Assembly: GCF_000189635.1 (NCBI RefSeq)
Contig: NW_002476380.1
Location: 372,001 to 436,000, forward strand
DNA: 64,000 nucleotides
Source of the DNA: Tetrahymena thermophila SB210
Taxonomy: Eukaryota; Ciliophora; Oligohymenophorea; Hymenostomatida; Tetrahymenidae
Direction of reading: 5' to 3'
The position numbers were made by a program, and so were the translations under genes. The notes under the pieces are model-generated. The model did not search any database and was not told the DNA's origin. It was given only the letters and a program-made list of their open reading frames with translations. Positions 1 through 64,000 of this stretch are shown one piece after another (positions within the stretch are counted from its first letter, which is position 1; each line of letters opens with the position of its first letter).

Positions 1-2
1 TT

Positions 3-194
3 GAAACAAAGTTAGATTTTTCAGCTAGAGCTAAAGATCAATTTGCAAGTGATGCTTGTTAAACATAATGCAAAAAAATTGGAGGATCTCCTTGTGGTGT
101 TCTTTCAAAGGCCTGTTGTAAAAGTTCTGACTATTGTAAGAGTAGTTGGGGATCAAAGTGGTGCACTGTTCCAGTTCATGCTTTTATTTGCTGA
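3..194 (+). CDS. Small cysteine-rich secreted-type protein, 3' end only (paralogue 1)
   Basis: The 5' end lies outside the window. The frame from base 3 runs 63 codons to TGA at 192-194, and three in-frame TAA/TAG codons are read as Gln. The visible part carries eight cysteines in the order C-x3-C-x6-C-x6-CC-x4-C-x8-C-x7-C, ending in a C-terminal Cys. The same order occurs in the two following genes (1961-2333 and 3884-4264), so the three form a small tandem family. The even cysteine number and the secretory N-termini of the two complete members suggest a disulfide-rich secreted or lumenal mini-protein. I recognise no named family and infer no activity. Confidence 0.75.
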
Positions 195-1960
195 TTAAAT
201 CAATAACTACTAGCATTAAATTTTTAAATTAAATATATCATCTTTAAAAACTCATGTTATGTATTAGTATGGCACTAAATTTTTTAGGATACAATCTTCG
301 TTTAAAATTATTCATTCATTTTGCTGATAATTTTGCTACACTCCTTTCAATAATTAAGTATTTCATTAAAAAATGACATTAAAAAGATTAAATTTAATAC
401 ATCAAAAATTTCATTTTTATCTTAAAAATATGAAGATAAAAATTAATCTTCATAATAGAGAACTTCCATAAATTTGGTAAAAATGAAATTCAATTATTGT
501 TAATTTTAAAATTTTTTGAAATATTATATAATAATTTTTAAAAATGAGAATAAATTATTAAAAATAAATCAAATTATTTTATTATTTTTTTTAAATTCTA
601 TTCACAGTATATTTTGAGAAAAAGAATTAATTCATGATAATTTTTTAAATAAATAAAATACATAAATCAATTTTTGAGTGTAAAAATATTATGATTTATT
701 ATCTTAAAAAATTATTTCTAAATGAAATAATTACTTTGAATTTTGGTATTCAAATACATTTTAAAGACAAAAAATTTAAAAAGTAAATACAAAGTAAGTG
801 ATGCTTAATAAATTTATTTATGAATACTTAATTATTAAATAAATTCATAAAATCTATAAATAAAACAAATATTGTTCATAGCTTATTAAAAAAATTTAAA
901 AAAATAATGTTTAAATATTAATTTTACTGATCAATTTAGATAGATAATTTAAAAAAATAAAATAAACTTACTTTTTAATAAAGGTTGTTTAAATACATAT
1001 AAAATGTTACAATATTTAATAGTTAAAACTAAATTAATTAAGTAAATATAACATTTATTTAATTTAAAATAAATATTTTAGTAAGAAAATAAGTCAAAAA
1101 GTAAATAACAATTAAGTGATGCCTTAAAGAACTACTTGCATATTAAATAAATTAATTATATTTCTAAATAAAAAAAATACTCTATCATAAAGTAATAAAT
1201 AAATAAATAACTAAAAATAATTTTTAATAATTTATTTTTACATTATTTTAATTCTTAAATATTCTAATATTTTCTATCTTTTTATATTTCATGCATGCTA
1301 GGTGATGGATTAAAATTGTTTAAAAAGAATATTTAATATTTTAAAATTATCTTTTTATTTAGATTAAATTTAATTTGAATTGCATATTTAAATAAGAAAG
1401 GAATTCAAAATCTGAATAGAAAGCTATTTAAGAATCAATCCATAAAGTATATTTTTAAAGATAGCAAATATTCTTTCATAACTTAACAAAATACATACAA
1501 AAAAATAATAATAATTTTAAAATAATAAATTTATGTATATTTATAATAAATTAAAAATATACTTTAAAAAAAGGTTCAATCAAAGATAGTAAAAAATATA
1601 AATTTTTAGTATTAGTTAGAATATTTAAAAATAGAACTACATTCATAAAACAAAAATAACTTTTATTTAATGTTTTTTTTTATAGCCTAAACATTTCTTT
1701 TTCAGTTTATGTCTTCTAACTTTTCTTAAATTCAGAATAAATCACTACTTATAGATAAATAAATTTTATTTAAAATATCTTTGATTGATATAAGTATTTT
1801 GAAGATTAATAATTTACTATTAATTGCATTTTTAATTTAAAGGTAGCTAGGCATAAATTTTGTTAATTTAGTTATAAAAATAACCACGCTTTAATTACAA
1901 TTATTATCAATTTCAAATTTCGAAGAAATCAACCAAACAATATTTTAAAAATTGATAATT
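195..1960. other. Intergenic, AT-rich, no gene seen
   Basis: Very A+T-rich DNA with many TGA codons in all frames and no stretch of coding-like codon use. Two weakly similar segments near 780-850 and 1090-1160 share a short 'aagtgatgc' core, perhaps an old duplication. I see no RNA gene. Confidence 0.6.
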
Positions 1961-2333
1961 ATGAATTATAAAAAAGTTACAATTTTAACTTCAGTAGTAA
2001 TATTACTCCTTATAGCTATAGTTGGCATCATTAATTACAGCTAGGTCGGACAAGAAAATATGTTTTTCAAAAAAGAGCATAAATTTAATTAGGAAAATAA
2101 AGCATTTAACTAGTATAGAAGTTCCAGTCAATGTTTAGCGAAATGCACAAATGAAGGGTAAAAAATTATTTTTAGTTTTCAAATAAAATAAATATGATTT
2201 TTATACATACATAAGGGGATATAACTGTGGAGCAAGCTATGTAATATGTTGTAAAAATGAAGCTAGTTGTGTTGATAAGTGGGGTATGAAAGCCTGCAAC
2301 ATTAAAAAAAAATAATTCACATGCGACGAATGA
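1961..2333 (+). CDS. Small cysteine-rich protein with N-terminal signal/anchor (paralogue 2)
   Basis: Two exons, 1961-2157 and 2216-2333, joined over a 58-bp GT...AG intron, give 104 residues ending at TGA. Residues about 7-25 are hydrophobic (VTILTSVVILLLIAIVGII), a signal peptide or signal anchor. The C-terminal half has eight cysteines spaced C-x3-C-x7-C-x6-CC-x5-C-x8-C-x7-C, nearly the pattern of the neighbours at 3-194 and 3884-4264. The CG before the CC pair is also shared with the third paralogue. The intron splits a Gly codon just before the Gly-Tyr-Asn-Cys segment, and the frame closes only with this splice. Likely secreted or membrane-tethered and disulfide-rich; function unknown. 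The ATG follows a TAATT-type AT-rich leader. Confidence 0.75.
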
Positions 2334-3883
2334 GTACGTTTATAAAGTTTGCTTGCTAAATGAAAATAATACTGAAAGAAAGAAATAATAATTATATGTT
2401 AATTTTTCATTCTTTTATTACTTAGAAAGTAAACAATTTTTAAGTAAAAACTAAAATAAGTCAGTCCTTCATAACTTTTTATTATGATTGAACAATTATT
2501 AAATGTGCTGGTTCGTATAGTTTTTATTAATTAACTAATTTATATATCTTTCAATTATTTATAAATTTCATGTATAATTTATAATTTTTACTAAAATACC
2601 AATCCAAACAACATAATAATAAATAAATAAATCAATTTTAAATTATTTGGATGAATTTAAATATTGTTGAAATTAGCTTTTTTTCTCTCAAAATTAGCTT
2701 ATAAATGATAAATAAGCGATTTGAGTTAATCAAACTTCATTCATTTTCCTTATCAAGATAAATCATCTTTGATTAAACATCTAAATATGTTACCATTTAA
2801 AATATAAACAATAGCTTTTTAACTGATAAGCAAAATGTATGATTATAAATAGGAAATAAATTGCTCAGCAAATTAATATATCAGACTGAAAAAAAGACAC
2901 ATAAATATATATTTAGAGACTTAAGTATTTATTAAAACTAGGTTATTTAATGTAACAAAATTTAAGGAATACACAAAAATTTATTAAAAATACAAAATTT
3001 TAGTGAACATTTCAGGGTGTAATTTTATAAGTACAAAAATATTCTATTAATTAATTAATTTATTCAGCACAAACAGAAAAAAAAATAGAATGGTGAATTT
3101 TCTCTTAATCTCAAATACCAATACCGAGAAAAAACTTAAAATTAATAAAATAGTTTTTCACTTGGCTTATTGTCCAATAAGTTAATTCTCACAAAATAAA
3201 TTTTTGTTTAGAATAATTTGCTTCACTTAATATGCCGTAAGCCTATTATAATATCATGAAAAAATTTATAAAAATTTACTTGGTTAATGTTTTTACTTAT
3301 TTATTTTGGATCAGTAGGAATAATATGAAACTAAAGAAATTCTCAAATTAATATTAATATATAAATAGATAGATAGATCTTAATCTACCAGGAATTTATT
3401 TGTCTTAAAAGCTTGGAGATATGTTTAAATATTACTTGCTTGAAATATATTACTAAATTTGGATTGTAGAATTTTATTTTAAAATACTCTATATTGTTAT
3501 CATCTGTTAGTTAATTTTCATTAGATTGTAATAATCAATTACACAATCAGTTAACAAATAAAATTAATGATAAACAAATTTATAAAAAGGCTATCAGTAT
3601 AATAATTAAATTAATTACATTAAATTTGCACATTTAAGTTAAAAACAAACATTTACTGAATTAAAAAATTTTCCAAATAGAACTAATAATTAATGGAGTT
3701 ATATTCTATTCTTACTTCTATTCTCAAACTTGTAGCTTTTCTTATTTATAAATTTAAATAATTATCTAATTAAATTTGTTTATCATGTTTATTAAATGCT
3801 TTATATCAGTAGATCCTCTCAAAAAAATAAATAAATATTTAAATAAATAAATCAATAATAAATATCAAAAATAACCAACAAAA
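2334..3883. other. Intergenic, no gene seen
   Basis: AT-rich spacer between the second and third cysteine-rich paralogues. No open frame with coding-like composition, tRNA or clear repeat was seen. Confidence 0.6.
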
Positions 3884-4264
3884 ATGTTATCAAAACAATC
3901 AAAAATACTACTTACTTTAGGCCTTGTTCTCTTTGCTCTAATGAATAATGCTAATTGCTAAGTAGTACAAAGCTTCCTTGATAGAGATAACTTTTCTAAA
4001 TACAGGAATTTAGAATTCCCAGCTAAGGATTAATTTTTAGGAACCTCCCCTCAAGGAGGCAGTCCACGTATTGTCATATTTAACCCTGATGTACAACCTT
4101 GGTGCAAGAAGGAATGTTTAGCATACAATGAAAATGGAAAATAAGGTTATCCTTGTGGAAGTACCAGAGTTAAAAGTTGCTGTAATGGAGAGTAAAACTG
4201 TGTCCAAAAAGGATAAGTCACATCATGTTAAGATAAAATTAAGGAATTTTTCTGCTATTTCTGA
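3884..4264 (+). CDS. Small cysteine-rich secreted protein (paralogue 3)
   Basis: Single exon of 126 residues. The start ATG has the AAAATG context common in Tetrahymena. Residues about 9-25 (LLTLGLVLFALMNNANC) form a good cleavable signal peptide. The mature part ends in an eight-Cys module, C-x3-C-x12-C-x7-CC-x5-C-x8-C-x7-C, with a C-terminal Cys-Tyr-Phe. It matches the two upstream paralogues except for a longer loop between the second and third cysteines. Several TAA codons are read as Gln. Probably a secreted or lumenal disulfide-bonded mini-protein. The family is not one I can name; secretion is inferred from the signal peptide. Confidence 0.8.
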
Positions 4265-5282
4265 GACCTACCAGTATTCAATAATCATAAAAATTAAATA
4301 AATTATTGAAATTATTTTTATGTTTTTCCCTTTAAGTATGAATTAGTATAATTTAGTCAAAAAAAATTTTTTTAATTTGAAACTATAAAATTAAACATTA
4401 AATTTTTTGAATTGTTCAGTGATAAAATAATATTTTTTAATTAATTAATTCTTTCAAAATACCTTAAAACGAACCATAAAATTAGAATATTTTGTTTAAG
4501 AGATTTTTTCATTAAATTTTTCAATCATATACTTCTAGAATTTCATTCTGAAAATATCATTTTTAAGCTGTAGTGCTTCTTTCAATAAAAGCTAAATATA
4601 TTTTTTTAATCAAATCTAAAAAATAAATCTAAATATATTTTTTTAATCAAATCTAAAAAAATAAATAAATATAATATATTTTTGTTGAAATTTTATGAAA
4701 AAAATTTTTTTAAATTTACTTTTTTAAATCTCAAATCAATTTTAAATAATTCCATACATCCTCAATCTTTATTATTAATATTTTTTCTTATTATTTAACA
4801 AAAAAAAAATTATTTATTCAGACAAAAAAATATAAAAAATTAAGATTAAATTAAATATTTTTTTAATTTTATATTTATTAATTAATGAGATTTTTAGAAT
4901 ATTTTAATATACAGGTTAGCATATGCTTATCAATTTATAATTTTCTACCAACATATATATTTCTGATAATACAGCTTTAAAATTAGTAATTTAATTGATT
5001 CAATTATACATACATAATTCATATAAAATTAGATTTTCTTGAATTATGGGATTTAAAAAACTAAAAATTTTGCTTATTAAATTTAAAAAATGAAGAGAGA
5101 AATTGATTGATACGAATAATCTTTAATTTATAAATTAACTGTGGAAATAAATACATATTTATTACAAATGTTTATATATAACTTTTACATAATTAAATAA
5201 TTTGTTATTGATATATTCTAATACTTTCTTTCTTCTTTTCCAACCAAATCTAATTTCGTTACTAAATAAATAAATAAAAATT
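4265..5282. other. Intergenic with a short direct repeat
   Basis: AT-rich spacer between the cysteine-rich gene and the 3' end of the Rab gene. It contains only the 32-bp direct duplication listed separately. Confidence 0.6.
4592..4660. repeat. 32-bp direct repeat, two copies
   Basis: The segment starting ctaaatata at 4592 is repeated at 4629 with a 37-bp period, essentially identical. It looks like a recent local slippage duplication in intergenic DNA. Confidence 0.75.
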
Positions 5283-6426
5283 TCAACAACATCCTTTTTT
5301 TTTGGGTTTTTCAGTCTCTGTTTTAGGGATGAGATGTTCTTTATTAGATGATTGATTATTAATTGAGTTATCGTTTATTTTATTTTTTATAGAGTATTTA
5401 TGAGTAGGTGTTGGTTGACTAGATTCTTATTAATCGATTTATTATTAGAGCTCTCTTGCTTTGTTATTATCAATAGACAAGCTTCTTGTGCTTGATCTAA
5501 TGCCGTTTTTTAATTCATGCTTATCCTTTATAAATCTATTATATACCTCAGTAGCAACATACTCGAAAGACTAAATTTAATAAAATAAAAATTTTCACTT
5601 ACATTTATAATTATAAAATTGTAATGCACTTACTTTTTTAATATTATAATCATTCTTTGCTGAAGTAAAGAAGTGATAGGCTAAGTTATACTCTTAAATT
5701 AAATCTTATATTTCCCTTTCTTTTACCTTAACTTCGCTAAAATTTTATTGAGAATGTTGTTAATTAATTTAACTATTTATTTCCAATTATAAATAAATTT
5801 ACTCCTATTCTTCATCTTTTTTATTTCCAATCAAAACTATGATAACATCATTGTGAGAGTTTTCTTTAATTTCATTTATCCAAATTTTCAAACCTTCAAA
5901 AGATTTTCTCCTGTAAAATAAAAGAAATAATTTATTATTCAATTAAATGAATAATTTCTTACACTTTAGTATCATAAACAAGTAAGACAGCTGCAGAGTT
6001 TCTATAAAAAGATTTAACAATAGATCTGAAAGACTCCTATCCTGCCTATTTTAATAAATTTAAGTTTTGAATAAAGTATTACTTTATAAATTAATTTAAA
6101 AAGCTATTTATATCACTTACAGTATCCCATATTTAAAGTGTTATTTTAGAGCTTTCCTCTTAATTATCGCTTTCAATAGTAACATCTTTGCTTTCGAATT
6201 CAAGACCGATAGTGGCATTATAAGTATCTTAAAACTCGTTTTATGTAAAGCGCTTTAATATGCTTGATTTTCCTACAGCTTTTTTGTTATATGGATAAAA
6301 AAAATTAATTTACTTCTTAAAATCTTTAACAAACTTGATAAAAAAGCACTTACATGCATCACCGACGATGATTGTTTTAATCAAAAAACCAATATTTTAA
6401 TTATTCATTTCTGACTGTGTGAGCAT
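5283..6426 (-). CDS. Rab/Ras-like small GTPase
   Basis: Five exons on the minus strand (6426-6354, 6278-6121, 6045-5963, 5910-5634, 5570-5283) encode 292 residues. The G motifs are all present: P-loop GDASVGKSS at residues 22-30 (split by intron 1), a switch-I TIG Thr, WDTAGQES, GNKKD and TSAKN. The last residues are GCC, the dicysteine geranylgeranylation signal of Rabs. An insert of about 35 residues rich in Gln follows GNKKD, and the tail between the GTPase fold and the Cys pair is long (about 95 residues), so the protein exceeds the usual 200-220. It would cycle between membranes as a vesicle-traffic switch. The subfamily cannot be fixed by eye. Phases at all four splices are consistent. 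Confidence 0.9.
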
Positions 6427-6608
6427 TTTATCTATGTTGAGTCCTTACTTTCTTTGTTTGTATGTTTGCTTATAATCAATCAATAAAGATATGTATTTAA
6501 AGGGTATTTTGAATTTTTAATTTTTTTTTAATTTTGCAAAATTACTAACTAATTTGCTTGATAAACAATTAATCAATTAATTAATTTATAATTTAACCAA
6601 ATAATTTA

Positions 6609-6910
6609 TCATCTAAACTATTACTCATATTTCTAAAAATTCTTTTACGCTAGCTAATTTCTCTTATTTTTGATAAGCGAATGCTGATCTTCTAAAAAAG
6701 GATATAATTTTTTCATCAACTATTTTAACCTTTACTTTTATTTTCTTATTTTGTAATCAAGACTACCATTAATTATTCTTTTCATTTGCTATGACATCAT
6801 CATCATTTACTTTTTTACACTATCATATGTTTTTATTTTATCTATATTTTCATATTTATAGGATGAGTAACTTACCTATTGATCAACTATTTTAATATCA
6901 CCTTATGCAT
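6609..6910 (-). CDS. Doubtful short ORF upstream of the Rab gene
   Basis: With one proposed intron (GTAAGT donor, roughly 6869-6814) a frame beginning at ATG 6910 reads to TGA at 6609. A second overlapping frame ending at 6625 has equally coding-like codons but is interrupted by TGA. The mixture of two plausible frames suggests a decayed gene or a missed splice form. No domain is recognised. It lies on the same strand as the Rab gene, just upstream of it. Confidence 0.25.
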
Positions 6911-7958
6911 GCCAAGATTTAAGAGTTTCTCTCCCCTCAAATTATTATAAATTTCAAGATCAACAAATATTTCAGATTTAAGTTAAGCCCAAAAATAAAT
7001 TTTTTTTTTATCAAATAATTAATAGTTGCTGTAAAAAATTCCTTTTTTTTTCCTAAAAAGTATTTTCAACGTAACAAAAATGACTTTAAAATAAATATTT
7101 AAAACAATAATCAAACAAAATAACAAAGAATAATTACTTTTAATTATTTGCTCTTATAAATAAAATTTTTAAAAAAACTTATAAAACTAGCTTAAAATTC
7201 TGTCTTCTTTGATTATTTTAAATTTCCTAAATTTAATTGGAATATTAATAATATAAGATTAATAAAAATAAAAACATATTTGAAATAAGCTTAATAATAA
7301 GAGTATGTAAAAATATTTGAATTAAGCTTAATGATAAAAGTATATAATCAATACAATCAAGACAATTCTTATATAATCTTTATAATCAAGACAATCTTAT
7401 TTAATAAAAATAAAAGCATATTAGAAATAAGTCTAATAATAAGAGTATGTATAATCATTGCAATCAAGACCATCCATAAATAATCATTACTATCAAAATC
7501 AATCTTATTAAATTAAAATAAAAGCATATTTGAAATTAACTTAATTATAAGAGCATGTATAATCATTATAATCAAGATCAATTTTTTAATTTAATTAACA
7601 TATACAACTTAAAAAAGCTAATTTATTATAACTCAGACTGAACATTTAATGATAAGTATATTAAACCAATTCATTATCATTTATATAAATTTATGTGGAC
7701 ATCAAAAAACTGTTACAATCAAGTTGAATTTAAAGAACAAAAATTAAAAGTTTTATTTAATTAATCATAGATATAAAATATTAAAAAATGAAATGATAAG
7801 TAGAACAAACATAAATTAAATAAAGTAATTAAAGGTTTTATTTAATAGGACTTTAGATGTAAAACAATATTATTTGATATACAAAAAAATGTTTACAGTA
7901 CAACTTGGCTAGTTTTGGAACTGTTTAATTATATTATTAGTATATTTTCGAAAGGATT
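6911..7958. other. Intergenic with a degenerate tandem repeat
   Basis: No convincing gene. 7261-7585 holds the repeat listed next; the rest is featureless AT-rich DNA ending at the stop codon of the minus-strand GDT1 gene. Confidence 0.55.
7261..7585. repeat. Degenerate tandem repeat of about four units
   Basis: A segment made of an 'aataaaaataaaagcatatt' core followed by 'gaaataagcttaataataag', 'agtatgtataatca' and 'caatcaagac' recurs about every 60-120 bp, near 7261, 7315, 7403 and 7513. Copies differ by point changes and short indels. No coding frame is associated. Confidence 0.6.
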
Positions 7959-8849
7959 TCATTTATTTAACGTAGTGTATAAAGTTATAAAACTAAAAAT
8001 AATGAAAAGAATTCCACCTAACAGAGCCATTGTTTTTTCAGAGAATTACTTTGCTAAAACTTATCCTCCAATGAGGGCAAGTAGAATACAGAATATTTAT
8101 CCTACAACTGTTCCTAAGAAGACAAATACAAAGTCATATGAGGCGCTGATTGCAATTGTTGAAATTTATGATTTGTCTCCCCATTCTCCAAAGAAATTAG
8201 AAACAAAAGTTTGCATAGCTATTACATAACCGGGAGCAGCTATTCCTTTAATTTATTTTTTCTTTTTTTTCTTTTCATTTTCTTAAGAGTTTGCTTAGTT
8301 ATTTTGTTATTTATCTGAAGTGGATTTTTCTTTCAAATCATTATTCTAATCTGTCTCTGTTTTAGGTTTCGTCACTATTTTAGATAACCTTTTTTCAAGC
8401 TCTTCTACTTCTTCTTCTGCTTCGTCATCTTCATCATCTACAGTATCAGTGTAAACCTCATAAAGCATTTTAAGACCAAATATTAAGAATAGTGCACTAG
8501 ATATAAACTTAACATATACTAAAGGTATAAAATACTCAGTGAGAGAACCAAGAAGACAAGATATTAAAGTCATTATAAGCATGGACCCAACACTTCCAAC
8601 GAATACCCAAAATCTATTATATTTAGAAGAAAGTATTGCTGTCATTATAAATGTCTTGTCTCCTATTTCAGAAACTGAAGTAGAAATAAATGAACCAATA
8701 AAAGATCCATGACTTTAGAGGATTTAGTCATCATTAAAAGAATTTAATAAAGATTTTTCAGATGAGTTTCCCTTCTCATTATTAGGCTCCTTTGTATTAA
8801 TTGAGGATAAGAGCAAAAAACTTATTATTAAAATATACAAAACTTTCAT
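7959..8849 (-). CDS. GDT1: GDT1/TMEM165 (UPF0016) family cation/H+ exchanger
   Basis: One uninterrupted exon of 296 residues. It starts with a signal peptide or first membrane segment (residues 4-18, LYILIISFLLLSSIN). The two family signatures E-x-G-D-K-[ST] are present, EIGDKTF at 61-67 and EWGDKSQ in the second half, each starting a three-helix repeat. The halves are separated by a long charged cytosolic loop rich in Asp/Glu then Lys (about residues 155-200). Family members exchange Ca2+ or Mn2+ for protons in Golgi, thylakoid or contractile-vacuole membranes. The Golgi or acidic-vacuole location here is inference. Length and two-repeat layout fit the family. The ATG is the first in frame after AT-rich leader DNA. 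Confidence 0.92.
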
Positions 8850-9886
8850 TCTTTTAATTTTTTTATTTGTGAAAATGATTTAAATAATTAAATTGTATTA
8901 TTAATTAATTTTACTTTAAATTTTAAATAAATTGCTCTACTTTTAAAGTAAAATGTATCCAGAATTTTTATTTCTTTATGTAAAGTTTTACAATAAAATT
9001 AAAAATAAAGTGAGAGATATTGAATTCTTATAAAAATTTAAATAATTTTATAATATTTTTTATTAATCTATAAATAGATTTTTTAAAAGCATGACTAGTT
9101 CAATAAAATACAATAGTTTTTGCATATTAAAATAGTGTTTATATGCTATCTAAATTGCCATTTTTAATATAAAAAAATAAAAAAATAAAAATAAATCATT
9201 AATGTTTTTATTTTTTAAGATGACTAAGTTAAATTTGTTTTAATTTTAATTTTAAAAATATTTAAATCAATTAAAATTATTTTTATTTTTTGAATTAATT
9301 ATTTATTATTGTTTTAATTAAAATAAGTTAATTTTTCTATTAAGTTATTAATAAATATTATTTATGAATATTTTTAAATGATGATTATAAGAAGTTTTAA
9401 ATATACAACTATAACTATATATAAATAAACCTATAAAGTTAAAAATTTCCCTAAATTTTATATAAATAAGCTATAACTTCAAAATTGCATTTTCTGATAA
9501 AAAAATTTTATTTTTGTTATTTATTGAGTTTGTTTTTTTAAATAAAAATCATATATTTTAATGTAGAAAAAAAATATAATTTTAGTTAATGAAAAAGGTT
9601 TGTTGTATTTAACATTTAATTCTAACGTTATAAATGAATGTAAACGAATGCTCAAGTATTTATATTTGGAATAATAAATGTATTATTAAGAAATACAAAT
9701 AATGTTAACTTAAACTAAATAGTAAAAATTTTCTATTAAATTTAGAGTATTAGGTGAATCAATAAAAGAAAGTAATTAAATAATATCGATTGTCCTAATT
9801 ATATTTGATATCAAGAAATAAATAATTTGATATTGATATCCAAAATAAGCCTATTTCATTGAATTATTGATAAAAATTAGAAATAA
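8850..9886. other. Intergenic between divergent genes
   Basis: AT-rich region separating the minus-strand GDT1 start from the plus-strand ankyrin-DHHC start; presumably holds both promoters. No discrete motif could be assigned. Confidence 0.55.
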
Positions 9887-12466
9887 ATGAGCAATTTTTC
9901 ATGCTCAACTGATAAATCTTAAAATATTATTTAAAGACTTTTTGATTGCGCTTAAGAAAAATATTTTCAAGAATTCAAATCTATACTAAAAGAATTCCCT
10001 TATTTAGACATAGTTTCAGCCTTTAAGGATGACGAAACTCCTTCTTGTACAAATTTTTCTTTGAATTATTAGAAAATGGATTTTATTTAATTCAACAACA
10101 TTTGAGTTATTTTTAACAAATTATTAAAAGTTTTGATTATGATGGTTACTTATAAAAACATGGAATTGGTCAAGTTTATATTAAATTACGTTCAGACCTA
10201 AGTGAATCAGGGATTAAATTCTTATGATAAAAATACTCTTTAAAAATATATAAATATGGGTGATAGATATGGATTTACTGCTCTTCATGTGGCATGTTTT
10301 AACGGTGATTTAGTACCAAATTATGATATTTTTAGAAAATTTATAATAAGTGCTTAAGAATAATAATAAAAACTATTTTTTGTAATTCAAATTTTAGATA
10401 ATGGTGGAATATCTAATTGAAAAAGGAGCTGATATGTATGCAAAAAATTAGTCGGGTATAATATTTTTAAACATTATTATGTCAAACACTATTAAAAAGT
10501 TATTGAAAATTTTATTTAAAACTAAAATAAATGATCAGGATTGAATGTGATGCACTCAGCAGCCTAAGGAGATAGTCCTTTAATTTTAGTAATTAGATTT
10601 TCTTATATATTTTACACTTTAGATTCATGATATTCTTGCTATAATATCAAGATTCATTTTGTTTTTGTGAGCAAAATTGAAAATATTATTTTTAGTATTA
10701 TTTTAAATAGCTTGGCTTTGATATTGAAGAGTTAGATGATGAAGAAAAAACTCCATTATATTGGGCTGTATTTTCTGAGTAAAATCACAAATTAAAATAG
10801 AATATATTTTTTATTTTAATGGCAGTTCAAAATAATAAATTAAAAAAACAATAAATAGCTCTGAATATGCATGCTAGTTTTTGATATCATGGGGAGCTGA
10901 TGTAAACAAATAGGATATAATAGAAAGACAATCTCCTCTCCACATTGTAACTGATACTAGAATAGCTAGAAGATTACTTATAGCCGGAGCAGAAAAGAAT
11001 ATTATGGATAAAAGAGGAAATTTACCTTATGAACTCGCTGAGCAGAAAGAATATTATAGATTGGCTTAAATGCTAGTAAAACATTCATACATAAATAAAT
11101 ATTATTTCTTTTACATACAAAAATGCAAAAATATAATTTAAAATTTTAATTTGTTTTCAGAATTAATGATTTACTCACTGTAAATTCTTTTGTAAATTAC
11201 ATCCTAAGTTTTTTTTTAATTAAAATTTATGTAATTTTTTAAAATAGAAAGATGAATTCTCAATTTAAGAGTTTTGTAATTTACGTCTTCCGCTCTCACC
11301 TCCACGTTAAAAAAGGCGAATGATTTTAATCTTTTCCTTTCTAATATTTAGCATAGTTCTGGGAAATCTTTTCTTTGTGCTTCCATGTAAAATATTTAAT
11401 AGCATAAATTAAAAACGACAAGCAAATAAAATGAATTAATTTCTATCTTTAAAAGTTCTTGAAGAAGACAAAGATCCTATGTGTATAGCTTTCTACTGCC
11501 TTTCTTTTTTAAATATAATTCTTCTGTGCATAGTTAGTCACAAAAATCCTGGATATTTTAAAAAATAGAAGGATAGAAAAGATATGCTGGAGCTTTTCAA
11601 AAAGTGTCAATACGACTACTCTATTCTTTGTTCTGAATGCAATGTATTTATATTTTTATTTATTCAAATTTTTAATTTTAAAAAATTCGAATAAAATAAT
11701 AAAATTAATAGCTGGTCAGACCTGAAAGATCTAAACATTGCTATTTTTGCTAGAGGTGTGTAAAAGTTTATGATCATCATTGTCCTTGGGTTAATAACTG
11801 CATTGGAGCAGACAATTACTTGATATTTTTTACTTTTTTATTCTTTTTGTGGGTATTTGTCATTTATCTGATTATCCTGAACTCTTTTGCTCTATCGCAT
11901 AAGCATGCCAATTAAAACTCTCAATATGCTTTTGTTGGCCAATTTAAGAGTGAAAACTTTTAATAAATTTCTGAACTACTCTTAATGATTTTCTCAATAT
12001 ATTCCTTGACTATACTAGGGATTTTTGTAATTCCTATTAGGTAAATTTAAACCTTGAGAAAATTATGGTTTAAAAATAAAAATATTTTTATAAAAAAAGC
12101 ATTTTGTTGTTTATTCAAATCCAAAATATTTGCTACGGATAGACATAACTTGAGAGATATTCAAAATAATAAACTAAATTAACTCATTCAGAGTCTACTA
12201 AAATAGAAAAGGTAATATAAAGATCTTATATATCTAAATCTAACAATTGTATTAACTTAAAACAGGAAATGGAAGATTCCTTTAAATTAGCATAAACACA
12301 TTTTGGTGAAGATGAAAGTCAAAATGGTCAAAGTTTTCTTAGCAGCCAAAGTAGATTAGATTAAATTGTAAAGGCTGGTAGTAAGAGAAGTATGTTGCAG
12401 AATTGTGCTGACATGTTAGTTAATAACTCTAAAAACCCAAAATATGAAGAGAATAGTGTTTTATGA
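9887..12466 (+). CDS. Ankyrin-repeat DHHC palmitoyltransferase (Akr1/ZDHHC17-like architecture)
   Basis: Ten exons (9887-10046, 10131-10312, 10398-10455, 10539-10588, 10696-10778, 10826-11075, 11248-11643, 11712-12040, 12100-12211, 12266-12466) give 606 residues, and every splice keeps phase. The N-terminal half holds ankyrin repeats ([70 protein letters not shown]). Transmembrane segments flank a cysteine-rich domain with [13 protein letters not shown], the DHHC being residues 414-417. A QTQLE segment after the last helix sits where the family TTxE motif is expected. These enzymes attach palmitate to protein cysteines at Golgi or endosomal membranes through an acyl-Cys intermediate, and the ankyrin part binds substrates. 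The acidic, Ser-rich tail has no known domain. Confidence 0.92.
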
Positions 12467-13766
12467 GAACCTAAACAGGACTAAAAATTGGTACTTTATA
12501 ATAATTCAACAATCAGTTGAAGAGTAAATAAGGTATTTATAACAAAATTATTAAATTAATTAACAACTAATAACTTTCAAATATCAACAAATAAAATTAA
12601 TAAATTATAATATAACAACAAAATATATATTAATTCTAAAATATGTCTAATTAAAATTCTTATTTATATAGTAAGTACATCTCTTTCTCGTACATCTATC
12701 TATTATCTACTTTGTAAAAAAATCAATTTAACTAATAAACTTATTTTCATCTAAATAGAAATTAATTTCTTCATTTAAATTATTCATATATCCTAAAATT
12801 TCTTAAACTGATTGGGAATATTTATTTCTATTTAATTTTGATTGTTAAATGTGAGGGACTGAAAATTTACATTAGGATAAGGAATCCTCAAATAACCAGA
12901 GCTTTATAGAAGCCAATATAAATTAGATTAAATTGTAAAGAATGACAAGCAAGGCAGCCAAAAATGATCTATATCTAGATAGGCTTAATAAATTGTTTTT
13001 TTTGAAATAATTCAATAGCCATTTGAAGTTAAGTGTATATAAATCATTTATTACAAAATTATTAAAATAATTTGACAGCATAACTTTCAAATGGCATTCA
13101 AATAAATTAGATAATTCAATTATGTTAATAAAATTTATATTAATTCTAAAATATTTCTAAAACAAAATATTCATTTGATGTCATAGAAATTTAAATTTTT
13201 TAATTTTTGTAAATAAAAAACTACATTTTACAAATTAAAAATAAATTTCAAAATTAAAATCTTTGTAATATCCTAAAGTATCATAAATAGATTCAACATA
13301 TATACTTTTAACTATTCTAAAAATATATGAGGAATTGATATTTTTAATTACAGAGCGTCTTAAATGGTAGTATTTTTAGAATATAACATTTTATAGCTTA
13401 AATAAAATTAAGTTTCAAAAATTCTGGATTTAATCTTTATTATAACACATAAATATCTTTTTTGAATAAAACACACCATAATACTACTTTTTTCAAACCT
13501 CAGATCAATTATATTAATTTTTTTCAATTATTATCCAAATATTGTAAATAATTAGCATCACAAAGCAATACTAAGTCAAAAGTTATAAATGTAGAATTTA
13601 TTATCTTTAACTTTTTTGAAGTGCAAAAAAGTATTAAATTTAATTCTCATCAATAATATAGGGACATTACTCACTTTGAGAATAGAAATTTGTTGTAAAA
13701 TGATAACAATTATAGCGGGTCTTCATAAAATGTAATTTAACTCTCCAGCATTTCACTCATAAGTTA
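12467..13766. other. Intergenic, containing a decayed duplicate of the upstream 3' end
   Basis: Apart from the remnant at 12840-13180 this is AT-rich sequence without an identifiable gene. Confidence 0.55.
12840..13180 (+). pseudogene. Degenerate copy of the 3' end and 3' flank of the ankyrin-DHHC gene
   Basis: The block 'agattaaattgtaaag' near 12926 and its surroundings (cctcaaata..., ...agccaatataaat) match the last exon around 12325-12375 (tcaaaatggtc..., agcagccaaagtagattag). The match continues into the 3' flank: 'acaaaattattaaa', 'ataactttcaaat' and 'atattaattctaaaatat' occur in the same order at about 12540-12640 and 13055-13155. The offset is about 520-570 bp. The copy lacks an intact reading frame, so it reads as an old tandem duplication of the gene's tail. 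Confidence 0.6.
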
Positions 13767-15344
13767 ATGAAATTTTATTAAATTGTAAAGCTGAAAAGAA
13801 AAACTCAAATGAGGCCTATGAGTGCTCAAGTCACAAGTAATAAAAACTATTAGCAAAATCAGTAAACACAAAATGAAAACAACTAACTAAATGAAAAGCA
13901 TAAAGAGAATCATAAGTAATTTTACTATTATTAGTGGTTTGAATTATTGAATAAAATGCATTTTAACTTAAAAAAAAGAAATATTCGAAATAATCTTAAT
14001 ATTGAGCCAAAATAGTTTTTTCTACCATCCGATAAATAGTTTATTCAAAAGGTTCCATAACATCCTTAGTCTGCAAAAAGCTACAAATCTGTTGCAGGAT
14101 AATAACACTTGCAACAGTAAAACTTCTTCTAAAATAATAATGAAGAAGCTAATACTCTTCCTTTATCAAACACCTAAGCTTAGTCAAATAAATTTTTTTT
14201 TGCAAACAAAACTTTACATAATGCTAAATCTTCATAAACTATTGGGTTTTCTAATACGTTGATGAACATTATTGATATCGATAGTACTAAATCTATGAAA
14301 AAACTGATGCCAAAAAATATCAAAAAGGCGAAAGTAAATAAAACTCAACATTCTACTTATTAAATATAATAAATAAATTGATGATTAATTAATTTTTATA
14401 ATTTAAAAAATGCTTTTTTTAAAATTTTGATATTTTAATGAATATAAATATTAGGAGGTTTTATATGAAGGCACACTAATTGTTAAAGAGAAATGCAATA
14501 AATTAGAAAATGAAAATACGAAACTTAAAACTTAAATAATTTAGCTTTAAAAGCAAAATAATAAATAATAAAAATTACTTTATGAGATTGAATAATCTTA
14601 AAATAGTGGGTAAACTACCCTCTTGTCACAACCAGCAGCAGATGTAATAAAAATTTCCAAGATTTATGGGGATAAAATGTTTTATTATTAAAATTATTTA
14701 GAATTTACTGATAATGACCCTAAAAAAAGAGCAAAAGATTTTAAAAGACGAAATAAATTAAAAAGAAGCTGAAATATAAAGTTTGAAAAGGTCAGTTCGC
14801 TAAACTAGAATTGAAGAGCTAGAGATATAATTGAAATGCTATATAGAAGAAACACTTAGATTGAAGGCTAAGATAGATTTGATGCAGAGAGAGAAACAAA
14901 GGAGTGATTAGTAATCCAGAATTAAAATTTTTTTTCTAAATTAAGAAGCCTTTTTATATCTATTATATATATTTTTTATTTAATTCTATAAAATTCTTAT
15001 CAGCATTATTACTAATGAAATTTTATTATCGAAAGGCATCATGAGACATCTTACTAAAAAGAAGGGAAAGTATTTTTATTAAATCAAATTGTGGACAAAT
15101 TAAAATAAGAAAATTATGAGCTCGCTGCTCAGCTCATTTAGTCTTAATAACGATGCTAGGAGTTGGAAGTATTATTTTTAAAATTATTTTTAATTCTGCT
15201 GTTAATACTTTGCATAAGATTATATTTTATGATGATATTTTTGGATTGTGATTTTTCAAGGAAATCGTTTACATTAGGATTGGTATATAAGAATAAATTG
15301 AATGGTAAAGGGGAATAAATACTTACTGTATTTCTTGTGTTTGA
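13767..15344 (+). CDS. Coiled-coil protein, family not recognised
   Basis: Proposed exons are 13767-14333, 14455-14643, 14702-14910, 15036-15168 and 15261-15344, giving about 393 residues, with all phases consistent. The first exon is polar and rich in Asn, Gln, Ser and Lys. From the second exon on the protein is a heptad-like coiled coil, for example LIVKEKCNKLENENTKLKT and EELEIQLKCYIEETLRLKA. Another heptad stretch is VDKLKQENYELAAQLIQS. ATG 13809 is an alternative, better-looking start. The last exon is the weakest part: without its splice the frame instead runs into a hydrophobic AT-rich stretch. Probably a structural or scaffolding protein; no catalytic motif is visible. Confidence 0.6.
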
Positions 15345-16255
15345 GAGCAAGCAAATAGATTAATATAAATTTGTGAACACAAATAAAATTTTACTTAATT
15401 TACTTTGCTAATGAGATAAATTAAAGCCCCACATAGCTAAGATAATAAATCAAATAGCTAATTTATTAATTATTTATTATTTTTTTTTCTGCGCTAAGAA
15501 ATATCCCTTTTTTCCTGAATAAAATTAAAGCATAAAAGCTATCAATAAGTTATTAAAAAATTATAAATTTAATTCCATTAATTACCTCAAAATAATGGAT
15601 CAGTAGCTTTAATTTTCGGTTCATATATAAATATAATTTTTTTTAGCATTGGGCTTAAAATATATAACAAAAAGAAACTAATTCATTCAAATTCTTAGTA
15701 AGACTAGCTCAGCATTCATTGTTTTATTTTTAATCCCTTAAATTATTTTACAAATTTTCATAATACTTTTCTATACTCTTCCAATTAACTTTTTTTACTT
15801 TACAATTTGCATTAATTTTTCAGATGCAGTGAAAAAAATTAAAGGGAAGATATGCTGATTAGACAGAGAATATAAAAAAAATCTCTAGACCTAAATAATA
15901 ATTGTATTGATCCAGTTTTAATTCTTTTAATAGTGCTTAAATTTGATTCCCTACTAGTTAATAAATTTTAGCAGTCAAATTTTTGTGACATCAAACTATA
16001 TTTAAAAAACCCTAATAAAGGGAGGAAAAATATCTTGATTAGGAAGTCTTTTTATAAGTCAATAATCAAAAATTTTGTGGCTCTTTTTCCCCTTTTATTG
16101 CTTTTGTTCAAAAAATAACTTAAATGCTAACTTTCAACTTTATGTGGAAATTTATTAATAGCCAATCTATAATTTTAATTATCAATGACTGCCTTTATTT
16201 CTGATTTATGTTTTAAAGTTCTAATGAATTATTAAGATTATCTTAGTTATGTTTA
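15345..16255. other. Intergenic, possibly containing unassigned exons
   Basis: Mostly AT-rich. A stretch near 15825-15900 (frame reading EKNQREDMLIRQRIQKK) has slightly coding-like composition and could be an upstream exon of the next gene, but no splice joins it convincingly. Confidence 0.4.
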
Positions 16256-17965
16256 ATGATCTTTATATAAAACATAAAGGTTAGAGATGAAATAGATGAG
16301 AAGATTTATAAGCGATCCAGTTAAATCTAAAAATTATAATAATAAATATAAATACAAGAAACTTTAATTACAGAATAACAAAACAAAACAAAAATTTTAG
16401 AAGAAGAGCTCTCAAAAGCCAAACTCTAAATCCAGCATTATAAAATCCTCGAACAAGACTATTAAACTAGGTACTTACTTTTTATTTCATTAAATATTTA
16501 TGTGTGCCTCCCCATAATGTATCTGCATAAGTCTTGGAAAAAGCAAAAGAAATTTTAGATTCAAAAATTTATTAAAACAATACTTTTTAAAAATCAAAAA
16601 AGACTTATAACTGAATAACAACTACTGAAGAAAATGGAACACTAAGAATTACACAACTAAGATCTCGAAGCTAAGTTAGCCGCCCTTGAACTTGAGTATC
16701 AAGTAAGCACATTTAGATTGTCAATATTAAACATTATATAAATTAGAAAATAAGTACTGGACATAATAATAATAATATACTTTGCCTACAAAATTTCTAC
16801 TTTTATAACTTATAATTATATTATAAATATAGGAAAATCAAAAGAAGCATTAATAAGAGAAATAGCAATTGTAGATTGAGCGTGACAACTACTAGGAGCA
16901 AGCCTAAAATGGTAAATATAAAAATCCTGGAGAGAGAATAGTAGAAAAACAAACAAAGAACTACTAAAATTACTAATACCCTAGTAGTTTATCCCACATT
17001 GAAGAAGATGAAGATATGTTCTTGAGAACTAAGAATGGATATGTTCGTACTCTTCAAGAAATTAATAGAGAAAAAGAAATTTATGAACGTCAAAATGCTA
17101 AAAAGAGATCCTATAAAACAGTAGCTCCAGTTTCTACAGATCAAATTTCTGAAGTATGCAAGACTATCAACAACAAGCTCTCCTTAAAGAAGATCTCAAT
17201 AGATACACTTGTTAACGAAGTAATTATTGAATATTTATTACAAAGCCACAAAAAATAATTCACAAATTTCACAATAGTAAATATTTATGAGTAATTTAAA
17301 AAAAAAAATAGTACATTTTCAAGGAGCCAATAAAGTCAAAGGGAAAGATCTCAATTGAAAATCTTTACAATATCTTTACTGAGTAAATAAATTAATTTTT
17401 ACTTAAAAATAATTTATTTTAAAATTTCTATTAATTATCATAGAGAGCCTTTTGGATTAAACGAAAAAGATGCTGAAAATTTAGCTCGTTATTTAATAGA
17501 AGACAACCAAGAAGAAATGATTCAGTTCAGAAAAACTATGGAAGCAGAAAATTTATTAGTAAAAAGTAGAGTAAGGTTTGTCATTGGTAAAGTTAAAATT
17601 TTCACCCATGAAGAAGAAGAAAAGTTATTTTAGGAAATAGTTGAGGTAATTAATTAATTAAATTATTAAATTATTTGTTAATTCTTATCAAAAACTGATA
17701 AAATCTTGGTTTAAATCAAATTTCTTATAATAAAATATAGAAAGTTAAAAAGTATGGAGATGGTCTCTATTACTAGCTCACTCTTAATGGAGATGTTAAG
17801 AAAACTCTTAAAGTTACTAAAGATTAAGTTATTAGAGCTATGCAATACATCGATATGGAATTGAACAAGAATTAAAGCGAATATTACTTCTTAAAGCTTT
17901 TTGAAAAAACACAAGACCCTAACAAGTTCAACCTTGATGACTGCACCAAGATTTTTGTTCATTGA
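16256..17965 (+). CDS. Coiled-coil protein with an EF-hand-like C-terminal half
   Basis: Six exons (16256-16470, 16603-16702, 16833-17276, 17324-17382, 17444-17645, 17741-17965) join in phase to 414 residues ending at TGA 17963. Residues about 10-130 are a continuous coiled coil, including KILEEELSKAKLQIQHYKI and QDLEAKLAALELEYQ. The remainder is globular and charged. KGKISIENLYNIFTE resembles an EF-hand loop with its exiting helix, followed by a second helix-loop-helix-like section (GLNEKDAENLARYLIED). The C-terminus has regular coding-like codon use. It could be an axonemal or cytoskeletal calcium-binding linker, but that is inference. The start is uncertain because the frame is open upstream. 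Confidence 0.7.
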
Positions 17966-18914
17966 AAGCCTAATCTTAAACTATTTTTAAGTTAAAATGC
18001 AATATTAGTTAGGTGAATAAAAAAAATAAAATTCTCCAAATACCTTTTACAATACGAAAAATTGTTCTATATTATTAGTTGAAAGCCACTACTACTAAAT
18101 TTAATAACCCAACTACAAATAAATAAATAAAAATATAAAAATAATCAACATACATACCATTTAAAAGACAAATGTTTTTCCTAAAATTATTATAAATCTA
18201 AATTTATTAATTTGTATTTTGAATATTATTTATCTTTATAATTTACAATAACCATATAAGTAAATAAATTTATATTCTTAATCATAAAATTTATATACTT
18301 TGGAACAATTTTAATTAATCAATATATTTTTATTTAATTTTGTTATTCAAGAAAAAAATTTTCATCAAAAATAACTGGAAATTGTCTTAACTTGTAATTT
18401 TATACTATTAATATGGTGTTAAGGTAGTTATTAAAAATAAAATAAAGATTTTTAACAAAACGATATAAGATATAAAAAATAATCTAAAATAAAATTACTC
18501 TTCAAATTACTTAAACTGATTTATATTTTTAAAATTATTAGAAAACTCAATATCAAAAACCTATGTTTTTAAAATAATAATTTTCCAAATTAAATCATAA
18601 ATTATTTTTCTTATTCATACAAAATTAATGTTTTAATTTGTGTTGTTGAAAAGTTTTTTTAATAGATGCAATAATTAATTTCTATTTCTATTTTATTTTT
18701 TTCCTAAATTCTCTTTTGGTTAAATTTTCATTAAATACAATTAAATCTTTAAAATACAAAAATATATTTTGGCTTGATTAAAATTAAGTTAAGTTTCTAA
18801 CTAAAAATTAGTCATGATTTTATTTTATTATTTATAAACATTTTATAATAAAGAAATAACATTTTAACAAAGATACAAAATTTAATGATAAAATAAGTAA
18901 AGAATATTATTTAA
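17966..18914. other. Intergenic between convergent genes
   Basis: Lies between the plus-strand coiled-coil gene and the 3' end of the minus-strand FYVE gene. Only AT-rich sequence was seen. Confidence 0.6.
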
Positions 18915-20331
18915 TCAATCGTCGCTGTTGTATTCGTATCTCTCTATTGTACTTTCATCAGATTTATGTCCTATATAAATAGAACTTTAAGCATATTGGT
19001 TTTCATTTTAATTAAATTCTTAGTTTTATGTTTATCTTACGACACTGAGGTCCTAGAAGCTTTACTGTAAATAAGTAAAAATTTAAAAAATAAAAAGTTA
19101 TATTAAAAGTAAAGATAGAAAATGTATAAATAAATAAATACAGAGTTTTAAACATTTTTGAGAAGTTATTTGATATTTTCAATTTCTTTGTTCTTCAATT
19201 CAACACTATGTTTGACTGATTCTAAATCAATATTTAATTTGTTTATCTAAATTTTTAACTCTGTAATATTGGTTTTATTTTATGTTGACTCTTTTTCTAA
19301 GTTCTTAGATAAACTCTTTTATTGGTCATTATCTTCTTTAATTTATTCTATTTTAACTGTTAACTTCTTTTCTTCAAGCTATAGCTCTCCTTCCTCTAAA
19401 GCGAATTGCTTCAATTCTTCTTTTTACTAAAGTCATATAACATAATAAAATAAATAATTTTAATTTTTTGATGAAAATTAATCAATGACTAACTCACTCA
19501 GTTTATCACATCATTGATGTTATTAAAAATAATGTAAAAATTTGTTACATTTTCTTAATTTGCGCATATTTATGCATTTATATCTACTATACTTTAGTCA
19601 TATTTATTTATTGCAATTTTTAGACCTTCAATTTATTCAACCATGTTTTGCAAATCATTCTTTCTTCTCTAAGCTTACTTTTAATTAAATAAATATATAT
19701 TTTTTAATTTCTCCTATTAATCTAATTAATGCTATCTGATAATATAAGTTTGCTAGCTATGTTATGAATGTATCTAAGTTATATTCAATTTTTAATAATA
19801 CCTTATAGTCATTGCACTTTAAGAAGCAGAAATCACAAACTCTTTACTCATTTATTTTTTTTTGAGAGCATTCTTTACAAACAGATTCACCACAAAGACG
19901 ACTAAAAATATATGAGATAAAACAATTTATATAGTTTTTGTAACATTTTTATTCAATTTTATAAATTACCAATGATGCTGTTTCACAAACATAATTGTAT
20001 TATATTTCGTTTCGCATAAACTACAAAAATCATTTTGCTTCCAATATTCTTTTTCTTTGAATTTTATATTTTCAACATTTATAGAATCTCTTCTAACTTT
20101 ATAACAGAAATTATTAAAATAGATAAAATAATGTTTTATTTACTAACATCTATCAGAAAATTTCCCCTCTATCTTGTTGGAGGTTATGTTTTAGATCTTT
20201 TTGCAGAGCGAGCTGGTTCAGTAAAATTAGCTTTGGATTTATAAAATTGAAATTAGATTTGAATCAATCATATATTTTCAATTACACTCTTAAAGAATCT
20301 ATGAATCACTTTGGTTTTTATCTAGATCCAT
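18915..20331 (-). CDS. FYVE zinc-finger protein with C-terminal coiled coil
   Basis: Seven proposed exons (20331-20286, 20230-20148, 20037-19970, 19901-19802, 19677-19510, 19426-19142, 19064-18915) give 299 residues. Eight zinc-ligand cysteines are present at 48, 51, 66, 69, 74, 77, 88 and 91, with KQHHCRLCG (residues 62-70) matching the R/K-HHC-R-x-CG basic motif and RVCDFC closing the finger. FYVE domains bind phosphatidylinositol 3-phosphate on endosomes. The rest is a coiled coil (EELKQFALEEGELQLEEKK and ESVKHSVELKNKEIENIKQ) and an acidic tail (ERYEYNSDD). An endosomal tether is the natural guess. The second intron end is uncertain: a frame including YWKQND just before the first Cys pair is also possible. 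Confidence 0.85.
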
Positions 20332-21323
20332 CTTCTTTCTTAAAATTATTTTACAAGTAAATTCAGCAAGTTAGTTAATTTTTAAACTTTGATTTTAAAT
20401 GTTCTTTCTTAATCCTAGTATCTTTACCTTTTTATTACTTTTGACAATTTAAATTATTCGATATGATTTTAGATTATTGATATTTAATTAATCAGAATTA
20501 AACTGAAAATATTAAAAATTGTGAAGAGATTTGCATTTTACAATTTAGAATACTTAACACAAAAACATATTCGTGGTTATTGTTTAAATTAAAAAGATTT
20601 ATAAAAATTAAATGTATGTAAAAAAAAAATAATTTATTCTTATTCATAATCTTTGATTTTTAAAAAATAAATATTTTAAAAAAATTATAAATTTTAAGTG
20701 AATCAATATTAGAACAAGTATTATTTATATTTTTAAACTTGTCTTTTGTCTTCAAAACAATTCCAAAGTAGAGAATAATTTTCATACAGTTAGTTTAATG
20801 ACTTTGCTCCAAATTTTTAAAAGGTTTTTTATACCCTGAAGTAAATTTAAAATATAAATTATTATCCGAATATTTTTTTAAGGTATTATTTTAATAATAG
20901 ATTTCCAATTTTATCTTCATATTCTAAAAAATTATAGAATAAACCTTTAATAAAAAAAATCAAAAACTTTAAATAATCAAATACACTTTATCTATTTCTA
21001 TCTATCATAAAATCAATGAGTATTTTAAATATTATACTTTCATAAATATATTATTGACTGAAGTCGGTTTGTTTGAATTAAATAAAAAATATCCTCTCTA
21101 ATCAATCTCTATTTATTATATTTCTGATCAGCTAGATAAACAAAAATTAGTTATTTATTTTTTATTAAATAATTTAGTAAATTAATCTGACTTTTTATCT
21201 TTTTTTGCAATCAAATTTACTACATTTCCAAATAAAATATTTTTTAATTTATTTAAATAAATATTTAATCAAACTACATTTTTATAAAACTCTTTTTTAA
21301 GTTTACAATTTAAAAAAAAATCT
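20332..21323. other. Intergenic, no gene seen
   Basis: AT-rich sequence upstream of the FYVE gene and downstream of the tRNA; nothing recognised except the T-run terminator of the tRNA. Confidence 0.55.
21312..21320 (-). terminator. Pol III T-run terminator of tRNA-Leu
   Basis: Nine A on the plus strand are a T9 run on the minus strand, three bases beyond the tRNA 3' end, as expected for RNA polymerase III termination. Confidence 0.75.
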
Positions 21324-21402
21324 GATGAAGGCGAGATTCGAACTCGCGCCCTTTCGGAATAGAGCCTTAATCTACCGCCTTAGACCGCTCGGCCACTTCA
21401 TC
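21324..21402 (-). tRNA. tRNA-Leu(AAG), reads CUU/CUC after A34 modification
   Basis: On the minus strand the ends pair as a 7-bp acceptor stem (GATGAAG with CTTCATC). The T arm is GCGAG-TTCGAAT-CTCGC. The anticodon arm is GTAGA-TTAAGGC-TCTAT with anticodon AAG. A long variable arm marks a type II tRNA and fits leucine. The D arm has GGCCGAGCGGT. No intron and no encoded CCA, as usual for eukaryotic nuclear tRNA genes. This contrasts with the tRNA-like array at 47.5-52.3 kb. Confidence 0.93.
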
Positions 21403-21686
21403 TTCAGCGAAAGTTATTAGTATTTCTGAAAGAAAATACTTATGAGGAGTATTTATTAATTTTTAAAAAAATAAAATTAAAAAGTTGTAAAAGAATAATC
21501 ATTTTTTGAATGATTGGATTTCTAATACATTGATTTTAGATATAAATTTGATTATCAAAAGTGAAGTAATTTTATCCGATTTAATTCAACTAGCTTGGTT
21601 TTTGCAAAAAGATATTTTGATCAAAATTTAATTTATTTATTTAAAAAATTATAATTAATAATATTATTGATAAGAGTGGATTATCT

Positions 21687-22841
21687 ATGACTGATAATTA
21701 AATAAAAACTCTTAATATTATAGGCGTAATGTCAGGAACATCTTTGGATGGATTAGATTTAGCATACTTTAAATTTAAGTATCTTGAAAATTAAAAGTAG
21801 ACTTTTAACTCTAAATCTTTTACTTACGAGATAATCAATGCAGAAACAATAGCCTACGATGAAAATATGAGAAGTAATTTAATAAACACAATGTAAATGT
21901 CTGGTGTAGAGCTGTCAAAGTTTGATAGAGAATATGGAAAATTTATTGGAGAAAGTATTGTGAAATTTATTAAAAAATTTAATATTCATCATAAATCTGT
22001 TGATTATGTTTCTAGCCATGGGCATACTGTTTTTCACAATCCATCAGAACAATATACAGTATAGATTGGTCACGGTTCTTCAATAGCAGCAAGTTGCAAA
22101 ATTCCCACAATATGTGATTTTCGTAGTTTAGATGTAGCTCTTGGTGGTCAGGGTGCTCCATTAGTTCCTATTGGAGATAAATTATTGTTTGCAGAATATA
22201 AATATTGTCTGAATATTGGAGGCATAATAAATATTTCGTTTGATATTAATTAATCTGATGAAATTAATCAAATTCGCAAGGCTTTTGATGTATCTCCAGG
22301 AAATATGATACTAAATTACTTATGCAAAAAATACTTAAACAAAGAATACGATGCTGATGGTTAAGAAGCAAGGTTAGGTAAAACACATTAAGAATTACTA
22401 AATTAGTTATTGAATGTAGAATTTTTCTTAAAGGCAGGACCTAAATCTCTTGGTAAAGAGCATGTTGAAAAAGATTTTTTACCATTAATAGAAGCAAATT
22501 AAGATTTGTCTGTACAAGATAAATTAAACACTGTTGTTGAAATGATGGCTTAAACTACTGCTGAATAAATCAAAGTTAATGATAGTAAATAAGAAGATGA
22601 TATAAAAGTTTTAGCCACAGGAGGTGGTGCATATAATAAATATTTTATTGAAAGACTTAATTTTTACCTTAGAGATACTAAAGTATAAGTAATTGTACCA
22701 AATAATTTAATTGTAGAGTTTAAGGAAGCTCTTTTGTTTGCATTTCTAGGATTTCTTAGAATATTAAAATTACCTAACTGCCTAAAGTCTGTCACAGGGG
22801 CTTCCTAAGACAACATTGGGGGATGTTTGTATTTAATTTGA
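21687..22841 (+). CDS. anmK: Anhydro-N-acetylmuramic acid kinase (AnmK)
   Basis: One intronless frame of 384 residues, close to bacterial AnmK length. It starts with the family nucleotide-binding motif GVMSGTSLDGLDLA (residues 13-26). Further matches are SHGHTVFHNP, GHGSSIAA, DFRSLDVALGGQGAPLVP and NIGGIINIS. FDVSPGNMILNYL corresponds to bacterial FDTGPGNM, and ATGGGAYN and EALLFAFLG also fit. AnmK cleaves and phosphorylates 1,6-anhydro-MurNAc to MurNAc-6-phosphate in bacterial peptidoglycan recycling. In a bacteria-eating ciliate it would use cell-wall fragments from prey. The gene uses TAA/TAG for Gln, so it is adapted to the host code. The absence of introns, while most neighbours have several, supports acquisition from bacteria. 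Confidence 0.95.
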
Positions 22842-23242
22842 AAATCACAAATGTTTATAATATACTGTTAATTTTAATTATTTTTAGTATTAATAATAAA
22901 TGAATGTTATTCGGTGTAAATATAAGATTTTCTTTTTCAGTGTTTAAAAAAGATTTTAAAATTAAATTAATTAATTAATTAAATCGTAGCCAAAAAACTA
23001 AATTAACTACCAGAATATTATTTATTATCACAATTTAATGAAAACAAATAGCTATAAATACACATAATATGCTTTATTTAATTTAAAATGAATACTTGGT
23101 TATTAAAAAAAAAATAATATTAAATTTATTTAAAAGCACTTTATTACAAATATTATATAGTTAACAAAAATTTAAGCTATTTTACATAGTTGTTTTATTT
23201 CATTATTTTATAATGACTGATCAGTATTTTGTGAATTATTTT
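22842..23242. other. Intergenic between convergent genes
   Basis: Spacer between the AnmK stop and the stop of the minus-strand 97-residue gene; nothing recognised. Confidence 0.6.
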
Positions 23243-23536
23243 TCATTTTTATGATAAATCTTTTATTTTCTCAATCAAATCCTTTATATTATATTAACTA
23301 ATTAACTCATCACCTTATTATATGCTCCAAACTTACTCGCGGTTATGACCAGGGTTGATAACATATACTGTAAATATATTGCTTTGATTTGATTTGATTT
23401 ACTCAGAAACTTAAATCTTTAATTACTAGTTAATCTACAAATTTGTTAAATTATAAGCCTCTATAATATTCTATTCTGTAGAATGCTCTATGTAAATCTT
23501 CATTTTAGGGTTATTTTTACCACTGCAGCCACCCAT
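23243..23536 (-). CDS. Small protein with MGGC start (putative N-acylated), function unknown
   Basis: Single exon of 97 residues with coding-like codon use. It opens MGGCSGKNNPK: Gly2 fits an N-myristoylation start and Cys4 a neighbouring palmitoylation site, so membrane attachment is likely. The body has alternating hydrophobic strands (MKIYIEHS, NIFTVYVINPGHN) and an amphipathic C-terminal helix (DLIEKIKDLSQK). This would suit a small alpha/beta fold, vaguely like a SelW or thioredoxin-type mini-domain. No redox CxxC is seen, so I do not name it. It converges on the AnmK gene. Confidence 0.65.
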
Positions 23537-25652
23537 GTTCTAAATAAGCTTATTCTTTTCTTTTTAATATAATCAAGATTAAATTATCTTTTAAATATAA
23601 TCTTTTAATTTGTTTTTAGCTAAAAAGATATTTTTGAAATTTATTAAAAGATGCAAGTTAATATATAAGTATTTTAAATAACTATTTCAGGTTTTAAACT
23701 AATTTCAATTACTATTTTAATATAACTAGATTTTATTCTTTTGCTTGCTTCTCATTTCCTTTCATTGAAATTAATAATCTTTATTAAATACTTGTTTTTA
23801 AAATATAAATAAAACAAAAGATCAAATATATTCATAAGCATTATTAGTAAAATAAGTTTGTAATGCAGTTGTAGGTAGAAAAAGGAATTATATGAATAAA
23901 AAAATAGAAACAGATACCTAGCTCAATCATAATAAGATTTATCAGCTTAAAAGCTTTTAAAGGAAGTATAATTAACACAGTCAAATAGATTAAATAAAAA
24001 TAAAATTAAATATCTTTCAATAAATCTAAATCAAGATATATAAATGATTCTTCTTGAAATACAAATCCAGAAATTTTATTTTTTGATTTTTATCAACAAT
24101 TTATATAGTAAAACAATTTTTTTGATATTTTTCATCAAAATCAATCAGCTAAAACTTAAGAAATAAAATAATCAATTTATATTTAGTTAGAAAATTCTTA
24201 GAAATAATTAATAAGATTGTAATTCAGAAAACTTTTTTAAACTTTATTTCAGATATTAAATTAAAAGTATAACTAAAATATGACTGAAATATATGTTATT
24301 TGATTGTAAATTTTAATCAATTTCAATTGAATAAACTAATTTAAATAATCTTGTAAAATAATTTTGTTATATAAGAAGGTATTTATTTTAAAAAATTATG
24401 AATAAATAGAATACTATCAAAATTAATTCTTATGATTACTAATATTAATTACAAATAAACAATTTCATAATTTAAATACTAATTAATTAGTCATAAAATA
24501 CCAAATAAATTAATTCCATAATAAAAATAAAAAATTTCATTTCTTAATCATATTTTAAACAATAATTTTAGAGTTAGAGTTATTGATATTGGTTGATGAA
24601 GTTTTTTTATTCATAATTATATGATTAAATAATATAATTTAAAACCATCTTAATGAATGAAACAGAAATCATTAAAATTATTTTTTCTTTTTGGGTTTAA
24701 TTTATCTATTTTGATTTTCTTATGCTTTTACTCTTGCTTATTAATCTAAAGTTTCATATTTCAATTTAATTCAGATTTTATTGATATAAATCTAGAAATT
24801 TTATTGAAGGATTTACTTCTATAAAGCAATTAATTATTTTTCAACATTTAAATATTTTTTTCCAATTTTAAATATTATTTATTTCGAGATTTGTTTTTAT
24901 TCTATTAAAAATTATTGAATTTAAATATTTTTAAAAATATTAAAAAAACGTTTTTTATAATTCTAATTTTTGTGATGTCATCAAAGTAGAAATAAAATTT
25001 TGTATTGATAGATAAACTTGAGCTTTTTAAATAAAATGATTGGCTAAATATATTGCTTATATAATAGAAGAAATAATGCTATACCATATTTAAATAGAGA
25101 GTTTAAGTGTAAGAAAGAAGTATATAATATGATGGAGTAGAATTTAAATGCATTATGTCAAGTAGATCTTTGCTTCAAGTTATCATACGCACTATTTTGA
25201 AAACAAACCTTAAACTTAAAGGTGTTTTGAAAAATATCGTATTAAATGAAAAACTCTTTATATAATAAATATTTACAATACAAACTATACAGAAAATATA
25301 TATTTAAAATATAATGAAAATTTTAGGTTTGCATAATTAATTAATGAATTGATTGATTGATTCGCTTAGCTATTCAATAAAAACATGAAATAAATCAGTG
25401 ATATATTTTTTTATTGATTGAATGATGCTTGCTACTTTAAAATGGATTAGAGAGTATAGTGTCAATATCTTTTATTTTAGTAAATTAAAAAAATAAAAAT
25501 ATTAACAAGAATCTTAATAGCGATCTTCTAAAAATTGTTTGCAAATTTATTGATAACAAATAGTAATACAATAAAATATATATTGAAAAAAAGCTAAAAA
25601 GGATTTGATTTTTAATAACAATTTAAAAGAATATTAAAGAGTAGAAATAGAA
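23537..25652. other. Long intergenic region
   Basis: About 2.1 kb of AT-rich DNA. Short TGA-only ORFs occur on both strands (for example about 50 codons starting MNKKIETD near 23892) but are no longer than expected by chance under this code. No RNA gene or repeat was recognised. Confidence 0.5.
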
Positions 25653-28156
25653 ATGGGTATATCATATTTATTATATTATAGCATGCTCCTCATGAGTATG
25701 GATTAGTGAAAATAATATTTTTTTATAAAATAAATATGTATTGCAGAAAAAAACACTGTTTTGACTACAAGCATTGGTGTTTCAGTTGGTGTATTAACAT
25801 CTCTTCTCATCAATTATCTCAGAAATTAAAAAGCTGAGTGCAAACAATAAAGACAATCTTTGGCTATTACAGAATCCGAATAACCATATGAAGATGATGA
25901 TGCTAAGAGAAGAAAAGTTATCTAAGAGCTCATTAAAACTAACAAAGGCAAGTACAAAGGTAGAAAATTGCTTTAAAATTTAATTTACATATTTGACTCA
26001 AAAGCATATAGAACTATACAGCAAAAACAAAACATGCAAAAAATCTAAAAAAAAAGTTATATAGATTTAAAAACAAGCTTTAATTTGATTCAAAGAATAA
26101 AAAATATTTTAAATATACCATAAAGAATATTCATTCATAATTATTCGATTAACAAATAACGCCATAAAATTGTCTTCAACAATAAACTTAGTAGTTTTTC
26201 AATTTAAAAATACTATAAATAGAATTCCATAGACTTAAAATTAAGGATGGTGCATTAGTTGGAAATTCATTACTTGATGAAATCAGATTCCTTGACAGTG
26301 CTCTTTGTGAAATAGAGAAAGTTCCTAACCTCATTATTGATTTAGTAAGCAATCAAACGTTTACACCTAAAACTTTAAATTGAATTTAAAATATTTAAAA
26401 TCAAAAGGGATTAGACATCTTTGAAGAGGTAGTTAACCCTATTGCAAGACACACTCATAAAGATACTTTTATTAATACAAACTCATTTATTTTATGTAAG
26501 TGATTAATCTTTTGTTTAAATTTTAATTTTTATTAATGAATCTGAAAAGCCTATGCTGCATTTGGTCCTTCTTAAATGATTCAAAATGCTAAGAGATGGT
26601 TAAGAGCTGGTCCTCGTTATCACAATTACTTTAGACCTGACTAATCAAAGGTTTTGATTGTGACATAAGATGGCCTTTGCCCTGGTTTGAATGTCGTCAT
26701 TAGAGAAATTGTTATGCACTTAAATTACAACTATTAGGTAATTAGTTAATTAACTAAATATAAAAACCGTTTTCTTTATTCTTACTAATTTAATTACCTG
26801 CATAAAAAAGGTTGAATAAATCTATGGAGCCAAATTTGGTTGGAAAGGTATTTACGAGGAAGACTGGGTTCAATTAATTCCCAGCTAAATTAAAACTATC
26901 CATCACAGAGGTGGTACCTTCATAGGAACTTCAAGAACTGGTTTTGATAGAGATAAAATTATTGAAACACTTATCAAGCACAATTTTAATTAGCTCTATG
27001 TCATCTGCGGAAACAGTATAAAACTCTTTTTAAATAATTTATATATAATAATGAAATAAAATTTAAATTTCGTTCTAAACTTATTTTAAAATGAAATTCT
27101 AAACTTATTTTAAAATGAAAAGAATCCATGGGTCAAGTTCTTGAACTTTATTATGAAATCAGAAGAAGAAAACTCAATATTGGTGTTTGTAACATTCCAA
27201 GAAGCGTCGATAATGATATTCCTATTATCGATGAATCATTTGGTTATTAATCTTGTGTTGAAGTAAAAAAATTATTTTAAATTATTAATTTAATTTATTT
27301 AAATTTTGTTTTATGCTATTTGCAGGAAGCTTAAAGAGTAATTGATAGTGCTTGGGTCGAATCTCGTTCCCATAGAAATGGTGTTGGTATTATTAGAGTT
27401 ATGGGATAAAAGAGTGGATTTATTGCTATGGGTGCTTGTCTTGCATCTCGTTGTGTAAATGTATGTTTGATCCCTGAATTTAATTACGATCTATATGGAA
27501 AGAGTGGTGTCCTTGACTATATCAAATAGAGAATTATTAAGAAGGGTCATTGTATAGTTGTTGTTTCTGAAGGAGCCAGTAATTAATTATACACAATTCT
27601 ATAATAGTTTAACTTAATTTTTTTAAAAATATAGACAGCTCATTTGCTGATGCTGATGATGTTCCTGGTGATGTTGGTAAATTCTTATAAGATGAAATTC
27701 AAAAGTTTTGTGCTTAAGACAATACTGAAGTTACTGTAAAATATTTTGATCCTTTATATATGCTTCGTGCTGTTAGAGCTAATGCTTATGACACCAAATA
27801 GTGCAGGTAAATAAATAAATATTCTATAAAGCTGTATTGTTTAATTTATTTTATAAATAAAGTACTCTTGCTTAAAACGCAGTACATGGTTTAATGGCAG
27901 GTTTCACTGGGTTTTCTATTGGTCACGTCCATAACAAGGTAAAATGAATTATTTATTAGAATTTGTATAATTTAACAACTATTTTTAAAAAAAGACTTGT
28001 TTCATACCTCTTGAAGAAATGCTTAGTGGAAATTATAGAAATAGAATAGTAGCAAGTAACAAAAACTGGTAGAGATTACTAGCTTCTACTGGTTAGCCAT
28101 CCTTCATCAATGAAGAAGAATTAAAGAAAATAATTGGAACTAGCAAATAAGAATGA
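25653..28156 (+). CDS. Membrane-anchored phosphofructokinase-like protein A, nucleotide-site motif degenerate
   Basis: Eleven exons (25653-25695, 25747-25959, 26223-26344, 26408-26495, 26550-26737, 26811-27015, 27123-27262, 27326-27578, 27635-27806, 27863-27938, 27995-28156) encode 553 residues. A hydrophobic N-terminus ([20 protein letters not shown]) predicts a membrane anchor, unusual for PFK. The fold is a plant-type [29 protein letters not shown] (catalytic Asp316 kept), [34 protein letters not shown]. The usual GGDG Mg-ATP motif is instead CGNK (284-287) and the MGR Arg is Gln361. Normal enzymes make fructose 1,6-bisphosphate from fructose 6-phosphate and ATP; activity here is doubtful. 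Several introns match those of the next gene. The first exon is the least certain. Confidence 0.88.
27073..27120. repeat. Perfect 24-bp tandem duplication next to a splice acceptor
   Basis: ttctaaacttattttaaaat plus gaaa occurs twice in a row (27073-27096, 27097-27120) and ends directly at the AG acceptor of intron 6 of the phosphofructokinase A gene. Only the distal copy is followed by the used AG. Confidence 0.85.
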
Positions 28157-28777
28157 GAATTAAAATAATAAATTGAATAATTATAATATTTTAAAAGTTT
28201 TCTACTTTGAATACAAAAAGTAGTTTGTGTAGATTTTAAGAAATATTTTCTTTAAAAATGAAGTTTTCGAAATAAAAAATAAAAATTTTATTTTCAAATT
28301 TTTTTAGCAACTTTTTTTATGAAAAAAATAAAAATTGGAATTAAATCTACTTTATCTTGAATTTTTATTCATTGGTTTAATTTATTAAAATAAATTTAAG
28401 ACAAAAAATATAGTCTACTAGAACTATTTTTTAATTTTAAGTAGGTCTTATAGTATTTTGCTTATTTTGACTATTTTTTAATATTAAAGTATTTATAATA
28501 CCTCATATTGTACTCAAAAATCAGTAATTGTGATAGCTGCATTTTATTATTATGCAATAAAATTTCCAGATATTATTATTAGTAATGCGTAGAGCTTTAT
28601 TTGCATACAATGAATATTAGTGTGGTTTTTTGCATCACTAATTAAATAAATTATATTTGAGACAACACAAGATATGTATGAGTAATAGATAAGAGTAAAA
28701 AATTAGTTCAATCATTCAATTAATAACAATACTTATTAGTATAAGAAGACGAATAATTAATTAATAAATTAATTAAC
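28157..28777. other. Spacer between the two phosphofructokinase paralogues
   Basis: AT-rich, no gene recognised. An upstream first exon of the second paralogue could lie here. Confidence 0.5.
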
Positions 28778-31430
28778 ATGAATTATTTCTAAATAAAAGT
28801 GTGATCGGACTTCTATTATTAACTAAATCTTTAATTAGATACATACATACTGCTTTTAATAAAATAAACTTAGAAAAAAAAGCAATCAAAAACAAAAATA
28901 AATTAAAATCTACTTTCAAATCAAGCAAGCATAAATGGGTATTTAAATTATTATTTATTTTTGAATACTGATCAATAGCTTTTATAGCCAAAATAACCAT
29001 TTATCTAGATTATCTTAGGATTTTATTTAACCTTATTTTATAGATTTAAAGCAAGGTATTGTTCTAACTGGTAGCATATCATTTGGTGTTATTGGTAGTA
29101 TAGTAGCAAATTTGGTTTACAAAAATATTGAAAAGAAGAAAAAGAAAGATCAAGTTGAATATGATGGTTTCTTAGCAGAATAAGAAGATGTGATTGAAGA
29201 AGAAATAGACTTCAAATACAGAGTTTCATCAAGAAAAAAAACTGCTACAATTCATACTGACCCTGAAAATCTTAATAGTAAATTAAAATAAATTTTCAAT
29301 TCTATTTTAGTTTTATAATTTGAATGCTAGTAAGCTGAAAGCATAATATACAAAACAAACTAAATATACTGCAAAATCACTTTAGAACTAAAGAAAATAA
29401 AATAATATTTTGAACTGAAATATTTTTAAAAGAAAGCATGTGCATTTTTTTTATAAGCGTTAAATAAAATTTCTTACAGCTTATATTTTTAAATAGCTTT
29501 TTTGTAATTCTAAAAAATAATAAATATAAAAATCGTTTTTAATTAATTAATGATTTAGTTTATTTGTTAATTTATTTATTTATTAAACAAATTTAATTAA
29601 TTAGCTTTATATTTAAAATAAATATTATAAAGTTGACAGGTAAAGACTCAAAGTAAGTGCTAAGATTCACATTGATAATCATTTAATTGAAGAACTTAGA
29701 TTCCTTGATTCTCCTATATGTGAAATAGAAAGAGTCCATAATCTTATTATTGATAGAGTATGATAAAAATGAATGAATAGGTTTAATTTGGTAACTTATT
29801 TTATTAATATAAAAAGGGTTTGACTTAGATTGATGATATAGTAACTAAAAAAGCAGAATCTATGCCTAAAGGAGCATTTATTTTCACAAATACCTTTATC
29901 CTTAGTAAATATATTTGAAATAGAAAGTATTTTACTATAATTAAGTTAAAAATTAATAAAAAAATAAAAGATAAGGTTGAATACGGCCCAACTTGCATGA
30001 TTTAGTCAGCTAAAAGATGGCTCAGAGCTGGTCCTAGATATCATTTATATTTTTAACCTTAGGAAGTAAAAGCATTAGTCCTTTCAGTAGGTAGTATAGT
30101 TCCAGGAATCAATGTAGTTATTAGGGAAATAGTGCGTGCTCTTAATAATAATTATGGGGCAAATTAGGTTTTTGGTGCAAGATTTGGCTATAAAGGAGTG
30201 ATTGAGGAAAACTTCATAGATTTGAGTAAAAACTTAGCTGAAAATGTTCATTCCACTGGAGGATCCTTTTTAGGAGTCTGTAGAGGTGGATTCAATTTGC
30301 ATTTAATTCTAAAAGTTTTGATTAAGCATGGATTTAACTAATTGTATATCATCGGTGGAGATGGAGCTATGAGAAGTGCATAAGCACTTTTAATTGAAAT
30401 ATCTAAAAAAAAGCATAATATTGCTATATGTGTAATTCCTAAAAGTGTCTAAGGTGATATCCCTATTGCTGAAGAATAAATGGGTTTTTAAACAACCATT
30501 GAAGTAAAACATTTAAAGTATAATTAAATATTCTAAAAAATTTATTTTCATTTTTAGGAAACTGCAAAGGCTGTTGAAGCAGGATTTGTGGAAAGCTAAT
30601 CTCATGAATACGGTATTGGTCTAATCAGATGCTTTGGTAGAAATGCTGGGTTTGTTGCAAGTCATGTTGCTGAAGCCACTGGTTGTGTTGATGTTGTACT
30701 TGTGCCTGAGTTTTAATGGGATCTCTATGGAGAAAAGGGTGTTTTGGAATACATTAGAAGCCAAATTAAAATTAAAAAGCATCTTATCATTATTGTTAGT
30801 GAGGGTTCAGGTAAAAATTATATTTCATTGTGTTGTAAAAATAAAATTATTGGTTACTGATAAATTAGTTAATAGCTTAAGAGATGTCCACTTACCTGAA
30901 TTAGGAGAAGATGAATCAGGAAATAAAATTTACATAAATATTGGTGAATTCTTAAAAGATAAAATCATCCAATATTGTGAGGATAAAAAGTAACCAATAA
31001 TCATCAAATTTATTGACCCTCTCTACATAACTAGGGCATGTAGAGCTAATCCACATGACACCAAGGTTTGCAGGTATAAAAATTTTTTGAGAATTGATTT
31101 TTTTTAAAAGAATTAAATAAATTAATAGCTAAATGGCTTAAAATGCAGTTCATGGATGTATGGCAGGATTTACTGGATTTGCTGTAGTCATTGTGCATCA
31201 TAAAGTAAATAAAATTTATAAAATAAATCATATTTAATGATAAAATTTAAATTTTTTAATAGACAGCTTTCGTTCCATTATCAGAAATGGTATCAGGAAA
31301 TTATGAAAATAAATTGGTCCCTCATAACAGACATTGGTAGAGAGTTTTATCATAAACCTTATAACCTTCTTTCATAAATAATGAAGAAGAGCACCTTAAA
31401 TAATAAGAATAAGAGAACAAAGCTTTGTGA
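28778..31430 (+). CDS. Membrane-anchored phosphofructokinase-like protein B, catalytic Asp replaced
   Basis: Exons proposed: 28778-28798 (weak), 29052-29276, 29633-29757, 29817-29904, 29971-30503, 30558-30810, 30884-31073, 31129-31204, 31263-31430. The 88-, 253- and 76-nt exons equal those of paralogue A. The N-terminus has a membrane segment (GIVLTGSISFGVIGSIVANL) then a Lys cluster. IIGGDGAMRSA keeps the Mg-ATP motif and CFGRNAGF keeps the MGR-type Arg. However, PKSVQGDIPIAEE has Gln (TAA at 30450) in place of the catalytic Asp. A run of seven A at 29234-29240 puts the coding-like frame out of register. Either one base is missing, or splicing uses donor GTAAGC at 29329, which restores phase but adds odd residues. 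Probably a non-catalytic or regulatory paralogue. Confidence 0.8.
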
Positions 31431-31851
31431 AGTTTATTTTTAAAAATAAGTATTTTAAAATAAAATTATAATTTGTTTGTTTAATTCAAATTTATCTTTA
31501 CATTTTTGTAAAAAATAAGTTTTAAATAAATTAATTATAAAAATACTATTTCTTTTTCTTTAAATTATACATTAAATAACAAAAATTATTGCTAGATATG
31601 CATTTTCCTTTCTTTGATTCATAGATCAATAATAAAATAAACAATTAAAAATGATAAGTTGCTAAACAATGAAACTTTTTTATTTATATATTAAATAAAT
31701 TATTTTTATTGGCTAATTCAAAATTTTTAATAAATAGTTGTCTATTAAAATTAATATGGAAATAAAAATTAAAAAAATCAGCATACAAAAATATACACTT
31801 TGCTTTTAATTATAAATATAATACATAAAACTAATTAATTATTCTGATTAA
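31431..31851. other. Intergenic between convergent genes
   Basis: Short AT-rich spacer between phosphofructokinase B and the minus-strand coiled-coil gene; nothing seen. Confidence 0.6.
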
Positions 31852-34137
31852 TCATGAAAGTTCTTAAATATATTTATTCAAAAATTTTTCAAACTCTTCT
31901 AAAGATGAATATGTTTAAATTTCATTAATAATGTCTATTGATTCCTGAGTTATTATTTTATTCAATTTATTTAAATATTCTTAATATTGCTTTTATTGAG
32001 AGTTTTCTTTGCATTTAAAGTTCACTTTTACAATCTTTTAGCCTCTATCTTAGTTAAATGTAATTTCAAGTGTTGAATAAAATTCTTTTGCCTACTATAT
32101 TGTTATTTACAACAATTTTTTCAAGTAATCCACTGATTCTTCTTAAAAATATTTTTCTTAATCTAATAAAAACAAAGAGAAACTTAGTACCATAAATTTT
32201 TCTTTGTCATATAGAGCCCATAATATTGAAAATAATTATTTATTTTCTATTAATTAATTTTATTTAAATTCTTTAATTTCGACAATCTTTTATTTAACTT
32301 AAGTAATTATATCTTTAATAAGTGGTGTTACTTTTTATATAAAAATATTTTATTCTTCCAATTCTTTTTGTTCATTTTAAAGCTTTTTTATTTAATCCTA
32401 TATAATTACTATCTCTTTATTTTTTTAGTTTTGATATTATTCTTTAAATAATAATAGCTCATTTTACAAAATCTATTATTTTTACTTTAAATCAGTTTAC
32501 TCTCCATTCATATTTTTAATGTTATTTTCTTCTTATAAAATATTTTCATCAAATTTATCAATTTCTTATTATATTTAACCCTAGCTTTTAACTTATAGTG
32601 AATATTATTGTTGTAATTCATTGATTTATTATTAAGCTTAGTTAAAATTAATAAGTTATTAGTTTGATTATTATTTTATATTATGATCTATTTTTTATTT
32701 TTGTATTTTAGACAACAAAATCTAAAAATCTTCAAGAAATGAAACATCAAATCCATTTTATTTAAATACATTCAAAAATTAATTAAAGAATACTGATTTA
32801 GAGAATTATTTATCAAAAATATTAATTTTAGTCTTATGTTTCTTAACAGAGAGACTTTATTACATTAGTGACAAGGCTTACTAAAAACCTGTATTCTTTG
32901 GTATTTCGTATTTTTAAGAATTACCTACCAAAATTATATTTAATTATAATTAATTAGTTTTATTATCGTTTGCTATAGTTTCTAAAGCTTTTGTTAAACT
33001 GGAAAGCAATTTAGGTAGATGAAATTTGTGCGTAAGGCTAATATTACTGAAGTTAAATCTATCCTCAGATTAATATTTATAAATTGAATAATCACTTTCA
33101 TTCAAATTTTTTTGTAAAAATTCTTTTAATAAATTCTCCTAATGTTATTATTCACAAAATTCATCAATCAAAAGTATAACTTTACTTTTTTATTGTGATG
33201 CTTAGCCTATTATTTTATTTTATGAAATCTAAAACTGATTAATTAAATTTTAAATTTCTTATTAGTGTTTTTTTTAGATAGATTCATACATTTCTTTTTT
33301 CTATTCATAATTGTTAGTAGCCTCCTTTTTGATTAATAAAATATTATGTTAGTAAATATAAAATTTTTTTTCAAATAGAAAATTAATTCTTTAAAACAAA
33401 TTTTTACAAATTAATTAATCCAAAGTTATTAACAACTAAAAATTTAAAATAATAAGAAATATTTTTAATACCTTTATTTGCGTAGTTATCTTATTTTACT
33501 CATTTTTAAGATTGGTAAGTTCTACTTCCAGATTTTATTTGAAGCTTTTTAATTTATCCAAAGACAATAAGAACATATTGATATTTTTTTCACATTCTTA
33601 CATTTATTTTTTCACTTCATCTATTTCTTTATTTAATTTTATATATTTACTTTCTGTAAATAAATCTTATTCGATCTTATTTAATGTGCATTCTAATTAT
33701 GTAGTTTATGTATTTATATCTTATTAATTTTAGTTTTTTTATTTTTCATTTGTTTATTAGGTAAAACTTAGTTGAGATTCATTTTTAATCATTTCTTCTA
33801 AGGATTATTATAATTATATTTAGAATTAGTGCATCTACATGTAAGATTGTTTTGTGAGGTTTATATTTTCTACAATAGTTTTTCTAGGAGCAGGTAATGT
33901 TGAAGGGCTGTAATGTTTTGTTTTTTTCTGTATTTATAGATGTTCTTATAAATTTTGTAGGATATTTCTGACACTAGGAACATAGCTATTGATATATTTC
34001 GAAGTTATATCTTCATCTCCTTTCATAAAATCTTTAATTTTTTATAAGCATAATATGATTGGATTTAATTGCTCTTTTAAATCTTTTTATTGATTTGATA
34101 GAAGCGTTTATTAAAGATATATAATATTCTTCATCAT
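31852..34137 (-). CDS. Large coiled-coil protein with a possible degenerate vWA-like core
   Basis: Two exons (34137-33472 and 33435-31852) around a 36-bp intron give 749 residues, phase 0. The N-terminal third is polar. Coiled coils follow (KLNKEIDEVKKQMQECEKN and VELTNLKNEQNKITTQIK). A globular middle begins KVILLIDEFCEQHQENLLKE and continues with KALETIANDNKTNQLQLN and then IILVGN. The order strand with Asp, helices, then a second hydrophobic strand suits a von Willebrand A fold, but DxSxS is replaced by DEFCE, so metal binding would be lost. The C-terminal 350 residues are Gln-rich coiled coil. It lies head-to-head with the vWA gene at 36111. A nucleotide-binding Walker B reading of LLIDE is less likely because no P-loop is present. 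Function unknown. Confidence 0.7.
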
Positions 34138-36110
34138 AGGTAAATATTTTTTTATATTATTAACTTTATATATTAATAGATTAAATAAATTAGAGTTTTA
34201 AAAGAATAATTTAATTAACTAATTAATTAGTAGCTACTTATTTACCTAATATTTGTTAGAATATTTAAATTTTAATTAATAAATTCTTTTATAATTCTAT
34301 TACCAACTTTACTGATAATAAATATGATTTAAAATAAAAGTGTTTTATTTTAATTAAAGTTTTTCGACTATATTAAAATAAAATACTTTTATTTTTATTT
34401 GGTAGAATAATTTAAAATCGTTTTGAAGGGAAGAGGAGGTATGCTTTAAGTGACTGACTGTTGAATGGAAAGTGCTAAGTTTTATGGGAAAAAATTATAA
34501 GAATTTAAAATTAAAGAGTGATTTGCTATCTCTTTTTATATCCCTAAAGAAAAATAAACCGTAATTTGGAAAAAATGACGAATTAAAACGGAAATTAATA
34601 ATATAGAAGTGCTTTATTTATTTATTTTATTTCTAAATGACGTTTAAAAAATTTATAAAAGATTAAATTCTATACCCAACTTTCATTTATAGATTGATTT
34701 GTTAGTAAAATAATATATTTAATATTTTATTATTTTATTTGCTTTTTTAAAGAGAAAAATTACTAAAATAATATTTATTCGATAAATGTATATTCCATTA
34801 GATAAATATAATAAACTAGAGAAGAAGAAAAACCTTTTATTTTTAATGTTTTTATTTGATAATCATTAAAAAAATAACAAAATATTAGAATTATTATAAT
34901 AATTTCTTTTATTATAATGAATTACTTATTGATGACAAATTATGATGAATTTTTTTTCTTTTTTGCGTTTTAAGATAATAAAAGAGATTTAAATTGAAAT
35001 TCGAAAATTTAAATGTTTTCAAAATAATAATATGTTTAAAATATAATTATTTTATTTGCTTTTTCTTATCGAAAAACAACTAATTTTATACTTATTAGGT
35101 AACTTCATACAAAATTAAGTAAAAATTATTAATTTTCTATTTAAAAATTTTTTGTTTTTCATACTATCTTTCAAAAATAATACTAATACCCTTCATTATA
35201 AATAAATGTTGTGAATATTTATTTATTAAGCCAATTTATGGTCTAACAAAAATAATTTTTTGTATAAAACAATTTTTCTATTCAAAAAACGAAATAAAAA
35301 TTATTTCAATAAATTAAATCTTTATCAACTATAATGAATAGAATTAAAAATTACTCACTCCATTTAAGTTAATTATTTGATAAACATTAGAGTTTTAAAT
35401 CATTTTTTCGAAATATTCTAATTACTTTTAAAAAAATACTCTTTGATTATTCGTTTTTATTTCAATCTAAGTTTTCGGAAAGTTTTAATTGAATTTTTCA
35501 TAAATATACTGATTAGTATTAGAACTCAACTCTTTGATGATTTGTTTTTATTTAAATCTAAATTCGAAAATAAATTCATTTGTATATTAAAATAATAATA
35601 TATTTAAAATATAATTATTTTATTTACTTTTTATATGGGAAAAATAATTAATTTTATATTTGTTAGCCACCTCAAAACAACAATAAGTAAAAATTATAAA
35701 TTTTAAATTAAAAAATCTTTTGTTTTTAATGTTATCTTTCAAAAATTAATACAAACACTTTTACATAAATAAATGTTGTTAACAATTACTTATTAAGTAA
35801 ATTTTTAATCTAGCAAACTGAATTTTTTGTATAAAATAATTGTATGATTAGAATATGTATGTAATCATAATTGTAAGAACATGATAAACATTTTTAATTT
35901 ATCAACTAGATAATAAATACTCACTCATTTGTATATTTATTATTTGATAAACATCAAAGTTTTAAGTAAATTTATGTTTTTTATTCTAATTAGCTCTCAA
36001 ATAATTTCTTTTTAATCATTTGATTTTAAATATTATGATTGCTCTCATAAATAATTATAATAAAATAAACAATAAAATAAAAAAACAAATAAATAAATAA
36101 ATAAAAAGAC
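34138..36110. other. Divergent intergenic region with a two-copy tandem duplication
   Basis: Nearly 2 kb between two head-to-head genes, so it should hold both promoters. Much of it is the duplicated segment listed separately. No gene was found. Confidence 0.55.
34970..35990. repeat. Two diverged tandem copies of a ~567-bp non-coding unit
   Basis: The blocks 'aaaataataatat', 'atataattattttattt', 'aaatgttgt...taagt/taag' and 'actcactc...atttgataaacat' occur in the same order from about 35021 and again from about 35589. The offset is constant at 566-568 bp. Similarity is clear but imperfect. No open frame is conserved between the copies. Confidence 0.65.
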
Positions 36111-39100
36111 ATGAATTTCTAAAATCTATTGAAAAAATAGAACTAGTAGCTTGGAGAAATTTAAATAGGCTTTGATACTGAGGTGTAAAATTCTAACTAG
36201 GCTAATGATGTTTCAAATGCTCTGGAAGCAAAAATTTCTAATATGTAAATAAATAAAGAACTGCTTGGTTCAAAAGAATCTTTTAGTATATAATCAGAAA
36301 GCAGTATAAAATCTCAATTGGATACTACGGATCAATAAAAATAAGAAAATATTTTAGATAATTAATATAATAATTTGGCCTTAATTTAACAAGACTCTGA
36401 TAACAAATAAATTATAGTCAATCAAAATTAAGAGGATGAAGAAAACTAAGAATAAGTTAGTTTAGATAAATAAAAATAAGAGCGCTCCTTGTCTATATAG
36501 ATAAACCATTCAATTAGTGAAATGAAAAACTATTCTTCATAGTTCATAAAAGAATACAAATACATAAGTTAAATTTAATAATATTAACCAAATATTATTG
36601 AGGAAAACAAAAAAGATTAATACACAATATCTGTAACTAATTTCAATAAATTACTTCATCAATTCTAATGCTGGCCACATTTAATAAGAGGTTTACAACA
36701 TTCAGTAATTTTATCAAATTTTTATTTTAAAACTAGTGTTAATTTTTATTTTTCAATAAAATATAGTTTGAAATATTGTCAAAAAAATTTGTAAGACTAT
36801 AAGTCTAAATTGCTTAAAGAATTGAAGATCATTTCAAAATCACCTATACACTTAAAGATGAAGATCTTGGTTGTCTTTTAAAAAATAATAAAAATTTATG
36901 TGATGAGTTAGAACAGCTAAAATAATAGTTTTTAAATGAAAAATCAATTTAGGAGAGTAGTATTAATGAGTGCATTTCAAATCTAACACAGTAATTTAAT
37001 GATATATATGGCACAGCATTAACTGAGAATTAAAGAGAAGATATTTTAAAAGCTAAAAGTGAATTAAATAACTTGTATTTAGAAAGAGATTAAAAATTGA
37101 TGGAACTTACATAAAATTTTCAATAAACTGTGTGTAATTTTAACCTTTTATCAAATGAAGAATAATTTAAAAACCTTGAAATCTAAGAAATAATAAAAGA
37201 AATTTCTAAACTTAATCGATAAGAATAAAAAATTTTAACAGACGCTTAATGTTCATATGAAGAATTTAAATAGCGCCGAGATGAAAAAATCAAAGATATT
37301 TCTCTATAAATTTAAGGTTATTAAAAGTAAATTTAGGATTTACAGACCGAAAAGGAAAAGAAAGAAGAAAACAATCTAAAAAAATTAGAAAAAGATTTAA
37401 ATTAAATTAAAGTCTGCCATTCAACCATTTAAAAAATATTTATGTAATCTAATAAAGATTGTTTTCATTACATAATTTTACTTGATTAAAGTAGCAGCTT
37501 CTAAAATGCCTATTAATCTGCAAAGAATGGAATCTTATAATTTACTAAAAATTTACAATAAAATGACGTTTTAACTATAGTAAGCTTTGCAAGCAGTTCT
37601 AGAATAATAGTTTAAAAGTAGAAAGTATCTTAAATTAATTTAAATTCATTAGAAGCAAACTTAAGAAATATGCTCTGTGGTGGAACATGCTTCATCTCAG
37701 CTTTTGAATCTTTAAAGTAGATCATCTAAAATCAATTAAATACAAATGAATATCCTATAATTTTATTTGTTACTGATGGCTAAGATAGTTCAAATCTTTC
37801 TAATACAATTTTAGATGTTAGAAATTAGGTAGAAGATTTAATATTTTTTACTGTAGGGTATGGTTATCAAATCAACCAAAAGTAGCTTCATTTAATTACA
37901 AATTTATTTAATAGAACGGATAACCTTACTAAAAATATTAATAATAATAAAACAATTAAACTATATTACGAAAATTAAACTCCCGATAAGCTTTAATAAG
38001 ATATCATAAAAATATCTTAAAATAAACTTAGTATTGAAGAGATATAAGAGGCTGCAGATTTCTTAGAGAAAAGTTTTAATAAGTAAAATTAATTATCTGA
38101 AGATTACTACACATCGAAAATTTAAGGATTAGAAAAAAGAATCCAAGAATGTGTTAATTAAGAAAAATAATTAATGGATAATCAAAAAAATATATAACAC
38201 TTTAGAGATTAAAGTAAACAATAATTAGAATAAATATAATAACAAATTTAATCATTGAAAAATTAGAAATTCGCACATGAAAATAGAATTTAAAAAATAA
38301 AATCAGAGAAACTAGCTCTTGATAAAAATTTCTAAAATAAAATCATCAGTAATTAGACCAATCTTTAATCTAATATGAAATAAGAAAATTATGAAGCACT
38401 GTATGAATATTAAATAAAACAAATTAATTAAGAGGCTGATTCTTTAATTAAAAAAACAGAGGATAAAATGTAAGCTATAAGAAAAGAAGAAGATATGTCT
38501 GTGGAGAAAAATAGAAAACGAATTATAGAGCTAGGTTTTTAAAATATTTAATAATTTTATAAATTTAGAGAACTCTATGAAAATATAGGATCTATTTAAT
38601 AGTCAGCTTCAAATATAAAATAAAAGTACATTATTATGTTGGATGCTATGATTGATATTGGTCAAATGCTTGAATAAAATATTAATTGTTCTAAAAAAAA
38701 TATTGAAAATATGAATAAAAATGATACTGAAAATAGAATTTTGTAATATTTTTAAAAATTTGATAAAGATATATGCTTATAGGATAAATCAGAGGCTAAA
38801 AGAAAAGTTTTACTAATATAAAATTCCTCTATTTACAATATATGCTAGTAATAAAAAAAGGAAAGTCTATATGAAAACTGTATAAACAATTTAGAGTTTT
38901 CAGATCTTTTCAAGTTAGTAGACCAGGATGAGAAAAGCTAAGAAAAATATATTATTAAAGAAATTGTTCCAAATATAATTAAGCAACCTAAATAATAAAT
39001 TTCAAATTAACTTTAAATTTAAAAATATAATACCAAAATTAATGAAATTAAAATGAAAATCGAAGAATAAACAGATAATAATAAAATTCAACTTTTAACA

Positions 39101-39421
39101 TAAACCTTAGAATAATATGAGGAATAATTAGATTTGTTAAAAGATAAAGAACAAGATTTGATAGCAGATTACTAAGACAGAAACTACGATGATATTAAAA
39201 TTGTTAAGTAGATCACATACTCTTTTATCGAAGCAATCAAATGTGCCTCAATAGAATTAAAGTATCAGTTTGCTGTTTTACCTTATAGGCATTACATGAA
39301 TAATATTTATAACTGCTATTATACTCTTAAAATTTATGAAAACCCAAAATTATTAGATAATTATGTTCAATCAGAAACATTTGAAACCAAGTAAAGATAA
39401 CTCGAAAACAATCCGAAATGA
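36111..39421 (+). CDS. Large coiled-coil protein with a von Willebrand factor A domain
   Basis: Two exons (36111-36704, 36767-39421) give 1082 residues, phase 0. After an acidic Gln/Asn-rich N-terminus and a coiled coil, a vWA domain spans about residues 425-600. It contains HYIILLDQSSS with the MIDAS DxSxS starting at Asp438, NDVLTIVSFASSSRIIV, GGTCFISAFES supplying the MIDAS Thr, and PIILFVTDGQDSS with Asp535. These are the residues that coordinate Mg2+ in ligand-binding vWA domains. The remaining 480 residues are mainly coiled coil, ending in a compact region (SFIEAIKCASIELKYQFAVL). Likely an intracellular scaffold using vWA for regulated partner binding. The ATG follows a typical A-rich ciliate leader. 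Confidence 0.88.
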
Positions 39422-40611
39422 TATTCATGTAAAGAGGGTGAAATTCTTTTTGCTCACAAAATTTGAAAAAAATTGCTCAAAATTTTTTCAAATCTTCACT
39501 TGAACTTGTCAAGTTTATTCTGGTTTCCAGCCTTCCTGAATTACCTATAACTAAAGGATATTAAACTGAGTAATTTTGTTTTCTATGTTCTAACTGCATT
39601 TATTTTTTTTATATTTTAGCCATTTTTAAATAAATTCAATAAAATCAAAATACTATCAAAGAGAAACAAAATATTTTATTAAGTATTAACATTTTTTTTT
39701 ATAAATAAGTTTTAATTTTCTTAAAAAAAAATAGATAGCTAGCTATTTTTATTCATTTTTTAAAAATAATTTTTAGTATTTTATATTAAATTAAATTTTC
39801 TATTATAATTTTGGAAATACATTAATTAATCAATATTGTTTTTTATCACACAATATTAATATAGTTTTCTTTGAAGTAGTATACTTAAATTATCAATAAA
39901 TTTAAAATAAACTTAATTTTGCATTTAATTAATTAATATTATTACAAATCCACAATTAAGAAAACTTAAAATGCAAATTAAAATTAAAATTTTATTGATT
40001 TTCTTTCTATTTTTAATTCTACTTCTATATATTCACCAGATAGATCATGATTTTGGGTAAATTTTAGTGATCACATTAAATACCTAAAATATATGATAAA
40101 TTTTATTTTATAGTTTTTAATTATTTCATTGATCAACAAAGGTTAATTGCACATTAAAAATCATATTCTTCTTATATAATATTCTTAATTTATTAATTTG
40201 GATCAAACAAATTTTTGTAATTTTATTTTGTTAAGTTTCTTAATTTTTATATGAACTAAATATGTTTGTAGTCTAAAAGAAAAATAAAACTTATACATAT
40301 ACTAAAATTTGAAGATATTTATTTTAAAAATGCTTTATTTATCAACCTTGTAAATATTTAATAAAACATTTTTTAATACGCTTTACTTTATTTACTAACT
40401 AAAATTATACTTAATTACCTCTTGCTTGAAAAGATTTATTATCACAAATAACTAGAATTTACAAATATTTAACAATTAATAATAATCTATTAGTTAAGTT
40501 TATAAGAATTGCTTTAAATAAATCTTTAGGAGAATTATGTCATCTATACCATACAGTAAAAAACTCTATATATGTTTTTTAATCAAGGTGTTTAGTCTTT
40601 GAAGCAATCAA
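39422..40611. other. Intergenic, one possible micro-ORF
   Basis: AT-rich. A 41-codon frame at 39971-40096 starts MQIKIKILLIFFLFLILLLY in a good AAAATG context, which would be a membrane or signal segment. It is too short and hydrophobic to accept without expression data. Confidence 0.45.
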
Positions 40612-40989
40612 TCATTAAGAAGGGTTTTGGTTGAAGACAAAAGTATATAATAAGAAAGCTATCACTATGCCAACTACAACTAAACCTACTAATGTTTGAC
40701 TACCAGATCCTTCAACATCTAATTAACCTGGTAATGGAGTAGATCCGTCAGCAATTTTTCCAATTGCGAAAGTTTATAACTTCTTTTGGGCGGATTCAGA
40801 ATGAGCAGCTTCTTAAAACTTTTTAGTTGCATCCTTACCACCTCTATTAGTAATCACAATAGGGCCACCAGGATGGTCATTTAAATAAGAGGTAGCGTTA
40901 TAAACTATATTGTTAACAACAATCCAACAATCTTCTTCAGTGTTGTGTTGGGCTACTTCAGACCATTCGATTTGCTTATCAGTTGACAT
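40612..40989 (-). CDS. Tail-anchored cytochrome b5
   Basis: Single exon of 125 residues. The heme-binding core has the family motif DHPGG with axial ligand His39 and the second ligand His63 in [25 protein letters not shown] is the usual preceding strand-turn. A Gly/Ser linker leads to one C-terminal membrane helix ([20 protein letters not shown]) with a short polar tail, the tail-anchor layout of endoplasmic reticulum or mitochondrial outer-membrane b5. It passes electrons to desaturases and other oxidases. Length and domain order are normal. The start ATG follows a clean AT-rich leader and is the only sensible one. Confidence 0.96.
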
Positions 40990-43076
40990 TTTTATTGAAT
41001 TACCTACTTAAATTTTTGATTTTTGTGAATTTAATTTATCTTATTAAATTTTGTAATTTTTTTTAATTTTTGGTGTCAATTTTTGATAATATGAATGATG
41101 CTATTTATTTTATACCTCATAGATTCCTAAATGATAGCACAAATTTAATTTACTTAAGTAATAACTTCTTTTAATTTAAAAAGTAAAACTTTGTTAGATA
41201 TTGCATTGTAAATGACGCAACAAATTTCTTTGAATTTTCTTAACTTAATTTATCTAAGTATGAATTCTTTCTAAGATAAGCTTTCGTGTGATAGCTATTT
41301 AATTATTAACTCAACCAACTATCTATTACTCTTAATTTGCTTACACTCAGTTATTTTTTATCAAATAGTATTAAGATATTTATCTCAAATTAAATATGAT
41401 CTTTAAAATTGATAAAATAAGTTTAAATATCAAAAATATAATAGCAAAATTTTTATTTTACAATAAAATATTATCATTAAAATTTATTATTTCAATTAAT
41501 TTTAACTAGAATACAAACGCTAATATATTAGTTTAACTTAAATAATCTACACTCTAATTTTTCACAATTTAAATATTATATTAATATTAAATAAAATTGA
41601 GTATCTCCATATTATTTTTACTTTTTAAAAAATGCATTATTTAAGTTTGAATTTTCAAATATATTAAAGATATTCATTAATAAATTTGTATTTAGTTTTA
41701 ATCTGTTTATTATTTTTTTATTATTTATTTGTATTTTTTTATCTTAGTTTTTCAGTTAGAGTTTTATTCTTTTTTTATTTTTCTTCTTTTATTTTGTTTT
41801 ATTTAATTTTAATTTTAAATTTAAATTTTATTTGAATTTTAATTTTTTTCTTTCTATGTTATTTGATTTTAAAAGCTCAAGGTCTCTCAATGCTCTACTA
41901 CTGCTCATCAATTCAAAGGTACCTACAGGAAAGAGTGCTTTGTGTAATACTTTTTTTAGAGAGCTTAATAATTACTTTTTTGCTCTTTTTTCACGCTCGA
42001 TTCCGGGCTTAAAAACTTGGCCGAAAGAAAGGACTTTGTGAAAAATATAGTTCTCTTTATTGATTAAAAACTTAAGAAGCTATCTTTTCCACAAAGTGTT
42101 TGGCTCTTTGCCTCGCATAGGAAAATAAAGAATGCGTTTAAGGCAATTTACTGTAAGTTTACAGTTATTGATTTTTCAATCATCGATTCGATTCCGCGGG
42201 ATGGGTTTCCATGGAGTTACAAATATATATTTAATAAATAATTAAGCTAAAAGTTAAAAAATCTTACGCTTTTGACTTACTTTAGCAAAAATTGATGGGA
42301 AGTTAGGGGTTTTTGTAGAGGGTTTATAGTTTACCTATTAATTTTCTAAAAATGGTTAATATAAAATATTTGTTTAATAAAATAATTTTGTTTATTATTC
42401 AAAAATGAAAGCCTTTTATTTGTTAAATGAAAGACTTCCCTTTTTGGTTAGCTTTTTATTAATTTATTTTCTTAAAAAACAATTTCAAATTTGAAAATAA
42501 TTAAAAAATTTGATAATACAAAAAATAATCTTTTTTCAATTTGCTTATAATTATTCATTTTTTATTTTTTGAATATAAATTTTCAAAACTCTTTCAATAT
42601 CTAAATAATAGCTTCATATTAAATTCCAATACATTTTTAATTAACTTTTTCCATTTTATTACCAAAGTATATTTTAAATATTTGAATACTGATTGTAACT
42701 TGAATTTAATTAAATGCATATAATTTAAACAATTATTATTTTTTTTTGTCTCTTATGTAATATAAAAATAATTTTAAACGTATTTTGAAAGAAAAAAATA
42801 TTTTTTTATTTGATTTAAAATTTATTTATTTTAAATATTTCGTTTTGGCGGTTTGTTTTTAATAATCATACAAATTAATATATATAATTAACTTTGTATG
42901 ATATCTAAATCAAGAGCGATTTGCCTAATTTTGATAAATCAGGGGGAAATTTTATTTTTAATTTTTTTTGCTTTTCTTGAATTAATTAAGTTAAAATCTT
43001 TATAATTAATAAATAAGAAAAAAATACAAACCAAAAAAAAGAAAAGAAAACAATTAAATTTAAAAATAAAACAAAA
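40990..43076. other. Intergenic, with a compositional island at 41.9-42.35 kb
   Basis: About 2 kb with no accepted gene. Most is ordinary AT-rich spacer; the island is listed separately. Confidence 0.5.
41870..42350. other. GC-richer island of unknown nature (RNA gene, element remnant or decayed ORF)
   Basis: This stretch has noticeably more C/G and CpG (attccgggc, ttccgcgggatgggtttcc, ttggccgaaag) than anything nearby outside the RNA genes. On the minus strand a frame from ATG 42118 reads about 90 plausible residues (for example SFGQVFKPGIEREKRAKK and PVGTFELMSSSRALRDLEL). Its codons (CGA, GGC, CCC, GTC) are unlike local usage and it fades into an A-rich run with no clear end. The plus-strand frame at 41832-42041 overlaps it. 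It could be a mobile-element remnant, a foreign fragment or a structured RNA. I cannot decide between these. Confidence 0.35.
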
Positions 43077-43295
43077 ATGAACTTATTTAAAGCATACTAT
43101 ATGTTTTTTAATAAAAGAAAAGCCCTATATTACTTATAAATAATAAGTTTTTAAATCAAAGAAGAATTTGTTTACCAGTAGCATTTCTTCTTATTCATAG
43201 ATTTTACTAATTTGATAATGGCCAAGTATAAAATTCATATCAATTAGTAAAGTTATGAATATCCATCCATCAAACGAAATAAATTTTTTAAATGA
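43077..43295 (+). CDS. Possible small hypothetical protein
   Basis: A 72-codon frame with a strong ciliate start context (acaaaaATG). It begins MNLFKAYYMFFNKRKALYYL and contains TAA/TAG read as Gln. The composition is Phe/Tyr/Lys-rich and AT-driven, with no domain. A chance open frame is quite possible because only TGA stops translation. Confidence 0.3.
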
Positions 43296-43504
43296 AAATA
43301 AGTAATATAGAAACTAAAATAAAAGATATCGAAAATAATTATATTTATTTTCGGTTGATTTTTCAAAATTCTATTTGTAATTGTATGACAGAAATAAGTT
43401 CTCTTTTTTACCAGTTTTTTACCCCTAGAAAATCAGATCAAGAAGATCAAGAGACAGATCACAGAAGAGAGCATTTAAGAGAAGGGAAACAATTGAGCGA
43501 TTGA
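43292..43504 (+). CDS. Possible small hypothetical protein with a charged tail
   Basis: A 70-codon frame overlapping the previous one by four bases. The C-terminal part is unusually hydrophilic and GC-richer (FTPRKSDQEDQETDHRREHL), which is not typical of random AT-rich DNA. It uses no TAA/TAG Gln. It might be an exon or a remnant of a larger gene. No family is recognised. Confidence 0.3.
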   Translation: MKISNIETKIKDIENNYIYFRLIFQNSICNCMTEISSLFYQFFTPRKSDQEDQETDHRREHLREGKQLSD

Positions 43505-44012
43505 GACATTTGAGAAGCTGAGATAATAAAAAGAACAAAAAGAAAAAAAGAAAGAAAAATTAAAAAATTTAAATAAAGTTAAGCAATAAAAAATATTTAA
43601 AATAAAAAAATAAAAATAAATAAAGAGGAAAAAATAAATAGAACAAAAATAATAAATAATACCAAATAACATCACAAATAAAAAAAAGCAAAATAAAAAA
43701 GTAAATTAAATAAAATAAAAGATTAAATTAAATTAAAACACGTATTTACTTTTGCGCTATTTTACAAAATAAAATTTGTTTAGATTTAGCTAGCTAATAT
43801 TTTTTATTTGCAAGTTATATAAATCATTTAATATTTGCTTATCTAAATTTAAATTTTTTATTAATAAAAAGATTTTTTAAAAATAATTTTAATTTGAAGA
43901 ATAAATTAAACAAAAAGATCATAAATGTACTCTAAAATAATGATAATTAATATTTAATATAAATATTTACAATTAGAAATTTATTAATTATGGTTAAATT
44001 TCATCTTATTTA
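43505..44012. other. Intergenic, A-rich run
   Basis: Contains a long purine/A-rich stretch (about 43520-43740) with little complexity and no gene, then AT-rich DNA up to the stop of the minus-strand gene. Confidence 0.55.
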
Positions 44013-45980
44013 TCAAAATTGTTTATTGCGTGGAGAATTTTGATTTAATTAAGAAGGATTATACTAACTTTTTAATTTTGAAGCATTAGTAAATCTTTTG
44101 GGACTATTATTTTTTGAGCTATTTCTAGATTTTGATATTTTAATATTTGGGGTCTTTGATCTTACAGGAATTACTATTTTTTAATCATTAGTTTATTAGG
44201 CTTTTACTTCTTGCTATTAATTGCATATTGTTTTTGGTAAATTTTAAGATACATAGTTAAATAATTAATCTTAAGGTTCTAAATGTTATATCTGCTATCC
44301 ATGGGGAGTGTTAGAACAAAAGGTGTTTTAAAGTACTTAAGGTAATTACATTTGTTATTATTATCTACTTGGATGATTATATGATTTTCTTCTCTTCTTT
44401 GAATTAGAAGAAGAAGGATGCTATATTTGAACTGTGTTAGTAGGATATTAATTATTATCCTATTATGGATTAATATTAAAATTATTATTTTCTTATAAAT
44501 TGTATGACTTGTTTTGCTTATCTACATATTTTGGGGTTTTTTAGAATCCGTTTTAAGTTTAATTCAAATTACTAGGAGATATTGCTCTTCCTGTAACACT
44601 GCTATGCTATTTATTACGTTTATAAAAATTGAAATTTGTATGGTTTTTATTAAATTCTTAAATTTCTTTGACTTTTTCTTTAAACTGATCTCTTAAATAC
44701 TTTAAATGCAGTTCACTTTAATCAACTCCGTATGCGTTTTTAATCATTTTAGGACTATTATGAAATACAAAACTTTTTCTTCTTACTTATCTAGTTGAAT
44801 TTAAAATTTTTTATATATTAGATGGTGTAGCATAAACTTGCATCTAGCTGCCACGGTTACTTAATAAAAATTTATTTGCATCAACACGAATACTGCCATC
44901 AGGCTGGATATTTTATTCTATGTTTTCATATTCTTAAATCATATCAACTTATTCATTTTAACTTAAATTCAGATTTTTCTTCTTGAGTTTTCTTTTCTTT
45001 CTATAAACTAAATTGTTATTGTTGTTACTACTACTTAAACTTTTTATTTCTTCTATATTATCATGCTAATTATTTTATCCTAAATGATACTACAATAGAC
45101 TATTCGGGTTGGAGCTTCTAGGAGATTAATTTTCATTTTAATAACTGATTGTTGTTTCAGATTCAAATTAATATCTCTAAGATATTATTTAATCTTATTA
45201 AGTTGATGCTGCTGTACTAATTTTATTGTTGTGATTCTAGTAATTTGGAAGCTGCAACTGCTTATAAACTTTTGGTTCATAAGCATTTATTTTATGAACT
45301 TTTGCTAACGTATTCTTAAAATCAAATTCATCTACTCTATATTAAGATTTCTCCTATTTTCTATCTGGTGATTATGATTGTCTAAGGGCTTATCTTGAAT
45401 AAATTTCTCCTTGCTTGGTTTGATATGAAGTTATTGTTTAATTTTTAGAGTTTTCTGTAAATTTTTAATTATTAACAGAAGATTATTCATAGTCAATTGA
45501 AGACTGCTAATTTTCCAATTCACTTCTGTTATTCATATATTAGTCAATATAAACTTTAGTTTTTAAAAGATCGTTCTTTTTTACTTTTTAACTAGAATTT
45601 GTTTCCATAAAAAGTTTGTTAATTTCCTGGTTTGTCAATGGTTTTTCAACATTTTTTGATCTTTCTTTAGATATTGAGTATTTACTCAAAGAATCAAATG
45701 AGCCTATTTAGTTAGATTAGCTAATATGTTTACTTTAAACTGGACTTTCAAAATCATCGTTGTACGATCCATTGAAATGTTACAGTGTTAAGTCGCCATC
45801 TTCTTTGAAGTATCTTTTCTTTTTCTTTTTTGAATTTTGTTAATTTGTAATACTAGAATTGCTACCTGCTATCCTTGAAGATTAAATATCTAAAGTATGA
45901 GAGATTTATTGATTATCATACATTTAAATTGTTCTAGCTTTAGCAGTATGGCTATTTTACTGCTTTATAGGTTCCTCCAT
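44013..45980 (-). CDS. Gln/Asn/Ser-rich, mostly disordered protein
   Basis: One exon of 655 residues from ATG 45980 to TGA 44013. The N-terminus is MEEPIKQQNSHTAKARTIQ. There are several basic clusters (NSKKKKKRYFKEDG, YRKKRKLKKKN, SKKRRKSYN) that could serve as nuclear localisation signals. The central part, QPDGSIRVDANKFLLSNRGS followed by QVRRKSFVFHNSPKM, is the least Q-rich and may be a small ordered or binding element. The C-terminal third is N/Q/S-rich with KTPNIKISKSRNSSKNNSPK, resembling phosphorylatable SR/SP linkers. No catalytic domain. A nuclear or RNP-granule scaffold is a guess. It reads without interruption, and its many Gln codons are mostly TAA/TAG. Confidence 0.75.
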
Positions 45981-46421
45981 CTATCTCTTTATTATCTGTG
46001 AATAAATTCAAACAAATCGAACAATCTAAAAGTGTATTTCTAAATGTAAAAATGAATTTCAATATAAATGTGTCGTTATTCTTATAAAAAATTAAAATTT
46101 TTAGAAGTATTCAATTATGATTAAATTAACAATCTTAAAAGTCTTTGATATTTGATTTAAAATTTGTTTTGCTTAAAATTAATGGAAGTAATTGAATGTA
46201 ATTAATTATCAGTTATTAAGCTAAATTGTTAAATACTTTAAAGTAATATTAATTTACATATATTTGTTAAATAAACAAAGAATGCCTTCATTATTTTTAA
46301 CATTTCTAAAAAATATTAAAGCAAATTTAATAATCAAATAGTATCCTAAAATCTGCAAAAAATTAAATATCTTTTATATTAAATCTAATTGATATATTAT
46401 TGTAATTATAAATTTTTAGAT
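45981..46421. other. Intergenic between divergent genes
   Basis: Short AT-rich region between two divergent starts; presumably bidirectional promoter DNA, no motif assigned. Confidence 0.55.
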
Positions 46422-47207
46422 ATGTAGGAAGCATAACAAGACTTGCCTTAATGGTTAAAGGCATTAAAAAGATCAATTATCAATAATAGATAGCTTTAGT
46501 TTTCTAATATGTCTCAAATCGCTTATGTATTTAATGGAGAAGCCGGCATAGATAATATTACTTTTGATTCTTATGAGAAAGTAATTAGTGATAATCCATT
46601 ACAAGAATATTCCCTCATTTACACAATTGATTCTAGAAAAAATACTTTTAATGAAATGAAAAACAATAAAGTTGTTGAACTTTGTTGGTATTTCCCATTG
46701 ACTAAAGAATAATATAAAATAAAATGCCATTTCTCTTTTATTGCTTTATAATAAACATAAATAAATGATATATAAATAACAGAAGAAATCTTAATTGAAT
46801 AATTACCCTAAAATTAAAGAGAATTATTAGAAAATGCATGGAATAAAGTTGATAAAGAGGCAAAAAAATTGTATCAATCACCTCATCCAGATACCTGCAA
46901 ACCTAACTAAGAACCTTTAGATGATTTAGAGCGTTTTAATACTCCCGAAAAAAATAAAATATCTAATAATTTTGCTCTATTAGTGCTTACTCCTTTCAGA
47001 AGTAAAATATTTATTAAAATTATTTTTTAAATTAATAAATTTTATTTGCATAAATATTAAGTGGAACATACTTCATTTGCTATGCCTTAAGTTGTTGCTG
47101 ATGGTCGTAAAGAATTCGAATCTATATTTAAACCCTACAAAAAACACTCAAAATATTTATATGTAATTGAGAATAATCAATGGAAAGTTCATACTCTTAA
47201 TCCTTGA
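46422..47207 (+). CDS. Pyridoxamine 5'-phosphate oxidase-like FMN-binding protein (Alr4036 type)
   Basis: Two exons (46422-47001, 47062-47207) give 241 residues, phase 1. The N-terminus PQWLKALKRSIINN, then SLIYTIDSRKNTFNEMKNNK and VVELCWYFPLTKEQYKIK, follow the split-barrel order of this family. ENAWNKVDKEAKKLYQSPHP corresponds to its dimer/loop segment. LLVLTPFRMEHTSF and the closing WKVHTLNP match the family C-terminus. Such proteins bind FMN; some oxidise pyridoxamine phosphate, but the Alr4036 branch is poorly characterised, so only flavin binding is predicted. The last exon is confirmed by family-like sequence on both sides of the splice. ATG 46509 is an internal alternative that would remove the conserved N-terminus. 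Confidence 0.85.
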
Positions 47208-47507
47208 TAGAATATTTTTTTTAATGCCAAAAAAGGAAAAATATTAAATAAATTGCACTGTCTTTAATATATAAATTATCCTTCCAAAATATAATTATAT
47301 AATTAGAATAAATATTATTTTTTTTATAAATTCATCATTTGTATCTTTATTTAAGCAAAAAAAAAAATTGTAAATCCTTTTAATTTATTATAATTTATTT
47401 CTATTTTTTTAATCTGCTTTTAATTATAAACAAAAACTGTGTCTACTAACCAACTAGTTACTCTAATTAGAATTTAAATTATACAATTTTAATAATTATC
47501 GTTTTAA

Positions 47508-47580
47508 GGGCGCTGGCTCCGGTGAGCAGTTATGATCTCCAAAATGATACTTATTGGTTCGACTCCAGTAGTGCCCCCCA
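47508..47580 (+). ncRNA. tRNA-like RNA gene, copy 1 (class T)
   Basis: GGGCGCT pairs with AGTGCCC as a 7-bp acceptor-like stem. GCTC-CGGT-GAGC makes a short D-like arm and ATTGG-TTCGACT-CCAGT a canonical T arm. GGTTCGACTCC equals the Pol III B-box consensus. The central loop contains CTCCAAA, the heptamer of tRNA-Trp (CCA) anticodon loops, but its stem is imperfect. C-CCA is encoded after the acceptor and is followed by T5. Not a standard tRNA because the anticodon arm is poor. Confidence 0.75.
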
Positions 47581-47859
47581 TTTTTAGTTTTTAAATATGT
47601 TTTTATATTTAATACTTGAAATAAAATAAATTTTTAAAATAACACTAAATTAGTTGATATAAATATAATATATATGACTAAATGAATGATAGTAAAATTT
47701 TATTTAAAAAATAAAATAAATTATTCTTAAGTTTATTTAAAATATTTTTTAATAGTTAATCTTGCAATTTATTTAAAAACATAAAATAAAGAGTCTAATT
47801 AATTAATAGCTACTTTAGCTTAGATTTATATTATCAAGTTTGGTTAATTAATGTTTTCA

Positions 47860-47932
47860 GGGCGCTGGCTCCGGTGAGCAGTTATGATCTCCAAAATGAT
47901 ACTTATTGGTTCGACTCCAGTAGTGCCCCCCA
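47860..47932 (+). ncRNA. tRNA-like RNA gene, copy 2 (class T)
   Basis: Identical in the 73-nt module to copy 1, with the same CCCA-T5 end, 352 bp downstream. Confidence 0.75.
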
Positions 47933-47976
47933 TTTTTAGTTTTTATATTTGATGTTCAAAATAAATTAATTTTTAA

Positions 47977-48030
47977 CAGTTATGATCTCCAAAATGATAC
48001 TTATTGGTTCGACTCCAGTAGTGCCCCCCA
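47977..48030 (+). pseudogene. tRNA-like copy 3, 5'-truncated
   Basis: The last 54 nt of the class T module (from cagttatgatctcc through the B box and CCCA) are identical to copies 1 and 2. The acceptor 5' strand and D-like arm are missing, so neither the A box nor the closing stem can form. Confidence 0.8.
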
Positions 48031-48248
48031 TTTTTATTTTATTTTATTTGAGTAAAACAAAATTTAAATAATAAAACTATTTATTACTTAATACAAAATA
48101 AATCAATAAAGCACAATAATTTATTTAAAGATAAAAATCATATTTTAAGTTTAAAATAAACGATTAATCAAATTTAAATAAAATTATCCAACAAAAAATG
48201 ATAATTATTATCTTATATTTATAATAAATTTTAATTAATATTTTTAAA

Positions 48249-48312
48249 GCATTGACTCTGGTGGGCAGTTATGAACTCCAAAATGATACTTATTATCTCA
48301 ATTTAAGCAGTT
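48249..48312 (+). pseudogene. tRNA-like copy 4, degenerate
   Basis: gcattgactctggtgggcag aligns with the class T 5' half, and 'ttatgaactccaaaatgatacttatt' follows. The B box and acceptor 3' strand are destroyed. Confidence 0.7.
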
Positions 48313-49185
48313 TTGTAATTATATACATTACATGAAGTTAAAATAGATTTTTAGACACCTCCTCAATAAATTTATTATAAGAAATTTTTACATACAATAA
48401 ATATTTAGAAATTATTTTCTAGCTTAGTATTTTAATTTTAAGATATTTTATTTTAAATAAATTCTCTCTCAGCTGATAGTTTCACTATGAATAAGGTTTA
48501 TTTTTATGAGATAATTTTACATAAATATAAGCAAAGTAAAGTTTAAATGTAAAAATATATTTTACTATGATTATTCATTAAAAACATTATCAGAACTACT
48601 TTATTAAATTTTTGAATTTCTAATAAAAAAATTCGTATCGTATTGTATTGTATTTTACTTTATATTTTATTTAAAAATGATCAAAAATGTTATTTAATTA
48701 GCAATAAAAACATCATAATTTTTTTTAAAAGACATTCTTTGTAAAATTTTTATATTTTTCCTTCATAATTATTGATTTAATTCTAAGATACTTCTTTAAT
48801 AAATAAATAATTTATTACTCTCAATTAATTAAAATGATAGATAAATGTTAATGAAATAATTTCTAGATTTTATTTTTCATTTGTTTAATAATTAAAGTCA
48901 TCTACTTTAGCTTCTAAATCTATTATTAAATTTCAAAAATTATTTTAAAAAAAATATAAAAAGCATATTTTACTCTAAATTAAAGAAAATTAATATTAAT
49001 ACTATTCCTTTTATTGTAATTTAAAAAACAAATAAGTTTAATCTACATCATAATTTATGTTGAAAAAACAAAAGATATTATTTCTCATCAATTAAATATT
49101 TTGGAAAGTAATTAAAGTGTCTATAAGTTAAATAGAAGAATTAACTCTAATTAATATTCATAATTTGTAACAATAATCGTTTACA
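48313..49185. other. Spacer between the class T and class G sub-arrays
   Basis: AT-rich DNA with no recognisable copy of the module and no gene. Confidence 0.55.
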
Positions 49186-49259
49186 GGGCACGAGCTCCGG
49201 TGAGCATTAGCATCTCCAAAATGAAAATCTAATTGGTTCGACTCCAAAAGTGCCCCCCA
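49186..49259 (+). ncRNA. tRNA-like RNA gene, copy 5 (class G)
   Basis: First class G copy. It starts GGGCACG (one change from GGGCGCG) and has GCATTAGCATCTCC, B box GGTTCGACTCC, a CCAAA variant of the T stem, encoded CCA and a T-run. Spacing to the next copy is 327 bp, shorter than in the rest. Confidence 0.72.
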
Positions 49260-49512
49260 TTTTTTAAAAAATAAAAATAATTTTTTTTATTAACAAAATA
49301 GTTAAATGATAATTTTATTCATTTGGAAAATTATTTAATAGTCTAAAAAACTATAAAATTAATTTTTTAATAGATTTTTACACTTTTTTCAATAGTTAAC
49401 TTCATTTTTTTCCATTTAAGTTTATTTATGACATTTTTTCTATAGCGTCTTAATTCAAAATAGCTACTTTACTAACACCTATAATTAATTTTACTTTAAA
49501 ATATTACTTTCA

Positions 49513-49586
49513 GGGCGCGAGCTCCGGTGAGCATTAGCATCTCCAAAATGAAAATCTAATTGGTTCGACTCCAATAGTGCCCCCCA
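49513..49586 (+). ncRNA. tRNA-like RNA gene, copy 6 (class G)
   Basis: GGGCGCG...GTGCCC six-pair closing stem, D-like arm GCTC/GAGC, and a GTTAG-type helix with an A (gcattag). ATTGG/CCAAT T stem is fully paired. CCCA plus T6. Confidence 0.75.
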
Positions 49587-49902
49587 TTTTTTAAAATGTA
49601 AAATAATTTTTCATTTATGATAATATCTAAAAAGTAACTTTTCAAAAAATAAATAACAATTTAAATATTTTTCATAATTTTCAAACATTTTATTCATCTG
49701 AAAAACTTTTTAATTATTCAAAAAATTATAAAATTTATTATTTAATAAATAAAATAATATCTTTTTACATTTATTTGAATAATTATCTTAGTTTATTTTT
49801 CTATTTAAGTTTATTGATGATATTTTTCTTATAGTGTCTTAATACAAAATAGCTACTTTAACTAACACCTATAATTAATTTTGTTTAGATTTATTACTTT
49901 AA

Positions 49903-49976
49903 GGGCGCGAGCTCCGGTGAGCGTTAGCATCTCCAAAATGAAAATCTAATTGGTTCGACTCCAATAGTGCCCCCCA
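49903..49976 (+). ncRNA. tRNA-like RNA gene, copy 7 (class G)
   Basis: Same module with GCGTTAG; GTTAG can pair with CTAAT across the CTCCAAA loop. Fully paired T stem (CCAAT). 390 bp from the previous copy. Confidence 0.75.
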
Positions 49977-50293
49977 TTTTTTAAAATATAAAATAATTTT
50001 TCATTTATGATAATATATAAAAAATAACTTTTGAATGATAAATAAATAATTAAATATTTTTAAAATTGTTCAAACATTTTATTTATCAGAAGAATTATTT
50101 AATTATTCAAAAAATTATAAAATTTATTTTTTTAATAAATAGAATAATATATTTTTACATTTATTTGAATAATTAGCTTCATTTATTTTTCTAATTAAGT
50201 TTATTGATGATATCTTTTTTTAAAGTGTCTTAGTACAAAATAGCTACTTTAACTAACACCTATAATTAATTTTATTTAGATTTATTACTTTAA

Positions 50294-50367
50294 GGGCGCG
50301 AGCTCCGGTGAGCGTTAGCATCTCCAAAATGAAAATCTAATTGGTTCGACTCCAATAGTGCCCCCCA
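50294..50367 (+). ncRNA. tRNA-like RNA gene, copy 8 (class G)
   Basis: Identical module to copy 7, 391 bp downstream, CCAAT version of the T stem. Confidence 0.75.
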
Positions 50368-50682
50368 TTTTTTAAAATATAAAATAATTTTTCATTTATG
50401 ATAATATATAAAAAATAACTTTTGAAAAAGTAAATAAAGAGTTAAATTTTTTGATAATGTTCAATTATTTTATTCATCTGAAAAACTTTTTAATTATTCA
50501 AAAAATTATAAAATTTATTTTTTAATAAATAAAATAATATCTTTTTACATTTATTTGAATAATTATCTTAGTTTATTTTTCTATTTAAGTTTATTGATGA
50601 TATTTTTTTTATAGTGTCTTAATACAAAATAGCTACTTTAACTAACACCTATAATTAATTTTGTTTAGATTTATTACTTTAA

Positions 50683-50756
50683 GGGCGCGAGCTCCGGTGA
50701 GCGTTAGCATCTCCAAAATGAAAATCTAATTGGTTCGACTCCAAAAGTGCCCCCCA
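50683..50756 (+). ncRNA. tRNA-like RNA gene, copy 9 (class G)
   Basis: Identical to copy 8 except CCAAA in the T stem, costing one pair; 389 bp downstream. Confidence 0.75.
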
Positions 50757-51071
50757 TTTTTTAAAATATGAAATTATTTTTTGATTTAGGATAATATTTA
50801 AAAAGTAACTTTTGAATTATAAATAAACAGTTTAATATTTTTCAAAATATTCAAACATTTTATTCATCTAAAAAACTATTGAATTATTCAAAAATTATAA
50901 AAGTTATTTTTTAATAAATAAAATAATATCTTTTTACATTAATTTGAATAATTAGCTTCGTTTATTTTTCTATTTAAGTTTATTGATAATATTTTTTTTA
51001 TAGTGTCTTAATTCAAAATAGCTACTTTAACTAACACCTATAATTAATTTTGTTTAGATTTATTACTTTAA

Positions 51072-51145
51072 GGGCGCGAGCTCCGGTGAGCGTTAGCATC
51101 TCCAAAATGAAAATCTAATTGGTTCGACTCCAAAAGTGCCCCCCA
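51072..51145 (+). ncRNA. tRNA-like RNA gene, copy 10 (class G)
   Basis: Module identical to copy 9; 389 bp downstream; CCCA-T5 end. Confidence 0.75.
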
Positions 51146-51460
51146 TTTTTTAAAATATGAAATTATTTTTTCATTTATGATAATATCTAAAATTAACTTT
51201 TGAATGATAAATAAATAGTTAAATATTTTAAATTGTTCAAACATTTTATTTATCAGAAGAATTATTTAATTATTCAAAAAATTATAAAATTTATTTTTTT
51301 AATAAATAAAATAATATATTTTTACATTTATTTGAATAATTAGCTTCATTTATTTTTCTAATTAAGTTTATTGATGATATCTTTTTTTAAAGTGTCTTAA
51401 TACAAAATAGCTACTTTAACTAACACCTATAATTAATTTTATTTAGATTTATTACTTTAA

Positions 51461-51534
51461 GGGCGCGAGCTCCGGTGAGCGTTAGCATCTCCAAAATGAA
51501 AATCTAATTGGTTCGACTCCAAAAGTGCCCCCCA
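51461..51534 (+). ncRNA. tRNA-like RNA gene, copy 11 (class G)
   Basis: Module identical to copies 9 and 10; the last intact copy, with CCCA-T6. Its 3' flank departs from the array unit soon after. Confidence 0.75.
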
Positions 51535-51748
51535 TTTTTTAAAATATGAAATTATTTTTTCATTTTTAAGAGTATTTAAAATAATTTCTGATCCCTTAAT
51601 AATAAAATATTTTTTAAAAAATTGAAACATTTGAACATTTTTTTTTTTGATAAATAGAAATGATATTACTTTACACTTTTAAAGTTCATAAATTAGTTAC
51701 TTTAATAAAAACTTATATTTAATTTTACTTTGATATATATTACTTTTA

Positions 51749-51804
51749 GGGTGCAAGATCCTATGAGCTTTAGCATATCTGGTTAGACTCCAACATGCTC
51801 CCCA
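51749..51804 (+). pseudogene. tRNA-like copy 12, degenerate
   Basis: gggtgcaagatcctatgagc, then tttagcatatctggttagac and tccaacatgctccccatttt. About 17 bases of the central loop are deleted and the B box is mutated (GGTTAGACTCC). Confidence 0.75.
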
Positions 51805-52230
51805 TTTTTTGACAAAATAAATTAATTTAAAAAAAAATTTATTTAACTTTTAAAAAGATAAAAATGTATTAATTTATTTTTTGATTTAAAATCACATCTT
51901 ATGCTTTTATGAATAATATTTTTTATTATTTGTTATAGAGAAAATAATAAAATTTAATAAAATAATTAATTTTAGATTCTCTAATTATTAAAATTAACAA
52001 AGAATTTCATTTAATTATTAAATTAAAACATCCAAATAAATTCATAAGTCAAATTATCTACATAAGAACTTAAAGTAATCTAAAAACCAATCTTAAAGCT
52101 ATTGATGAAATTTATAAATTTTTGTTTTATTTTTAGTTTTAAAAGCATTTGAATTTAAATCTATTTAGCCATTTCCTGTTTAATTTAGCTAAAAATATAC
52201 AAATTTAAAAAACAAAGATCTCAGCTTTAG

Positions 52231-52310
52231 CATCCTAAGTTTCAGTGAGCATAAGTGTCTCCCCAAAATCTATAATTACTCCAAATTTAAAAGCGGTTTA
52301 TTTCCATTTT
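52231..52310 (+). pseudogene. tRNA-like copy 13, highly degenerate
   Basis: Faint similarity only: a gtttcagtgagcataagtgt block, then ctccccaaaatct, tccaaatttaaaag and ttccatttt in the order of the module. The oldest remnant at the right edge. Confidence 0.5.
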
Positions 52311-52784
52311 AGAATTAAAAATAATTTTTTAAGTTTAATAGAAATTGATAAACATTTTAAAATTTAGAATTACCTCATATTTATATTTTACTGTAATTTA
52401 AAATTAATTTGTGAAAACAAAAAGATTTATTCCAAAAATTAATTTATTTAAATTAATAAATCATATTCAATATAAAATAATTTATTAATAATTAAGAATA
52501 GAAATAATTCTTATAGAGAAGTCATTTTTTTAATTAATACAAATTATCTATAATAAAATGAAATCATTAAAATTAATATTTTAAAAACTAAATTTTAAAA
52601 TTCTGTCTGTAAATATTTTATCATATTTTCATGAGTTTAGCTACAGATTAAGTTTAACTGATATTAAGTATATTTATATATATATATATTCACTTGTCTT
52701 TTAATTTATAATTTTTATTTATAATTATTATTTACATATTTATTTATATTTAAATTAATTAGATATAATGCTTATATAGATAGT
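52311..52784. other. Intergenic after the array
   Basis: AT-rich DNA between the array edge and the 3' end of the long minus-strand gene; includes a short TA run near 52675. Nothing else seen. Confidence 0.55.
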
Positions 52785-55700
52785 TCAAACTCTTAAATTC
52801 TATTTTTATCTTGATCTGTTTGTAGAAGAGGATTACTTACTATTATGCAAGTTTTAATAAGTCTATTATATTTTAGATTTTTGTTCACGAGCTTTTTTAT
52901 TTATGAAGCCAGAGTATCTTTCAAGTACATCTGTATATAAGTTTGAGTTATGTTTTGAAAATAAATATTAATTGTTATATAAATTATTAAAATTTGCATT
53001 TTATTTTTTTCCTACTGGCATATTTGACTATGACCTCTTTTCTTAGCAAACATTTTAAGGTTAATCTAAATTTAGAGATGTATTATTATACAATTTTTTG
53101 CTGCTCTAAGTTTATTAATATTAATTTGCTAGTACATTCTATGATTTTTCAAATAATATTTCGTCTACTAAAATTATAAATAAATAAGATTTAGAATATA
53201 AATAGATTATTTATAATTTAATATTAAGTAAATTTTTTATTTCTTAATTTAATATTAAAATATTATTTTTATTCTTTAAATTAAAAAAAAATATGAAAAT
53301 TATTTAATAAATTTTTACTTTTTGATTATGGAATAGGAACCAAAGTACCACTTTTTTTGCAATATTTAAAAAATATCTCATTGTCTCCGATATCTATTAT
53401 GTTTTTAATTTGACTCTTTAAATGCTCCTTCTCGTTGTCTGTATTATTATTTAAAGAGACCGAAGTTAAAGCTTAGAATTAGTTATTGACTTTTCTTAGT
53501 ATCGTTGAATTTTGCAGATTATAGCTATTTACACTGCTAAAGATTTATTGTTTAGAAAAATTAAAGGGTGTACTTTAATTACCTCCAATACCATTGTTAC
53601 TGTTTATGCTTTGTGATTGCATTGAATTTGATGCTTCACGATAATTATTTAATGACTCTTCTTCTTCTTAATCATTTTATGTTAAAAATCTTTTTTTAGG
53701 ATTTAAATTACTATTTTGACTTTCGCAATAATCTCTATCAAATTCTTTGGGAGATTTTCTTTGATCTTCTAAGTCGATAATGTTTTAGTAAGTAATTAAA
53801 GTTTTTTTACAGATGTCTTAAGCTTCTAATAGCATTAACTCATTCATTTTACTGTTGACTTTTATATTTTGATCTGAAGGATATGAATCTTAGGTTGCAC
53901 TGTTTAGTTCATTTTGTATTATTTTATTAATTTAAAATTCATTTGTGCTATTTGCACTATCTATGGGATTTTTTTTATTTTTATTGATACTTTATGTTTT
54001 ATTTTTAATAGATTATTGTTTACTTTTTGGAAGAGTGTTTTATTTTTAAATCTAAAAGCAATTAGCATTATTTTTTTATTGATTTAATTTCACTTAATTT
54101 TCTAAAGAAACGTTGATATTCATACCTGCGATCAGGTTATTTTCTTTATTCAATTAGTCAACTTGCACTCCTTTATCATATACAAGCGGATTCTTTAATT
54201 ATCTGGTAAAGCTTAATTCTTTAGCTGGGATAGGTGTAAAGTTGCTTAGCTTTTCGTTACAATCGGATAAAATAGATGAGTAATCTGAATTTTCAGAGCT
54301 AAAATTTAAATAAATTTAGATTTTATCTTCAGGATTTAATTTTTTCTTAGGTGCAGATTTAAGCAAATGCTATTGTTTATTATCCTCATCAATTACAGTG
54401 AGCAATTAATTTTATATGTATTCATCATCAGTACGAGTTAACTGAAAGTCGAAGGTGGTATTGTTATTATTATTAATACTCTAAAAATTGTTTGAATTAT
54501 ATTAAAATGAGTAATTATTATGATTAACACCTGCTTATTATTATTACTTTAAGTTCTCTTCTTTTTATATTTAAACTGAATTAGAATACTATCTTTTATC
54601 ATTTTTTGGTGATAATTTTTGTTTTAAGTTGATGCTGTTTAAATTAATTTCCCTTTGTAATTTATTTTATATCTACTCTTATAAGTTAATGCTCACTTAT
54701 ATTGGTTATGAGAGTTATTTTTGTTGCTGGAGTTGTTGTTATTATCTGAATGAGCTGTTTTATTCTTACTTTATATCAGATGTTCTCACAGTATTTTTAT
54801 TTGATAATGAATTTTGCTTAAGTTCTTCTTTATCTTTCGTCTTGTTATTGCAATCTTTTTTAATATTTTTATATTCATCACAGCTACTTGATTAATAATT
54901 AGCATAGCTTGAAGTAGCAACAAATGAATCCATACTGGAGTGATTGAGATCCTTCTGCTAAGGTTTTTATGTATTTGTTTAGAACTATTTCTTCTGTGAG
55001 AGATGCTCTATCGGTTGTTACTATTAATTAAAACTATCATTTATAATTCTATTATTTTATTTGAATTATGGATTATCTTAGACATCTATGCTTCTTGGTA
55101 TTATTGATATACTTGCTTGAGAAATTTAACTATTTGACATCTCCTTGCTAAATTCCTATTCTTTTATTTGCATATTATTTAGTTCACAAGATTAGATAAT
55201 AGATTTTTAACCATTTAAATCTTTTTATGAATTTATAAGGGATCCATCTTCATTTTGAATTTCTTTAGTTTTATTTTCTTAAACTGAATTTTATTAAATT
55301 TATTTTAAACCATAGGCATTAATATTTTATTTTTAACCATTTTGTTGAATTGGTTCTAAAACTTGTTTTAATGCTTAAATTTAAATAAGATTGACATTTT
55401 AAACAGATTTTTACTACATTATTTGATTTTGAGCAACTTAAAACCTAGCATCTATTTTTATTTGTTATTTGGGTTGTAATGCTTATATATTAGGTATTTA
55501 TTAAGATAAAGGCAAAAAGGAAGGCTCTTGTATTGCCAATTATTTTTAATTACTGCTCAATATATTACTTAAAGGAAAAGCTTTAATTGATGGTTGTTCA
55601 TTTAAACAAATTTATTTTGCTTATAATTATTGAAAATCATTTTAAACTTAAAAATTTTAATTGCCTTTTAATAAAAATATTCCTCCGTTTCTTTAAGAGT

Positions 55701-58159
55701 CTACTGAAAAGTAATTCTCCCTTTATTGTTTTTGACCGCTTGAGTATTAGTAAAAGGAATCAGTAAATTAGGTACTTTAATTAACTGATTAAGATCTTTA
55801 GTTAATATTAAATAAATATGGTTGAATTTATTATTAAAGCTGGTTGCTTTCTTTATTTATTGTTGTTACCTTTTTAACAGATGTAACAGGATAATAATAT
55901 TTCTGTATGGTTGGTAATTAAGTTACTGATGTATTAATTAAGCTTTTATTACTTAAATCTTTCTTCTCACTTTACTATGTATAGTTATCACAGCTTTTAT
56001 CTTCTTTTAGCTTTTCGTTTGAGGCTCTAAATACACTTAAAGAAGATACATGTGAGAAACTTCTCTGAATTTAAGGATTGCATTCTGTTGGATGTGGAAT
56101 TATCCTTATTTATTAATCTACGAAGTTTTAATTTGATTACAACAAGTTATCTTAAGAGACGTGTTAGGTATCCATTTATTTATATAAATCTTCTAGCTTT
56201 ACTATCAACTGTCTCTCATTATTTTAATTGGATTTTGACAAAAAATTATTGCTTCTGTAGTTTTGTGGTATTTGCTTGTTGCTATTTGCACACAATTAAC
56301 TATTTTAAAATACTGTTTAAGAATTATTGTGAATGCTTTGATCTTTATTAGCAGAAATAAAAACATAATTATGTTTTGTTTGCTAATTATTTCCACTATT
56401 CATTAATAGAAAAACTGAGTTCCCACTTTTCTTTTAATCTTCAGTTGCAGAGTACATTAGAGAAACTTGATCATCCATATTTTTTCCATAACTTTTTTCC
56501 TCTCTTTTATGAGCTTAAGGAGGAGAATTTAAATTAATTTTAGATTTTTGCTAAGAGCTATAAAATAGCTAATTGATTTGTTGCTCTTTCATTTTCTTTT
56601 CAGTTTCTTACTAAATCAAGTAGTTCTCATTTTGACAATTTGTATTTAACTTTTTCTTTTATGTTTATTCGTTCGAAGCATTCTCTTATTTTGTTGAGGA
56701 TGTTTAATTGCTCGTGATTTGGGTTCTATTTGTGCTATTTGGTTAAATAACTTAATTTTGCTACTTTGAATTTTATTTAGCTGATGAAATATTATCACTT
56801 GATACTTATTTATTATTATCTGCTCTTTCAAGATCTTTCTGTTCAAAATCTACACTTCTTTATTGATTCACTAGGCTTATACTTGTGTTTTACTTTTTTT
56901 ATTCAGGGGATTCATTAAAGCAGCTTTCATCTTTCAATTAGCTAGTGTTGTGTGCACTTGATTATCTAGCTGTATTCCTATCAATTACTAAAATATTTCC
57001 AGTACCTTATTTTCCTTCTAGTTATTATTAATAATAATTATTTTTTTAGCATTAAATATTGTTTAATTGAATATCTGAATGGTTATTTTAAGAAAATATA
57101 CAGCTGCAGTCTTATTAAGATGATAATACAGTTGAAGGATTATCTTGATTAAGGCATACATGATTTTGTGGTGTTTTATTTTTTTGTAAGAAATCTACAA
57201 CTTTAATATTTTCTATGGGAATATTTTGTGAAATAGTTGTTCTTATTGTACTTTATTGTTCTGATTCACAAAATTAAGGATAGCTAGTTAAAATTTTAGG
57301 TTAATTACTAGCATTTATTGCGTGCATTTATCTGTTATTAGAAGTTATATTTGAGAAATGCTATGCTTAAGGAAATTGATTATTAAGCTTAGCTGTAACT
57401 GTAATTCCTTTATTTGCACTGTTATTATTGTTATTGCTGTTAAAACTAGAGTTATTATCGTAAATAACAACATTCCTCAACAATTAATAAGGTGACATTC
57501 TTGATGATTTATCAATCGAGCCTGCACTATTCTATATAATTCTAGGGACCTATTTTTAAGGAGTAGCAAGTTAACTACGTTACAACTAAGTTTGAGCTAT
57601 ATAAGGAACTTATTATTGCTATTAAATTTGACCTTAGTTTGAAGCTAAAGTCACTCTTAATCTTGAAGATATTTAATTTTATTAGTCCTATATCTAATCT
57701 TACTTAATTTAAGTAGGATTTTTATTTTGATATTCTATCATTGAGTTATCTAAATTGGAAATAACTGATTTCACTTAACTTGCTGATTGAGAATCATAAA
57801 AATCTGTAAAAACTGTCTTTTAATTTGAATTTTAAATATTTGGAATTTTTTAGGTGATGGAGTATTAATGAGGCTAAGAGTAACTAATTGTTGCAGATCG
57901 GTTATGTGCTTTAATAGGTACTATTTATTTTATTCTTAATAATATGATTAATAACGGCTATTGAGACTTAATAAATTTTTCGTTAAATTGTCGAAGTAGA
58001 ATATTGAAATTACTGGTAGTTATTCATCGTGGAATATTGTTAAGAATGAGTTGGCAAAGAAACAGATCTTTCTTTTGCTTCATTTGCTTACTAACCACCT
58101 TTAATATAGTATTAATCATTTTAACCTATTTCATTCTTTTTGGATGGAGATCCTCCCAT
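52785..58159 (-). CDS. Giant Gln/Asn-rich disordered protein with N-myristoylation-type start
   Basis: Three exons (58159-58014, 57934-53319, 52930-52785) give 1635 residues. The 4.6-kb central exon stays open in one frame, and its length fits the phases of both introns, which supports the model. It begins MGGSPSKKNE, a good N-myristoylation sequence. The body is dominated by Q, N and S with homopolymeric patches (NSNNNNNSANKG, FRQQQQLQQQKQLSQ), typical of prion-like domains. Slightly more ordered islands include EIFFKYCKKSGTLVPIP and the C-terminal LERYSGFINKKAREQKSK. Most Gln codons are TAA/TAG. No enzyme domain is seen. It may be a membrane-recruited scaffold or condensate former. Exon 1 and the long last intron are less certain than the body. 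Confidence 0.78.
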
Positions 58160-59198
58160 TTACCTAGATATTACTTGCTAGAATTAATAATATTAATTAT
58201 AGTTTGAATTCTTCTTCTCTAAAATATTATATCCTAACAAACTAAATTTAACAACTATTTTTTTTTTCTTTTTTTAATTTTAAGTTAAAAAATTAGCGTT
58301 GATTAAAGAATAATTAATTATATTGATTCAGCTCTTTAACCAATTTGAGATTAATTCGATGAGATTTTTAATGAAAAAATAAGAAAATGAAAAATAATGA
58401 AATCAGTTTATAAAATATGTTTTGGTTTATTTTAAAAAAAGACTAGAATTAATTAAAAAGATTTTACAATTATAACTTTAAATCATAAAAATAATTTACT
58501 TTTTCAATTATAATTACAAAAAAAAATAAGTGGTAGCAATTGCAAATTTTAATAATAGAAAAAAAAAAATTTTAATTTTAGAATTTTAATATATTTTAAA
58601 AAATGAGTTAATTATTTATTTATCAGGTGAGAAAGAATATTAATGTATTTGATAAATATATTAATTAATTAATTGATGAGCTAGTTATCAACATATAAAT
58701 GATCATCAGATCAGAGAATAGATGTTTTATTAAATTTATTAATATACACAAGATTCCCTTTTCCTATTTTTAATGTTAATGTTTATATGTATGTAAATAT
58801 ATTATATGTATATATGTATGTATGAATGTATCTTGCATTTTTTAAATGAAGAGATTTAGATTCTATTTGATATTTAATAAATAAATAACAAGAACATATC
58901 TATTCATAATTGACTCATTCATTTATGCATTCTGGTGTGTATGTGAATATATTTGTTATGTTATTTATTTATATTGCTAACAAATAAATGATCTTTTTTA
59001 TTCATTTTATTTATATTGAATATATCTTTTTGTATAGGAAAATTTAAAAATAAATTTCTTTTGCTATATTTTTTCAAAACAGAAAAAAACTAATTAATAA
59101 ATAAATAAAAAAAATAATTAAAAATCATATCTAAGGAATCACCATCGATTTCAAAAGTATTAAAAGCTAAATTCAACATTAAAGCAAGCAAAACCAAG
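58160..59198. other. Intergenic between divergent genes, with a simple repeat
   Basis: AT-rich region upstream of Rpn1 and of the Q/N-rich gene. A ta/tgta microsatellite-like stretch lies near 58785-58832. The A-rich tract before 59199 is a typical Tetrahymena 5' leader. Confidence 0.55.
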
Positions 59199-62100
59199 AT
59201 GTCTGACAAAAACAAAATGGAGGAAGAAAAGCCTGTTGCTGAGTAACCTAAGAAAAACAATAAAAAGGATAAGAAAGAAAAGGAAGACGAACTCGTAAAA
59301 CAAATTTCACAATTAAATAGTTAAAGAAGGAGAATATTATTTTATTTATTTGGCTATTATGTAAATTGAAATAACAAAAATATTGCATAATCAATTTGTA
59401 GCAAAATGCAAGCTAGGTTAATGAGTATTGATAAAAGGCTCTAATAAAAAATCATCTTTAAGTTTTTGAGTTTGATTCAAGATTTTTTGATTTTAATGAA
59501 AATGTTTTTTCTACTTTAAATGAATCTATCTTCTCCTTCTTTAAAATAACAAAAATATCAAAGAAAAGTTTTTAATTTTTAAAATTTTATCAAGAGTGAG
59601 GAAGATAAAAAGTTGAAGGAAAATATAGAATTGTGGGTACTTAGAATATAGGATGTCGATACTAATTTAGCTAGTGTTGCTCTTGGTTAATTAAGAGAGG
59701 AAGTCAGAAAAACTACTACTTCAATGACTTCAGTTCCTAAACCTTTTAAATTCTTAAAGGCACACTATGAAGGCTTGTCTAAATTCTATGAATCAAGTGC
59801 TCCTTCTTAATTTAAAGTAAATAAATATAATTATATTATTGCCTTGTGAATGATTTTAATGCTTTATTTCCGTAAAAAACTAGAAAGAATTAGCTGATTT
59901 CTTATCAGTCATCTCCATGACAATGGCAGAAAGAGGAAAATAAATCTCTCTCAGATATTTAAAGGAAGGTACTCTCAATGATTTCAAAAATTGGGGTTAT
60001 GAATATCTTAATCATTTATCAGCTGATATTGGATAAACGTAATAAATAAAATATTAATAAGCTTATTCCTTCAAAAATTTATTTTAAGGTTTTTGTTAAA
60101 TTAATTGATTTTTAAATAACTAGATACAACTAGCGTATTGAAAAGAAAGAAAGTACAGATGATCTTATCTAGTTAGTTGAAGATATAGTCCCTTACTTTG
60201 TAGAAAACAATGCTGAGCACGATGCTGTTGATTTATTACTTGAAGTAGACAAGCTCTAATTTATTAAAAAGGTAAAAAAGAGTCAAATAGTTTTCAAACA
60301 TTTTAAAATAATTAATTAGCAAAGAAATTTGATTGCTCCTCATGAATTAATTTTAGAAATTAATGGAGTTGAGTTTAAATTTTTCTTTATATAAATAAAT
60401 AGTTCGTAAATAAAGAAAATTTTGAAAGAATCTCTTTGTATTTGCAATAATGCTGTTAATATTGTGTAGATTAAAATGAAATGGAAGAAACCTTAAAAGT
60501 TAATTATGAAATAGCATTGTCACTTTAACTTTATGTTAGCGCATTGAGATTAGCCATTAAGTTAGATGATATTGAAAAAATTAAAGAAGTTTTCTAAAGT
60601 TGTAAAGATAAATTAATTTTAAAATAACTCTGCTACCTTATTGCCAGACAAAGAATTGTTCTTAGCGAGTTAGACCTTGATGAAGATCTTTTAAAAATTG
60701 CTTCCAACTAGCATCTCACTGATTTTTATTTGCGTTTTGCCAAAGAATTAGATGCCTTAGAACCCAAAAAGCCCGAATAGGTTTATAAATCTGTCCTTGA
60801 AGATAATAAGGCATAAATTGATTCTTTAAATGCCAATATTGCAGATACTTACGTAAATGCTTTTGTCAATATGGGTTGCAAGAAGGACACCCTTATGGTA
60901 GTTCCAAAAACTGAAAAGCCTTGGATTTATAACTTAAAGAAAACCGGTATTGCTGCTGCTACTTCTTCAATCGGTTTGATTGATATGTGGGATATTGAAT
61001 CAGGTAAAATAAAATAGAATATTATTATTAATTTATTCAATTAATTACTTTGAATTAAAATAAATTTGGATATAAACTCAATTCAAAACTTTTAAAATAA
61101 TTAGGTACTGAACATATTAACGAATATCTTAATCTTTCTGATGGTTACGGTAAATAAGGTGCATTAATAGGTATTGGTTTGTTCTCCAGTGGTATTGTTG
61201 ATGAGAACTTAACTGCTAAGGCATTACTTGAAAGTGAATTAAGTTCAAAAGATGAACTCTGCAAACTTGGAGCTATTATTGGTTTAGGTATGGCTTATGC
61301 AGGTAGTGCAAATGAAGATTTAAAGGCTATTTTTGAACCCATTTTCTCAGACTCATCCAGTAAATTATAAATCACTGCTTTCGCTGCTTTGAGTTTAGGT
61401 TTAATTTTTGTTGGTAAATGTGATGAAGATATTTCCTAATGGATTATTCAAATTTTAGCTGAATATGCTTCTTCTACTGAAAAATATCTTGATACTCATT
61501 TAGCTAGATATTTCGCTGTTGCTATGGGTCTTCTCTTCTTAGGTTAATAAGAAAGAGCTGAGGCAACTATTGAATGCATGGGTATTATTGAACATGATTT
61601 CGGTAAATTACTAATTTAAATTCTTTCATAAAAGATTGATTTCATTTCTTATTATAAATTGATTTGAATAAAAAAACATATTTTATCACATTTAATGATA
61701 AGTTGGATTTTAACATTATGAATTCAAATTAAAATATAATTTCTTAAAAAAAATAAAGCCAAATATTGTGAAATCACCATTGAAGGTTGTGCTTACGCTG
61801 GTAGTGGCAATGTCTTAAAAGTATAAAAAATGTTACATCACTGCACTTAGAAGGTAGAAGAAGACAAGGTATTTATTAGTTAAATAAACTATTGAGTTTA
61901 AATTAAAATATTATCATATTTATAAAAGTCTGCTTTCTAATAAGCTGCAATTGTTTCTCTTGCTTTGATAAGTTCAAGTGAAGGTATTGGTAATGAAATG
62001 GCTCACCGCTCATTAAATCATATTTTATAATACTGTGAATTACCTGTTAAAAGAGCAGTTCCATTAGCTCTCGCAATTTTAAATATTTCAAATCCTAAAA

Positions 62101-62932
62101 TTAATGTTATGGATCTCTTATTAAAATTCAGTCATGATGATGACTAAGAACTCAGCTAGAGAGCCATCTTCTCTATGGGTTTAGTAGGTGCTGGTACCAA
62201 TAATTCAAGATTAGCTGATATTTTGAGAAATTTATCATCAACTTATAAGTAAGACAGTAGCAATAAATTCTTTATCAGAATTGCTTAAGGTCTTGTTTAG
62301 ATGGGAAAAGTAATTAATATCTAAAAATTTTGCAATTAATGTATTAAAAATTAATTAATTAATCAATTAGGGTATGGTAACATTGTAACCTTACTATTCT
62401 GACAAATTCTTGTTGAACAAGGTCGGATTATCTGGCATAATTACAGTAATTCACTCTTTAATGGATACTAAATCTGTTTTCGGTGATTAACATTACACCA
62501 TGCTTTATCTAGGATTAGCTGCCTATCCTCGTATGCTCTTTACAGTAAAATATTTATTCAATATTGAAATAGCAGTTTTAAAGTATTAATTATATTTTCA
62601 TTAATAAAATAGGTTGATGAAAATGGTGAAAATAAAGCTATAGATATCAGAGTTGGACAAGCTGTAGATGTTGTTGGTCAAGCTGGTAAGCCTAAGAAAA
62701 TTACTGGTTTCTAAACTCATCAATCACCTGTCCTTATCAGTTATGGTGAAAGGTAATAAATATGATTTTATTTAACAAAAAGTATTAATTTAAAATAAAA
62801 ATAAATAGAGCTGAGTTAGGAAGCGACGAATATATTCCTTTATAAGCAACTGTTCTTGAAAATATTATCATAGTATAGAAAAATCCCGATTATGTTCCTG
62901 AAGAAGAAAGTAAAAATAAAAGAAAGCAATGA
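59199..62932 (+). CDS. RPN1: 26S proteasome regulatory subunit Rpn1 (PSMD2)
   Basis: Eleven exons (59199-59294, 59595-59816, 59884-60038, 60124-60271, 60403-61003, 61105-61602, 61759-61868, 61929-62309, 62371-62544, 62613-62752, 62809-62932) give 882 residues, the expected size. A Lys/Glu-rich N-terminus is followed by [20 protein letters not shown], the conserved Rpn1 opening. The proteasome/cyclosome repeats appear as [45 protein letters not shown] and [16 protein letters not shown]. The C-terminus has [20 protein letters not shown] and the closing YVPEEESK. Rpn1 sits at the base of the 19S particle, contacts Rpt1/Rpt2 and docks ubiquitin and UBL shuttle proteins and Usp14/Ubp6. All splices keep phase. 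Intron 1 is long (300 bp). Confidence 0.97.
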
Positions 62933-64000
62933 GAAGTTGATTAAGAATGAAACATTTTCTAAATTTACAATTAAAGAAATGTATAAATTTAGAAAAAGCA
63001 ATAGAACAAACAAACAATCGATAAATCAATAAAACAAACAAACAAATAATAAATTGTTTTGTATTTATAATATTATAATAGGAGAAAAGAACTCCATTAT
63101 TTATAACGTGTATACATCTTGTCTTAAAAGCCTCTAAACCCAAATTAAATTAAAAAATTGTAAAATCAAGCAGATTTGTTAAAAATTATTAAAGATTTAA
63201 ATTAAATTTTATAATTTATTTTTATAGAACTCAAATTTATTTTAAATAGAGAAATTTAAATAAACTTAATATATCAATAAATTGATTATTAGCATATTTG
63301 CATATTTGAATATTTAATTTAGTCGAATATTTTAATTCTACTAAATTCTATATTATGTTTCAAAAGTTTATTTATTATTTTAAAATTAGAAGCAAAAATA
63401 GATAATTTAAATTTAATCTATAAAAAATTCAATAATTAGCAAATGAATTCAAAATAAAACATTGAATTATTGAAAAGATGTTTAATTCAATATAAAAATT
63501 AATTTATAATAGTATTTAAATTTAAATTTTATAGCTGATAAAAATCAACAGCAAACACGCATGCCTAATTTATTTGAACAGGATTAAATTATTTCAAATG
63601 AAAAAGGAGAAAAGATACAAGATCATTCACTTTTATTTTATATTGTGCATAAAGGAATTAAAATGAATGAAAATATATACAAATACTCAAGCAATCAAAC
63701 AAAAAATAGAGCATTTAATTATTTAGAAGCAATTATTTGTTAACTAAAAAATAAATGTTTGTATGTGTGTATGCATGTGAATATGCATGTAATTATATAT
63801 ATTATTTCCTTTAATAACACTAAAAAATAGGTAGCTCGCTTGGTCTTAATTTGAGCACTCTTGGCAAATGGATGAATGAATAAATGAATGAGGAAATGAG
63901 AGGAACAATGAAAGAAATGAATTGAAAAAATGCAAAAATGAATGAAGTGAGAAATAAGAGAAGGTAAATATTGATTAGATATAAAAAAGATCTAAGGATA
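62933..64000. other. Intergenic to the window edge
   Basis: AT-rich. Weak tg/atgc simple repeats near 63760-63790 and an atga-type repeat near 63870-63950. No gene or RNA recognised. Confidence 0.5.

What the first reader, a model, noticed from the sequence alone, without database searches (positions are those of the whole stretch)
47508..52310. Tandem array of an apparently undescribed tRNA-like Pol III RNA
Thirteen copies of a 73-74-nt module share a T arm with TTCGACT loop, an exact B box (GGTTCGACTCC), a 6-7-bp closing stem, a short D-like arm and a T5-6 end. The central helix is too weak or unusual for a standard tRNA. The strongest constraint is on the CTCCAAAATGA loop and the T arm. 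Possible identities are a Trp-like tRNA family, a vault/Y-like small RNA or a new class. The module is identical or nearly identical in the nine intact copies while spacers diverge, which suggests function or recent homogenisation.
Basis: partly seen in the sequence, partly recalled or inferred. Interest (0 to 1): 0.88.

Follow-up and report, generated by a model that had tools for sequence, protein, structure and literature searches.

The report
Ciliate tRNA-like RNA gene family
A Tetrahymena-like ciliate carries 28 intact copies, in three clusters, of a small gene for an RNA that is folded like a transfer RNA but does not look able to read codons like one, and no known RNA family matches it; its job is still unknown.

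Summary
The array is real and is one of three. The genome (101 Mb, ciliate code, ciliate telomerase RNA) holds 28 intact copies: 9 in the window, 12 on C154, 7 on C394. Modules are on average 97-100% identical within an array, spacers 58-81%. In C154 the conserved unit runs from -70 to the T-run and then stops sharply. All arrays share a cloverleaf: acceptor stem, tiny D arm (4 bp, 4-nt loop), canonical T arm, C-run, T5-8. The anticodon arm differs by array: a weak stem with one or two mismatches and, in the register I propose, a loop with U33-C34-C35 reading CCA, CCU and CCU, with C37 in the last two. All 9 within-array differences in stems keep or restore pairing; none of 14 differences lies in the anticodon arm. 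A bipartite element starts at -67 in 26 of 28 copies; it is not at that place in 15 ordinary tRNA genes or in 16 U6/U2/SRP/telomerase genes. Rfam gives only sub-threshold tRNA-Sec scores. Best reading: a Pol III tRNA-like RNA family that probably does not decode; divergent decoding tRNAs are the main rival. Transcription and function are untested.

The parts
47508..47580 (+). copy 1, subtype A, cloverleaf module
   Evidence: ARAGORN tRNA-Trp
47860..47932 (+). copy 2, subtype A, identical to copy 1
   Evidence: ARAGORN tRNA-Trp
47977..48036 (+). 5'-truncated subtype A copy (positions 20-79, 100% identical)
48253..48294 (+). decayed fragment (90% to subtype A positions 7-48)
49186..49259 (+). 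copy 3, subtype B (the only copy without the -67 element)
49513..49586 (+). copy 4, subtype B
49903..49976 (+). copy 5, subtype B
50294..50367 (+). copy 6, subtype B
50683..50756 (+). copy 7, subtype B
51072..51145 (+). copy 8, subtype B
51461..51534 (+). copy 9, subtype B
51749..51810 (+). decayed copy with its middle deleted
47441..47465 (+). upstream element GTCT-N14-YACTTTA of copy 1 (one mismatch), at -67
47793..47817 (+). upstream element of copy 2, at -67
49447..49471 (+). upstream element of copy 4, at -66
49836..49860 (+). upstream element of copy 5, at -67
50227..50251 (+). upstream element of copy 6, at -67
50616..50640 (+). upstream element of copy 7, at -67
51005..51029 (+). upstream element of copy 8, at -67
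51394..51418 (+). upstream element of copy 9, at -67

Best explanation
These are 28 genes in three arrays for one family of small RNA polymerase III transcripts shaped like tRNA, each array (with two subtypes in C157) having its own anticodon-arm type. Proposed mechanism: (1) Pol III initiates near a fixed point set by the -67 element together with the internal A/B-box-like arms, and stops at the T-run [anatomy shown, transcription inferred]. (2) The U-tailed transcript is bound by La (Mlp1) and folds into a tRNA elbow through G18-G19 of the 4-nt D loop and U55-C56 of the T loop [sequence shown, fold and binding inferred]. (3) RNase P and tRNA 3'-processing enzymes may trim it: -1 is A in all 28 copies, as in about 75% of T. 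thermophila tRNA genes [inferred]. (4) It does not decode. It displays an array-specific middle arm with the invariant UCC in its loop to a protein or RNA partner, acting as a tRNA mimic [inferred].
For: Three arrays, 28 copies, 0 matches of the reversed pattern. Mean module identity 0.97-1.00 within arrays; whole spacers 0.58-0.81, unrelated 120-mers 0.38. 11 of 12 C154 modules identical. Conserved unit -70 to +79 in C154. 14 within-array differences in 28 copies: 9 in stems, all keep or restore pairing; 5 in linker or variable-loop positions; 0 in anticodon arm, D arm or T loop. Cloverleaf core on 13 of 28 copies: 97.1% of cells paired; covariation score reached by 4 of 500 shuffles. UCC can be placed at 33-35 of a 5-bp/7-nt arm in every array. 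-67 element in 26 of 28, -66 in one; not at that place in 15 tRNA genes and 16 U6/U2/SRP/TER genes. T5-8 and A at -1 in 28 of 28. No Rfam match over a cut-off.
Against: No expression data. Folding energy is ordinary: z -1.23 and -0.43 for the two window copies folded. For both C157 subtypes another fold is 1.0-2.1 kcal/mol more stable than the cloverleaf, and in C154 and C394 the predicted fold leaves the middle unpaired, so the anticodon arm rests on alignment alone. Other registers also give 4 of 5 pairs in C157A and C394, and each observed arm is matched by 8-12% of shuffles. Only one stem pair changes on both sides; that count and the count of pair types are reached by 158 and 148 of 500 shuffles. 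ARAGORN calls subtype A tRNA-Trp, so decoding is not excluded. Ordinary tRNA genes here also sit in arrays with identical modules and diverged flanks. No ordinary tRNA-Trp gene was located.
Confidence: 0.57

Rival explanations
1. They are divergent but working tRNAs: C157 a tRNA-Trp(CCA) with a weak anticodon stem, C154 and C394 tRNA-Arg(CCU)-like. If C157 were the only tRNA-Trp gene this would be compelling. A short or weak stem might also let the CCA tRNA read UGA.
For: ARAGORN of 28 copies tRNA-Trp at default; relaxed, it of 9 window copies Trp and 12 of 12 C154 copies Arg(CCU). Loop CUCCAAA has U33 and A37. Stem changes keep pairing. A pattern for a standard tRNA-Trp anticodon arm found no CCA tRNA within 2 mismatches. 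Short anticodon stems in tRNA-Trp are linked to UGA reading in some ciliates (start of abstract of PMC13092985, seen in the listing).
Against: In the same register C154 and C394 have C37, where tRNAs have a purine (recalled rule). Relaxed ARAGORN is inconsistent for C394: 4 Ile, 1 Arg, 2 of 7 not called. One nucleotide before the D stem, 3-4 after it, a 4-nt D loop and discriminator C are all unusual for tRNA (norms recalled). No copy is listed over the Rfam tRNA cut-off. The -67 element is not at that place in the 15 ordinary tRNA genes examined. The code appears to be table 6 with UGA as stop.
Confidence: 0.23
2. Relic tRNA genes kept alike by tandem duplication and gene conversion, without present function.
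For: Decayed copies lie in the window array. Subtype B spacers are still similar (mean 0.81), and in C394 and C157B conservation extends beyond the unit, so parts of these arrays are young. Folding stability is unremarkable.
Against: In C154 11 of 12 modules are identical although downstream flanks average 0.50 identity (unrelated mean 0.38, highest of 60 pairs 0.50). Conversion would have to respect the borders of a 150-bp unit. The shared 5' half, T arm and -67 spacing persist across three contigs. Changes in stems keep pairing.
Confidence: 0.09
3. A ciliate vault RNA or Y RNA: Pol III RNA with conserved ends and a variable middle.
For: Same general plan (recalled): closing stem, A/B-box-like ends, variable centre, T-run; genes in tandem.
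Against: No Rfam vault or Y match even at E<=10. No MVP repeat or shoulder domain found in the genome, though no control genome rang either. Vault RNAs lack the perfect D-arm hairpin and Y RNAs have a long stem (recalled).
Confidence: 0.05
4. A degenerate tRNA-Sec family, because the 4-nt D loop and the best, though weak, Rfam hit point there.
For: tRNA-Sec is the Rfam model listed for 9 of 9 window copies (21-27 bits) and 12 of 12 C154 copies (19-21 bits, E 3-10).
Against: Cut-off is 47 bits; none of the 7 C394 copies is listed. No long variable arm, no 6-bp D stem and no UCA anticodon. The genome has a tRNA-Sec at C396 scoring 68.6 bits.
Confidence: 0.03

Closest known systems
Canonical nuclear tRNA (Rfam RF00005)
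   Same: Acceptor, D, anticodon and T arms in order, T loop TTCRACT, B box, possible 5-bp/7-nt anticodon arm with U33, T-run, tandem arrays as for ordinary tRNAs in this genome
   Different: 4-nt D loop, unusual linker lengths, mismatched anticodon stem, C37 in two arrays, not listed over the Rfam cut-off, upstream element not seen in 15 tRNA genes
tRNA-Sec (RF01852)
   Same: 4-nt D loop with GGU, best Rfam score
   Different: No long variable arm, 4-bp instead of 6-bp D stem, no UCA; separate tRNA-Sec gene over the cut-off present
Vault RNA and Y RNA
   Same: Small Pol III RNA with conserved ends and variable middle (recalled)
   Different: No family match; closed D-arm hairpin; no MVP found (negative without control)
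Other tRNA-like non-coding RNAs (bacterial YrlA module, MALAT1 mascRNA; recalled, not compared here)
   Same: tRNA elbow and T arm kept, anticodon arm reduced
   Different: Stand-alone 28-gene family with several arm types; no sequence relation tested
snRNA-type upstream promoters of U6/U2/SRP/telomerase genes of the same genome
   Same: Element at a fixed distance about 60-67 bp upstream
   Different: Motif is GTCT-N14-YACTTTA; CCCATAA/ACCATAA is in 15 of 16 of those genes and in 0 of 28 array copies; B box inside the gene

Membership tests
Canonical tRNA | Score over the Rfam RF00005 cut-off | tested here: not met
   no array copy listed (window: at cut-offs, at E<=10; C154 and C394: at E<=10). 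Only the best family of a clan is shown, so the RF00005 scores themselves were not seen
Canonical tRNA | Acceptor stem of 7 bp, D stem of 4 bp, T stem of 5 bp with 7-nt loop | tested here: met
   16 of 16 pairs in the C157A, C154 and C394 majority; 14 of 16 in C157B
Canonical tRNA | 5-bp anticodon stem, 7-nt loop, U33, purine 37 | tested here: not met
   4 of 5 pairs in C157A, C154 and C394, 3 of 5 in C157B; U33 in all in this register; C37 in C154 and C394. C157 alone has U33 and A37
Canonical tRNA | Aminoacylation and decoding | not testable with these tools
   needs RNA
tRNA-Sec | Score over 47 bits, long variable arm, UCA anticodon | tested here: not met
   19-27 bits or not listed; 4-5-nt variable loop in C157A, C154 and C394 and 6 nt in the typed middle of C157B; CCA/CCU
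Vault RNA | Rfam vault match, MVP in the organism | tested here: inconclusive
   no Rfam match; no MVP hit but no control rang
Y RNA | Rfam match, long Ro-binding stem | tested here: not met
   no match; no such stem in the folds of the four module types
Pol III type 2 gene | Internal B box and T-run terminator | tested here: met
   GGTTCRACTCC in 27 of 28 copies (the copy at L028:2468 has GGTTCAACTCT); T5-8 in 28 of 28. Transcription not tested
Type 3 (PSE) gene of this genome | CCCATAA/ACCATAA at -58 to -64 | tested here: not met
   in 15 of 16 U6/U2/SRP/TER genes; in 0 of 28 array copies within -110

The most novel reading that the evidence does not exclude
A new class of abundant, non-decoding tRNA-like RNAs in Tetrahymena: one scaffold, its own promoter type, and interchangeable anticodon-arm modules (one per array) sharing a UCC loop, each kept intact by selection and each addressing a different partner.
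Probability: 0.4. Interest if true: 0.82.

Novelty: new variant of a known kind. Interest (0 to 1): 0.63.

Why it matters
A 28-gene RNA family with its own upstream element, without a match over any Rfam cut-off, in what looks like one of the best studied ciliates would be either a new tRNA-mimicking regulator or a set of extremely unusual tRNAs. Both are directly testable in an organism with good genetics, and the -67 element offers a possible new Pol III promoter type to dissect.

Tried and rejected
Model R1 and the first pair count used a T-stem/acceptor register that was one column off; one search has the right one, and R1 was used for no completed search. In one search three of five folds began 5-7 nt inside the module; whole modules were folded. 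In one search the loci of minus-strand matches were shown in the wrong orientation; corrected. L031 had the same fault and was redone.

The promoter idea 'same PSE as U6/telomerase' was rejected. The bipartite element as a genome-wide promoter was not supported: 147 matches against 253 for the reversed control (only the first places were listed). In the control searches two-mismatch matches to the element occur at other places (L219 -72, L221 -51, U6 L044 -51). An open, arm-less middle was considered, since the predicted fold leaves it unpaired in C154 and C394, and I prefer a weak anticodon arm. The joint chance estimate there, 0.0013, treats three families as independent although C154 and C394 share their stem, and the register was chosen after seeing the data.
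Full report
WHAT IS THERE. The window is G000:C157:372001-436000 of a 101-Mb, 445-contig genome. Read with TAA and TAG as glutamine it has ORFs of 1624, 1349 and 939 codons holding 177, 151 and 98 such codons (stop to stop); under table 11 with common starts there is no ORF of 150 aa. The ciliate telomerase RNA model hits once at 161.9 bits; by recall its sequence is that of Tetrahymena thermophila, but no call names the species. In the window nine intact copies, one truncated copy and two decayed copies were found.

A FAMILY OF THREE ARRAYS. A DNA search of the same genome found further arrays on contigs C154 and C394. An exact pattern, D arm plus start of the T arm, has 28 matches in the genome: 12 on C154, 9 on C157 and 7 on C394. 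None is on the reverse strand and none comes from the reversed control. Relatives with an altered D arm would be missed. Mean pairwise identity of modules is 0.982 (C157B, 7 copies, lowest 0.959), 1.0 (C157A, 2), 0.993 (C154, 12, lowest 0.959) and 0.973 (C394, 7, lowest 0.945). Whole spacers average 0.81, 0.58 and 0.72 in C157B, C154 and C394, against 0.38 for unrelated 120-mers of the window (60 pairs, highest 0.50). Column conservation in C154 is 0.70 in the bin at -80, 0.84-0.97 from -70 to -1, 0.99-1.00 over the module, 0.93 in the bin with the T-run and 0.50-0.64 after it (background 0.50). The unit is thus about 150 bp. In the other two arrays the borders are blurred by related flanks: C394 has 0.77-0.96 from -110 to -71, and C157B has 0.89-0.93 from +80 to +99.

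STRUCTURE. The majority modules of C157A, C154 and C394 form all 16 pairs of acceptor, D and T stems; C157B forms 14. On 13 of the 28 copies, chosen as sequence variants, 97.1% of cells pair, against 39-68% for slid versions. The covariation score is reached by 4 of 500 shuffles, but only one pair changes on both sides, and that count is reached by 158 of 500. Across all 28 copies there are 14 differences from the array majority: 9 in stem positions, all keeping or restoring a standard pair (6 distinct changes), and 5 in linker or variable-loop positions 21, 22, 41 and 43. None is in the anticodon arm, D arm or T loop. The middle arm differs between arrays yet is constant within them apart from its edges. 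With the shared UCC placed at U33-C34-C35, each array gives a 5-bp/7-nt arm: AUGAU-CUCCAAA-AUGAU (C157A, 4 of 5 pairs), AGCAU-CUCCAAA-AUGAA (C157B, 3 of 5), AAUAA-UUCCUCC-UUAAU (C154, 4 of 5), AAUAA-AUCCUCA-UUAAU (C394, 4 of 5). Other registers reach 4 of 5 in C157A and C394, and shuffles reach the observed number in 8-12% of cases per array. Against the fold: energies are ordinary (z -1.23 and -0.43), the predicted fold prefers other pairings for both C157 subtypes by 1.0-2.1 kcal/mol, and it leaves the middle of C154 and C394 open.

PROMOTER AND ENDS. GTCT-N14-YACTTTA, with at most two mismatches, starts at -67 in 26 of 28 copies and at -66 in one; it is absent from the copy at 49186. Fifteen ordinary tRNA genes (Thr x6, Ser x5, Leu, Cys x2, Sec) have none at -66 or -67 (the Ser locus L031 redone). 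Sixteen U6, U2, SRP and telomerase RNA genes (all that were fetched; one of nine U2 matches was not) have none there either, and 15 of them carry CCCATAA or ACCATAA at -58 to -64, which validates the comparison. That motif is in 0 of 28 array copies. The bipartite pattern is not enriched genome-wide, so it looks private to this family. All 28 copies have A at -1 and T5-8 at the end. T. thermophila tRNA genes have A at -1 in about 75% and very short trailers (PMC9705548, passages). A CC or CCC before the T-run also occurs in an ordinary tRNA-Thr array here, and CCA is found in only 1 of 7 C394 copies, so an encoded CCA should not be over-read.

COMPARISON WITH KNOWN FAMILIES. Rfam: nothing over a cut-off on the arrays. 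tRNA-Sec is the best weak model, at 21-27 bits in the window and 19-21 bits in C154, with no listed hit for the C394 modules (cut-off 47). A tRNA-Sec gene over the cut-off is elsewhere at 68.6 bits. ARAGORN at default of 28 copies, as tRNA-Trp. Relaxed, it calls Trp for 9 of 9 window copies, Arg(CCU) for 12 of 12 C154 copies, and Ile or Arg for 5 of 7 C394 copies. MVP domains were not found, without a positive control. No ordinary tRNA-Trp was found by one recalled consensus pattern, which does not show that there is none.

LITERATURE. Ten searches of the held library listed no paper that, from title and abstract start, describes such a family; the one for four module strings found no paper at all. 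I read of PMC9705548 the outline, sections 7 and 22 and passages, and passages of PMC7916137, PMC4967479 and PMC4394434. The T. thermophila genome paper of 2006 and a paper looked up by a recalled DOI as a macronuclear ncRNA survey are not held, so an earlier listing of these genes as tRNAs or ncRNA candidates is possible.

VERDICT. A real, apparently selected, tRNA-shaped Pol III-type gene family with its own upstream element. Most likely it is a non-decoding tRNA mimic with several arm types; divergent decoding tRNAs are the main rival. What is shown is the anatomy and the pattern of conservation; transcription, processing and function are inferred. On checking I moved 0.01 from the best reading to the decoding rival, because the anticodon-arm register and the missing tRNA-Trp gene are weaker supports than I first wrote.

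Noticed in passing
L085:977-1042 (IMG/VR 3300005326_000040, 338 kb contig): A viral tRNA-like cloverleaf with the same mini D arm (required by the search pattern), a tRNA T arm, an acceptor stem, 3' GCCA, and an 8-bp middle arm with a UUUC tetraloop, so no anticodon loop in the predicted fold. No ARAGORN call; tRNA-Sec 25 bits; fold z -2.9.
   Followed up: partly
L223:4072-4122 (minus; IMG/VR 3300006176_000056): Second viral tRNA-like sequence with a 4-nt D loop, T arm, acceptor stem and CCA (read by eye), and an odd middle arm containing CUCCA; no ARAGORN call. These are the only two hits of that pattern in the viral collection.
   Followed up: no
L217-L222 (G000:C394:86991-89373): Ordinary tRNA-Thr array (6 of 6 fetched copies identical) whose trailer is CCC (5) or TCC (1) followed directly by the T-run, a useful control for 3' ends and module/flank conservation.
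   Followed up: partly
L035, L042-L056: U6, U2, SRP and telomerase RNA genes share CCCATAA/ACCATAA at -58 to -64 (15 of 16), a clear proximal element of this genome.
   Followed up: yes
G000:C114:497907-497925: An anticodon-arm-like match with loop CTCTAAA (CUA), perhaps a UAG-reading glutamine tRNA of the ciliate code.
   Followed up: no
window 21323-21402 (minus): Ordinary tRNA-Leu(AAG), 56.8 bits.
   Followed up: no
window 53149-58023 (minus), 31852-35901 (minus), 44013-46007 (minus), 36602-39421 (+): Long ORFs under code 6; three have no Pfam match at E<=0.001, the last has a borderline VWA_3 domain (27.4 bits, cut-off 27).
   Followed up: partly
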